Assembly: GCA_950295325.1 (NCBI GenBank)
Contig: OX485806.1
Location: forward strand, 51,765,169 to 51,829,168
Direction: 5' to 3'
Length of the DNA stretch: 64,000 nt
From: Polytrichum commune
Lineage: Eukaryota > Streptophyta > Polytrichopsida > Polytrichales > Polytrichaceae
Below, one piece after another: positions 1 to 64,000 of the stretch. Position numbers and translations under genes: made by a program. Position 1 is the stretch's first letter. The number at the start of each line of letters is the position of its first letter. The notes beneath the pieces are model-generated. The model made no database searches, had not been told where the DNA came from, and saw only the letters and a list, made by a program, of their open reading frames with translations.

Positions 1-61
1 ATCCTATATAATGAATTGCCCATAAGTTTCCACATATTGTGTCTAATTTCTTTACTCCAAC

Positions 62-1000
62 TCAAAGGACCTTCAAATATTGCCACATTGGCACATTCCT
101 CACCACCTTGAGGCAAAATGTGGTTCTTCCACCAATCTCCAAACGGTCGTTGTTCCCTGGTGGAATATCACTACTCTTCGCCAAATTCCTCAACAACAAC
201 GACGTTGTTTGCCTGTCCTTCACGTGCTTTTTTAATTGCAACTTCATTACCTTCCACTTGTTTGTTGTCAATCACAAATTATCCACCGCCATCAAACAAA
301 TATGACTTGAAATGTTTGTTCACCACCATTACCATAGAGCCTTTCTTTCTCCCACTTGGACACTTCTCCAAATCATTTTTAATGCTTCTACTATCTTTCA
401 CAAACACAAAATCTCTATATTTAAATTTTTTTCTTCCAAGAACATTGGCCAATATGCCTTCATACCTTTGCAACATCCAAAAAACATGCATTTGATTCCT
501 TTTGCATCAAGCTTGCTCATTTTTTTTGTCCAAAACCATTGCATATACAAGGTTTCTAAACACATACATATATGCAGTACAAAGCCTCCTCCCGTTCCAT
601 GTTTCTTTGAATGCAACAAAGCTCAAGGCCTTCGTTAGACAAACACGCGAATGCACAATCTCCAATAGTTTTGTCACAACCCACTTTGCATCACTACCCA
701 ACATTGCCACATATTGTTTACCCTTGATGCATGCTTCGCAAACCAATGTAGAGATGGAACAAAATGCTTTGAAATGTATAAACGCTCTTCACATTCAAAT
801 GTTTGATGATGGACATGATTTTTTTGACACGCTTTTGGTACTCATTCAACATTTTTGGATCTGCATTGGAAGGTGGAGGCTTTTTGGATCTGTTTACAAT
901 GTCCCAAAGGTCCACGGAAGCCAAAACCATCTCCATTTTGAATTTCAAAGGCTAAATTTTCTATATGAAACTAATCCATGATTCTAACCCCTTTGTTATC
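62..1000 (-). pseudogene. Ty1/copia retrotransposon relic (Gag start joined to integrase part)
   Basis: Translated minus-strand fragments look like a plant copia polyprotein with a large internal deletion. Around 948-750 the frame reads KMEMVLASVDLWDIV, then PPPSNADPK, which is typical of the start of a copia Gag. Around 746-560 it reads CEACIKGKQ and KLLEIVHSRVC, the zinc-binding/GAG-pre-integrase region and integrase start. From about 560 down to 280 come QWFWTKKMSKLDAKGIKCMF and FVFVKDS, the end of the integrase core and the linker to reverse transcriptase. Several frames are needed, so it cannot be expressed as one protein. No LTRs were recognised. The assignment rests on remembered family motifs; no search was possible. 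Confidence 0.6.
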
Positions 1001-2062
1001 GAGATACGCCATCGTACGCTCCAAAAATGGGTTTGTACACTTAAAATTCTCAAATCAGGCCCTTGGGACATAATATGCACCCTAATATATTCAACTTATG
1101 CCCTTACTCAATGAAGGTTTTTTCATTCTCAAATGAATTTTTTAGGTCCTTCTATGCCTCAAATCGTTCAGGTTTAACTATCTTCTTCTCAAATGTTCAT
1201 TTGCACATTAGCTCATGTAAGTTAGACCCTAGTGTTTTTAAACAAGTCGACTTTCTTTTAAAATGCACTCTTGTACCTCGATATCTTGAATCAAGTACTT
1301 GTACTTTCAAACAAAGGAAGTCATATTTATTTGGGATCAAATGTCAAGCCTCTCTTTCAAATGGTATTTAAAACATTCAATAATGCTCATCTTGGCCAAA
1401 AATGATTAGTTTTATTTTTCAAATGTGTTTTCCAACAATAAAATCATCCAAAAACACTCAAGTTTGTTCTTTTTGAGCTCAAATGGCTAGCTTATCATTC
1501 AAATGTCCTTTCCAACATTCAAATTACTCAAAATACTCAAAAATGCTCATTTTGAGCTCAAATGACTAGCCTATCTCTCAAGTAAACATTTCAACACTCA
1601 AATAACCTAAGCCATATCATTTGAATCTCCAAATACATTCAGTGGCCTCAAATAAATACTAAAGTCAAATTAAGATAAACCCCTTTGTTATTTAAATGTA
1701 TCATTGGAACTCAATGCTTTCAAATAACACATTTTCAATCTCTAATGATATTTTTGGTTTCAAATTTTGTGCTTCCAATCCAATCCATTCAAATAATGTC
1801 CATTTCAACTCAAAATTGTTTTTGTGGTGTCAAATGTGATTTTGGACTCTCAAATCACTCAAGTTAGATTTTGTTCATCACAAATAAAAGCATATGCTTT
1901 CAAACATGCCCTAGAACTATCAAATCACTCAACCTATATATTCTTCACCTCACATGAATCCACTTCCTCTCCAAAATGTTTAAAGACACTCTAAACACTC
2001 GAGTCAAATCTCTTACACCTCAAATGAACCCACTTGCTTTCAAATATGTATTAGGATTTTTT
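1000..2062. repeat. AT-rich tract with recurring CTCAAATG-like words
   Basis: No gene is visible. Short words such as CTCAAATG, TTCAAATG and CACTCAA recur roughly every 20-60 bases through the whole stretch, without a fixed period. It ends abruptly at about 2062, where the 3' side of gypsy copy 1 begins, so it may be an old degenerate satellite or simply the target into which copy 1 is fused. Confidence 0.5.
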
Positions 2063-2069
2063 GACAACA

Positions 2070-3000
2070 CCTCCTTCACCCGAAGGATAGTGAGCCCCGC
2101 CCTAACATCCAATGTCGTAGGCCCCTGCCGGAATCTCCGCAACTGAGGTCGGTAAGTACCACTGCGAATGCGTGCATAACGTAGCATGTCACGGTGCTAA
2201 GCAATGGACAAAATTTTCCATGGCCATAGGCATGGCCCTTTGGAAGAATTGAGCTCGCTCCTACAAACACTCTGCCCAAATGTTTGGGTCATCCAAGTCT
2301 ACAACACGAGCTAGTTTTTCTCGAATAGAACTCGGGAGTATAGGCTCACATCCATATAACCACTCATACGGATTGTAGGACCCCAAAGAGGCCTGCCTAC
2401 TAGATCGATAGTCCATAGCAATCCAAGGCAACATAAGGTCCCAATCCAGATGGCTCCCCCAAAGTAATCCATACTTCCTCAAACCACGTTTGGTTGCCTA
2501 AACAACCCGTTCAGCCAAGCCATCCGCCTCCGGATGATCCCGAGAGGTGGTGCGGTGATCTATGAGCGCCTTAGTACACAACTCCTCAAAAACACCGAGG
2601 AACTCCCTCCCTCGGTCCGTCAATACCTCAGCCGGTGCTCCAAAACATACCAACACACGATCCAAAAAGACAGCCGCGGCCAACTTTGCAGAGTTTCGGG
2701 GTAAAGCGACAAGCTCAATCCACTTGCTAAAATGCTCCACCATCATCAACACGTACTTTGCTCCACGTGGCGTGACAACCAACGGTCCTACAAAGTTCAG
2801 CGACCAACGGTAGCCCAATCCCATGATAGGTAAGGGTTGTAATTGAGGTGACAAGGTGTTGAAGCTAGATCTAACTCGGTCACAAACTTCACACCTCCCG
2901 ACATAAGCAGCCACCTGCTAATATATGCCAGTCCACCAATATTGGCCACGCAACATCGAATGTGTCATGCGTATGCCAAAATGGCCAAGTTCCTCGTGTA
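2070..3000 (-). pseudogene. gypsy copy 1: integrase core and part of C-terminal domain
   Basis: Minus-strand fragments give the integrase zinc-binding region (CEVCDRVR) and the core, including VLTDRGREF and HPEADGLAERVV, followed by the downstream NIWAECL segment. Compared with copy 2 the first catalytic Asp context reads WSLNF in place of WSLDF, so the first Asp of the DDE triad is changed to Asn. There are stops, for example CAG to TAG before QVAAY and a stop in place of the Arg that follows LAERVV. The coding sequence is lost at about 2063. It is a dead integrase by both truncation and active-site change. Confidence 0.85.
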
Positions 3001-4990
3001 TTTGTCGCACTAAAGAGGCCTTCTGATCCGGCCTAGGGACAATACGCCTTGTCCCATCCGACCACAATCAAAATAACAAACCGTTCTCCCAACAAAACCT
3101 TGTTATGCGATGTCCAATCCTATCTCTTTCCATTGCCGAGGTAGACGAAAGAAAAGTCCCTTGCTGAAGCTTATCCAATATGGGAAGATCCTCCTATATA
3201 TCCGCAATAGCTTCAGGTCGATTGGTCTCATCATCCAAGCCTTGTCTTAGAACTTCAACCACCGCACCAAAAAATAAAGTGAGGTAAGCAGCCGCGTGCC
3301 AACCTGGAACCGCCTCTCGATCACAATCTCCATGCCACCTGGCCCCGGTTAAGTCCTCTTCCGAAGGACTTGGATTGCGTGAGAGTCCATCTGCATCCAG
3401 GTTGGTAATTCCAGCATGGTGCACCACCTCAAAGTCATACTCCAGGAGCAATAAAGCCCACATGGCAAACTTGCCAGTAAGTTTATCCAACTCCATGACC
3501 CACTATAACAGCTGATGGTCAGTCACCAAAGTAAAGCGTTGAGCATAAATATATGGTCGGAAATGGGCAATAGCCCACACCGCCGCCAATGTTTCTCCCA
3601 TGTAGGACGAATAATTGGCCTCCGCCATGTTATTGCTTTGCGAAGCGTAAGCAACAACATACTCCCGGCCAAAATCATCCTTCTGAGTGAGAACTACTCC
3701 CAAACCCAATGAACTTCAGTCCGTATGCAATTGGAAGGATTTAGAGACATCCAAACGTCGAAGCACTGGAGCTGTACCCAATCTTTGCTTCAACATTTTG
3801 AATGCCTGTTGTTTCTCACGACCCTTGGTTCAAGGTTGGTCTTTGCTCGTGAGAATGGTAAGAGGCTTGGCGATCAAGCTAAAGTCCTTGACGAATCGTT
3901 GGTAGTATTTTGCCAAGCCCAGGAAAGCACAAAGTCTCGACACATCGACTGGTGCCGAAATCTTTTGTAAGGCATCCACCTTAGCTTGTTACACCCCAAG
4001 ACCTCCGGGAATAATCATATGACTTAGGTATGCCAGTCGGTCAAGGAAAAACTTGCACCTGCCATGGTGTAAGCGCAATCCCCACCACTGCAAACGTTAA
4101 AAAACGGTTTGCAAGTGCCTAACATGCTCCTGTGGTGTCCTCCTGAAGATGATCATGTCATCAATGTGACACCGAGCAAATGGCAAGCCAAAGAGGACTT
4201 GGTCCATCACTCTCTGAAACTCAACAGGTGCATTCTTGAGGCCAAATGGAAGAAACTTCCAATGGTATAGTTGATCCTTTCCATCCTAAACAACTCCTTA
4301 GAATGCAGTATTCACCCGGTCTCCAACAAGTAATGGGAGCTGGTGATAGCCGGATCTCAAGTCCAACGTGCTAAAGACTCGAGCATATCCGATGGCATCG
4401 AACAACTCCTCCGGGATTGGCATGGGATACGGATCCGACTTGGTCTTCCGATTAACTTGACGGTAATCCCCGCACATCTGCTTTTTCGTCCAATTGCCAA
4501 AGATATCATTCTTCAATGGCATAACCGTAGCACAAACATACTCCCCGTTGGAGAGTTCGATCAGTCTCGCTGCCAAGAGCTCTCGGCAACGAACCTGGAT
4601 GCCAATCTCCTTAGCAACACTGAGCCTGTAAGGTCTCCGAAAAATAGGATGGTCGTCCTTCAACTGAATGTGGATAGGTTTTCCTTTGTAGCCTTCAAGG
4701 TCTTGAAGGCTAAAAACAAAACACCGACAGTACGAGCAAATGAACAAACGTACTCTCCGTGTCTCAGCACCAGTGAGATGAGGGCCCAACTCCAATGGCC
4801 ATTCATCAAACTCTGTGGTCTCCCTTTCCACTAGAAGATAGCCACCTGGTGTTGGCACGGATTCTAACTGCTAATGAGAGGAGGGGGCATTAACCATGCC
4901 CCCAACCTCCGTGCTAGCAATAGAGTCCATCCCCTCTTCATCACCACCAATATGTGATGATGAAACCACCACCGGAGGTAAAGAAACCAA
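3000..4990 (-). pseudogene. gypsy copy 1: reverse transcriptase and RNase H
   Basis: From about 4858 downward the minus strand encodes the start of reverse transcriptase (FRRPYRL, CGDYRQVNRKTKSD, STLDLRSGYHQLPLL) and then the catalytic region, which reads HIDDMIIF where copy 2 has YIDDVIIF. RNase H follows with DAD-like GITNLDADGLSRNPS near 3370. Breaks visible against copy 2 include CAA to TAA after GGLGV, TGG to TGA after HTD, TGG to TAG in the segment after AIADI and CGA to TGA after GLLF. These enzymes copy the element RNA into DNA and remove the RNA strand in the virus-like particle. This copy cannot supply them. Confidence 0.9.
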
Positions 4991-5011
4991 AGCAGTATAA
5001 ACCCATTGAGC

Positions 5012-6403
5012 TCAGAGCTCCTCCATCACCTGCTGCTCGAATCGAAAGATTCGTTCGGCTTCTCCAACCATGACCTCAATTCCTTCCTCCATAGATGTGG
5101 ACCGCTGTGGCCCCTGACCAAAATCCTCTGCCCCCACAGACAACAACTGGTCACCATGATGTTGTTGCAATGCAAGGCATAAACCAACAGTCCACACCAT
5201 GGTGTGAAGATCCATGGCTTGGCCCAACACGAAGCGTCGTTGGCCCTCAGAAATACCAGGAGCTGCGGTGGTGCAAGTGTGGAATCCCATGGCCCGCTCC
5301 CGTTCATTTGCCAAGGATTCAGTGTGGGTTTTGGTGTGAGCATCCCACACCATACCCGACCCCCGATCGCGGAATGCGAATGACTGTGGAAATGTCATAA
5401 AGGTGGGAAAGGCCCGCCGTGGTGCCCCCACTTTGTTGACCAATGCCATCGGGGATAAATCATCTTGAACAACCGGCAAAGAAGTCCGGTTTGGATCCAA
5501 GATGTTATCCACCTTCTGATCAAAAGGTGGAGGCACTGCAGAAAACGCTACAGCTAAAGTAGATGACGGTGCAAGGTTGGTCCAAATCCACTGAGGCCGG
5601 TGGACATACGAACCAATGCTCGCGGCATCCACAAAAATGGGATCTCCAAGGTGTTGACGAACATAATAACCGCCTTCCAACACCTTGTCCCGAGAGTCTC
5701 CCAACAAATGTACATTCTCGAAGATATACCCTAGAGGGGAAGGTTGGTGGGTAAACCACCACTGCATAAGCCGAATGAGGTCCCAGAAAAGGTTAGACCT
5801 GGGATCCTCTAAACCTTGGCCTGCTCCAGCACGTGAGTGGCCTTGGCATGGCCATCCCGCAATCACCATATCCACCGGACCCAAGTGTTGTAAGTCGGCC
5901 TCATTGATGAGTGTGACATCACGAGGGAGACGTGAAAAACACCCACGAATGGCAGTCGGGTCTAACTGCTGGGGGTACAATACCATCAACTGGTGAAGAT
6001 GGTGACAAGCCACACGGGTGGACACTGGAGAGTTGTCCACATAGACATATCGTCTGACCGTGAGGCCAGCCTCCAATACGGTTGCTAAGCCCATGCCGAT
6101 GCCCCCAAACAGTTCCACCAAAGTGATCTCTGCGTCTGGCGGGCGCCACATAATGGGGTGTGCCAACGCCGATGGGCTATCAAGTATGACCAGTGTCATA
6201 GAGGCGAGAGAGAAAACAATATCCTCACATCGCCGGAATAGATTGGTGGAATCGCGCCAAGGAAGAAGGGGATCCTTGGGATGGCGCACCAATGCACCCT
6301 TAGGTGCCACAACCCGTTTTGTTTGTACTCCCCATGAATGCCAGTGATTCCTCCAACAATGCGGACCCTTAAGGCAAAGTATCCACAACAACACCACATC
6401 CAA
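5012..6403 (-). CDS. gypsy copy 1: C5 cytosine DNA methyltransferase domain (DNMT3-like), open frame of 463 residues
   Basis: Expected role: transfers a methyl group from S-adenosylmethionine to cytosine C5 in DNA. Motifs in order: motif I ELFGGIGMGL (residues 97-106, cofactor binding), YVYVDN (119-124, motif II), GWPCQGHSRAG (183-193, motif IV, catalytic Cys186 at 5848-5846), IFENV (227-231, motif VI), HRPQWIWTNL (268-277, motif VIII region) and ERERAMGF then RRFVLGQAMDLHTMVW (367-404, motifs IX/X). The short stretch between motifs VIII and IX and the WTNL and ERERAMGF contexts resemble DNMT3/DRM-type enzymes more than DNMT1/CMT; this is by eye only. The first 30 or so residues are read in a shifted frame because copy 1 has lost two bases near 6320; the original frame was continuous with the protease upstream. 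The domain lies between protease and reverse transcriptase. No stop interrupts any motif. Confidence 0.9.
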   Translation of the reverse strand: MDVVLLWILCLKGPHCWRNHWHSWGVQTKRVVAPKGALVRHPKDPLLPWRDSTNLFRRCEDIVFSLASMTLVILDSPSALAHPIMWRPPDAEITLVELFGGIGMGLATVLEAGLTVRRYVYVDNSPVSTRVACHHLHQLMVLYPQQLDPTAIRGCFSRLPRDVTLINEADLQHLGPVDMVIAGWPCQGHSRAGAGQGLEDPRSNLFWDLIRLMQWWFTHQPSPLGYIFENVHLLGDSRDKVLEGGYYVRQHLGDPIFVDAASIGSYVHRPQWIWTNLAPSSTLAVAFSAVPPPFDQKVDNILDPNRTSLPVVQDDLSPMALVNKVGAPRRAFPTFMTFPQSFAFRDRGSGMVWDAHTKTHTESLANERERAMGFHTCTTAAPGISEGQRRFVLGQAMDLHTMVWTVGLCLALQQHHGDQLLSVGAEDFGQGPQRSTSMEEGIEVMVGEAERIFRFEQQVMEEL

Positions 6404-6842
6404 AGACCATGGATAATGGTGCTATGATCGCGGCCGCCGCGAATGCCACAGGAATAAGCTCCCTGCGGCCGTCCCCAGCCGACCAACCTGGTCGGATCCA
6501 CGCCTCGTCAGTCCAGTTATCCAAACCAAAACCAAGAGGGTAAAGTGCTTGCTGACCAACTAAAATGTCATAGTTGGTCATATCCGTCACCGCACACCTA
6601 AGAAGAAGAGGTGCGGGTGGATCTCCAGGTTTCATTCGGAAGCTAAGTTGTAATGACTCTTGCGTATAACATGTGGTCCGCTCCACGTGACCAACGGATG
6701 TGACAATGGTGAATGGACAGGGAGCTAAGTCCTCGGCCGCCGATCTCAAGTTTTGGGCAAGCCTCTTGCCGATCATAACCGGTTGTGCCCCTAAATCCAT
6801 CATCATACAACGGGGAGCAATTTGAGTGGCATTGCCCCCAAT
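6369..6842 (-). pseudogene. gypsy copy 1: aspartic protease
   Basis: The minus-strand frame carries MMDLGAQPVMIGKRL, corresponding to MMDSGAQPVMIGKRF in copy 2. The retropepsin signature DSGA is therefore changed to DLGA here, which would remove the catalytic Ser/Thr-Gly context. The rest (YDILVGQQALYPLGF) is well conserved. The protease would cut the Gag-Pol polyprotein during particle maturation. It ends in frame at a TAA where copy 2 has TAT, shortly before the DNMT. Confidence 0.8.
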
Positions 6843-8946
6843 CTAACTGACCACCAAAATGTCGGTATCATTCACCATACGCACGACACCGGGTCGAATG
6901 TTGCGGCGCTCGCGAGCGGGTCTAGCAGCTACATCAGACAGATAAGCTGCTCCCGCGGATTGTGGTGAGTCATAAGACATGGTCGGCCCCCTGTCATCTG
7001 AGGTGTGTGCGTCAAAAGACGCAATGGTCTTTGCGGCAAGCCTCGCTCGTCGTTTGGCCACTTCATCGGGGTCTTCAGAAGCAGGGATGTCCGTGGTGGC
7101 TTGGGCACGGTCAGAGAAGGTCAGGATGCCTTCCCTTCCAAAATCCTATCCGCTAAGTGGAAAACCTTAGCAGGTTGGAACTCTGCCGACGACCATTCCA
7201 TCGCCGTGAACAAAGGAGTGTGCAACACTTTGGATGCCAAAGAGTGCACCATGCCAGTCGCCGGATTCGAAGCGTCCAAGCTCGAATGACGACCACTTAT
7301 AGATTGGACCGCATCCGCTAATCCAAAAGACAATGGCAGACGAGCCTGGCTAATCTGATCCACGGGACCATTGCCTCGAGCTCGTAAGCTATCCACAGAC
7401 TCCCCTGTGGTCGAGGGCGTGGCTCGTGACACAGATTGAGCCCGTGTCACCGTTGCGGAACTCACCATTTCTCCCGAGGCTCCGAACTTATAATAATCCG
7501 GAGTGGAAGAACTAGCCTTAGCGGCGGAGGAGGATGGTGAGTCCAAGATTTGGCTAGATGACGCCAAACTTTTGAGCCTCTCCTCTAATGCTCTAATTTT
7601 TGCCTCCAACGTCTTCTCCCGACCGGAAAAAAAACGTTTATCTGGATGGAGAGCGAAGTAGTTCTCCACCGTGTGATTGTTCCACCCACAATGGGAACAT
7701 GTCAATTGCTTGGGTAAATGTTTACCCGCCCCCTTCGTCGAATCCTTCGCGGGAATAAATGGTTTCCGCTTCGGATTACCTATAGTCTAGGCTTGCCTTT
7801 GCTTCGAAGGACAATCCTTCTTAGCATGGCTCGCCTGCCCACAAGACCAACAATGCAAGAGTCCACCTCCGCCTCCGCCAATCCTGCAATCGCGACCGGA
7901 GCCTTCCGGGATTTGCTAAAATCCACTAGCAAGGATACCAAATCAGTGGCATCGTGCTGACACAATGCACGATCACACTGCTCCACAATGGCGAATGCCT
8001 CTGCGAGTGTCGTCCGACCACCAAAGTCCATGATGATCCTGGGCAACACCAAATCAAAGAGGCGTTTATCAATCTTTGACAAAAACACCTTCACAACTTG
8101 ACTTTTTGTAAACACACCTCCAGATTCTCTGGCAAACCTCGCCAACTTCATATACATGGTACGAGGTGTATCGTCTATCTCCCATCTAAGATTTTGTATC
8201 CGCTACATCTGGTCCCGACGGAAACCTCCGTACTCATCATGTAGATGCAGCTCAAATGCCTGCAACGGCTCAAAAACTGTCGGAGCCCCCAAAGAGGCTA
8301 AAGCCACCTGGGTAACTAGGGCATAACGGGAGAGTAGAAGAATGGGGCTCGACGTACTCGCCGCAACGGGAGCAAAACTTTTATCCTTGGATTCACCAGA
8401 AGAAGCTCCCTCCACATCCACCACATATACTCCCTCCGGCACCTCCGACTTAATCTCAGGGACAACTATAAAACTGGAAGTTGTGCCTTCCTTCAATGCG
8501 GATACCAACTCAGCCCGAGTCTCCTAGTACCGCTCCACCTAGCGCACCTCCATCCAATGACCCTCGGTCCACTACTCATAAGTCTGGAGAGCCTCGTGCT
8601 CCAAATGTTGAGGCAATAGCTCGAACATATACTAGTCATTGAAACTGGTATTGTGTTGACGATTTTCCCTCATCCATGTCCTAAACTAAATTTTCCAATC
8701 TTGCAGGGAAATTGTTCCCGCTCGACCAGAAAATTGGTCCCTGATGCCGCCTCGCGTCTCCTCCTCCATATCGTCAAAGGATCCCATCCAAAGGACGTGA
8801 GACCGAGTGGCAGTCCCCAACGCCGAAGTAGGCTGAAAAACCTCGTCGGGTGCTACCACTGGTTCAACGTCCAAGAGGTTCGAGGATCGACCTTCCGATG
8901 ATGCCGACGACGGAGAACGATAATGTTGGCTCCGAGTTGTAACTAT
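6843..8946 (-). pseudogene. gypsy copy 1: Gag with CCHC zinc knuckle
   Basis: The start codon expected at 8946-8944 is ATA instead of ATG. Downstream fragments include a capsid-like region (SRKAPVAIAGLAEAEVD, ARFARESGGVFTKSQ) and a CCHC-type knuckle, CSHCGWNNHTVENYF, at about 7700. In the knuckle the last Cys has become Tyr. A low-complexity linker rich in Ser and Ala follows. CAG has become TAG near 8207. Gag packages the element RNA into particles. Confidence 0.8.
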
Positions 8947-8999
8947 AAACCCGCAATGGGTTTGATCACTGGGGCCAATAACCTAAACTAATGTAGTGT

Positions 9000-10290
9000 C
9001 AAGGTAAAGGGTCAAAAGGTGAAAAACAACATGCACCTGCAAACACCACTAAACTTATGGTCTGCTGGTCATCAATCCAGCCTCACCATAAGGGAATACA
9101 AGCACCGCCCACTTGGTGTATACACAAGGGTCCCGTTGGTCATTACTCCGACCTTACCCCCACAATATCCTATCACAATCTAAAATAACACAAAAATGGG
9201 GCAGTGTTGGAATACTCCAGCACTACAGCCCGCCACAAGGGAAGGTACCAAAATAAAATACAAGGAACAATGCAATAACAGCACTGGATCCTCTTCTCCA
9301 AAACAACACTAAAGCATAAATTAAAAGCAACCGCAATCAACTGGCACCCGTCTGCGGTTGGTGGTCAAAATGAAAAGCCCCTGTTGCTTAGGAAATGGAA
9401 ATGCCACCTATGCACATCTCTCATTTCTCCACTACTACTTAATAATCTTTGCTTACAACAATGTCGGGAATATGTGTTGACAAACACAATTCGACCTTAA
9501 TAATGATTTATGTTAGGCCGAACGAACATTCCACATGCCACCCAATTTCCAATGTATTGTATCACTACATATTGTTATGTCATGTACACCACCATGTATA
9601 CGGCACCGTATACTACTATGTATAATGCATTGGATTGTATATTGTACTGTATTATACTATATACCACGTTATACTATATACTGCAATGTATTATACTATA
9701 TGGTACTATATTGTATATTGTACAATATAATATATGTTATATTATATCATATATTGTAATATACTATATATTGTATTGTATATTTTTCGTACATACTATG
9801 TATTGTATGTATGTATTATATCATACATCCAATCATAATCATGGTCATACATACACGGTCACTAAGGGTGATCACATGCACGGTCATATCCTTATTAACT
9901 AAAGTCAAATATGCAAAAGTCCACTCTTTCTCTCCGGATTCTCACCTTCTATCAACGCTTAGAATATACAAGTAATAAAAGTCGGAAAACAAAGCTCCAA
10001 AAACTCCATGAAATTGAACAAACTCCGGAAAATAATCTTAAGCTCCACGTGCACCAACTTAATTGTCAAGCTCCAAGTGGGTTTTTCTATTGCACTTCAA
10101 TATAATTCAAAATGATGTGTAAACTTCACAAGCAAACATTTTTTTTCTTGTTGCTCCACAAATCCGCGGTGCTCTCGCTCCGGAACTTTATAATTTTGTC
10201 ACTTCTTGTCTTTACGCCCCTCTTGCGCATTACATCTTAAGAGTGAAGAAGAAAACATCAAAATAAAACACATTCTTGCCAAGTGATAAG
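9000..10290 (-). other. gypsy copy 1: leader between LTR and Gag
   Basis: The part next to Gag (about 9000-9540) matches copy 2 and includes the words GTCGAATTGTGTTTGTCAAC and ATGAGAGATGTGCATAGGT. The middle (9560-9830) is a TATA-rich quasi-repeat (variants of TATACTATATTGTA) absent from copies 2 and 3. The remainder up to the LTR also diverges. I could not locate a convincing tRNA primer-binding site. Confidence 0.6.
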
Positions 10291-10619
10291 TAAAAGAGTC
10301 AAACATTCATAAGAACTTTAAATCTCTCTTCAAATGCACACAATAAGTCAAACTATCTCTCACTCCACCATGAGAGAATCCAAGAGTATAAGTAGGGGAA
10401 GAAGAACTCAAGATTTATTGCAAAACCATGCAATCTTCACCTCATACAAACTCCCTTCACACACTCACTCACAAGACTTGACTTGGCAAGAATGCCAAGT
10501 CAAAGAGGAGGCTCCTCACTTAGGAGCCTTCCTCTTTACAAATAAGATTTATCCATCCAAATTTAAATGGATGAAATTCAACGGATAAGATGTAGCCGCC
10601 AACGCCGTATACCGTGATA
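10290..10619 (-). repeat. gypsy copy 1: 5' LTR, first 330 bases
   Basis: On the minus strand this matches the 5' LTR of copy 2: TATCACGGTATACGGCG, then hairpins AGGCTCCT-AAGTG-AGGAGCCT and GACTTGGCA-TTCT-TGCCAAGTC, then an AATAAATCTTGAGTTC polyadenylation-like signal. The conserved sequence continues some 200 bases beyond 10290, so the LTR/leader border is not fixed. Confidence 0.8.
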
Positions 10620-10899
10620 GCATTCAAACTACATGTTTGGTGAAATTATAAAAGTCGCCACAGATTGCGCAAATGTGGACGTGCGCTCATTTGAACAAAT
10701 ATGTTGATGGCAAGATGCATGGTATGCACGACTCCCGGGCATAACACACGATTGATACAAAGAAAACTTATCATTTGCAAACGGTTTCAAGAACATCCAA
10801 ATGGTATTGAATGCCAATGGTTTCAATCCTTTATCTTCATTTCTTTGCCAATGGTTCATCTGGCCCATATTTGTGTTTGTATATAATTCGGCCCCCTAG

Positions 10900-12960
10900 A
10901 TGATTACAAAGTGATTTTTTGTCATCCATGACCTCCTCATTTGTGGGAAACATTTGTTAAATGGGATTAACATAGATGTGTACATGCATATGGTCATAGA
11001 GCAACTACAAAGATTGTGGTGGTTTAATGTATAGGCCGATGACCATAGCATGACAACGGAGCTCACATAGTGATTCAAATTGAGGGGATGTTGTATGTGG
11101 ACCATCAACGATTGGCCAAGGTGTAGCCTCCTTTCAAGAATGGTGCATGCATGCTTTGCAAGGTGCCTTCCATGTGGCCCAAAGGTAACTTCTAAATAGT
11201 TAAAGGAACTCCATAAATGTTTATACATTGGTTCATGACAATGGTTGCAATCAAGGAATCATTCTTACATGAAAGTAACCTAATAAACTAAGTTGTGACC
11301 ACATTCTTCTAGGCCAACAACAACAAAAATACTAGATCGAGCAGCTAAGTACAAGATTTGGTTGGCTATAGGCAATATGACCGAAGGTAAATTAGAACCG
11401 TTGTGCTAGCATAGAGTAAAAAAAATCATTTCTTTTTACCTCCATACTCCAAGGTGGGTGAACACTTCTATGGAAACCTATTGATTTTATGGATTCCACT
11501 AGCACATCAAACATGTTGGAAATGAAAGCTTAACAGCTTGGTCTTTGTGCAACATTTGTTTGTGTGACATGATTGTATGGATGCAATGCACATCGAAAAG
11601 AATGTATGTGAAGATGATGCTTAGAGAGAGTGCACCATTACATCAAGACATGACATGGATGCAACTTGTGTGCATGAGGTGGTATATATGGTTAGTCAAA
11701 CTAACAAATGACAAGGAGAAAAAATAAATAATAAAGTCGTTGGTACTATACAATCTAAACAATGTTGAACCTCATGGCCAAATTAACAACCTATGAAGTT
11801 CCCTCCGGGGTTGTGGCACAATGCAAAGCATGTGAATGCTAAAAAAATTAGTAAATGAAAGTATACAATTGGCATGTACTCATGCAATAAGTTTTGTCTT
11901 TATGCATATAAAGTCATTTGAAAAAGGGGCCCCAAATAATAATCATGAAACTTTCACAAGTGTTCAACAAGATATGTACTAAAATTATAGATCCAAACTC
12001 ATGCCAAACCTAAAAAAAGATGTTGCATTAACAATGTCCATGTTGGAAATACACATGCATCCCAATTTCTTTGTTGTGATATTACAATTGGTGATATACC
12101 CTATGGAGGAGCTTGAATTTTGCAGGTTTGTGCACACAAATTGGATGTACTGCGTTGAGACAATGACAAAGTCTTCAAAGGTTATGTGAACAACATGGCG
12201 AGACCTAAGGCATGCATGGCTAAGTCATATGTGCTAGAAAATACTATAGGACTAGTGGCAGTGTTTTTGACTGACTATAAGCCACTCCATTGGAAAGTAT
12301 GAAGCGATAAAACTCAGGCATGGATCGTGGTGAGGTGCTTGCAATTACATCCATCATCATTCTTACTTTGAGAGATGTTGCACATGAATATATGCTATCA
12401 AATTGCACCTCATTTTAGCCTCTTTGTAGGTATGTGCCTTGTTAAATACATGTATTCTATGCCACCTCCATATTGCATGCTGTATTAAACCAACATGAAT
12501 TGACAACTCCAACATATGAAAGGAAAAATTAACAACTTTTATTATTTTGCAACGAATATGTTGCGTTGAATTACACATTTGAGCTAGCAGCACAACACAA
12601 AGATTATGCAATCACATTCTCAACCTTGATTGTGTGGATGAGGGACACCAAGCGAGACATTGGTAGATGGGGGTCTGTGATGGCAAATGTGGACCTGAAA
12701 AACTATCCATTTTACCCAAACTAGTGACCAAACTATATTCTAAGATGAAAGTGTACGAAACCCATTTTTTATGCAGTGATGAAACATAGTATGGAATGGT
12801 TACTTTTGATTGTGGTGTGGCATCCATATTGATTGCACAAGGTGTTGAAAAATGCAAGGTGTTGGGACAAATATACTATGTTGGTATTATGTGAAGCGCA
12901 AGAATAGATTATGGTGATTAGGTAAGTGATATGCCATCAAGTCTACATCAAGTTGAGACT
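10900..12960 (+). pseudogene. CACTA (En/Spm) TNP2-type transposase, heavily decayed
   Basis: Plus-strand fragments match the remembered TNP2/transposase_21 pattern. At 11570-11615 a frame reads DCMDAMHIEKNVCE, the hallmark DCMHxxHIEKNVCE block. At 12001-12235 a frame reads SMLEIHMHPNFF, EELEFCRFVHTNWMY and then a weak match to the YMKxLKGYVRN segment. Frames change many times. No CACTA termini were found nearby, so element borders are unknown. It lies directly upstream of the LTR of gypsy copy 1. Confidence 0.65.
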
Positions 12961-14260
12961 GCAGTTGATAAAATCCAGGGTAAAGAAAATGCTTGAGAAA
13001 AAGATAGCAAGGCAGAAGATGACTTATTGATTTTGCAGGCAAGCGCATTCCAAGAAGGTGCGATGTTTGGAGCAGCGAATGCCCAGCTGCCCCCTTGGAC
13101 CAATGAACGGGGAGAACCGGCCACTAGATACAGATGAAACGGTTGAGTTTGAGAAATAACCGGTTGAAGTTCAAGTCTTCAGGAAATTTATTGATCATTT
13201 TATAGGAATTCATAGAATATTCCTCAAATTAATGAAGAAAACCGAAAGATGTCAACATCTAACCGATTTGACTTGGAAACACTAGGATCTCGACCAGTTA
13301 TGCTCAAAATCCTCCCCGAACACTGCCTTGGACCCATAGATGATAGTAGGAAGAAAATATCTCTTCCATTTGGCCCTAATCTCATGCATGCTTTTCAATT
13401 TGATATAGTGAAGAAGCACTTACGATTTGACAAAGGAGCAAAATTCATCTCCAAGGCAAACAACCATGCACTCTTTGTGCAAAAAAACCTTGAGCTTCTC
13501 AGCTAGGAGAGGCCTGATTAAACTAAGTATGTCATTTGTCGGGAATCTCTTTTGCACTACATTTGGAACTTGGAGGTGTCTGGTGGATCCAAATCTTGGT
13601 AGTAGCTTCCCAAAGATGATGATAGTGACACTATCGAAGACCCCCCCCTGAAGCACACTAAGAAGCCATGTACAAAACCTGAGCCTCCAAAGTAAATTTC
13701 AACTCCAAAGCCCACACCTCCGAAGACAATTCGGGCACTTGCAAAGAAAACGGTTGACCATATGGCTCACGCACATGGACCAAAAACCCGCCGCCCAGGC
13801 TGCGCCCCCATCCCGCTGCACACAGAAGTGGCGCTTCTTTGGGGGCTCGGGAGAGAGGCCTCACGCGAGCTGCGTGGGCAGGAGGCGCAACACATCCACA
13901 GCCCAGCCTGCGGGTAGCCACGCCGGGTTGTGGAAAAAAGGCAAATTCAACGGGCAGGTCAAAAACTTTGTGAGTTGCCCCTCTGTACCTCTCTGTACAG
14001 ACTCCAGAGGCCGGGAGCAACCTCATTTGTGCCATTTTCGCAGCCAACTTCAAACGCTTCCTACAAGGTGAGTTTTAAAGTTTTTTCAATTTCATTTTTT
14101 GGATGTGGAAGTTCTATAGATCTACTTTATGTTTATATGTTCATGATAAAATAAACTGTACTAATCATGCCTTTTGTCTAGGAAAAGATTTCTTCATATT
14201 TTGAGGTTTCAATTTTGTGGATTTTTCAAATCTTAGGGTTCATAGTAAGAGTTTTGTTGT
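12960..14260. other. no recognised gene
   Basis: Short open frames only. A GC-rich block at about 13730-13960 stands out from AT-rich surroundings and shares a 13-base word (AGGCTGCGCCCCC) with 17309-17321 on the other side of the Harbinger genes, in direct orientation. It could be part of that element's subterminal region. Confidence 0.4.
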
Positions 14261-14263
14261 TAG

Positions 14264-15279
14264 ATGGGGGATGAATTGCCAGGGTCATTCATGGAGTTTA
14301 TGATGGAAAGAAGTAGTGCTAACGTAGCACACGTGGAGCGCTTTGAACCAGTTCCTCCAGTGGTTTCAGTGACAACTCCGAAACCATGACGTATACAACC
14401 CAATTCTAAACCAAAGAGGTGCAAAAAAAGAAGGTTGTTGTTGCTTCTACATTGGTAGATGACGAAGCTACCGTTGGCGGGCGGTGGAGCGACGATGCCA
14501 TCAACAACATTTTGGACTTGTATCAAGAGGAGTGGATTCGCATAGACAAAGGTAATCTAAAACCTAAACACTGGACATACATTCGTACTGAGCACCATAG
14601 ACAAATGCCACTAGTTGTGCGTCGTAAGGAAGAGCATATCAAGGGGAAGATTGAGAAGCTCAAGGCTGAATGGAGAGTTCAAAAAACTCTTCAGAGGAGG
14701 CCACAGGTGGAGAAGGATCTTCGTGGCATTGGTTTGAGCGAATGCCCAAGATACTCACTGGATCAGCAAAAGGAGAAGGAATTCCTGGTGGAGTGGATAT
14801 GGAAACTAGTGTGTTATTGTCAAAAGATGAGGAGGATACTGTTGTTTTGGAAGAAGGAAGAATTCCTAAGATGCCAATGTCTACAGCTAGTGGAGAGCAC
14901 TCTTTTAATACTCCCACAACAGTTGCCTCGGAGAAGATTGTTTATCCCAAGACCGCTTCATGCATGAAGCCAAGGGTAGATGGGAAACCAAATTCTCGTA
15001 AGCATGCACTCACTGGGAATGCAACATATATGGCAGATGCAATCACTAAGTTTGCTGAAGGTTCTTTCCAAATAAGAACGGCACAAGATGGAGGCCCAAG
15101 AATGGATGCACAATATCGAGATGGAAACCAATAAAACCATTGCAATGAAGCAGATGGACATGGAGATGGAGACAAGGCGACTTGATATGGAGGCTCAGCG
15201 TGAAGCTGTTGTGATGCAACTCATGATTGCAGAGTTGTTTAGGAACAACCTCCATAGTGCACGCAATTCAACACCATGA
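14264..15279 (+). pseudogene. PIF/Harbinger Myb-like (trihelix) DNA-binding protein, frameshifted
   Basis: The ATG at 14264 opens MGDELPGSFMEFMME. One TGA at about 14386 and a one-base shift in an A-run at 14423 lead into a basic stretch and then RWSDDAINNILDLYQEEW and NLKPKHWTYI, a Myb/SANT-like trihelix domain as in the second gene of PIF/Harbinger elements. A further shift in the A-run at about 14680 leads to a Ser/Glu-rich linker, and another near 15100 to a Met/Glu-rich helical tail ending with TGA at 15279. In this family the protein helps bring the transposase to the element ends. It converges with the transposase on the other strand. Confidence 0.65.
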
Positions 15280-15649
15280 TAGTTTGGTGTCATTGCCAAT
15301 GTTTCATTTGTATGTTTGTTTTTACATTTATAGTTATTGTTATTCAAGATTATACCCTTATATATATGCTCTATCTTCATACATACTAGTATGATCTGTG
15401 GTATTGAGCACTACCAGTGATATGTCATTTAAAGAATTTCTCTAAAATGTTACAAAAATTTGCTCATAATAATCAAGCAGATGATGTAGGCAGCAGTGCT
15501 CCGGGAGATTCCTGGGCATAACCAGTAAGATCCTAGTGTTTGCAAGTCCAACCGGTGACATGTTCACATCCTCCGGATTTCCTTTACTAGATTGGGATAT
15601 ATTATATAAATTCCTCTAAAATGATCATAACAATCAAGTTTCAAACAAT

Positions 15650-16969
15650 TCAAGAGGTTGGTACATTCTCTTGCACATCTAACCAATTTTTGAACAAAAT
15701 ATCATGCATCTCTTCTCCAGCCTCTTTAGCTGCACGACCTTCTCTGATAACTGGCCGTCGGCCTCTCACCATGTGTAGTAAAACCGGATCCGTTCTCAGA
15801 AGTGGTTCCTTCATGAGCTGGCAAAAGTTGTGTACAACACAACAACCTACAACTATAGACGGTGCAGTATCTACACTAGAATTTACAGGATTAAGAATGC
15901 GCCATCGCATTTTTAATAATCCAAAAGCATTCTCAATGCTTACTCTACCAACGTTTATTTGTCTATCAAACCTTATTTTGTCTACATCTCCATCTGCCGG
16001 TTTGTAATTTCGAAGCAAGTAGGTTCTGCTAGGATACCCTGCATCACCTAGTAAAAAAGGCTCGATATGTGTTCCATCTACAATGACAACTGGTGTAGCC
16101 AATATTTCTCTTCGTCGAATCTGCTCATAGATCTGTGAGATCTTAAATTGACCTCCATCAGCAGTTCCACCAGGTACCGAACAACATACATTCCAAAACA
16201 CCTTGTCCATGTCACAAACAACTTGTAGAACTACGGAGCTAAAAAAATTTCTTCTACACCAGAAATCTGCCACTACAGCTGTTTGACGTTTATCGGGCCT
16301 TCGTTGAAGAGGAATGTGGCTTCCATCTATACTCCCGCACACATTTGGTAATCCACAACTCTGAACATACTCTGCTATAATCCTATCTAAACGAGCACCT
16401 GAAGGCACCGAAATGTACTTCCCAAATAACTTGTCTTTAGATATTAAAGCATCCAAAACAATTCTCATATACTTACGTACTGTTGAAGCACCTACATTAA
16501 ACCTATTCGCTATAATTTCTGCAGTGATTCCATGAGCAAGACGGTATAACACTATACCAACAGCTTTTCTAATTTCTAAAGGAGCACGTACAAAGTGAAT
16601 AGAAATAGATTGCAAATAAGGCTCAAGCTCGGAGACCAAATACATAAAAAATGCATAAGACATACGATATGCTTCTAGGTATTTTCTATCTCTCATCTCT
16701 GGTGAAGTGTGCCATACCAAGCCTTCAATAATGTCCCATTGTGTTGATTGTCGAGGCTCCTTCTACCACACACGTCCAGGTTGCGGCTCAAACAATAAGA
16801 GAATGGCTATAATAATTGGGAATACCCTCACCATGAAAGAACGTTCTTCCAAAATTGAAGAACTTCTCAAAAGAACTCTCTTTCTCTTCCTTGACATACA
16901 CCGTAATGTCACTCCATTGAAAAGGAAAAATGACGAAATAAGTGCCCACATCTTGTCATGTGTGTCCAT
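15650..16969 (-). pseudogene. PIF/Harbinger DDE transposase (DDE_Tnp_4 type), one in-frame stop
   Basis: A minus-strand frame of 356 residues (16720-15650) is open and extends upstream to an ATG at 16969 (MDTHDKMWALISS) through a single TAG near 16760, following GRVW. An HTH-like segment AEIIANRFNVGASTVRKYM is followed by the catalytic core: GSIDGSHI (first Asp), VPGGTADGGQF (second Asp region), PFLLGDAGYP and IENAFGLLKMRWRIL (catalytic Glu). These are the usual blocks of plant PIF/Harbinger transposases. With its Myb-like partner it once formed an autonomous element. Terminal inverted repeats and TSD were not identified. The rest of the gene is remarkably intact for this window, which suggests recent activity. 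Confidence 0.85.
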
Positions 16970-16999
16970 TCCACTACTCTTACAAGACCCGTTCCCTCT

Positions 17000-19900
17000 A
17001 CTACACCCTAAAACACTAAATAATATAACTAAAAATCACCACAACAAAAAATTCCTTAAAAACATACAAACTCAAGAAATGGTAGCAACTAAACACTCAC
17101 AAGTATCCTCGCAGCCACCCTCCCAGTTAAGCTTACATATTAGGTCTCTAACAGGTTTAGTTGGGCTGCCCCAAAAGCGGCGGGCACGAGAAAAAAAAAA
17201 CTAAATAAAAAAGCCTCCACTTGGAAGGGCTGCAACATCCATCCGTTGGTGGATGGGGTGGATGTAAACTCCACATCCGTCCGGTCTTCCCACAGACCTG
17301 GCAGGCTGCGCCCCCTGCTCAGGCCGGCCATGTGCTCCCGCCAATAGCAGCTGCAAAAAAACTACCTCTACCCAACACGAAACCCATACAACTAGTAGAA
17401 TGTGATAGTGGTTCCAAAGGCAACTTGATTGAAGTTTATAACCAAGGTCGGAGCCAAGATTTTGATCTAAGGGGGGTTGACCTTAGAATATGGAAATATC
17501 CAATATATGTTTTTTATTTTCAAATTTGAATAGGTGGTTGAATTTAATTATTTATTGAGAGATTTGGACTCATCCAGCTAACATCCCCATAAAATAAATT
17601 TGATAATGTCATTAATATCCAAAGCTTTGGCAATTAGTTTTTCAACATAAATGATCATCAGATCAATCATCCTATCATTGCCAATAATAAGCAGATGCCC
17701 AACTTTCCTACAATGAACTTGTAGTAAACATTGCGAAAAAGAACTGCAGTCGTTTTCCCATTACAGTTCTTTTGACCAGCTTGCTCTGCAATCGCTAAAT
17801 GACTGCAATTTTTTTAAAATTTTACCACCTGAAATTCTAAGAATTTGGGGCTTTTAATATACCGTTAGAAAGGTCTTGAAAGCACCTTTCCAACGGCATA
17901 TTACACGCCCTCAAAGAATTTAACATTACGGTCGCAAAACAAAGAAGAAATAACGTATTCTGCTAGTGATGTCAGGGGATGAGCATGCCATGCCGCACGC
18001 ACCTGCATGCACCTGCATGCATCAACATCAACACGCAACATTCTTGGAGACGCCCTTCCTTCATCGCCTGCACTCATTTACTCCAGGTGTGTCCTTCCTC
18101 TTGCCCAGCATGCAATACAACCTACATCTCCCCTACAATCTGGCATGCATGAACCTGAAAGCAGTCATCCGCCTAACAGAGACAAATCTTTGGATGTATT
18201 CTTCATGGGATGCACAACAGAATAGTCGAATCTGAGTAGACGCTTCTGGAACATGCTACCTCAAAGGTTCAGATGGGTTGGGACAAGCCTCAACCTATGC
18301 CCTTGCCAATACCCCACGGATTATGGTATTTGATCCAAGGCAACTTTAACGACTACAGTTCAGAGACAGGGAATCTGGTAGGATTCAAAGATGAGGTTAA
18401 CAAATGGTTATCTTTGGAGAACTTCAAAATGAATCTCCTCGATGCATACGCAGCACTAGCAGGATGACATTCAGGTTTGTATTTATACTTCAAATTCTAT
18501 TACATCTTATCCTATCTTTCACCCTTTCATGCTTTCAACCCATGCATTTTGAGTATACTAAGTTTCTTCAAGATCAATCCGAAATAACCGAGGAGGTTAA
18601 CAAGGCAGTCAGACCCCTCTTGTGCAGAATGCCAAGTGTAGAAACAGTTGCCACTCGGTTGGGGGACCTCTATGCATATGTGGCATGCCTCATTGATTTG
18701 AGGCCAACTAAGCAAGAGACAAATCTTCGCAAGGGTGGGAGTCTGAAAGGGATAATATGGTGAAGGTATTCATGCAGGCTAGGTTGGAGAAGTTTGACCG
18801 CGGGCAATCACTGGAGGCATTGTATATCCAATGGGATTGGCACCCTTTCTTCACATGTTTTTTTCAAATCCTTCTTTCCATATAGATGCTCCTAAGTTTC
18901 CTTTAACCCACACAAGTCGATGAGGCGACTTGTTTAAGCGTAACTTTGATGGACACTCCTAGGCTGACTCGCATTGACATTGTACCCTGGTGCGTTTTGT
19001 GTTTGCGAGCATTCCTTCTTTTCACTTGTTATCCTTGTCAATGCCTTAGTCATCCAATTCTTGGTGCCACCCAAAGCAATTTGTTATCTTGGCTTAGCCC
19101 AAGACCAGGAGTATGTAACAAATGGCTTGGTATGGTGTTGTCTGGTGGTTGAAATTTGAAGGCTATCTATTATTCTTGGGCGCTAGGGACATATCTGATA
19201 GGTGATCGTGGGTTCAACAAGTGGACGTACAGTTTGCAATTCTCAAAGGTCCAAATGAAATATGGGCTCCCGAATTGAACATTTGGCATTGCAATATTCT
19301 GAGCAAGGCTGGAGTTGACATAGCCAGACATGATATACCAATTTTTGAGCTTGCCTAGACTCAACTTGAGGAGAATTCCAATTCTAACCTTACATTGACA
19401 TCCATTTCAACGTGGCTTATTTGGAGAGAAGATTTGGATGTAGATAGGCTACTCAACAAGGATGGTGAGATACATTCAACCGCATGTTATCTTGTTGTTT
19501 TGGTATTAAAGTTTCACATGTACCCGTTGAGTTATTTCGGTTTCACATGTTCACAATCAGGTAGACATACATGTCTACTAGTTTACCATGTATGCATATA
19601 TCGCAGATGCTTGATGTTGTGCAAGATCATTTCCTATTGGCATTGCGAGATACATCCCATGTTCTTTATTTGAACTGAATTTCCCATCACGAGCATTCTC
19701 CCAGCCATCAGTCCCCGAAGGTCTACAAACTGGGCGTACAGGAGACACAAACAACAAATGTGACCCTGTTGTTTCAACATCCCACTTACTCAGATTCTAT
19801 CTCAGAATGCCCTTTGGGTTCGCAGTTAGACTTCCCTGAACTGTTTGCCGAAGATATCCTGAAACTGCCCATATATGAGATACAAAGGAACCTAAAGGGT

Positions 19901-21465
19901 GACATGGATTTTGCGGCAGACAAGGGTGGTTTGTAACACCATGTAGTCCCGGCAAAGGACCCACGCCAGCAACTATATCAAGGGTGACCAAGATGTCGGG
20001 CATGGGAGCAATTAGATGCAGTGAGGCATCCTCTCATAAAATGGTGACAACTTGTAGGAGAAACTGAAGGATTCTTGTTCTCCAATGGAAGGTGTAATGG
20101 TTGAGGCAGCCGCACTCATCACAATTGTTTAGGCATTGTAATATGAAAATATGGGAACTCGTTGCTATGTAATTATTGTCCACACTCATTTAATGAGCTT
20201 TCAAGCACTCTTTTTGTGAGCATGCACTCTTTTTGTCACATATACTGACGGTATCCTCTGTGAACAGTCTGGAAGGTTTTATAGCGTAGTGTTTACATGG
20301 GTGTAGGGCATCTGCTTAATGACGGACTCATCAGTCAAGAAAGTGGCATTTCTTTGAGAGCTTATTCACATGCCCTTCTGTTGTTGTTTATCTGATTCCA
20401 TTTGTTTATGCACATATATTCTTTTGTTTACATGCTCACCAAAATAAAGTTGAACACCACATGCCAATCTCCAAATAGGTAGGCAATCACTAGAATGTAC
20501 ATAGTGTCAAGATAATAAGGAACTGGAAACCAAGCGACTCAATGTCTTGTAGACATGCCTCTCCCTAAACATGATTGGCAAGATGCATTCTATCAAACAC
20601 TAATGTAAACTCATCTAAGAGATAGAACATTGTTCCAAAATCAGATCCATATGATGTATTGTTCTTATTGTCTTATTCTTTGCGATTGGTCGGCATTGAA
20701 GCTATCTTATATCTACCAGGCATGTGGTGTTGGAGTTTGGACATAGGCACCGGCAAGCAGCTAAGTAGTACCCAAATGAACATGTCCCAGAAAGTGTTCG
20801 TAACAGGGCAGGGTCATCCAAACAATTATCCCTTAGAATAGCATGGCAAGTGTCAATATGAACTAAAGCCTCTCTATAGCAATGCGACAATTCTTCTAAT
20901 CGGTACAGTGTATGATTCAATTGAGTGCAGCTTTTAATCGGGTGATGTCAACCTTAAGGTATCTCGCGCCACTTGTGTTCCTCTAAATGCTCAATGAAGA
21001 GCTCATTCATATGATCCACAAATGGGTGTTTCTTGGGAGGAGTCCCTGAAATTTAAACCTCCATACTTGTGCTTGTTAAAATCATGCGTTTCTGAAGTGT
21101 GGAGTTCTCTGGCCCGTCTGCACACTGAAAACATGTATGGCCAAATGCGACTCTTTAAGCAGCCAAAAAAAGAAAAAAGAAAAAAGAAAAAACACACACA
21201 CACACAACAAAGACGCAAATTGTAATGGAGTTCTAATATTAATTACATACAAGAACCAGGCACATCCATGTTCCACACAACTATATTAATGATCAAAAAT
21301 TCGAAGTGTGGGTTATTCTATGCCACCATCTCGAATAGCCTGACGACACGCATGCAATTTAGCAAGTTTATTTGTATATCTCAAGCCTAAGTTCCTCATG
21401 GTTGCCCCTACTCTTTGCCAAAACACAGCTGGCCTTCATCTCTTTGTCAATTGCGATGCTTAGGT
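17000..21465. other. no recognised gene
   Basis: I found short open frames but no family I can name. 17438-17530 resembles transposon-border sequence (GGAGCCAAGATTTTGAT, then a G-run). 17838-17922 is a strong stem-loop, listed separately. 18273-18770 has two modest plus-strand frames (for example WDKPQPMPLPIPHGLWYLIQ and EEVNKAVRPLLCRMP) of unknown nature. (CA)n-like and A-rich runs occur at 21167-21210. Confidence 0.4.
17838..17922. repeat. imperfect inverted repeat (stem-loop), possible foldback MITE or small-RNA hairpin
   Basis: Left arm 17838-17874 (TAAGAATTTGGGGC through ACCGTTAGAAAGGT) pairs with right arm 17884-17922 (ACCTTTCCAACGGC through CAAAGAATTTA). The loop CTTGAAAGC is nine bases. 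The innermost 13 bases are almost perfectly complementary (CCGTTAGAAAGGT against ACCTTTCCAACGG). No target duplication was established. Confidence 0.55.
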
Positions 21466-21469
21466 GGTC

Positions 21470-24100
21470 ATGTACCTCGAGAAGTTTTGTTGTGAGACGG
21501 TCTACCTCTAGAAATTAACCGATCACGTTCCAATCTTGTGTCCTCCAGTTCCTTCCGAAGGACATCATCCGAGGAGTCCGTACCCTTGGTGATGTGCCGC
21601 ATACACTTGCGTGATGAGGACTTACCTTCCATTGTTCTGCACATAAGAGTCACTAAAATTTCACCATTAGCAACCCAATAGCGTGTACCCATTCATGTTC
21701 TAGCAACCATGGTTTGAACACAATATCCTTTTATTTTTATTGTGAAGGGAGATTTAGCCAGGTTCGTTGAACAGTACAAGGTTATAGTGGTCATGTAAAC
21801 AATTAACAAAGAGAGGAAATTTTGCCAGCGCCCAAGTCTATATCCTTGTTCCCCATCCTTGACTAGGGTGAAGAGAGGCTCTGGCTGAGATGGATCTACC
21901 AAGTTGGCCTTCATAGCGGCGATAAATGTCTGTTGTTTTCCACGGATAATGTGAATATTGAAAATCAGCTAGGAGGTGCTCCAACAAGTGGACGATGTCC
22001 CTGGCGGTGTCAACGATGTCAACTGCGATACGACATATTGTGTCTTCCATGTGTCTTGAGGGTTGGCTTCTTCCAAATTGATGGTGAGGGTGTGCATGGA
22101 GCCAACTCTTGCGATGGTTTGATCTTGCAAGGGGATAGCATGTATTGCAATCCTCCCTATAGTGTGCCAATCAAAGCTCCATAATACCGCGTGATTTTTC
22201 CCTGTGCAAGAACGTGATGGAGCATGTTGAGGACCTTAACCTGTTGTTTACAAATGTTACCCTTCGAAGAATGAGGACACAAGTAACAAACCCACTCATT
22301 GTCTGGGTTGTAAACCCAATACTGCTTTTTATTAAATTTCTTGGATGTGATAATTGCCACTCCATTGGGAATTAGAAGGGAGCGTCAAACAAGATTCAAG
22401 GATATCTCTTGCTTTCGATACAACACTAAATGTGAACTGCTCTTGTTTACTATTCCTAACGCCTTGCGAAGAGCCCAGTACAAGTAGTGAGAGAGGATGT
22501 CTTCAATCAATTGATTGACGGTCCAGTCAACTCTATGTCCATGAGCTCTCCTTTTCGACTGATTCAAACTCGCCTTTAGATTGGAGTGATAATTCTCAAT
22601 GCCAACATTTGTCTTTTATCATGCACACGGAAGGTTTCGGTGACCTACCACCCACATCTTAGTCCTCCCAAGCCACTCAATTTTCACATACTCCCAGAAT
22701 GAATGGGTTGAATTGATCATGGCATTCATGACCACAGTCCACCTCCAATTGCTCACAAGCCCAATCATCAATGCCCTTGTCAGGTGGACATGATGTGTTA
22801 TACATAATGTTCCCCAATGCCTTCTATGCACTTGCTCTCGTTATGGAAACCTTAATCTTGGCACATGCCTACTATTGCCACGTGGGATGCACGTGCGAGA
22901 GACATAGGAACACCTTGACCCTAGGCCATACTGATCTACATCAAAAGACAAAATTATTTGGTATCACTGATAGACTTGGAACATTGGAGGAACATGAATT
23001 TCATTGGATGTTGTTGAATTCTGCTGGGGCACAGTCAATGATGAAGGCATCTGGTCTCCAATCTGTTTGATAATCCCTAAGATGTTCGTTGAGTGTGCAT
23101 GTCCATGGGGACATGTTGGCCTCCTTGCATCGTGATGTTATGGCATACACCACATGATACTCATTGAACCAATCATCGAACACCATTAGGGTGTACAAAA
23201 GGAACTGCATACCAAAGATTGAAGTCATAGATAGTTTGGTACATGCTAATCTCACAAAGGCACCATAATGAGCTCCAAGGAATATGTGGAATATAGCATA
23301 CCTTGTTTTTGTTTGTCCCAAAGGTTGCACCAATATCACCGCCCTTGCAATGTCCATGCTTTAAAATCTTCTCCCGTTACCATTGGGTTTGGATACCTAG
23401 TGTGAAAGGTATGTCCACCCTTGTTAATTTTCCCCTCACATCTAGGCATTGGTCTTGCATGAAGAACACACTATAAAGGTTCTCCTCTGTCCACATGTGG
23501 ATGCCCTTGATGTCGTTGTCATGTCTTATGTATCTCCTTGGTGAGCTTCCTTGCCATGTTCCTGATATCATATGAACATGTCTCGAGGCAACTATCCAGT
23601 GTTCTCCATGATATGTCTTAGCTTCCTCCAGCGTGCTGCCATGATTGGGCTGATAGATAACCCTAAACTAAAGTTGCTCAGTGATGTATTCTAGTATCTC
23701 AAGTGAGGTCATCAGCGGATGCAGTTCAATTCTCGATTGTGCAAATGTGCACAACCCATCTGCTCTTGTTCACGTGGTTCAGCTCTTAGAATGAGATTTG
23801 GGCTACACTAGGTTGTAGGTAGAGGCGTTTAAATGTAAACAACCCTTTGTTGGTGAATCTCCCCTTTTGGTCTTTAAAACTCTAGGAGCGTCATGACATT
23901 CATTGTTTGGTATGAACTTGCCCTTCGTGTCCAGCTTACGCTTTGGTTGTAAGAGGCGTGATGATTTGGACTCCTTTATTACAGTTCTCTGGTCTGTACC
24001 TAGTCTTCGATCAGCAGAGAAACCTGAAGATAAAGAACAATGCCAAAACGTAAAGTCAAAATTGCACCAATCATGTCTAGAACATGAAGTACATTTACAT
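21470..24100 (-). pseudogene. MULE-type transposase with SWIM zinc finger, copy A
   Basis: Minus strand, upstream to downstream. KRKLDTKGKFIPN lies at about 23950. After an intron-like gap the transposase domain appears: FTLGIQTQW (about 23380), FGTNKN, TLMVFDDWFNEYHVVYAITSR (about 23160) and WRPDAFIIDCAPAEFNNIQ (about 23010). An HRVDWTVNQLIEDILSHYLYWALRKALG segment (about 22500) precedes a SWIM finger (WVCYLCPHSSKGNICKQQVKVL, about 22250). The pattern matches plant MULE/SWIM transposases, in which the MULE domain is the DDE nuclease and SWIM is thought to bind DNA. A splice acceptor-like CTTTATCTTCAG precedes the 24020 region. Several frameshifts and stops make it non-functional. Copy B (45511-45750 plus 55634-57000) is a close relative. 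Confidence 0.7.
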
Positions 24101-24674
24101 GCAATAACATTTCAAGTATGATAATAAAGAGATAAAATACTATCAAGGTACCTTGTGCATTTGCTAAAGCTATACCACGGTGGGGTCTTCAAAGAGTTCG
24201 GAGGTTTCGTCAAGTGTGTCGCTTAATAAATCGACACTGGACATGTCCTCTGTCTTACTGACCCTTATCAGTCACAGACACGTTTCCATCAAATGTAGGC
24301 CACATTCACCAGCTTTTTGGGCCGTTTGTGCTTGCTGGTTGCTTGTCGAGTTTTTGGAACCCAGTTAAGTGCCTATGATGCAAATGACCAGATGGAGGTC
24401 TCTACATATTAGAAAAAGCTTGCCTGAAGCCCTGAAGGTTGTCATGGCCTGAAATGGGAGGATTTTAAACGTGGCTCTTGTTGCCTCAAGCCATAACCTA
24501 AACCCTTACAAAAATTTGAACCCAACCTGCACACTCACCACATAGAACATAGGAACCAGGCATGCCATCTTATAGGTAATGAAGGACGAGATTGATGTAG
24601 ATGAAAATGTAGCTTTTATAAATTCCAGATGGTAAAAGTGCAAACCCCGCTCATCTACACATTTTTGTCTAATT

Positions 24675-24858
24675 AGTGTGGGTTACCATTTGGAGTTACG
24701 TGTTGCTTATAATTTTTTACTGAGAGTGACATTTCTTAACCGAATAACATAAATAGTTAGTGTGCACACACCAGAATATGATATAACTTAGTTGGTAAAA
24801 AACGATCACGTCAGTAAAACGTTATGGCAACACGTAACTCCGAATTGTAACCCACTCT
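24675..24858. mobile_element. MITE of about 184 bp with long terminal inverted repeats
   Basis: The left end AGTGTGGGTTACCATTTGGA (from 24675), continuing GTTACGTGTTGC, is matched by the reverse complement of the right end at 24858 (AGAGTGGGTTACAATTCGGA, then GTTACGTGTTGC). The similarity continues to TTTTACTGA, giving arms of roughly 50 bases. The middle has no coding capacity. The target duplication is unclear, so superfamily is not assigned. Confidence 0.7.
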
Positions 24859-24869
24859 GATTTAGTGCA

Positions 24870-25780
24870 GCTGGAGGCGGCTGGTTTGGCCCCTTGCTAC
24901 TTACCGTACCTTTGCTTACATGATGTTAGGGCTCGAAATGATGGCAAAAAATTAATGACAACTTCAGATAGATAACTAAATCAGTTGTTAACCCAGTACA
25001 ATGTTTTGTTGCACACATAACATGAGCGTCCAAGCATACCTCTTATTAGAATTGCTTTAAATCCTGGTTTTATGAGCTGTAAATTTTGTTCAATTAGTGC
25101 CTGGCATTCAAACAAACGTGACAGTCACTTATTAAGATTTAAACATTGGAATCAATTATAGCAACTTCTGTGTTTACAGAGTCAAGTTGTCATTGGAGCA
25201 ATAAACATCCAACTAGAGACTACGTTGAAGGTGGTTTAGCATGTCATTCAAAGAGGTCTCGACATAAATACATGACAGTATCCAAATTTGGAAGCTCTAA
25301 ATCCTCAAGAGAGTCTACTCAAAAGCATCAAAACTTCTGAGCTCATTTACTTCATATTAACAATTCAAAGGCAGTGTATACATCTGCAACCCCTCTTAGC
25401 CACTTAAACACACAACAAAGGTCAAGGACTGCGGATCACAAGAGCAGAAAATATAACAATGTCAACCACTCTAAACAGCCACAAATTATATTTACAGTGA
25501 GGCCTTTTTCTGAGTCAGGTCCATCCTCAAGATGAGGACAGGAGCACCAGCACCCTCATGTTACTTCAAGGACTATCCCTACTTGTCCACCCAACAGGCT
25601 AACCTTCGAGAGCCACATGATTAGGTTGAAAATGCAACCCCAAGACCCCCTCTGAAAGAGTCTAGCCACCAGGTTTTGATGTCAAACAAGGACCAAGGAA
25701 TGTATTCCCTAGGCAGAATTACCTAGCATCAAGGGAGAGACAACCAGGAACTGTAGCTTTTGAGAAGCTAAATCACAGAT
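24870..25780. other. no gene; downstream region of the ubiquitin-conjugating enzyme gene
   Basis: AT-rich sequence without a convincing reading frame. The part next to 25787 probably includes the 3' untranslated region of the minus-strand UBC gene. I could not fix its end. Confidence 0.4.
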
Positions 25781-25786
25781 TAAGCC

Positions 25787-27899
25787 TTAGAGGTCAGCAT
25801 GACCAGCCATCTCTTCATCACTAGACATGTACTCTTCTTCCTCACTGGCTTCACCATCGCTGCTATCTTCCTCTGGGCACCTTCCTATGTCTTCTGCTTT
25901 GGCATATCTTTCACAATACTCTGGACAGATAAATACGAGACTTTGTTATAGTCAGAACAGAAGACTGTCTTCATGCAACCTGGCATTCATATCAAATATT
26001 TGGGAGGCTTTTCATCACCGTCAAAAACTCAGGTAGTCATATTAAAGGAATACACGGAAAGTACTTTCAAACTCAAGATGGAAGCACCTTTCACTTTCTG
26101 CTCATAATGCTCACGATCTCGCATCATCAATGCAGCAGCTTCACCATTCAATGGATCAGTAGGATTTGGGTATAGCAGAAGCTGAGGCAAAAACACTTCA
26201 AATACGTTGATGAGATCTGCAGTGCACAACAGAGAGTCAACAATTGCAGTGCGGCCTTACAAGCCATTAAACTTTCAGGAGAAATTGATGTATACAATCC
26301 ACTGGAGCAAGCATGAGAACAAATGACAATTCACTGATGAACAAACCTCGAAGGTAGAAATCCAATGAATTCCATATGTGAGACAATTACATCCAGTTAC
26401 AAGGGGGTTGTTTTAGTCATTGACTGACAAAAACCCTCACCAAACATAGGACTCCAAGTCTGATTGATGACATCCAAGCACACAGATCCTGACCTGCACC
26501 CACCAAATGTGCAATCATTACCACTCCTCATTTCCAGAGAATAGAACCCAATTCATAGACATCAACTGCATTTAATTCTCTACTAGACGCAGATGTAATA
26601 CAAAATTCCATGGCCACAAAACGAAAGCTTCAAACAAGGTGCTAATCTGCTTGGTTATGAAATATATCCTTGCAAGATACTCAATCAATTCATACACCAC
26701 ACTGATCGTAACTTTCCGATGCCATGCTGGAGTCAAGGTAATCAGGATAGAGGCTCAAAATAATATATTCAGTCTGGAAGAAACAAAATAAAAGAGGAAA
26801 AAAGTGTTACATTTCGTCAACATTAGGATGAAAAATCCTGTTGACAAATCCGATGGAAGGAGACTTGTACGGATACGCCTCCGGTAATTCAACCCGAATT
26901 TTCCATGTCCCCTCTTGATACGGGCCTGCCACACAGAAGATTAACATCGAGTCAGCGCCACAGACATAGCTAGATGCCCAGCTCAGACAGTCCCGTCAGA
27001 GACACTAGTGTTGCGTCTCAGAAGTAACACAATTTCTTTAAAAATTAGAAGGCCACAGAAAACGTCAAGAATGTTCCCCAACTAATATCATTCTTCAAGC
27101 CAAATGACACTGAGTAATTGGAGTACAAGGAACATCTTCCAACTCTTTCCTTGTGCACAACATGAACATTTCATGACTGAAACATTACTCCGTTATGTTT
27201 GGTCACATACACTTTGCACACAAGTATCATGCGCACAGTGCTTTAAAGCAAGAAGCAATATCCTAGTTTATATTAGGAATCCAAGACACTGCTTTAGATT
27301 CGGAACTTCAGTCCAGCCATCACAGCCAAGTGCCTTGCATCTCATCGTTTACCAGAAATCATCAAGTAGCTACCTACTTGGCCTCCAAAGGACACATGTA
27401 CGAAAATGGAGGAAGGTGAAGCGTACTATCACGTGGCCCGTGAAATTCGACGTAGAACTCGCTCATTCCATCATTGACCATCTCCACTTTGTAGTCACTC
27501 ATCATCCTAAGCAAGCAGACATACTCGAAGCGTCAGATACAGAGGGACTTGACAGGAATCGGAATACAAAATGCAGAGAATAGCAAAATAACGAGGTTTG
27601 CAGTACAGGTATACGGAGTGACCCCTGACTTACTAATCCCACCAACAAGGTGGAAAAAGCGTGCCTGACTACACCACAAAAGGAGGGGCACGTGCGCCAA
27701 GAGTCAATAGAAAGATACCCTGAAAAACAAGACAGAGTATATAAACACAAGGAGAGTCGTGGAGAGGGGAACGGCTTTTCGCACACAAAGCCTGTCGCCA
27801 ACCAACATGAGAGGGGGACAGAGAATAGCAGATAGTGTTTGCGGGGGAGGCTTACAACTTCATAACATCCATTTCCCGTCGCTTACTTGGGGACGACAT
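25787..27899 (-). CDS. ubiquitin-conjugating enzyme E2, UBC4/5/6 (UBE2H-like) type, six coding exons
   Basis: Accepts ubiquitin from E1 on its active Cys and passes it on with E3 ligases. Exons on the minus strand: 27899-27856, 27506-27427, 26925-26811, 26493-26441, 26216-26088, 25920-25787, all with GT donors and AG acceptors and consistent phase, giving 184 residues. The protein starts [20 protein letters not shown]. It has the HPN triad at residues 74-76 (FHPNVDEM) and the catalytic Cys85 in [17 protein letters not shown]. The C-terminal tail is acidic ([15 protein letters not shown], then EEMAGHADL). Length and motifs fit the plant UBC4/5/6 group, homologous to animal UBE2H. The start is chosen because MSSPSKRRE is the family N-terminus. 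The frame has no damage, so it is probably a live gene. About 250 bases of 5' sequence separate it from a repeat at 28166. Confidence 0.95.
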
Positions 27900-28165
27900 C
27901 ACGGAGCGAGGTCACACGAAGATTGAAGTATCAGCAATCCTGTGCAAAAGAACACTAAGGACTACCCTTGCTCGAGGCGTCAAGTAAAACAGCCGGCTGC
28001 AATCACAATCACCTGAAAACAAATGTCTCGGAATCCAGACTATGTGACAATAATGCGATATGCAGCAAGGGAAACAGATGAGCTCTGTTGGGAGGGGAAG
28101 CCAGACGCAAAAGGAAGCTCTGGGCGCCGGCTCCACCGCTCGGAGTCGGGCCCATGGGTTTAGGG

Positions 28166-28251
28166 TAAATTCGTTGTATATGTTTTAACTCTCATCTTAC
28201 TTATGTTTTTGTATTCCCTCAATAATATTATAAGTTTACGACATCTATCAT
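28166..28251 (+). repeat. 86-bp direct repeat, left copy
   Basis: Begins TAAATTCGTTGTATATGTTT and ends GACATCTATCAT. It is matched over 86 bases with a single difference (ATT against ATG near the end) at 29750-29835. The two copies bracket the SWIM relic. Confidence 0.85.
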
Positions 28252-28252
28252 A

Positions 28253-28278
28253 AGTTTATATTAGGAATCCAAGACACT
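28253..28278 (+). repeat. 26-bp copy of an intron segment of the UBC gene
   Basis: The 26 bases starting AGTTTATATTAGGAATCC are identical to 27265-27290, which lies in intron 2 of the UBC gene (upstream of the 26925 exon). It sits directly beside the 86-bp repeat. Confidence 0.75.
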
Positions 28279-28289
28279 ACATGCATGTG

Positions 28290-29640
28290 AATGCACTAAG
28301 CGATTCATGAAAATATTCAACAAGCGGAAGAGATTGACAATACACAATCCGCATGCAAAAAGCTAACGTCATGGTAGAGAGAATACAGACTGATCCACCA
28401 AGTAACCTTGAAGGTATCGATGATGTTGGTATGGAATTCCTCATCCGTAGCTAAACAATACATGAGCAGTGGTATGCAGTAAATTTAGGCACTGAGTGTT
28501 GTGAGTGTGAGGATAGAGTGTCTATCTGCAAACATCTTCTTGTTGTAAAAAAGTTGGTGGACGAAGAATTCACAGATTTGAAGCGTATATTATCTATTGA
28601 AGAAAATGGATTTGTAAACCATTTAGATGATGTGGGAGAAGATGATGTAGTTTCTCTTCCACAAAGCCCTGAATTTAACCCTCCATTATAATCCATGGAT
28701 GATATTGGTGTACAAGACGATAGTCTTGGTATTGTACAAGGTGAAGCATCAGAAGTTGAGGATGTTCCTCAAATCCAAGTTCGGTTAGCGAAGTTAAATG
28801 ATCTATATGTTGAGTTGGGTCGAGATTTTTTCACAACAGATCAGATCAGAACTGTATGTTTAGAACATATAAAAAATGCAATCAAGAGGTTGAATGCCAT
28901 AAAAAAAGAACTTCAATTTGTCTTCAACCCTCAATTAGTTCCTAGACGTATTTTTTTACCTCGTGCTGGTAGTAATATTGCTTCAATTGAAGCCAATGTA
29001 TCGAGGACCAGGTTTTGACATGGGAGGCTAGGAAATCCAAAAACAAAGATCCAGTTGGTTCAAATGGGGACACGAGCCCCTCACAAGCATCAGGTACTCA
29101 TACTACATTATGATTTATTGAAATTGGAATTAAATAAATTGGAATTGTTATTTAATAACATGATTTTTTTGTTTCGAATCTTATGATATGTAGGACCATC
29201 AATAATTAGAACCACTGCATTGGCACGATCTAAAACAACAATAGAGGCTCGGCGACAATAATCAATGGCTCGGAAGCGGAAGCGGATGCTACTTCCTAAA
29301 TTGTGTAAGCAAAAATGTCGTGTTTGTGGAGATCACAATTTGTTATGTGAAGGGGAGCAAACTAAGGAATGCCATAATTGTGGGAATGCAATTGTATGAG
29401 GCGAGTTTCAAACCGGTTCCATTGGGATGGATGGTTCTTTTGTTGGGCAGTTGGTGGAGCTTCACAACGAGAATGCAAATATTTAGCAACCGGGAAAACT
29501 AGTCAACTACAACTTCTCAAAAGATGGGAATGATGCACAATCCTACACCCTTCTTATAGAACACAATGGCGAATCCATATCTGGGATAACCTTACCAGAT
29601 GAATACATTAGATTTGCTTGACCTTGTAACATCATTGTAA
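28290..29640 (+). pseudogene. MULE-like relic with SWIM zinc finger (second family)
   Basis: A plus-strand frame around 28440-28690 reads YEQWYAVNLGTECCECE, then ICKHLLVVKKL, the CxCx(n)CxH pattern of a SWIM finger, usually found at the C-terminal side of a MULE transposase. A further open segment (28695-29018, DIGVQDDSLG then a helical LNDLYVELGRDFF region) and a Cys-rich stretch (CKQKCRVCGDHN near 29310) follow with stops and frame changes. The transposase core itself is absent. The type of SWIM differs from copy A. It is bracketed by the 86-bp direct repeats. Confidence 0.55.
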
Positions 29641-32600
29641 TCCAATTATTTAATGTCATTTAATATGCTTATGTAATTGAATTCCTTGCATTATTGGAAT
29701 TGTATTTTTTTGGAGCTATGAGATATTATTCCATAACATTTATATTGCTTAAATTCGTTGTATATGTTTTAACTCTCATCTTACTTATGTTTTTGTATTC
29801 CCTCAATAATATGATAAGTTTACGACATCTATCATATTAATGAGAAGACAAGACCACGATAATAAGACCATTTAACATATTAATGAAAAGATGACATCTT
29901 AATAATACGATTTTTTTATGTCTTCCAAAATAAGTCTCAGCCTTCTGTGTAACTTGCAAATTTATCGAGTTAATGGAATGTCTGGTCAAATGAGCTTTGA
30001 TCGACTTTCAAGCCCAAGCGTTACCACGAGTTTTATGAGTCCCTGAAGTGGCCTTCAACCTCCTGTGTGAAGTGGCCCCAGCCTGGGGCTTGCTCTCTGA
30101 TCCCCGGGCCCACCGCCCGCCCCCCTTTACCCCGTTGCCATGTTGGCAGCCCGAGGTAGCTGCCCGGCCCGATCTGGGCCGTCGATTGTGAGGGGGCGCC
30201 TCCATGGCCCATATTGAATATGCACCTGGGGCCATGGAGCGCCCCAGTGACATGGATCGGCTTTCGACCACCTGCCCGCTGCCTCGACTGGGCAACCGGC
30301 CCGACGGGTCAACTTTTCGCTATGGTCACAGTCGACGAGGACGAGGCATGCCATCCGTCGACGTCTTTTTGGCATATCAATTCCATCAGTTGTTGGAGGA
30401 GTGTTGTGTACCAATAACTAGTCCTGAGCAAGAGTCCTCAAGGTGGCAACCAAGAGTTTGTCGAAGAAGTTCCTCATTGCTTGTCCTGCACACGTTCTGT
30501 GTACGCTCAGTAATCCAAGAGATGAATCAAAGACTTGCTGAACCCTTTACCATCCTTTATTGTTTTGGGTTGGTAGCATACTTGGTTTGTTACCTCACAG
30601 GTAAACCAACGAAGATGCAGGTTGTGTGAAGTAGCCGAATGGATGTGCAAGGGAAGGGTTTCTCTGCAGTTTTAGTAGGGTCTTGGACAAGACTTCGTCG
30701 ATTGTGAACTGAATCTGAAGTCTCACACCATCACTGAAGGCGTTTCGGCAATAGGTGAGGCCCGAGAGGCAGGGCATCATCAGAAATATGGACACCGAAA
30801 GGCGGGAGCCCCAGAGAGGGGCCTTATTTCCGATAATGCCCTGTCTCAAGGGCCTTACTGTACGCAAAGATCTTGTCATGTTTCCTTGGAAGCTTCCACG
30901 TCCTTGAAGGTGGCCACAGTAGGACCTTCCATGGTGAGTGGGAGTTATGACAATGAGTGGGAGTTTTGGGAAAACACGATGGCCCCCAGGAAAGGTAGAG
31001 GGAGTTTATTTAAAGTGACGTGCCCTATAAAAACAAAGAGAAAATCAGATTAGGTCTTGATGACTACATCGATGTCTAAGTTGAAATTTGCATTTGTCAT
31101 AAAGTGAAAATAACCCTACAAAACATAAGAATTTCAACTTGGCCTATCATTTAAAAGAGACTTCTACAAAACTGCACATGACAAGAAAGTCAAAATAAAT
31201 AAATAAAAATCTCCCATCAATTGACATGGGCTCTTGGGAACAATATGTCATTGTTTTGAAGAAAATGTCATCCTATATTCTACAATCTAGCAAGCAATGA
31301 ATGTTGGATGGTTTTTGTCCCATCCCCAAATGCCTTACCACTCATCTATCTTACCATCAGCTTTTGTTAATGAAGCTCCTCATGCCCTCATAGCTAAGAC
31401 TAAAAGCAACCAGTCAAAAAGGTAGGAGGCGACCCTTTTGAAGGTCCTATATTCTTGCCTCATCTCTAGGTACTAATGATCGGGCCGGTGCTTGAGGTTT
31501 CAAATTTTACTTTTAAACCATGCTACATCGTTAGCCAACTAGGCTCGGGACTAGATAGCGTCGATGGTGTGAAGGCCATGTGTTTAGAACCAACTTTTAG
31601 GCTTAGCTAAAGTCAAGTGGGAAAGGGACATAAGTCTCTACTTTCATTGATCTTGTCATCAATCTTTGAATCAAAATGATGTGAAGCTTGAAGGGACTAG
31701 GATATTTCATAAACACTTACACACATTTGTCAAGTAAGTGTGTCCATCCTAATTCTTGGAGTTTTGAATCATTAAAAACTACATTGAGGGGGGAATCAAA
31801 CGCAATGGTCATTCAACTTAATTTTCTCTTACGCATGTTTTTGTTTAGAAACGAGCTATACCAAATATTTGATTTTCTATGGCATTGAATTGGTGTGCCA
31901 TGTTAATTTGAGTGGTCTTCATGCTTGTCATGCAAATTATACTCAATATTTGTGATTTATGTTTATGTTAAAATAGTTGGAATCTCCCGCACTTATACAA
32001 ATATCTTGTGCAAAATTGAAGGATTGTTTAGGAAGTAAAAAACTCCCAATCGTGTGTGCTCACAACTACATCGCATGTCACATCGCATATGCAAAGAGCT
32101 TCATTCCCCATGTAAACCACCATACAAATGCTTTTGAACCCTAAACTACCATGCAAATTTACAATTCAGACATTTTATCGACTATATTGCTGAAATTTTC
32201 CCAAGACACCTAGTTTATGCCTTGGGATCAACACTCTATGTTGGGTCTGTTTGAATGATTGAGCACGATTACAGTCTACTCACCATTATACCCCCACACG
32301 AAGTTGGCTATGTTGATCAAAAGTTGTCACCACATTGATCATTATTGAAATTTGACAAGACATTCTGAGTTTTTTTCGACTGGCAATCCTTCATTTTGCC
32401 CCAACCTCTATTTACTACAATGAGAGGCCCTTAAAGCGTTGCCCACATGGTTTGTGCTAATTTTGGGCCTTTTTATTAGAACAATTTCTCAAGAAAATTC
32501 ACTTAGGTTAGCAAATGGGTGAGAAACATGCCCATCAGGAAATATTTTAATTAAAAAATTTGTGACTCCTATAAAGTGTCAATGTGCACTACAACACCAA

Positions 32601-33055
32601 GTCTTTTGGTGTCACATGGGGGGGGGGTCCCATTAATGTTGAACTATTAGGTAAAAACCATCTCAAAAATCAACCTTATACCACGTTAAGAGTCCTTTAT
32701 GGACTAAGGATATTGTTCACCTTTTGTGGAACACTCCTTACACCGCCAATAAATCTTGGATCAACCATCGTGATTGGTCAAATTTGGTATTATTCTTAAA
32801 TCGTTTTTACATTTTTCTTAGACCGCCATTAAGATTGCCCAAAGTGGTGGTATATTGTACTTAATATTGCATATGGGTTAGTGATTTTAATCAATGGCAT
32901 ACTTAATGCATCGTCACACTCATGGGTGTTGCTTTCAATTGGTGTTATTTTAAGGCTCAATACACAACAAACAACATGATGGTTGTGTTGGCCATCGTAC
33001 CATTTTTTCCCACCATTTCAAAAAGTTTGGGAGATCATGAATGCAAATTTTTAAC
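29640..33055. other. no recognised gene
   Basis: It holds the right copy of the 86-bp repeat (29750-29835) and a GC-rich island at 30030-30370 in otherwise AT-rich DNA. It also holds an unrecognised minus-strand frame at 30595-30879 (for example SDGVRLQIQFTIDEVLSKTL). The rest is AT-rich with no visible protein family. Confidence 0.4.
29750..29835 (+). repeat. 86-bp direct repeat, right copy
   Basis: Partner of 28166-28251, one mismatch. It follows the SWIM relic directly. Confidence 0.85.
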
Positions 33056-33419
33056 GTGTCGGAACACGGGATCCACAAAAGGATCCAGTTAAGCGTTTTT
33101 AATGCTTAATCCGGTTGTTCGGATGATCCGAGTATCGTTCCAGGGACCCTATGAAGTGTAAGATGGTAGATACTCTCCTTCCCTGTTTGAAAATCAACCA
33201 CCAAGCGGAATGGCCTTTCCGTTTCCGGATGGTTACTTGGAGATCCTCACTTCCGGGACTTACCTTCCGGATGAACCATTAAAGCTAAGACTTACTCCTA
33301 CTCCTACCCCTCAATCCCTACCTCCAATGATGATTTGGCTCATCCGAGAAAGATGCCCCGATATGGTCATGTTCCGATATTCCTTCACAACCAGTCCGGA
33401 TCAACTTAATCCGGCCTGG

Positions 33420-34030
33420 TAGGTTATACAGAGAATCCGTAATGTATGCCCGAAACTACAATGACAGATTGATCTGGATCCGCCCAGGGTCTATAAATCC
33501 GGGATAACTGGGCGACCCGTGTCGCTCTTCAAACTACCCCTCCCAGATACTGTGGGACCTCATCGGAAGGTCGGATGGCATAAATTCAAGTACCCCTTGC
33601 AACCTTACCTAGTCCCAACAACGGCTTTCCAACATAGAAGTTATACATGCAAACGAACCAGCGAGGTTTCACTCCCACTACACCTCAGAAATGATCAGCT
33701 CGATCCGGCATCCTAACTTATCCGGTTTCTCTCCTTCTTCCAATAAACCGTTCTGGCTACAGGTGATTGGGGTCCAATAAATCTAGGATAACTGGGCGAC
33801 CGCTTTTCATACTACCCCTCCCAGGTTCTGTGGGACCTCATCAGAAGGTCGGATGGCGTAAGTTCGAGTACCCCTCGCAACCTTACCTAGTCCTAACAAC
33901 GGTTTTCCCACATAGAAGTTATACAGGCAAACGGAACAGCGAGGCTTCACTCCCACTACACCACAGAAGTGATCAACCCAATCTGGTAGTCTGAATCAAT
34001 CCGGGCCTTTCCCTCTTGTTTTGTCATGGC
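33420..34030 (-). repeat. two tandem repeats of about 288 bp
   Basis: The block starting ATAAATCCGGGATAACTGGG near 33490 recurs as ATAAATCTAGGATAACTGGG near 33777. Shared inner words include CTGTGGGACCTCATC and GTTATACA(T/G)GCAAACG. The inverted counterpart at 40070-40850 has three units, so unit number varies. Confidence 0.8.
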
Positions 34031-34399
34031 TTCCTAACGATTCTATTTTCTTTGATACTTTGACATTCTCCGGACTGTTCATGCACAAACACACTAGGGC
34101 TTTAGAGAATCAAAGTTTTTTTGAGTAGAAAGCACAAAACAACAACAAGGGAGAAGAAGACACCTTCTCCAACTTCACAACATCCTAAATAGTAGCTCCT
34201 ATCCCTAACTAAAGTGGCAGCGCAGTTGGCTGCGCTGAAAAACCTTAGCTGAGATAGTGCTCCGGAACGGCGCCTTTGCAGAATTCTCGGATCTCAGATC
34301 CTATTTCTACGCTGATACAAAATTTGAACTACCTCATCCCTACATGATCTCCAATTCCTAATTTAAGTGGTTCGGTGCTTCTTTATCGCCTTCCTAGCC

Positions 34400-35880
34400 T
34401 TAGACTGGCCTGTTGATCCACTGATTCCGGACGCCCCTTCACCTGGGGTCAGGAACCTCCTCTCCTGGAGTCGAGTGAAGATTTTGTGCATGTTGGGAGA
34501 GGGGTTGACCTCCTCATCAGACTCTTCAGCCGCTGAGGGCCTTGTTTGCTCTCACGATCCGTCTTTCGAGCTCGAACGCTCCAGGGTCGGCACCTTCTTC
34601 TTCTTCTTCTTCTTTCGGGCGCTCTGCCGTGGTGAATGATCGCTCTCCGCCGTCCTCTCCCTGTTCCAGCCACACGCGGTTGGGGTGATCCTTCGCTCCC
34701 GAATCGTTAGTGCTTGAGAAGGTGGGTGTCCCCATGGCTCCACAATCATGTAGTTGGGTGCGGGCAGTTGCAAAACTTGTGCAACATGGGCCTTTCCACG
34801 ATCCGGAGTCTTGGCTCTATCCGGAGTCCTAGCCCTTTCCGACATTGGGGATTGGACCTGTCCTGACTTTGCCGAGTGTTATGTATTCTTCCTTCGAATT
34901 GGAGGCGACCGGGCCCTTTCCGGAACTGGAATCTTTTCACGATCCGGAACTTTGTCGGATTCCTGCTGCTTCAATGTCCTTGCGGCTTGGCTAGGCCCAA
35001 CGATGGCCTGGGAGGTTGGGGCAAACTCTACCTCGCCTATCACTTTGTAAAGTGTGGCCGTGGGTGATCTGGGCATGCCTGGATCTATCGTCCGCCTCGG
35101 GGTTCCGCGCAGGGGTAGGAGCTTCTGTATCTCCTTTAGCATGTCCCTCATCAACCTTGAGTACTTGACTAGGATCTGCAGGGTTTGTCTGGCCGAGGAG
35201 GGATCCGCCGTCTCCATGAGCTTGTCGTACAGATGAGCATTATTGACAATCTCTCTGGGGTGTCCAACCAGGTCCTGAACTCGGTTCAACACTACCGTAT
35301 GTCCCGCCTGATAGCGGCGGATCTCCTCACTCTTCTGTGCAAGCTCCCGAGTCATCTCTACCACCTGTGCGACCAATTCAGCCTTTTCAATCTCCAGTGC
35401 CTCCACCTTCGACCGGTCTGTCTTCTTGGCCAATTCCCAGAGAATGTTTCTAGGCCCGCAGTTGTCCAACGCCCTGCTTATGCCCCGGGTGATGTGCTCC
35501 AGCCTAAAATATTGATTCCGAAGGTTGGTCAGCTCCTCCCGGACTCGCTTGAAGGGGGTTTCTGGATATTCGAAGAAGGATATGTCGATGTCCCTCCAGT
35601 GCGGTTCCCTACTTGGACCTGCCTCGTCTCGGGGTTGCGAAGCGGCTGTTTTCCTTGAAGGGGGTGGGTGTGGCAGGAGGCGACTCGGGGATGGTGGGGT
35701 CACTCAATGACTCTTCTGTTCCGGCCTTTGTCGGCTCGATCTCCGGACCCAACTTGTAGGCGACCTCGTCTTCTGCAATCGTTAAAGCATCCTCCTCCGC
35801 CTCGTTGACGCACCCATTCTGTTGGTAGAGGTGGAGAATGTACGAGGAGAGAGGAGAGGGTTGTGGGAGCCGGTAAATGC
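34400..35880 (-). pseudogene. gag-like coiled-coil protein with RS/TP-rich tail, left copy
   Basis: The minus-strand frame 35703-34879 (274 residues) starts in a Pro-rich stretch and continues with EPHWRDIDISFFEYPETPF. A long Leu/Glu-rich coiled-coil region follows (LTNLRNQYFRLEHI, then KVEALEIEKAELVAQVVEMT) and a basic Arg/Ser/Pro tail (VPDREKIPVPERARSPPIRR). In other frames the tail goes on with repeated ARTPDRAKTPDRGK-like units and a Lys-rich run. I do not recognise the family. Position and composition suggest a structural (gag-like) protein of a mobile element. The right copy (36331-39665) is homologous and retains a longer N-terminus. Confidence 0.55.
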
Positions 35881-37739
35881 ATGGAAGTCCGGATTAAAAG
35901 CCAAACCGGTCTTTAGAGTAGGAATAACTAGTATGTTTTGATTAGAATAAGGGAATTTAGGGTAGCTTAGTCGTTTTAGGAAATAACTCTTTGCACGTAT
36001 GTCCAATCGCAATAAAATGGTTAAAACGGCCCTCTTAGCCTAGCTGGAACCGTACCCAAAATGTCGTTAAATAACCGTCAGCTCCGGAAGCGGCCGGAGT
36101 AATGACAATTGTACGGGAATAGGGCGGTTACTGTAAACGGTTACCCTAGGCAGTTATGGGCCAAACTCGGGGAGGACGGGGGCACTTAAGGGAAATCAAC
36201 CCTCCCTTTGAGCCATTTGCGTAGTGCGACAATACCGACAGAAATAGTGGTGAGGAACTTTTTTTTTGTCGAATCATCAGCAGTTGGATTACTGAGATTC
36301 TACTTTAGGACGGACAGGGATTAGTGCACAATGTCAGAAGTGCTGGAGGACGAGGATCTTGTTCCAATTCCCCTTAAAAATGTAGCGCCTACTATTCCGA
36401 CTCGGGAGTCAGAGCTGAAGGAGCTAATAGAGGACCTCACCCGGATGGGATGCGAGGGCCTTCTGGCGAAGCCCTGGAATTTGCGGAGTGAGGCCACATT
36501 GAGAGAATTTATGTCGGAAAGAAGGAATCAGTGGGAGAGGACAATGCGATAGGTTCCGGAACAGTGGACTGCAGAAGTTTGGGCTGATGTCTATGGGTTC
36601 GCACTGAGGAGGGGCGAAGGGTGGGCAAACCGGAAGGATACTTATTTTGTAGGGAAGTTCAGAACGGAGCATGATCCGAAGGATGGGTTCCATCCGGGAG
36701 ATTGCCAAAACCCTAGGGAGCGTAGGATAATAGAATTTCTCCTCCCTATTGTCTACTCGGAAAAACCCAAGAGATTGAGCATCACAATGGCCAATACCAT
36801 CTTCGGAGCCCTGTCCGGAACGCGGCCGGTCAACTGGGGCAACTCATCCAAGAATTGGTGGAGAAGTCGATCCCCCACATCGGAAAGAAACCCTCTCCCC
36901 TTACATTTTTCATCTCTATCAGATGAATGGGTGCGTTAAGGAAGAAGAGGAGGATGCCTTAACAATTGCGAAGGACGAGGTCGTCTACAAACTCGGGCTC
37001 GAGGTTGAGTTGACAGACGCCGGAACGGAAGAATCATTGAGCGACCCCGCCGTCCCTGAGCCACCTCTTGTCGCACCCACCCCCGAAGCAAGAAGAGTGG
37101 CCACTCCTCAGCCCCGAACCGAAGCCGGCCCAAGCAGGGAGCCGCACTGGAAGGACATTGACTTGTCCTCCTTCGAATATCCGGAGACCCCCTTCAAGCG
37201 AGTCCGGGAGGAGCTGACTCAACTCCAGAATCATTATTTCCGGCTGGAGGATATAACCTGGGGCATAAGCTTGTCTGAATCGCCCACGGCCCGGATTTAC
37301 GAAGTGATAGGCAAGGTGAAGCTCGTCCCGATCGCCCAGACCACTGTCAGGCCCAGCCAAGCCGCAGGTACGCCGAGGCAGAAGGAGTCCGGAAGAGCCC
37401 GGGATCGCGAGACACTACAAGAGAAACAAGGGTTTTAAGTACAGTGTTTTAGCATGCATGTGCTAATTGGACCAACACTTCATGAAAAGAAGGAAATCGA
37501 CATGTTTCTAGTATAAGTGTTGAAAAATAGTCATTGTGGACACATTGACGCCCCGATATTGTTTATAAGACAACTCACATCGTCCTATAAACAATCAGAC
37601 AATTTGCCCAATAGATTGTATGAATTATGGTCGGTAATTTTTATTGCGTATGTGGAAAATCATGTACACATTAAATAGTAGACAATTTCTAGTATATAAT
37701 AAATAAAATTCCATTAATACTAAAATAAAATTCTATAAA

Positions 37740-38260
37740 TAGTAAATAAGAATAGCACACCATTAATAGAACTAAAATAAATAAAATAAATATCAGACCA
37801 TAAATAGTAAATAATATACTATATACATTAGATAAGAATAACATACTGAAAATAATAAAATACTATAAATAATAAACAAACGACCATTAATAGTACTAAT
37901 ATACTATGAATATTGAAAATTAAATACCAGACTATAAATAGTAAACAATATACTATATACAATAGATAATAATAACATATTGAAAAGAATAAAGAATAAA
38001 GAAAATTGAATCAAATAATATTAGTAATAAATAATAAACATCAGACCATTAATAGTAATAATATACTATAAATAATAAATAATAAACTATATACAATAGA
38101 TAATAATAACATACTGAAAATAATAAATAATAAACATCAGACCATTAATAGTAATAATACACTATAAATAGAAAATATCATATCATTCCATAAATAGTAA
38201 ATAATATACTATATATAATAGATAATAATAACATATTGAAAATTATGTATATATATATAT
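37740..38260. repeat. AT-rich minisatellite, unit of about 125 bp
   Basis: The word AATAACATA(C/T)TGAAAA recurs at about 37847, 37970, 38105 and 38227, within longer similar units built from AATAGTAAATAATATACTAT-like strings. Shorter AT-rich repeats continue to 38490. It makes up the body of the CACTA element. Confidence 0.7.
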
Positions 38261-38555
38261 ATACTATAAATAATAAACTATAAACTATAAACAATGAATA
38301 TTAGGCGATACATAGTAAATATGATAATATACACAGTAAATACGAGGCAGTAAATAGAAAATATGAGACACTTAATAATAAATAATAGGCAGTATACAAC
38401 AAATTCTGGATATTAAATTATAAGCAGTAAATAATAGACAGTAAATAATATATGCCGTATATAGTTGATATTATATTATATATAGTAAATCAAAAATAAA
38501 AAATAACTTGGGGCCTCTATATACAAATGTTTCAAATACTTTTAGTATATCATGC

Positions 38556-38632
38556 GCGGAGTGGTGGCTTAGTGGCTAAGGCCTCTATGTGAGAGCCAAG
38601 AGGTTCAAGGATCAAATCCCTTGGCCCCCGCC
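38556..38632 (+). other. tRNA-like or tRNA-derived SINE-like segment inside the CACTA element
   Basis: 77 bases with an A-box-like TGGCTTAGTGG at 38565-38575 and a B-box-like GGATCAAATCC, spaced as in a tRNA gene. A T-arm-like hairpin (CAAGG/CCTTG) and a plausible acceptor pairing (GCGGAG with CCCCGC, one mismatch) are visible. The anticodon loop is too long for a normal tRNA. It is most likely a decayed tRNA or a SINE head; I do not call it a functional tRNA. Confidence 0.4.
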
Positions 38633-40069
38633 CTTGGCTTAGCCTACTAGGTAAGTGTCTAGGCACTTAAAACTATAGGTGCTTATAGATGGCAAGGCTC
38701 GGGAGGTGAGGATTGGACTTAGTAATGATGGATATCTCTTTTAAATGACACTCATTTGTTATAAAATAGGACCACTCATTATTCAACATATCAACCAATG
38801 ATAGCCCTACACATGCATGCACGCTTTAACGTTAAGTAATAATTTAGTGTGGAGCCCGTAAAACTTTTAGTATATTTAAACATCATAAGCAATGGTCCTA
38901 AATATATTGGCTATGTCTAAATAGACAATCCATGGGGCGTAGGGCATGGTCCTCCAAGACATGTCGTAGACAACACGCTTTCTAGTAATATATGCTATTA
39001 GGTCACGTCTTTGTTTACTTCAATAAATGTCTTGTTACATGTCTAGATTGTACACAATCTCTAGTAGTGAGAAGACCCCAAAGCCGGAAACGGCCCGGTC
39101 ACCTCTGATTCGAAGAAAGAGCACGGAACGTTCGGCGAGGTCAGGGCGGGTCCAATCCCCAATGACGGAGAGGGCCAAGACGCTGGAAAGGGCTAAAACC
39201 CCATATAGGGCTAGGACTCCAGAGTGAGCAAAGACGCCGGATCGCGGTAAGACTCCTATGGTACATGTTTCGTGACCACCCACACCCGATTGCATGATTG
39301 TGGAGCCTTGGGGACAACCACCCCCTCGAGCGGTTAGAGAGCGGAGAATTACTCCGACCCCGAGGAGTCGGAACAGAGGACGGACAGCGGAGAGTGAACC
39401 TTCACCGAGGCAGAGCTCCAAGAAGAAGAAGAAGGTCCCAACCCCAGAGCGTTCTGGCTCGGACGACGGATCATGGGAGCAGACATGTCCTTCAGCAGTA
39501 GAGGAGTCCGAAGAAGAGGTCACCCCCTCTCCCAGCATGCGCAAGATCCTCACCCGACTTCAGGTGGAGGGGCGTCTAGAATCAGTGGGCCAGCAAAGAC
39601 AGTCAGCTTGTCCAAGGCAGGGACAACACCGAAAATGCACCGAACCACCTAAATTAGGTAGTTAGACAGTTGGGTAGTAAGGAGTAGAAGGTCATACAGG
39701 GTAGTGGTAGTTCAAATTTTGTGTCAACGTGAAAGTAGGATCTGAGATCCAGAATTTCCACAAAGGCGTTGATTCCAGGGCACTCTCAGTTAGGGTAGGG
39801 TAGAGCGGCCAACGGCGCTGCCCCTTCAGTTTGGGGTCAAAGACCATTATTTAGGTGGCTTGAAAGTTTGGCAATAGGTATTTTTCCCCCTTTGTGTTGT
39901 TTTGTGCTTTCTAACTCAATAAATCTTCGATTCTCTATAGCCCTGGTGTGTTTGTGTATGAACACTCCAAAGAGTGTCCAAGGATCAGAGGGAATAAAAG
40001 GGTCAGGAAATCAGGATAGCACGAGAGGGAAAGGCCTGGATCGGATCCAGTTAGAGGATTGGATTGACC

Positions 40070-40850
40070 ACTTCTGTGGTGTAATGTGAGTGAAACCTCG
40101 CTGGTTCGTTTGCCTGTATAATTTCTATGTGGGATATTTGCTGTTAGGAATGGGTAAGGGGTGCGAGGGGTACTCAAACTTACGCCATCCAATCTTCTGA
40201 TGAGGTCCCACAGTATCTGGGAGTGGTAGTACGGAAAGTGGTACGGGTCGCCTAGTTATCCCGGATTTACTGGACCCCATTCACCTGTAGCCGGAAAGGT
40301 CTATCGGAAGAGGGAGAGAAACAAGATAGGTTAGGATTATGGATTGGGTTGATCACTTCTGAGGTGTAGTGAGAGTGAAACCTTGCTAGTTCGTTTGCCT
40401 GTATAACTTCTATGTGGGATAGCCGCTGTTAGGAATGGGTAAGGGGTGCAAGGGGTATTCGAACTTACGCCATCCGACCTTCTGATGAGGTCCTACAATA
40501 TCTGGGAGGGTAGTACGGAAAGAGGTACGGGTCGTCCAGTTATCACTGATTTACTGGACCCCATTCACCTGTAGCCGGAAAGGTCTATCGGAAGAGGGAG
40601 AGAAACCGGATAGGTTAGGATTCCAGATCGGGTTGATCACTTCTGAGGTGTAATGGGAGTGAAGTCTCGCTGGTTCATTTGCCTGTATAACTTCTATGTG
40701 GGATAACCGTTGTTAGGAATGGATAAGGGGTGTGAGGGGTACTCGAACTTACGCCATCCGACATTCTGAAGAGGCCCCACAATATCTGAGAGGGGTAGTA
40801 TGGAAAGCGGTACGGGTCGCCTAGTTATCCCGGATTTATAGACCCCGGGC
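40070..40850 (+). repeat. three tandem repeats of about 287 bp
   Basis: Units begin near 40073, 40361 and 40645 with GTGAAACCTCGCTGGTTCGT or close variants, followed by TTCTATGTGGGAT, and include GATGAGGTCC and CCATTCACCTGTAGCCGG. They are the inverted counterpart of the two units at 33420-34030. Confidence 0.8.
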
Positions 40851-41299
40851 GGATCCAGATCAATCTGTCGTTGTAGTTCCGGGCATACGTTACGGATTCT
40901 CTGTGTGACCTGCCAGGCCGGGTGAAGCTGATCCGGACTGGTTGTGAGGGAATACCGGAGAGTGGCCAGATCGGGGCATCTTTCTCGGATGAGCCACATC
41001 ACCATCGGAGGTAGGAATTGAGTAGGTAGGAATTGACGAAGTAGGAGTAGGAGTAAGTCTTAGATTTAGTGGTTCATCCGGAAGGCAAGTCTCGGAAGTG
41101 AGGATTTCCAACTGCCCATCCGGAAAACGGAAAGGCCATTCCACCCGGTGGTTGATTTTCAAGCAGGGAAGGAGAGGAGCAACCATCTTACACTTCACAG
41201 GGTCCCTGGAACGATACCCGGATCATCCGGACAACCGGATTAAACACTAAAAATGCTTAACCGGATTTTTTGGTCGATCTCGTGTTCCCACAACACTCA

Positions 41300-43266
41300 C
41301 GGAGGCTCGTGAATCATAAGATGAGGTTGGCTCTTGGCCATCCAAGGCGTGTGCGTCAAAATACACAATGGCCTCCACTGTAAGCCTTGCTCGCCGTGTG
41401 GCCGGTTTTTTATGATCCTCTGTGGTAGAACGGTCAGCGGTGGCTTAAGCCACAATCAGAGAAGACAGAGGTGTTTTTCCTTCCAAAATCCTACCTGTTA
41501 GGTGAAAAACCTGAGCTGGTTAGATGTTGGATGACAACCACTTCATCGTTGTGAACAAAGGTGTGGGCAACACTTTAGATGCCAAAATGTGCACCACGTC
41601 GGTCGCCGAATTAGAGGCCTCTAAGCTCAAATTACAATTACTGACAGATGGACAACATCCACCAATCCAAAAGACAATGGTAGACGTGCCTAGCCAATCT
41701 GATCCGCGGGATCATTGTCCCGATCTTGTAAGCTATCCACAGACTACCATATGGTCGAAGGCGTGGCTCATGACACGGATCGAGCACGTGTCACCGCTGT
41801 GAAATTCATCACCTCCCCCGAAGCTCCGAACATATAATAATCCGGAGTGGAAGAACTAGCCTGAGCTCCAAAGGAAGACGGTGGGTCCAAAATTTGGCCG
41901 GATGACGCCAAATTCTTGAACCTCTCCTCCAAGGCACTAATTTTTGTCTCCAACGTCTTTTTCCCATTCGGAAGAAGGGCGTTTCTCTGGATGGAAAGCG
42001 AAGTAGTTTTTCATCGCGTAATTGTTCCGCCCACAATGAGAACACTTCAACTACTTCGGTAAATGATTACCCGCCCCCTTCGTCGAATCTTTAGCAGGAA
42101 CAACTGGTTTTTGCTTCACATTACCTATGGTTTGGGCATGCCTTTGCTTCAAAGGATAATCCTTCTTAGCGTAACCCACCTGCCCACAAGACCAACAATA
42201 CAAGGTCTTGTCCACCTCTGCCTCCGCCAACCCTACAGCCGCAACCGGAACTTTTTGGGATTTGCTAGAATCCAATAGCAAGGATACCAAATCAATGGCA
42301 TCATGTTGAGACAAGGCACAATCGCACTGCTCTACAACGGCAAAAGCCTCTGCAAGTGTCGCCCAACCACCATAATCCATGATGATCCTTGGCAGAGTTA
42401 AGTCAATGAGACGTTTGTCAATCTTTGACAAAAAATCCTTCACCAAGTGATTTTCCGTGAAAACACCTCCAGATACCTTGGCAAATCTCGCCAACCTCAT
42501 GTACATGGTATGAGGTGAGTCTTCTTTTTCCCGCCGGAAATCTTGGATCCGCTGCATTTGATCCCAACAAAAACCTCAATATTCTTCGTCCAAATTGGAG
42601 CTGGAATTCTTGCAGAGAAGCAAAATCATGTGAAACCCCTAAAGAGACTAATATCGCCTGTATAGTTTGTACACAACGGGAGAATGAAAAGATTGGGCTC
42701 AACGTACTCGAGGATGCGGTAGCATGAACATATTCTATATATTCATTAGGAAAAACTTCCTCCACGTCCACTACGAAGATGCTCTCCACTTGCTCTGTCT
42801 TCACCACATGAGGGGCTAATGAAGTTGTAGTTGCGCCCTCTTTCAATACGGAAACCAATTCTATTCAAGTCTCCCAATGAGTATCATTCCATTGCTCATA
42901 AGTTCGGAGCGCTTCGTGCTCCAAATGTTGGGGCAAAATCTTGAACGTATATCAGTCATTAAAATTAGGATTACTTTGATGTTTTTGCCGCATACACATT
43001 CTAAACACAAGGTACCAGTCTTGCAGGGAAATGATCCCTGCTCGATTGAAAAACCGGTCTCGGATTCCACCTTATGTATTCTTCTTCATATTATCAAAGG
43101 TCCCTACCTAAAGAATGTGAAACCGAGTGGCAATATTCCACGCCGAAATAAGCTAAAAATCGTCGTCGGGTGCTATCACTAGTTCAACGTTTGAGAGGTC
43201 CGATGATCGACCTTCCGATGCTCTTAGAGATGGCAAACGATAATGTTGGCTTCGACTCGTAATCAT
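41300..43266 (-). pseudogene. gypsy copy 3: Gag
   Basis: A start codon is present at 43266-43264 (MITSRSQ), but TAG codons follow within the first 70 codons. The best open part is 42557-42051, with ARFAKVSGGVFTENHL and a CCHC knuckle CWSCGQVGYAKKDYP whose last Cys is lost. CAG has become TAG just before the second knuckle (near 42050). It helps to reconstruct which codons are mutated in copies 1 and 2. It is non-functional. Confidence 0.8.
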
Positions 43267-43899
43267 AAATCCACAATGAATATGGTGACTAAAGCCAATA
43301 GCCTACACTACTTTGATGTCATTGTAAAATAAAAAAAATGGAAAATACAACTTGCACCTATAATCATCTCCAACAGTATGGTCTGCTGGTCATTATTCCA
43401 GCCTCAACATAAAGGAATATAAGCACCATCCACTTGGTGCACACATAAGGATCCCGTCGGTCATCACTCCGACCTCACCCCCACAATACCCTATCACAAA
43501 CTAGTATAATACAAAATGGGACAATGTTGACAACGTCCAGCAACACATTCCGCCACGGAGGAAAATACCACAACGAAATACGGAAAACAATGTAAATACA
43601 ACACTCGATTGTCTTCCCAAAATAACAAATAAAAAAAATTCAAATTGACCGCACCCAACCCGCACTCACCTGCAGTGGGTGGTCAAACGTGAGATACTCT
43701 TGTTGTCGTGGAAAAGAATTGGCACATAAGCACATAATTCATACCTACTACAATATAAAGACTCTTTCCTATAACAATCTTCCGGAATTTGTATTACTAA
43801 ACACAATTCGACCTTAACAATTATGACTAAACACAAGTCGAATGGTAATTTTATATGCCACACAACTCTCAATGGCAATCCCTCGATAATCCCATACAC

Positions 43900-45180
43900 A
43901 TACCCCTAAATGAAACGACATCCACAACTTGCCCCCAATAAAAAACTATATGATTGTTTAATTGTTTTTTTTCTTTTTTTTTCTCTTTTAAGCAATAGAA
44001 AATAAAAACCCCATCTTATGCCAAGTACCTCGTTCCAATCCGATGTGGTAGAAAGATAAGTTAACCGCACATTCATTGCAATCCCACGCCTTCCACGTAT
44101 TTCTAAATGCTCTCACAAACTTTCCTTGTGATACTTGCCTCTTCCGAAACCCAAATACCTTAATTTCTCATAAGGTACTTATGAATGGCGGCAACAGATT
44201 GTTCCAAATCTCCACATTTCCATTTTTTATCAATAAAAATATCCATGGTAAAGACTTCACCAAATTTGTATTGGATGCCCCTCCAATTAACACTCTTGAT
44301 TTTTATTTGCTTTGTTGTTGTTTTTTTAATTAACCCTTTTAAGTATGGGTTTAAGAAAAACAAAAAAAAATTATTTGATTTCTTTTTAAAATAAAATAAA
44401 ATAAATTTCACCCCCTCTGCAATTGTTGCCACAATTGTAGCAGGGTAAGGGGAGGCCGGGAGGAGGGGGGTGGGAGGTTAACAGGCCAGGGGGGGAAAGT
44501 CAACTGGGGGGAGGTTGACTAACCTAGGGGTAGGCTAGGATAAGGGGGAGGGGAAGGTAAAGGGGCTAGGTAGGGGGGTAAGGGTTAGGCTAGGGGTAGG
44601 CTCGGGGACTAACCTAGGTAGGGGGGGTAGGCTAAGTGAACTAGGTAGGCTAGCTGGGCTAGAGGTAGGCTAAGATAGAGTGGGAGGGGAAGGTAAAGGG
44701 GGGGTTGGAGGAAAGGAAGGAGGATGGGGAGGGGGGGAGGAGGGCAGGGGGGCAGGGGGGCCGGCCTGCCGCGGATTGATGCCGTGTACCGCCGGATGGC
44801 TGCCAACAAACCTGAAGAAACAAAAGCTCCTAGATGAACCCCTCCGCCTCTCCTCCTCCTACTTTTTTTTTTAAATGAAATTGAACTTGAATCGAAATCA
44901 ATAATGTTTTTTACAAGCTCAATGATATGAATTCAAACTTGTAAGTAAACAAATGACAAGAAATTCTGTAGATAATTCTATAATTTATCACCACAATTCA
45001 CCTTGATGTGGCATTCACAAATAAACATTTTTTTGTTGTTGTTCCGCAAATCCGTGGTGTTCTCGCTCTGACACTCCGCAACTTTGCTACTCCTTATCCT
45101 CACGCCTTCCCTTGCGTGTTATATATCAAGAATGAAGAAAAAAATAAAAATAAAAATGAAGCATTATTATCAAGTGAGAA
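43900..45180 (-). other. gypsy copy 3: leader, with a G-rich tract at 44450-44770
   Basis: Between LTR and Gag this copy carries sequence unlike the leaders of copies 1 and 2. It includes 320 bases of plus-strand G-runs (GGGGAGG, GGGGGTAGG, GGGAGGGG and similar) with obvious G-quadruplex potential. No open frame of note. Confidence 0.6.
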
Positions 45181-45510
45181 GGAAGAGAGTCAAACCCTTA
45201 TCAGAGCTCTAATTATCTCTTCAAATGCACACAATGAATTAAGCTATCTCTCACTCCACCACGGGAGAATCCAAGAATATAAGAAAATTGAAAAGAACTC
45301 AAAATTTATTGCAAAAACATGCAATCTTCACCTCACACAAGCTCTTTCCACACACTCATTCACAAGACTTGACTTGGCAAGAATGCCAAGCCAAGGAGGA
45401 GGCTCCTTACTTAGGAGCCTTCCTCTCCACATCTAAGATTCATCCATTCAAATATAAATGGATGAAGCCCAACGGATAAGGTGCGGCCGCCGACGCCGCA
45501 TACCGTGACA
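45175..45510 (-). repeat. gypsy copy 3: 5' LTR, first 335 bases
   Basis: On the minus strand it matches the LTRs of copies 1 and 2, with the AGGCTCCT-AAGTA-AGGAGCCT and CTTGGCA-TTCT-TGCCAAG hairpins and the AATAAATTTTGAGTTC signal. Similarity to copy 2 continues to about 44990. Confidence 0.85.
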
Positions 45511-45750
45511 GTTTCGATATTTGCAAACAATGAGGTATAAAATATAAGAGCAAGTCTAAACATGGTCAAAAACATAGATATGCTACATGAAATATCTATA
45601 ATATACTTACTGAATGCTATTGGATATTGCTTGGGTGCAACAGTTGTTGAATGAGTTAGGCTTCCAATCCAGCTGGACCATTTCCAATGAACTGTTTCCA
45701 TGGCGAAATGTCACTTTTACAACAGTTTGATGAAATGCAATATGCTACTG
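45511..45750 (-). pseudogene. MULE copy B, downstream fragment between two retrotransposons
   Basis: The minus-strand frame from 45750 reads AYCISSNCCKSDISPWK and ends near SNIQ, aligning with VYAITSRCKEANMSPWT and NNIQ of MULE copy A (about 23010-23160). Joined across gypsy copy 2 it continues the fragment that ends at 55634 (VFDDLYNTLPV). A GTAAGT donor-like site follows the SNIQ region. Confidence 0.7.
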
Positions 45751-46081
45751 TGTCACGGTATGCGGCGTCGACGGCCGCACCTTATCCGTTGGGTTTCATC
45801 CATCTAGATTTGGATGGATGAATCTAGATGTGGAGAGGAAGGCTCCTAAGTGAGGAGCCTCCTCCTTGGCTTGGCATTCTTGCCAAGTCAAGTCTTGTGA
45901 ATTACTGTGTGGAGAGAGCTTGTGTGAGGTGTAGATTGCATGATTTTGCAATAAATCTTGAGTTCTTCTTCCCCTAATTACACTCTTGGATTCTCCCTTG
46001 GTGGAGTAAAAGATAGCTTAACTAGTTGTGTGCATTTGAAGAGAGATTTAGAGCTATTGTGAGTGTTCTACTCTCTTCCTT
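45751..46081 (+). repeat. gypsy copy 2: 5' LTR (part shared with 3' LTR)
   Basis: It starts TGTCACGGTATGCGGCGTCG. Three inverted repeats lie close together: 45801-45830 (CATCTAGATT...AATCTAGATG), 45840-45860 (AGGCTCCT...AGGAGCCT) and 45870-45887 (CTTGGCA...TGCCAAG). An AATAAATCTTGAGTTC polyadenylation-like signal follows near 45950. Beyond 46081 (CCTTCT) the 5' copy continues with CACTTGACAAGAATGC, shared with copies 1 and 3, while the 3' copy changes to a different sequence. The true LTR end is therefore unsettled. Confidence 0.85.
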
Positions 46082-47595
46082 CTCACTTGACAAGAATGCT
46101 TCATTTTGTTATGTTTTCTTCTTCATTCTTGAGATGTATGCGCAAGGAAGGGCGTGAGGACAAGGAGTGACGAAGTTGTGAAGTTCCGGAGCGAGAACAC
46201 CGCGAATTTGCGAAGCAACATGAAGAATGTTTGCTTGTGAATGTCACTTCAAGGTGAATTGTGGTGATAAGGTGTTGCATTTTCCACGGAATTTCATGTT
46301 ATGTGGCTCACATTCAAGCTTGAATGCTTGACATTGAGCTTTGGAAGCGGATTTATGATTCTAAGTGCAAGAATTTGTGCATCAAACACAAATTTTTTGT
46401 GAAACAAGTCCAAAAAAAAAAGAAAAAAGGGAGGCAACCTGCCTTCCTCCCCTCCGCTGCTGGCCCCTAGTCTGCAACTATCCGCGTCTGTCCACAGCTA
46501 CCGGCGGCTGTCCGTGGCTGACGGCGGCAGCTGCCACCAACTCTGCCTGTGGCTGCCATCAAGACTGCTGCCTCCAGCTGCCATCAAGACTGCTACTTGC
46601 GGCTGCCAGGCCAACAAGGCTTGAGCTAAGGTTCAATTCCGGAGAGGGAGCCCGAGAAACAGCTACCACATCCAAGGAAGGTAGCAGGCTCGCAAATTAT
46701 CCAATTGTTTTTTATTTTTATTTTTATTTGTGTTTGTGTTTGTTTTAATTAATTAATGCATTAATTAATTAAAACCGGATTTTTAAAATTTAATTTAATT
46801 AAAAAAAATTATTTAAAATTTAAAATTTCCTTACAACATCTAATCCTTCCTCTTCTCCCTAAGAGGTTAATTTCTTAGGCTCATTAATCAAGGATACAAG
46901 GAAAAAAACCTAAGCTCTTATGAAATATTAAACATACTTGGGATTTCTTTTTAAGTGTTATGTTGTATGAAATTTCTAAGAGGAATGTCATTGGAAATTG
47001 GGTGGCATGTGGAATTCCGTTCGGCCTAAAATAAATTATTATTAGGGTCGAATTGTGTTTGTCAACACATATTCCTGGCATTTTTCTGAGGAGGGATTCT
47101 TAGGTTGTAGTGGGAAGATGAGAGATGTGCATAGGTAGCATTTCTTTTTCTTAAGTAACAGGGGCTTTTCATTGTTGACCACCAACTGCAGGCGGGTGCC
47201 AGTTGGTTGCGGTCGGTTTCAATTTCTGCTTGAATGTTGTTTTGGGGAAGAGGATCCAGTGTTGTTCTTGCATTGTTCCTTGTATTTTGTTTTGGTACCT
47301 TCCCCTGTGGCGGGCTGTAGTGTTGGAGTGTTCTAGTGTTGCCCCATTTTGTGTAGTCCTAGATTGTGATAGGGTACTGTGGAGGTGAGGTCGGATTAAT
47401 GACCGACGGGACCTTTGTTTGTGCATCAAGTGGGCGGTGCTTGTTTTCACTTGTGGTGAGGCTGGGTTAATGACCAACAGACCATAAGTTTTGGTGGTGG
47501 TTGCAGGTGCAGGTTGCCTTTGACCCTTTTTCTCTTTGTACCTGGATACTAATTCATTTGGGTTGTTGATTCGGTGACCATCCCATTGTGGGTTT
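46082..47595 (+). other. gypsy copy 2: rest of LTR/leader before Gag
   Basis: 46082-46290 is conserved with copies 1 and 3. 46430-46640 is a GC-rich stretch of GGCTGCCATCAAGACTGCT-like repeats unique to this copy. 46940-47595 again matches copy 1, with short inverted words such as GTCGGATTAATGACCGAC and TGGTGAGGCTGGGTTAATGA. No protein and no sure primer-binding site. Confidence 0.55.
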
Positions 47596-48831
47596 ATGGT
47601 TACAACTCGTACTCAACACTATCGTTCTCCGTCCCCAGGAGCATCGGAAGGTCATCCCTCGGACCTCTCGGACGTTGAACCAGTGGTAGCACCCAACGAG
47701 GCTTTTCAGCCTACTTCGGCGTAAGGGACTATCACTCGGTCTCACGTCCTGTGCGTGGGAACCTTTGACGATATGGAGGAGGAGACTAGGGGAGGGATAC
47801 GGGACCGGTTTTCCGGTCAAGCAGGGACCATTTCTCTGCAAGACTGGAAAATCCGGTTTCGTACGTGGATGCGAGAGAAACGCCAACGCAATACCAATTT
47901 TAACGATTGGTATGCGTTTGACCTTCTGCCTCAGCATTTGGAGCATGAAGCTCTCCAAACTTATGAGCAGTGGACGGAGGCTCATTGGATGGAGCTGCGC
48001 CAGGTGGAGCGGTACTGGGAGACTCGGGTTGAGTTGGTATCCGCATTGAAGGAAGGCGCAGCTTCCAGTTTTATGGCCGTCTCTGAGGTTAAATCGGAGG
48101 TGCTGGAGGGAGTATTTGTGGTGGACGTGGAGGGAGCTTCTCCTGGTGAACCCAAGGATAAGGGTTCTGTTCCCGTTGTGGCGAGTACGTCGAGCCCCAT
48201 TCTTCCACTCTCCCGTTATGCCCAGGCTACCCAGGCGGCTTTAGCCTCTTTGGGGGCTCCGCCAATTTTTGAGCCGTTGCGGGCATTTGAGCTACATCTA
48301 CATGAGGAGTACGGAGGTTTCCGTCGGGACCAGATGCAGCGGATATAAGATTTTAGACGGGAGAACGACGATACACCTCGTACCATGTATACGAGGTTGG
48401 CGAGGTTTGCAAGAGAATCTGGAGGTGTGTTTGCGGAAAGTCAATTGGTGAAGGTGTTTTTGTCCAAGATTGACAAACGCCTCCTTGACTTGGCGTTGCC
48501 CAGGATCATCATGGATTATGGTGGTCGGGCGACACTCGCAGAGGCATTCGCCATGGTAGAGCAATGTGATCGTGCATTGTGTCAGCACGATGCCACTGAT
48601 TTGGTGTCCTTGCTAGTGGATTCTAGCAAGTCCCGGAAGGCTCCAATCGCGTCTGCGGGATTGGCGGAGGCCGAGGTAGACAAGACCATGTATTGTTGGT
48701 CTCTTGGGCAAGCTGGCCACGCTAAGAATAATTGTCCTTCGAAGCAAAGGCAAGCCCAGATCGTCATTACTCCGAAGTGGAAATCATTTGTTCCCGCTAA
48801 GGGCTCGGCGAAGGGGACGGCGGGTAATTAG
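47596..48831 (+). pseudogene. gypsy copy 2: Gag (capsid and first zinc knuckle)
   Basis: Starts MVTTRTQHYRSPSPGASEG at 47596. TAA at about 47724 (copy 1 has TTG) and TAA at 48346 (CAA in copies 1 and 3) break it. The capsid part (47761-48348) has FRTWMREKRQRNTNFNDWY and HLEHEALQTYEQWTEAHW. The next segment (48385-48831) has ARFARESGGVF and a knuckle, CWSLGQAGHAKNNC, whose second Cys has become Leu. Gag would build the virus-like particle around element RNA. The low number of changes elsewhere suggests it was functional not long ago. Confidence 0.85.
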
Positions 48832-48840
48832 TTATCCAAT

Positions 48841-50178
48841 CAGTTGAAGTGTTCCCATTGTGGGCGGAACAATCACGCGGTAGAGAACTGCTTTGCTCTC
48901 CATCCTGAGAAACGTCCTTCTTCCGACCGGGAGAAGACGTTGGAGGCGAAGATTGGAGCCATGGAGGAGAGGTTCAAAAGCTTGGCGTCATCCGGCCAAA
49001 TCTTGGCCTCACCGTCTTCCTCCGGAGCTCAGGCTAGTTCTTCCACTCCGGATTACTATATGTTCGGAGCCTCGGGCGAGGTGGTGAGTTCCGCGGCCGT
49101 GTCACAATCCATACCTTCGACCACAAATGAATATGTGGCAAGCTCGCGAGCTCGGGACAATGCGTCCGCGGACCAAATTGGTCAGGCACGACTACCATTA
49201 TCTTTTGGATTGGCCGATGCCGTCCAATCTGTCAGTGGTCGTCATCCGAACGATGTGGTTTCACATTCAGCAATCGATGTGGCGCACACATTGGCATCCA
49301 AGATGTTGCATTCACCTTTGTTCATGGCCATGGAGTGGTCATCGCCAGAGTTCCAACCTGCTAAGGTTTTTCACTTAGCAGGTAGGATTTTCGAAGGGAA
49401 GGCATCCTTACCTTCTTTGACTGTGGCTCAAGCCACTACGGACATCCCTGCTTCTGAAGATATTGAGGATGTAGCCAAACGGCAAGCGAGACTTGCGGCA
49501 GAGACCATTGCGTCTTTTGACGCATACGCCTTAGATGACAAGGCACCAACCACGTTTTATGACTCACCAGTATCCGCGGGTGCAGCCTATCTGTCTGATG
49601 TCGCTGCTAGACCTGTCCGCGAGCGCCGCGACATTCGACCCGGCGTTGTGCGTATGGTGAATGATACCGGAATTTTGGTGGTCAGTCGCACTGGGAGCAA
49701 TACTACTCGGGTTGCTCCCCGTTGTGTGATGATGGATTCAGGGGCACAACCAGTTATGATCGGCAAGAGGTTTGCCCAAGAGTTGAGGTTGACGGCCGAG
49801 GATTTGGCTCCCTGTCCATTCACCATTGTCACATCCATTGGTCACGTGGAGCGGGCCATGGGTTATACTCGAGAGCCATTACAGCTTAGCTTCCGAGTGA
49901 AGCCTGGAGATTCACCCGCACCTCTTCTTCTTAGGTGTGCGGTGATGGATGCGACCAACTATGACATTTTAGTTGGTCAGCAAGCACTTTACCCTCTTGG
50001 TTTTGGTTTGGACAACTGGACTGAGGAGGCGTGGATCCGACCAGGTTGGTCGGCTGGGGATGGCCGCAGGGAACTTATTCCCGTGGTTTTCGTGGCGGCC
50101 GCGACCATAGCACCATTATCTATGGTTTTTGGATGTGGTGCTATGGTGGACACATTGCCTTATGGTTCCGAATTGTAG
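48841..50178 (+). pseudogene. gypsy copy 2: second zinc knuckle and aspartic protease
   Basis: Open for 444 residues. It begins at an intact CCHC knuckle (CSHCGRNNHAVENCF), followed by a Ser/Ala-rich linker of about 270 residues. A retropepsin domain then appears with MMDSGAQPVMIGKRF (Asp codon at 49735-49737) and YDILVGQQALYPLGF as the flap-distal part. The protease would process the polyprotein. The frame ends with TAG at 50176 in place of a Leu codon (TTG in copy 1), just before the methyltransferase; otherwise it would read straight on. Confidence 0.88.
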
Positions 50179-51653
50179 GAGGAGTCATTGGCATTCATGG
50201 GGAGTACAGACGATCAACGGGATATGGCACCTAAGGGTGCGTTGGTGCGCCATCCCAAGGATCCCCTTCCTCCTTGGCGTGATTCCGCCGAGCTATTTCG
50301 GAGGTGCGAGGATATTGTTCACTCTGTCACTCCTAGGACACCGATCATACCGGGTGTCCTCTCGGCATTGGCACATCCCCTTTTATGGCAGCCGCCAGAC
50401 GCGGGGATTACTTTGGTGGAATTGTTTGGGGGCATCAGCACAGGCTTAGCGGCCGTATTGGAGGCTGGCCTCACGGTCAGACGGTATGTCTATGTGGACA
50501 ATTCTCCAGTGTCCACCCGTGTGGCTAGTCACCATCTTCACCAGTTGATGGTATTGTACCCCCAGCAGTTACACCCAAATGCCATTCATGGGTGTTTTTC
50601 ACGTCTCCCTCGTGATGTTACACTCATCAGTGAGGCCGACTTACGACACTTGGGCCCGGTGGATATGGTGATTGCGGGATGGCCATGCCAAGGCCATTCA
50701 CGTGCTGGAGCAGGCCGAGGTTTAGAGGATCCCAGGTCTAGCTTTTTCTGGGACCTCATCCGGCTTATGCAGTGGTGGTTTACCCACCAACCTTCCCCTC
50801 CAGGGTATATCTTCGAGAATGTACCTTTGTTGGGAGACTCTCGGGACAAGGTGTTGGAAGGCGGTCATTATGTTCGTCAACACCTTGGAGATCCCATTTT
50901 TGTGGATGCTACGAGCATTGGTTCTTATGCCCACCGGCCCCAGTGGATTTAGACCAACCTCGCACCGTCATCTACTTTAGCTGCAGCATTGTCTCCACCT
51001 TTGGATGAGAAGGTGGATGACATTTTGGATCCAAACCGGACCTCTTTGCCGGTTGTTCGAGATGATTTACCCCCGTTGGCATTGGTCAACAAAATGGGGC
51101 ACCACGGCGGGCCTTTCCCACATTTATGACGTTTCCACAGTCATTCGCTTTCCGCGATAGGGGGCCGGGTATGGTGTGGGATGTTCGTACCAAAACCCAC
51201 ACCGAACCATTGGCTGACGAACGGTAACGTGCCATGGGATTCCGCACTGGCACCACCGCAGCTCCCGGCCTTTCTGAGGGCCAACGACGCTTCGTATTGG
51301 GCCAAGCTATGGATCTTCATACTATGGTGTGGACTGTTGCTTTATGCCTTTCATTGCAAAGGCATCGTGGTGACCAGTGGTTGTCTCTGGGGGCAGAGGA
51401 CTCTGGTCAGGCGGCACAGCGGTCCACACCCATAGAAGAGGGAATTCACGCCATGGTTGGAGAAGCCGAACGAATTTTTCAATTCGAGCAGCATGTGATG
51501 GAGGAGCTTCGAGCTCAGCATTTTTACACTGCTTTGGTTTCTTCGCCTCCGGTGGTGGCTTCATCATCACATATTGGTGGTGATGAAGAAATGTCAGACT
51601 CTAGTACTAGCACCGAGACTGGGGGCATGATTAATGCCCCCTCCTCTCATTAG
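50179..51653 (+). pseudogene. gypsy copy 2: C5 cytosine DNA methyltransferase domain
   Basis: The same domain as in copy 1. Motif I reads ELFGGISTGL (Gly to Ser against copy 1), motif IV GWPCQGHSRAG with the catalytic Cys at 50686-50688, motif VI IFENV. At the motif VIII region QWI is followed by TAG where copy 1 has TGG. One G is missing in a G-run near 51090, and TAA follows in the ERERAMGF segment (51226). The rest to motif X (QRRFVLGQAMDLHTMVW, about 51285) is readable. The domain would methylate cytosine in DNA using S-adenosylmethionine; a plausible substrate is the element's own cDNA or its target chromatin. After motif X about 100 residues of acidic linker lead to reverse transcriptase. 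Confidence 0.92.
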
Positions 51654-51665
51654 CAATTAGAGTCT

Positions 51666-52544
51666 GGGCCAGCATCAGGTGGTTCTCCTTTGGTGGAGAG
51701 GGAGACTACAGAGTTTGATGATTGGCCACTTGAATTAGGCCCTCGTCTCACTGGTGCTGAGGCACGGAAGGTACGAGCATTTATTCGCTCGTACCGTAGA
51801 TGTTTTGCTTTTAGCCTTCAGGATCTTGAAGGTTATAAAGGAAAACCCATCCACATTCAGTTGGAGGACGACCATCCCATTTTTCGGAGACCTTACAGGC
51901 TCAGTGTTTCCGAGCGGATTGGCGTTCAGGCTCGTTGCCGAGAGCTCTTGGCAGCAGGGCTAATCGAACTTTCCAACGGGGAGTATGCTTGTGCTACGGT
52001 TATGCCATCGAAGAAGGATATCTTTGGCAATTGGACGAAGAAGCGGATGTGTGGGGATTACCGTCCAGTTAATCGGAAGACCAAGTCGGATCGATATCCC
52101 ATGCCAAACCCGGAGGAGTTGTTCGATGCCTTCGGATTTGCTCGAGTCTTTAGCACGTTGGACTTGAGATCCGGCTATCACCAACTCCCATTACTTGTGG
52201 GAGACCGAGTGAAAACCGCATTCTGGGGAGTTGATCAAGATGGGAAGGATCAACTTTACCATTGGAAGTTTCTTCCATTTGGCCTAAAGAATGCACCCGC
52301 TGAGTTTCAGCGGGTGATGGATCAGGTTCTCTTTGGCTTGCCTTTTGCTCGGTGTTACATAGACGATGTGATCATCTTCAACACAACACCACAAGAGCAT
52401 GTGAGGCATCTGCAAGCTGTTTTTGAGCGGTTGCAGCGGTGGGGATTGCGCTTGCACCACGGCAAGTGCAAGTTTTTCCATGACCGGCTGGCATATCTGG
52501 GGCATATGATTGTTCCAGGAGGTCTTGGGGGTACAACAAGCTAA
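51666..52544 (+). pseudogene. gypsy copy 2: reverse transcriptase
   Basis: Open from 51666 to 52544. Palm and finger motifs are FRRPYRLSV, CGDYRPVNRKTKSD, STLDLRSGYHQLPLL, FLPFGLKNAPAEFQRVMD and the catalytic CYIDDVIIF (YIDD at 52356-52367), then KCKFFHDRLAYLGH. All are standard for Ty3/gypsy. A one-base insertion in a G-run at about 52530 shifts the frame to that of the RNase H segment. Synthesises element cDNA. Confidence 0.95.
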
Positions 52545-53560
52545 GGTGGACGCCTTACAGAAGATTCCGGCACCGGTTGATGTGCCGAGACTTCGTGCTT
52601 TCTTGGGCTTGGCGAATTATTATCGGCGATTCGTCAAGAACTTTAGCTTGATCGCCAAGCCTCTCACCATTCTCACGAGCAAGGACCAACCGTGGACTTG
52701 GGGTCGTGAACAACAACAGGCGTTTGAGACATTGAAGCAGAAACTAAGTATGGCTCCAGTGCTTCGACGTCCAGATGTCTCCAGATCTTTCCAGTTGCAT
52801 ACAGATTGGAGTTCATTGGGTTTGGGAGCAGTTCTCACTCAGAAGGATGATTTTAGTCGGGAGTATGTTGTTGCTTACGCTTCGCGAAGCAATAACACGG
52901 CGGAGGTTAATTATTCATCCTATGAGGGAGAAACATTGGTGGCGGTATGGGCTATTGCCCATTTTCGGCCGTATCTTTATGGTCAGCACTTTACTTTAGT
53001 GACGGACCATCAGCCGTTACGGTGGCTCATGGAGTCGGATAAGCTTACTGGCAAGCTTGTCAGGTGGGCTTTATTGCTCCAGGAGTATGACTTTGAGGTG
53101 GTACACCGTGCTGGGATTACCAACATGGATGCAGATGGACTCTCACGCAATCCAAGTCCTTCGGATGAGGACTTGACCGGGGCCAGATGGCATGGAGATT
53201 GTGATCGAGAGGCGGTTCCAGGTTCGCACGCGGCTGCCTACCTTACTTTATTTTCTGGTGCATCTGTTGAGATTCCGATACAGGGTCCGGATGATGAGAC
53301 TGATCGGCCTCAAGCTATTGTGGATATATGGGAGGATCCTCCCGTATTGCATAAGCTTCAACAGGGTACCTTTCCTTTGTTTATTTCGGCAATGGAAAGG
53401 GATAGGATTGGACATCAAATAACAAGGTTCCGTTGGGAGAACAGTTTGTTATTTCGATTGTGGCCGGATGGGACAAGGCGTATTGTTCCTAGGCCGGATC
53501 AGAGGGCCTCTTTGGTGCGACAAGTGCACGAAGAACTTGGCCATTTTGGCATACGCAGGA
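52525..53560 (+). pseudogene. gypsy copy 2: RT thumb, RNase H and connection
   Basis: The frame starting near 52510 continues the polymerase (RLRAFLGLANYYRRFVKNF). It then gives RNase H: FQLHTDWSSLGLGAVL (first Asp), the central YSSYEGETLVAVWAI with the conserved Glu, TLVTDHQPLRWL (Asp) and NMDADGLSRNP (last Asp). A linker of about 100 residues leads to the integrase. This part is open without stops and every RNase H acidic residue appears present. Confidence 0.93.
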
Positions 53561-54420
53561 CACATTCGATGTTGCGTGGCCAATATTGGTGGACTGGCAT
53601 GTATCAGCAGGTGGCTGCTTATGTCGGGAGGTGTGAAGTTTGTGACCGGGTCAGGTCTAGCTTTAACACCTTGTCACCTCAGTTACAGCCCTTACCTATT
53701 ATGGGATTGGGCTACCGTTGGTCGCTAGACTTTGCGGGACCGTTGGTTGTCACGCCACGTGGAGCAAAGTACGTGTTGGTGATGGTGGAGCATTTTAGCA
53801 AGTGGATTGAGCTTGTTGCTTTACCCCAAAACTCTGCAGAGTTGGCCGCAGCCGCCTTTTTGGATTGTGTGTTGGCACGTTTTGGAGCACCGGCTGAGGT
53901 GTTGACGGACCAAGGGAGGGAGTTCCTTGGTGTTTTTGAGGAGTTGTGCACTAAGGCGCTCATAGATCACCGCACCACCTCTCGGGATCATCCGGAGGCA
54001 GATGGCTTGGCTGAACGGGTTGTTCGGACAACCAAGCGTGGCTTGAGGAAGTATGGATTACTTCGGGGAAGCCACCGGGATTGGGACCTTATGTTGCCTT
54101 GGAATGCTATGGGCTATTGATTTAGTAGGCAGGCCTCTTTGGCATCCTACAGCCCGTATCAATTATTGTATGGACGTGAGCCTATACTCCCGAGCTCTAT
54201 TCGGGAAAAGTTAACTCCTGTTGTGGACTTGGATGACCCAAACATTTGGGCAGAGTGTTTGCAGGAGCGGGCTCAATTCTTCCAGAGGGCCATGCCTATG
54301 GCCATGGAGAATTTGTCCATTGGTCAGCACCGTGACACATTGCGTTATGCACGCATTCGTAGTGGTGCTTACCGACCTCAGTTACGGAAATTTCGGCAAG
54401 GGGATTATGTTTATCTCTAA
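53500..54420 (+). pseudogene. gypsy copy 2: integrase (HHCC and DDE core)
   Basis: The zinc-binding HHCC region is VHEELGHFGIRRTHS followed by CEVC. The catalytic core has Asp in WSLDFAGPL (53728-53730), Asp in VLTDQGREF (53908-53910) and Glu in HPEADGLAERVV (54013-54015). TGA at 54118 replaces CGA (copy 1 has CGA). After it the frame continues with YSPYQLLYGREPILPSS and RQGDYVYL, the start of the C-terminal domain, then TAA at 54418, most easily explained as CAA to TAA. Joins element cDNA to the host chromosome. Confidence 0.93.
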
Positions 54421-54801
54421 CGTGAGGCGCCTACGACATTGGATGTCAGGGCGGGGCGCACTATCTTTTGGGTGAAGGAGGTGTTGCCGAGTGGTTTGTT
54501 GTTGTTGGAAGGCAAGGATGGTAGGCAATGTCGCGAGCATTCTAAAAACTGTGCCCCATGTCATCTACCTATTGAGGGTACAATTCATCCTGAACTGGCC
54601 GTCGTGCCAGAGGGTCTTCCATGTTTTGTGTGTGGAGAGAAGAAAGGAGCGGCTACTATGCTCTTGTGTGATCAATGTCAACGCGGTTGGCACATGGCAT
54701 GCTTGAGGCCACCCTTGACTTCTCTACCATCTGGACAGTGGAGTTGTCCTCGCTATCGAGGATCTTCGGTACTTGGTGCTTCCACCAATCGTATTCAATG
54801 A
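54421..54801 (+). pseudogene. gypsy copy 2: integrase C-terminal barrel plus PHD finger
   Basis: In frame with the integrase beyond its TAA: REAPTTLDVRAGRTIFWVKE and LPSGLLLLEGKDGRQC form an SH3-like C-terminal domain. Then follows a PHD finger at 54622-54756: CFVC, MLLCDQC, GWHMAC and LPSGQWSCPRY. The spacing is C4HC3 with the typical LxxPPLxxLPxGxWxCPxC end. The last zinc Cys is Tyr here (TAT at 54754-54756), one change from TGT. PHD fingers bind histone H3 tails in many chromatin proteins. In chromoviruses a chromodomain usually stands at this place, so the finger may direct integration by chromatin mark; this is inference. The frame ends at 54801. Copy 1 is truncated before this point, so the finger is seen once. 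Confidence 0.88.
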
Positions 54802-55085
54802 TCCTGTGTGGTTTTCATCATCTTGTGCCTGCCCAGATGGAAAATGAGGAGTTATGGCTTAGAGACGCAATCAACATGAGGCGGTGGATTTAATTCTTTG
54901 GGATCTGATGGCCAAACATCAGAGGCGATTAAGGATGGGGCTCACATTGCACCCAGCCTACAGTTCCTTGGAATAACGTTTACCACACTAGTTAGTTGCA
55001 GAGCAATCTTTCATTATCCATGCCCTTTAGATTGGCATTGGTCCTAGCTGCTTGGCGGGACTCCATAGTCAGCTGAGTGGGGGCA
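54802..55085 (+). other. gypsy copy 2: 3' untranslated region with polypurine tract
   Basis: No reading frame of note. It ends with GAGTGGGGGCA (55074-55085), which looks like a polypurine tract for plus-strand priming and is directly followed by TG. Confidence 0.6.
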
Positions 55086-55191
55086 TGTCGAGGTGTGTTG
55101 TTTATGTGTGACTTTGCTATGTTTTAGTGTTGTTTGTTAGTGGTGGTTGGTACTCGAGCTGCAGTGACACACGATTGTTATTTACACGACA
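55086..55191 (+). repeat. 106-bp direct repeat X1, TGTCG...CGACA
   Basis: It begins TGTCGAGGTGTGTTG right after the polypurine tract and ends TTTACACGACA. It is repeated almost exactly at 55528-55633. It has the form of a tiny LTR (TG...CA with five-base inverted ends). Confidence 0.8.
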
Positions 55192-55193
55192 GC

Positions 55194-55527
55194 TGTCACG
55201 GTATGCGGCGTCGACGGCCGCACCTTATCCGTTGGATTTCATCCATCTAGATTTGGATGGATGAATCTAGATGTGGAGAGGAAGGCTCCTAAGTGAGGAG
55301 CCTTCTCCTTGGCTTGGCATTCTTGCCAAGTCAAGTCTTGTGAGTTACTGTGTGGAGAGAGCTTGTGTGAGGTGTAGATTGCATGATTTTGCAATAAATC
55401 TTGAGTTCTTCTTCCCCTACTTACACTCTTGGATTCTCCCTTGGTAGAGTGAAAGATAGCTTGATTAGTTGTGTGCATTTGAAGAGAGATTTAGAGCTAT
55501 TGTGAGTGTTCTACTCTTTTCCTTCTA
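55194..55527 (+). repeat. gypsy copy 2: 3' LTR, first 334 bases
   Basis: It starts TGTCACGG and matches 45751-46081 with about nine differences, including the hairpins and the AATAAATCTTGAGTTC signal. After CCTTCTA it switches to repeat X2 in place of the CACTTGACAAG seen in all three 5' copies. Confidence 0.85.
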
Positions 55528-55633
55528 TGTCGAGGTGTGTTGTTTATGTGTGACTTTGCTATGTTTTAGTGTTATTTGTTAGTGGTGGTTGGTACTCGAG
55601 CTACAGTGACACACGATCGTTATTTACACGACA
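55528..55633 (+). repeat. 106-bp direct repeat X2, forms the element's 3' end
   Basis: The second copy of X1, ending CGACA directly before the target duplication ACTG and the MULE sequence. Confidence 0.8.
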
Positions 55634-57000
55634 ACTGGAAGAGTATTGTACAAATCATCAAACACCTTGAGAATGTACCAAAGAAACCACAACAACAAAA
55701 CGCAGAGATATTAAAGAGGTATATATCATAAAAAATACAAAAAATGCATTGTAAAGCATGAAATTCACTATGAAGTACATTGTTTTCATTGGTACCAAAA
55801 GTTACATTGGTGGAAATTAATTTCATGTGTTTGTGCTTCAACATCATGTCCTTTGCCATTTGGTTGAATGCCCTATTGTAAAGAGCATGTTCTTACTAGT
55901 AACACCACTTGTAATGGAGTTATTTTGATCTTGAATGAGAATTTTTTTGTCATTGTTTTGAAATGCCCATATTCAATCACTTTTGGCATTGTTAGCATGC
56001 CTTTTGTATGTTTTCTTTGGAAGTTTGCCATATGTATTATTCACATTTTCCTCAAGGATGATTTTTTGAAGTCTTCATGTTGTGTCCATTATCTTTTTAA
56101 CATGACACTTGTACTTAATCATGATTTGGCTACAACTTAAACCCAATTGAAATTGTTCTTGAACCCACTAGATCATCTCCAATGAGAGTTGACTAACAAA
56201 GCCGTCCTTTGTTGCCTTCCATCCCACATCCATGTACAATTTAGCCATCCTTGTTGATATAGTTAGCTTCATAAGGGAGATTTGAGCAACATTTGGAAAC
56301 AAGTAAAGGCGTTTTACTAGAAAGCCTCGGAGACAACCCTTTTTGTGAGTATCCCCTTTCTTTGTTGAGAATATGTGAGGTCATGCATGACCTCGCTAAT
56401 TTAGGAATGAATTTACCTTTCTTGTTGAGTTTTTTCTTTGGATGTAGCAAAGCTAGAGTTATGGGTAACAAAGATTGTTTGTGTTCCTAAGGCCAAATTG
56501 ACAATGGTATCTACAATAAGGTAAAGAAATATTAAACGCGGCGGCATTAATGAATTTGGAGCATGAAAATGATAACAAGAACAAAAGTTATAGGAAAAGA
56601 ATATGTTGAGGAAATAAATTACCTAGCACATTCTTTAAAGCTACACCACCTAGGTGATTTTAATGAATTTGGGCCAATTTTTTTAATGTGTTGTTTGACA
56701 AAATGATATTGAATGTTTCCATGGTCCTATTTTCCATGAATAAAATATTGCATATGGGCCCATTTGATGTGTGCTACATCCATGTTTCTATCCAATAGTT
56801 TTGACGATGCTTTGAAACCCATTGCAATGCAAAGTGGTGGAATGGTCTTGTAAGAGGTTCTTGGAGTTGTTGAATGCATGTTACATTTTTTGAAGATTGT
56901 CAGGTTCAAGAGTAGCACCTTGCCAATCAAATGTCACATATTTGCATTCATATATGCATGGTACTCCCATGCAACTAGCAATAGCCAATGACACTAGTTA
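55634..57000 (-). pseudogene. MULE copy B, upstream fragment
   Basis: From right to left on the minus strand. KKKLNKKGKFIPK lies near 56440 (as KRKLDTKGKFIPN in copy A). HTKG and YGKLPKKTYKRH-like segments and FTIGHSTKW lie near 55890 (FTLGIQTQW in A). MMLKHKHMKLISTNVTFGTN lies near 55830 and VFDDLYNTLPV at 55640. It is the N-terminal part of the MULE transposase, split by gypsy copy 2 and continued at 45750. Both MULE copies share an intron-like donor after a VV-L-M context near 56640. Frames are broken. Confidence 0.65.
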
Positions 57001-60000
57001 AAAAAGGTGAAACAACCTTGTACAAGTAGGAAATTTGTAATGCAATGTGGCGAATGACCATTTTTAGTAGGTTGAAAACACATCACAAACAAACAAAAAA
57101 TGAGGATCAACACTATGTGTTTGATAATCCGAGCACATGGATCCCACTATTGCATAAACCTTAAAGCCAATAATTATTAATGCAATTATTTGGATGTACA
57201 TCATTCAAATCAACACCAAATATTATCCAAATCCACAAAATTGAGTGTCGTGGACGGAACACCTAAACAAACATTGAAAACCTCTAATCCCTTAGAAATC
57301 ATTTGCCAATCAACAAAATGACATGGGGACAATGAGTTTTGAAGCCTTTACTTGATGTGAAGCCTTAAATGGCTTGAGATCGATTTGTGTCAAATATGGA
57401 ATTGTCAGTGTAGGCATTGTAAATGCATCCGGTGCAAAGTATGGATATAAAACCCAAATAAGCCCTCAAACTATCATTTACTTTGTGAGCGCCTAAATGT
57501 TTTTAGCTAGTTGTGTGCCAAGATCATGAATGACACGATGTGGAAATAAGAATGGCTTTGAATAATGCCTTCAAAATCACCACCAATTCACGAATCGTTC
57601 AAGGTTGTAAGGAACCCCCTAAATGAAATACATGCAACATCGCTCACACTATGGAAGATTTGTACAATGTTGCGCGTTTGAAACAAACTCATTGTTTGAG
57701 AATATTCGAGAGCTCATTAAATGAGGACCATGGCTTTGATCTTAGCAAGCGTTGGTACGGTGCACTGCCAACAATCTAGGGTTTTCAATGGAATCAAATG
57801 GTGCTCTCATTTATGCGCTAAGATTTGTTTTCAAACTTCAAGATCTACATTCAAAATGAAAGAAGATTGCCGTTTGGAACAAACCTCCGCATGCATGGGT
57901 ATGGATGTAATTTGTTAACATGTACGTTTGTCTCAATCTAGGACATATATGATTGGGACATGTTCCCAATGACATAAGATGTGGAACATGAGTGGATTGG
58001 AACAAAAATCTTTTCCGTATTCATTGCAATCTAGGCCCCTCCTGCAACCGAAACGCCGGCAGACGAATCGTAGGTCAAGGTCAAGGTCACGAAAGCCGGG
58101 TCTAGAGTGTCAGGGTTCCACGTTGATAGAATATCACCTGTTCTCCGCAGATAATCAGGTTGCACCCCGCTGATTGCCACAGCTAGCGGCAGCAGGTTTA
58201 CACTTCACCTTTGACAAACATGGGCTCATTTAATGTGAGGGTTGGCCGCAGCAAGAGGTGCCAAGCCGGAACCGGTGTAGTAACCGTCTTCTAATTCTAA
58301 ACGGAACCCACACTCAGTGGATCAAAAACGGTGTCTGAATGGCCGTGTTAGAGGTTGTAAGAGGGATGTCCTTCCTGGATAATGGAGGCAAGGACACTAA
58401 AAGGAGGGTTTTCAACGGTCCCTCCAAAGCAACGTTGGTGATTTCAGGTTGAATGACCGGATGTAATTTAGGCTGCCTGGACATATTCTATATGCGGTCA
58501 CCCCCCGTCGTTGACTTGGTCATCCTCTGTGTGAGCTCATTGCAGATGCTTCGCAACTTGGGTGCGAGCTTGCTTCCCAACCCAAGCAACCTACGGCGTT
58601 GCCTACGCGAGTGACCTAATGTGGAGCGAGCTAACGGCCAGGCGACTTCGAACGACCACTCTTCGGCAGTAAGTCAATAGCCTCACCCTGTACCTAGTAG
58701 CATGTGGGAGGGAGGATTTCGCAATTGATTCGTGGCTTTTTGCAAAGGGTTGCAATCTCAAGCTCGGGAGCTCGCATCCGGTTGAAGATCAACCTGCAGA
58801 TAAGCTGCGATGTTGGCACTCACCAGGTACGGCGCTCACACCCATCCTGGTCTCTCTACGAATCCAAACCTCATTCCTCTTGTGCAGTTGAATAATAGTT
58901 TGTTCTTTTTCCATCTGGCCATGGCCACACACTGTTTTTGTGCATGCAACTCATTAGCACACATTCCGGACTGAGGCAAATTCGCTGATTGGGCTCAAAA
59001 GAGGCGCTCGAAGTCGGCTATCGCTACTTTTTTGCTGCAGTTCCAAGTCAAGGTCTGTCCGCAATTAGGTGGGGTAGTGGGGCCATTTTGTCCAGGTAGT
59101 CTTTCATTCTCGGTTATTTGGTGTGTATTGTCGTTAGGAGGTCTGCACAATATAGGATAGCACATACTTCCGTCCACCGTTGAGTAGCGGATCTTTGCTT
59201 CTGTTTTTTTAATTTGCTCCCTTGCATTATCATTTTCATCCAGCCATAACTGCCCTTAGGTTCTTGGCTGGGTTGACTCCCCATAGAAATGTCATTGACT
59301 TTGAAGTGGGACGTGTTGGAAAGTTTATTTCTCGTGTACACTTGGCATTGAAAATTGAAATCCAACTTGGAATCTAGGCTTTAAAAGAAACCTCCGCTCA
59401 CAATTAGAAGAAATCTCTCAAAATTGAAGTCATGTTAGCCCTTCCTTGTGTTTGCTTTGTATTCGACTTGATTTTCAAGCTTTAAATGGTATCTTCTCTC
59501 TCAAAGAGAAGACAGCTCTCAACTTTGAAGTCATGCTGGCCCTCACTTCTGTGCACTGGCACTCAATTTGTGAGGACGCATATAATTTCAAGTCAGTTTG
59601 GGGAGATAAATTTGACGGAATTGGTAAAATCCTAGTGATTTCATGTCTAATTGGTTTTTTCCTTATTAATTTGGGAATATTCCACAGATTCTTCTAAAAT
59701 GGTCAGTTATTTTGCTCGGTTCATCAAGTTCATTGTTTCAAGTTGAATATGCAGTGGAATGCCATTTGAATAGTCAATGCAAGTTTCACCCCGTTCGTTA
59801 TTTCAAGTTGAATATCCTTTCAAGATTCACAGAAATTTGAATGTCAGTTAAATGACATTTCAAAAATCACTTGAAAGCAAACTGTTTTGTCTAAGCGAAG
59901 TCTTTAGATTGTACTAGAAAACTTGAATGTGAATATCAGGTCACAACAATGAATGCAAAGACACTCCAGTGATAATTACTAAATCTTGATGACATAGTAG

Positions 60001-60249
60001 GTATGTATATTATCATGGAAGGGAAGGAATCTCCCTTCACATAGTTGGCAATTTGGAGAAGCTTTATACCACTATGGATAGGGCAGAATTTTGGGGAGAC
60101 AATGCAGGTACTTAAAATTGAAACTTCAAGTGACTAATTGAATTGCTAATGACATGTAGGAGAATCTCATTGCACATCTGGCATACAGATTCTACACAGT
60201 AGTAGCGATGCTGTTCATTCAATAAAAACATAATATGCATTTGTATTTA
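57000..60249. other. no recognised gene
   Basis: Sequence up to about 58000 is AT-rich and may still belong to the MULE. 58000-59000 is somewhat richer in GC without an open frame of note. 59400-60240 is AT-rich and probably holds the 3' untranslated region of the AP-1 gamma gene next to 60250. Confidence 0.4.
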
Positions 60250-63200
60250 CTACAACCCTGCTGGAAAACTAATCACTTGTCCTTGCTCCAGTATAGTTTG
60301 GCCATTACATTTATAGGTTACTCTCATCTTCATGACCAAAGCTTTCTGCACAATTCGAGAGAAAAGGTAAAAATTATTAGTCCACTGTGCATCAGACAAA
60401 GAACCTCCATCTCCATTCCTTGATAAGAAAAAGATGTATGATAAGTGGCAAAAACTGGCACCTGTTTATGCATGCTGTTGGTAAGCCTGATTACTTGGGT
60501 GACTAATCCACTGCCACTTGCAGGAAGTGTGCTGCTAGTTGCAGGTTCCAACTGGAGCTGCAAAAACTGTATAAAAGGTGGGGTAGACACAGTTTAGTCC
60601 AGCAGTCAGCCACCTCACAATTGACTATATACAACAAATTAAGAAATTTCACATATACCCAATATTATAGATTTCAAGTAAATCTAGCCAGGACCTGCAC
60701 CAAAACAAAATAACATGGACTGCAGAGGATCTGAACGGCAGGATATTTTCCAGAGAAAGAATTGTGAAATGGTAGGCTTACAATCTGATGATGAGGATTT
60801 TTACCTTTGGAACTGCTGCTTGGAACACAAAATCTGTGTAAGGAATGGAAGACAAATTATAGTAAGAGGCTGTAATGACAGTGGTTTGTTGACATCCTGG
60901 AGGTTTTGTGAAATCAAAGGTCACTTTTAATCCATCAGTTTCCATGCCCACGACACACGGGAATCCTGCGAAAAGGACTTAACTGTCAGGAACCCTACTT
61001 GAACAGACAATTTCAATGCTTCGAAAGTAAAGAATCTTCACTTTGATGACATAAGACTACAGAAAGAGATGGGATGTACAAAAGAAGAACAAATAAAGAA
61101 TGTAGAATATAGAAGGAATTGAAAGTATGCTATGATTATTTTTCAAAGTTTTTCAAGAAAACCTGTTCATGCATAGGCACATGAAGTCTAATCTACACTT
61201 CTGCAAGGATATCTCTTTCCGTCTAATCTTTCACTTAAACTGTCACCAACTTCCATTTGCACAGAAATGAATGAAGATCGGGCTCCACAAGCCCCTCAAA
61301 TTTTGTTACCATACTGGGAGTCCAGTAAAATCTTACATTGCCTCTTTTTTATATAGATAAAAGCATACTAGAATATGTGATATAGGCACCTAATAACACA
61401 AAGATTCCCTTAAAAACATGAAGGGAATAGCCTTGACACACTCCCAAGCACACTAGATTCAAGAAAGGGCATTCATGGAATAAACTCACCAGGAGCAGTT
61501 GCCGGATTTGAAGAAAATGTGAGATCAGCAAAGGGATCCACAACAGTGGATGGACCCTGTGCTGGCTGACGACTATCAAGAGATGGTTGACCCAGTGGTA
61601 ACAGACCCTCAGAATTGGGATTAACATCCACTAATCCAACAGATGGCATTGCGGTTGTACAAGGTGTAGGTGGCACAGTTGAACCACCTAGTGACAAGAG
61701 GTCCAACAACACATCTGTCCCTCCAGCTAAGTGATGTGCTGCAAATAAAACGATGCTGAAACAAGTTATCAAACAAGACGCAAAGAAATATATTTTACAA
61801 AGGACATCCATTTTTTCCAAGATGTCATTTAGTAGTCAGTCACTAACTCCAATTGCCAACAAATTCGAAATACCTTGAATTTGATCAGCAAGTAAGAAGG
61901 CCACCAACAGAAACCAGAGTCGCACAATAACCTAAAATTAGGACTTCATGAAGAGAATGTACCAGGAGATAGGACAGAATTTGAGCTGCCAAAAAGATCT
62001 AGCAAAGCATCCCCAGCAGATTTCTGTGGGGAAGTGGGCGGCTCTTCGGGTAGAAAGCTAAGGAGATCCACGAGTTCTTTTTTAGAAGCCACTTTTCTGA
62101 TTCCATTAACTTGCTGGATATGCCCATTAGAACGAGATGCCATAGAAGCTGTCATTTGATGCCCATCAACCCCCATTTCATGTTTGGCTGAATAAGTTGC
62201 TTCATCCAACACTGGCATCCTTTCTACGAGGGCAGCTCTAGAAACAAAAGGAAAATGGGAGAGATCAGCAACAGGATCTTCCAGAGCAGTGGCAAGTACA
62301 GTGTTCACAAATCCACAAAGCTATGAAACAGGAAATCATGTGCTGATGCAAAGGTAAAAGAGAGAGAGAGACGAGCCCCAAGGCGCCAAGCATCAATAAA
62401 GAGCCTTTTTCACCCAAAGGGTAGGGAAGGAATCTACTTGATGTGATAGTGCTTGGTAAGGATGCATCCAAATTCAATAGCTCTCTGTTGCAACTCCAGT
62501 ACAAGATTTCCTTTGTATTCCAATATCAAAGCTTTGATGCGACTGATTAGAAAACATCAGACATCACACCAAGCAAAAACATGTTAGGAATAAAGTGACG
62601 TTTAGCCAATCTAAAAAAATTGTAGATAAAAGGAATTCACTATCATCCTATTCTCACAGTAATATTCAAAGCAAAAGCCAGAACCATCTAACTTCTCAAA
62701 TATTTATAATGAGATAAACAAATGAAGACTTACGTGGAACACTCAGGAAAACGAGAAGAGAGTTTTAGTAGTGCTGTAAGGGCAAATGCTACAGTGGTTG
62801 ACTTTGCTCTTGTGTCTTTCAAAATGGATTCAACAACATCCACAGCATCTGATTCTGTAACCTGCAACAATATAGTGTCAACAGCAGTAAACACCCTAAA
62901 GAACCACACTTGAAAAGCAAGAGTAAAATGCCAGCCCTCACAAAATTTGATGTGATTCTCAATACATAAAGAACAACCAAGATTGCTGATTCCCTTGCAG
63001 TGGGAATAAAAACATCAAGACAAGATTTCATATCATGCAGCTTCAATCTCAGCCAGATACAGAAATCTAGAGAGGTCCCTGCCACTTGCCAAGGGCTCAT
63101 TCTAGATCTTGTTTCAGGTGCATGAGTTACATTCAACTGGATGTCATGGACAAGTAAGGTCAGAAAACTTACGATCAGAGGATCCTCGCCCTCCAACTCA

Positions 63201-64000
63201 TTTGCATTGTATACTAACATCTCACCATATTCACCAATGCACCAAACAGTAACTTGTCCAAGGCTTTCCTGCTCATTGCAAAAACAAACAAAAACCTATT
63301 AATCGTATTTTCAGATTAGTACCACCTGTGCACATAGGTTGAATTTCGACCATAACAGCTTGAGACCTGTGGCAAGACCTGTGGCAAACTCAGGAAAGTT
63401 CCAGTTCACCTCTCACATGACTAGATACAAGTATATAAGATTGACCAATAAATCAGTGGGGGCTGAAGCTTGCTAAGGGACCCAATCTGCAGAAGGCATG
63501 CACAAAGGATCAAAGAAAAACAATCCTTTCCTGGGCACACCACATCCTCTGCATTCTTAGTTGAACTTTACACGAGTGTTGATAGCTAAAGGCTTGATAT
63601 GACTAACTCACAACAGGAAGGGCAGGCTCATAAATATGTGCTATTTGTGGTTCTCAATGAGAAAGTAAGAATCTCTACCTAATGCTATTTATGCTAGAAA
63701 CCAGTCCTAACCTCAAACCTGGAATAATATACCATTAGACCATTAGATCATCCAGATCTCCCCACAAAATTCATGAGTTTCCAATAAATGGCTGGAGACA
63801 CAAGTAACTTCCCCAATTGTTTATAAAAGCCCAGAAAATAGTAACCTATGTGCATAATACATAAAAACTTCTGGGAGTCAGGGCTACAAAACTAATTCAG
63901 AATCTACTTAACAAAGTGCTGTATTACATTGTACTTCAAAGATGTGTAACGCGGTACCTGTCCATCCCAGGCTTGGAATGCTCGATACAAAGTCCGGACA
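60250..64000 (-). CDS. AP-1 complex subunit gamma (gamma-adaptin), C-terminal part, nine exons in the window
   Basis: A large subunit of the AP-1 clathrin adaptor, acting at the trans-Golgi network and endosomes. Minus-strand exons: beyond 64000-63958, 63268-63173, 62861-62734, 62542-62438, 62237-61963, 61738-61490, 60965-60805, 60566-60462, 60345-60250, all GT-AG and in phase. The end of the adaptin trunk reads QVTVWCIGEYGEMLVYN, VTESDAVDVVESIL, LLKLSSRFPECS and LELQQRAIEFGCIL, then LVERMPVLDEATYSAKHE. The hinge holds clathrin-box-like and Asp/Leu segments (LVDLLSFLPEE, DALLDLFGSSNS, TDVLLDLLSLGG). The gamma-ear domain runs from FPCVVGMETDGLKVTFDF to the end QVISFPAGL. The trunk N-terminus lies outside the window. 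No damage seen; it is probably an active gene. Confidence 0.95.

Follow-up and report, generated by a model that had tools for sequence, protein, structure and literature searches.

A Gypsy-type element in Polytrichum commune combines a DNA methyltransferase domain with an integrase-linked PHD finger

The element at positions 45751-55633 of the window (the whole stretch of 64,000 nucleotides of P. commune contig OX485806.1 that was analysed), hereafter called copy A, is a Ty3/Gypsy-type element with Gag, protease, a C5-cytosine DNA methyltransferase (DNMT), reverse transcriptase (RT), RNase H, integrase and a PHD finger. Judged from the sequences, the pair of DNMT and PHD finger characterises a whole family and is no accident of a single copy. 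In the reading that we prefer, with a probability of about 0.55, a DNMT3-like enzyme and an integrase-linked PHD finger are standing parts of the element, the two being separated by a leaky UAG, and the DNMT would mark the cDNA while the PHD finger would steer integration. The features located in the window are given below, together with their likeness to L030, a relative on a contig of eukaryotic origin that strayed into the record of a cyanobacterial MAG.

45747-45750, no strand: left target-site duplication ACTG, identical to the 4 bases at 55634-55637
45751-46083, forward strand: terminal repeat A1, beginning TGTCACGG, 97.3 % identical to A2 over 333 bases
45874-45888, forward strand: stretch within A able to pair with the putative primer-binding site
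46085-46098, forward strand: putative self-complementary primer-binding site directly 3' of A1, from sequence complementarity
47596-48954, forward strand: Gag with zinc knuckles, interrupted in copy A (tblastn with pieces of L030 ORF1; ORF list)
49699-50088, forward strand: aspartic protease, 73 % to the L030 protease stretch
50371-51362, forward strand: DNMT3-like C5-cytosine methyltransferase domain (Pfam PF00145, 2e-11; tblastn in two frames)
51651-51653, forward strand: putative programmed readthrough UAG, followed by CAA TTA, in a context common to copy A, copy B and L030
51966-52566, forward strand: RT core, with a frameshift near its end (Pfam RVT_1, 1e-29)
52774-53088, forward strand: RNase H (Pfam PF17917, 7.8e-35)
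53494-53994, forward strand: integrase, H2C2 zinc domain and rve core (Pfam H2C2 1.2e-17, rve 1.8e-15)
54616-54768, forward strand: PHD finger at the integrase C-terminus (Pfam 1.5e-11; 82 % to the L030 PHD)
55075-55084, forward strand: polypurine tract directly 5' of B1, with a similar tract in L030
55085-55193, forward strand: repeat B1; the B1/A2 junction, TTTACACGACAGCTGTCACGG, is identical in L030
55194-55526, forward strand: repeat A2, 97.3 % identical to A1
55527-55633, forward strand: repeat B2, ending ACACGACA, matching B1
55634-55637, no strand: right target-site duplication ACTG, identical to the 4 bases at 45747-45750
2065-10621, reverse strand: copy B (5' end 10621-10125, body 9554-2065), 86.4 % to copy A
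41294-45510, reverse strand: copy C (5' end 45510-44915, Gag part 43881-41294; remainder not found)

The domain set, orientation and order proposed in the initial annotation were confirmed with Pfam on the window's own ORFs and by alignment to L030. Copy A is decayed, with several stops and two frameshifts between Gag and PHD. The C5-methyltransferase motifs, annotated as a complete set, are all present only if a premature stop and a frameshift are passed over, and the frame from Gag to PHD, for which uninterrupted versions were to be sought in other copies, is broken in copy A, whereas both ORFs of L030 are open, the first corresponding to Gag-protease-DNMT and the second to RT-RNase H-integrase-PHD. 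The Pfam match to the protease of copy A was weak (E 0.019, below the cut-off). Protease, RT, RNase H and a DDE integrase follow each other in that order, as is typical of Ty3/Gypsy elements, and no phage-integrase match indicative of the tyrosine recombinase of DIRS elements was found in the 8 ORFs scanned, in which rve and H2C2 were present instead. The scan of the window gave no tRNA and no Rfam match at gathering score.

The ends had been described as recognisable and flanked by a target duplication. Both the ends and the ACTG duplication were found (a 4-bp match having a chance of 1 in 256 for any given one), but the ends are split repeats and not plain LTRs. Repeat B occurs at 55085 and 55527 (96.4 % over 111), giving copy A the layout A-coding-B-A-B of DIRS-type split repeats, with the 3' side seen in one copy. 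Ordinary LTRs were rejected because of this split layout and because copies B and C, which are without 3' ends and provide repeat evidence from the 5' side, start at A with no preceding B. The priming site looks self-complementary, as the segment within A and the putative site pair at 14/15 positions in copy A, 14/15 in copy B and 15/16 in L030, values which 0/200 shuffles equalled in each case. Tf1 retrotransposons are self-primed, with a primer-binding site complementary to their own 5' region; copy A, with its putative site, is similar in this respect, and differs in that the pairing stretch is found 123 bases from the start of repeat A. An exact match to the B/A junction at a further locus, L035, was taken as chance, the locus being without coding kin (best E 0.69).

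The DNMT of copy B lies in a frame of 463 amino acids (ORF 6403-5012), and this copy ends before the PHD finger. The integrase-PHD end has 358 homologues, of which 120 were listed; the PHD finger is present in 119 of these 120, and in 40 the ORF also matches a DNMT. At least 20 ORFs combine matches to DNMT, RT, integrase and PHD, 3 of those 20 in the order of copy A among the matches listed. That one element family encodes both domains in the annotated order is supported. Copies elsewhere lacking either domain had been named beforehand as evidence that would speak against the pairing; among the relatives covered, L030 and the same 40 of 120 listed ORFs kept both. The named relatives were from liverworts and green algae, with no Klebsormidium sequence among the hits bearing a name. 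The search of genome contigs gave 5 loci, L030 and four distant Streptomyces matches (28-35 %). Among viral contigs, the DNMT profile found just distant methyltransferases (29 loci, 25-48 % identity in the best segment) and no relative came up with the integrase-PHD profile.

Two positions of the DNMT occur in the family, before the RT and before the integrase, and both agree with the integrase tree, in which 5 pre-RT rows are separate from 37 pre-integrase rows; of the position labels, just this separation was used. The pre-RT label (5 rows) required 5 changes and was no more clustered than in shuffles, and the pre-integrase label required 21, because 66 of the 108 rows show no DNMT (many being cut ORFs). 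The trees were quick searches with SH-aLRT alone and contain long branches.

The DNMT of the element is DNMT3-like by sequence, profile and predicted fold, the likeness being one of rank in profile and fold comparisons. The C5-methyltransferase motifs I, IV, VI, VIII, IX and X are present in unrearranged order, according to residue counts among homologues, and the structure model aligns with DNMT3A 630-908. In the best 50 rows of the VIA-align fold list, rows 1-34 are DNMT3, followed by the CpG-specific bacterial enzyme 4dkj, M.HhaI, M.HaeIII and DNMT1; the absence of DRM and CMT from those 50 rows excludes nothing. Animal DNMT3A and DNMT3B, the best match in sequence and structure, share the catalytic fold and motif order, whereas the element ORFs scanned have no PWWP or ADD match and the PHD finger would belong to another protein product.

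As the initial annotation had pointed out, the PHD finger sits at the integrase end, the place of the chromodomain in chromoviruses, which are Ty3/Gypsy elements with a chromodomain at the integrase C-terminus. Copy A thus resembles chromoviruses in having a chromatin-reader-like domain there, and differs from them in its PHD finger in place of the chromodomain, its additional DNMT and its split repeats. No chromodomain match was found in the C-terminal ORF, for which Pfam gives PHD, or in six relatives. The C4HC3 zinc ligands are present in 118 of the 120 listed homologues (of 358); the last zinc-binding Cys is Tyr in copy A and Cys in L030. From the integrase-PHD structure model (pTM 0.38), just the separate SH3-like and PHD parts, with block pLDDT 79-94, were used.

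Between the DNMT and Pol lies an in-frame UAG whose context resembles that of tobamoviruses, in 3/3 DNA copies reaching that point (copy A, copy B and L030), with the context TAG CAR YYA and an identical frame on either side, and the predicted RNA fold around it has z values from -3.6 to -4.7. Since the UAG parts it from Pol, the DNMT is assigned to the product on the Gag side. In the branch of copy A the DNMT and PHD finger probably differ in the amounts produced and end up for the most part in separate proteins, and, as they lie on opposite sides of the UAG, a single writer-plus-reader protein at the target is not favoured. Two points were counted against the main model here: readthrough is suggested by three DNA copies, of which two are close relatives, and in homologous ORFs of other branches the DNMT and RT are in one ORF with no stop between. 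DNMT and PHD also occur within one ORF in other branches.

According to the preferred model, the RNA would be translated to Gag-protease-DNMT as far as the leaky UAG, which a minority of ribosomes would pass, adding RT-RNase H-integrase-PHD. Being made on the Gag side, the DNMT would be packed with Gag in the particle, where, or soon afterwards in the nucleus, it could methylate the new cDNA, so that the copy would reach its target already methylated. The PHD finger, whose residues appear to be of the type binding histone H3 unmethylated at K4, would then steer the integrase to silent chromatin, like the chromodomain in chromoviruses.

CpG depletion, a trace of self-methylation, was absent, with an observed/expected ratio of 0.77 in coding copy A compared with 0.58 in one and 0.41 in another stretch elsewhere in the window, although GC differs. 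This was counted against the main model and in favour of a DNMT acting on host chromatin and not on the element's own cDNA, methylating host DNA or rival elements, or keeping the copy in tolerated silent regions. DNMT3 enzymes act on chromatin, and the Gag-side position could supply large amounts of DNMT; an enzyme fused to Gag and protease would, however, stay in particles, and we give this explanation perhaps one chance in four. Genomic RNA is also packed on the Gag side, and some C5 methyltransferases of the DNMT fold, such as DNMT2, act on RNA. Modification of RNA (element RNA or tRNA) instead of DNA is nevertheless improbable, as DNMT3 ranks first by sequence profile and fold; the fold and profile rows shown include no DNMT2, which by itself excludes nothing.

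That the DNMT and PHD finger play no part in the cycle and are just carried along would fit the decay of both domains in copy A and the faster change of the DNMT compared with RT and integrase (pN 0.23 and 0.08, respectively, from copy A to L030). Purifying selection on both domains (DNMT dN/dS 0.36; PHD pN/pS strongly skewed) and the retention of catalytic and zinc residues in nearly all rows counted make it very unlikely. The faster change of the DNMT, and dN/dS values between copies A and B of up to 0.53 in the protease and 0.67 in part of Gag, were counted against the main model and point to weaker constraint in the Gag half; with pS between copy A and L030 near saturation in both halves, recombination is at most a possible cause of the faster change of the Gag-protease-DNMT half. 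An origin of the two domains by separate insertion, or through faulty assembly, at the locus of copy A, conceivable in a repeat-rich window with three broken copies, was rejected as practically impossible, since L030 has the same order and at least 20 ORFs join DNMT, RT, integrase and PHD, 3 of them in the order of copy A.

DNMT-bearing Gypsy elements have been published. The likeness noted earlier to a charophyte element was supported for KnitGypsy-Dnmt3 of Klebsormidium nitens (de Mendoza et al. 2018; PMC5890265), described as having a Gypsy-type Pol with a DNMT3-type enzyme, repeats in a DIRS-like arrangement and purifying selection on the DNMT. Copy A, likened by the published description, has the same Gypsy Pol, DNMT3-type enzyme and DIRS-like repeats, A-coding-B-A-B being the wording of PMC5890265 for DIRS repeats. 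The DNMT is on the Gag side of the UAG in copy A, whereas it is described in the Pol ORF of KnitGypsy-Dnmt3 (PMC5890265), and the PHD finger of copy A has no counterpart in the main text of that paper, where PHD occurs 0 times. The KnitGypsy DNMT domain had no activity in yeast, a result which its authors call inconclusive (PMC5890265) and which was counted against the main model. SymbioDIRS-Dnmt3, with two differing domain orders, and SymbioLINE-Dnmt of Symbiodinium are also retrotransposons with a DNMT (PMC5890265); they are tyrosine-recombinase or LINE elements, with an integration enzyme unlike that of copy A, and PHD is absent from the main text on them. New here are the UAG parting DNMT and Pol, the two DNMT positions and the self-complementary-looking priming site, along with the split terminal repeats, of which KnitGypsy-Dnmt3 is reported to have the like.

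More tentatively, the family may represent a lineage extending from streptophytes to chlorophytes with a matched writer and reader, which would, inside the particle, methylate the cDNA that it makes and, with a PHD finger for H3K4-unmethylated tails, land in silent chromatin, hiding instead of escaping. One branch would have moved the writer from before the RT to before the integrase and another would set its dose by tobamovirus-like readthrough, in elements combining DDE integration, DIRS-like split repeats and self-priming. If this is true, green-lineage mobile elements have retained an epigenetic system in both its halves, perhaps for very long, and not merely captured an enzyme, and the UAG, the PHD finger and the place of the DNMT would provide handles on why a parasite would methylate DNA.

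Three copies (A, B and C) of one retroelement family, of the Ty3/Gypsy type with a DNMT3-like DNMT, lie within the 64-kb window:

45751-55633, plus strand: copy A, with Gag, protease, DNMT, RT, RNase H, integrase and PHD
10621-10125 (5' end) and 9554-2065 (body), minus strand: copy B, 86.4 % identity to copy A over 7532 columns
45510-44915 (5' end) and 43881-41294 (Gag part), minus strand: copy C, 73 % identity

All modules of copy A, from Gag through PHD, share one direction, as the initial annotation had described. The copy is interrupted by two frameshifts and by several stops (in Gag, in the protease-DNMT interval, within the DNMT and near the end of integrase), and Tyr replaces the last zinc ligand of its PHD. 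The DNMT of copy B is a 463-amino-acid open frame; the match of this copy stops at residue 940 of the 1043-amino-acid ORF2 of L030, a relative found outside the window, short of the PHD, and no PHD match was found beyond that point. Copies A and C stand head to head (45177-45510 and 45751-46083), with 240 bases separating their A repeats, and jointly form a large inverted repeat.

The window also contains a DDE_Tnp_4 family transposase (15650-16720, minus strand, 3e-21), presumably of the PIF/Harbinger type, adjoined on the opposite strand by an ORF (14419-14967, plus) with a weak, below cut-off match to Myb/SANT-like domains. At 40057-40846 a 284-base unit is repeated in tandem (2.8 copies, 88 % matches). 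Two related ORFs (34879-35703, minus, and 36923-37438, plus) have the stretch PSREPHW.DID in common and no Pfam match, and are perhaps another repeat family.

The Gag-to-PHD coding region, broken in copy A, is found in L030 as two open ORFs with one UAG between them: ORF1 encodes Gag, zinc knuckles, protease and DNMT, and ORF2 encodes RT, RNase H, integrase and PHD. L030, picked up in a single scan of species-representative genomes of bacteria and archaea, is a 9285-bp contig with identical 127-base ends, assigned to a Synechococcales MAG; from its content we infer a stray eukaryotic element. Contamination is likely also for the homologue P0004, named after a candidate bacterium.

Residues 780-1043 of L030 ORF2, used as a protein query, gave 358 hits, the best 120 of which are counted here. 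BLAST with the L030 modules found the PHD in 119 of the 120; 40 combine DNMT, integrase and PHD in one ORF (41 by HMM), 20 of them with RT too; the others have integrase and PHD only (54), RT, integrase and PHD (25) or integrase only (1). P0041, which is counted in the 40, appears to be a gene model joined in error. Six proteins were scanned with Pfam, which confirmed the DNMT and the module order in four; in the other two, the volvocalean P0077 and P0094, it detected the PHD and the integrase zinc domain and no DNMT. Species among the matches listed include Marchantia polymorpha, Calypogeia fissa, Closterium, Haematococcus lacustris, Volvox reticuliferus and Tetrabaena socialis. The Volvox and Tetrabaena proteins have DNMT HMM matches (162 and 254 bits), in which the catalytic motif words searched for were absent. 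Neither BLAST nor HMM detected a DNMT in the Haematococcus protein or a PHD in the long Closterium protein P0185, and in Marchantia the DNMT and PHD matches are in separate gene models, P0041 excepted. Most ORFs combining DNMT and PHD thus come from contigs other than those of the named species.

The PHD sits after the SH3-like integrase end in a predicted model (block pLDDT 79-94 for both parts), and 118 of the best 120 of the 358 homologues keep its full zinc-ligand pattern. In readers of H3K4me3 the PHD position two before the His is a cage Trp; here, at least 90 % of 43 aligned rows carry Gly instead. The closest solved relatives are fingers that we take to be known mostly for unmethylated H3K4. 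Both points favour a reader of unmethylated H3K4 as the better guess.

In the branch represented in the window the DNMT is between protease and RT. HMM scoring gave 20 ORFs that hold DNMT, RT, integrase and PHD; the DNMT precedes RT in three of them and lies between RT and integrase in 17, following RNase H in both of the latter that were scanned with Pfam. In the DNMT tree (91 rows, model coverage at least 60 %), a branch with SH-aLRT 99 separates the 33 pre-integrase DNMTs from all other rows. The integrase tree (108 rows, coverage at least 80 %) has a midpoint split with support 98 into a 39-row set holding all five pre-RT rows, those of the window and L030 being labelled by hand, and a 69-row set holding all 37 pre-integrase rows, a class called, where no RT or protease was visible, from a gap to integrase below 300 residues. 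Neither class is a clade on this tree, because the 66 of 108 rows without visible DNMT are spread over both sets. DNMT location agrees with integrase descent, as would be expected from either one move or two captures. Motif IV frequently reads WEC in place of WPC, with the cysteine kept (Glu in 19 of 31 pre-integrase rows); P0032, P0034 and P0185 also have this variant.

The in-frame UAG is common to copy A (51651), copy B (4873, minus) and L030 (3489). It is followed by CAA TTA, CAG TTA and CAA TCA, respectively, all fitting CAR YYA, which we take to be the tobamovirus readthrough context, and this context is kept despite near-saturated synonymous divergence between L030 and the window. The 131-base UAG region beat 200 of 200 shuffles in folding in each of A, B and L030 (z -3.58, -3.75 and -4.69). 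Of the Gag-side proteins P0156-P0171, 15 of 16 terminate 85-144 residues past the DNMT (P0166 at 66), as expected if the stop were shared. The stop is not universal, since P0051, P0057 and P0138 have DNMT and RT within one ORF.

The terminal repeats are split. Copy A has the layout A1-coding-PPT-B1-A2-B2 (PPT, polypurine tract) with ACTG repeats on either side; copies B and C start at the first bases of repeat A with no B upstream (one first base differing in copy B), and L030 again has the order PPT-B-A, its B/A junction being identical over 21 bases. The B/A junction (repeats 45751-46083 and 55085-55637) contains the palindrome GACAGCTGTC, in a DDE-integrase element with the order A-coding-B-A-B. 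The same arrangement is reported for KnitGypsy-Dnmt3 of Klebsormidium nitens (PMC5890265). The stretch right after repeat A (46085-46098) is complementary to a hairpin arm inside it (45874-45888 in copy A), offset by 123 bases in copy A, 126 in copy B and 179 in L030. The complementarity is 14/15 in A and B and 15/16 in L030, matched by 0 of 200 base shuffles in each; copy C, where the motif was not found, was left out of the scoring. Where one arm differs in base between copy B and L030, the other arm carries the matching change, with one unmatched change in copy A, and this pairing suggests self-primed reverse transcription.

DNMT-bearing elements have been described in Symbiodinium and Klebsormidium (De Mendoza et al. 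2018, PMC5890265), and a 2025 paper places DNMT3 members within retrotransposons, as reported in streptophytes and dinoflagellates (PMC12344493). An account of accessory domains in retrotransposon proteins names, in the part consulted, the chromodomain and no PHD (PMC6338049). No publication describing DNMT and PHD in a retrotransposon was found among the titles and abstract openings listed, so the PHD alongside the DNMT is taken as a probable new addition to the known DNMT elements, with the reserve that a PHD, absent from the main text of PMC5890265, may stand in one of its figures.

The observed module set, its order, its conservation and the UAG context can be set beside a scheme in which UAG readthrough would join Gag-protease-DNMT to RT-RNase H-integrase-PHD, the DNMT would be packed with the Gag-side product, and it could methylate the element cDNA. 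Strong self-methylation is disfavoured, because CpG depletion was not seen in the element and the Klebsormidium enzyme gave a negative result in yeast, called inconclusive by its authors (PMC5890265). The PHD, in the same scheme, may guide integration.
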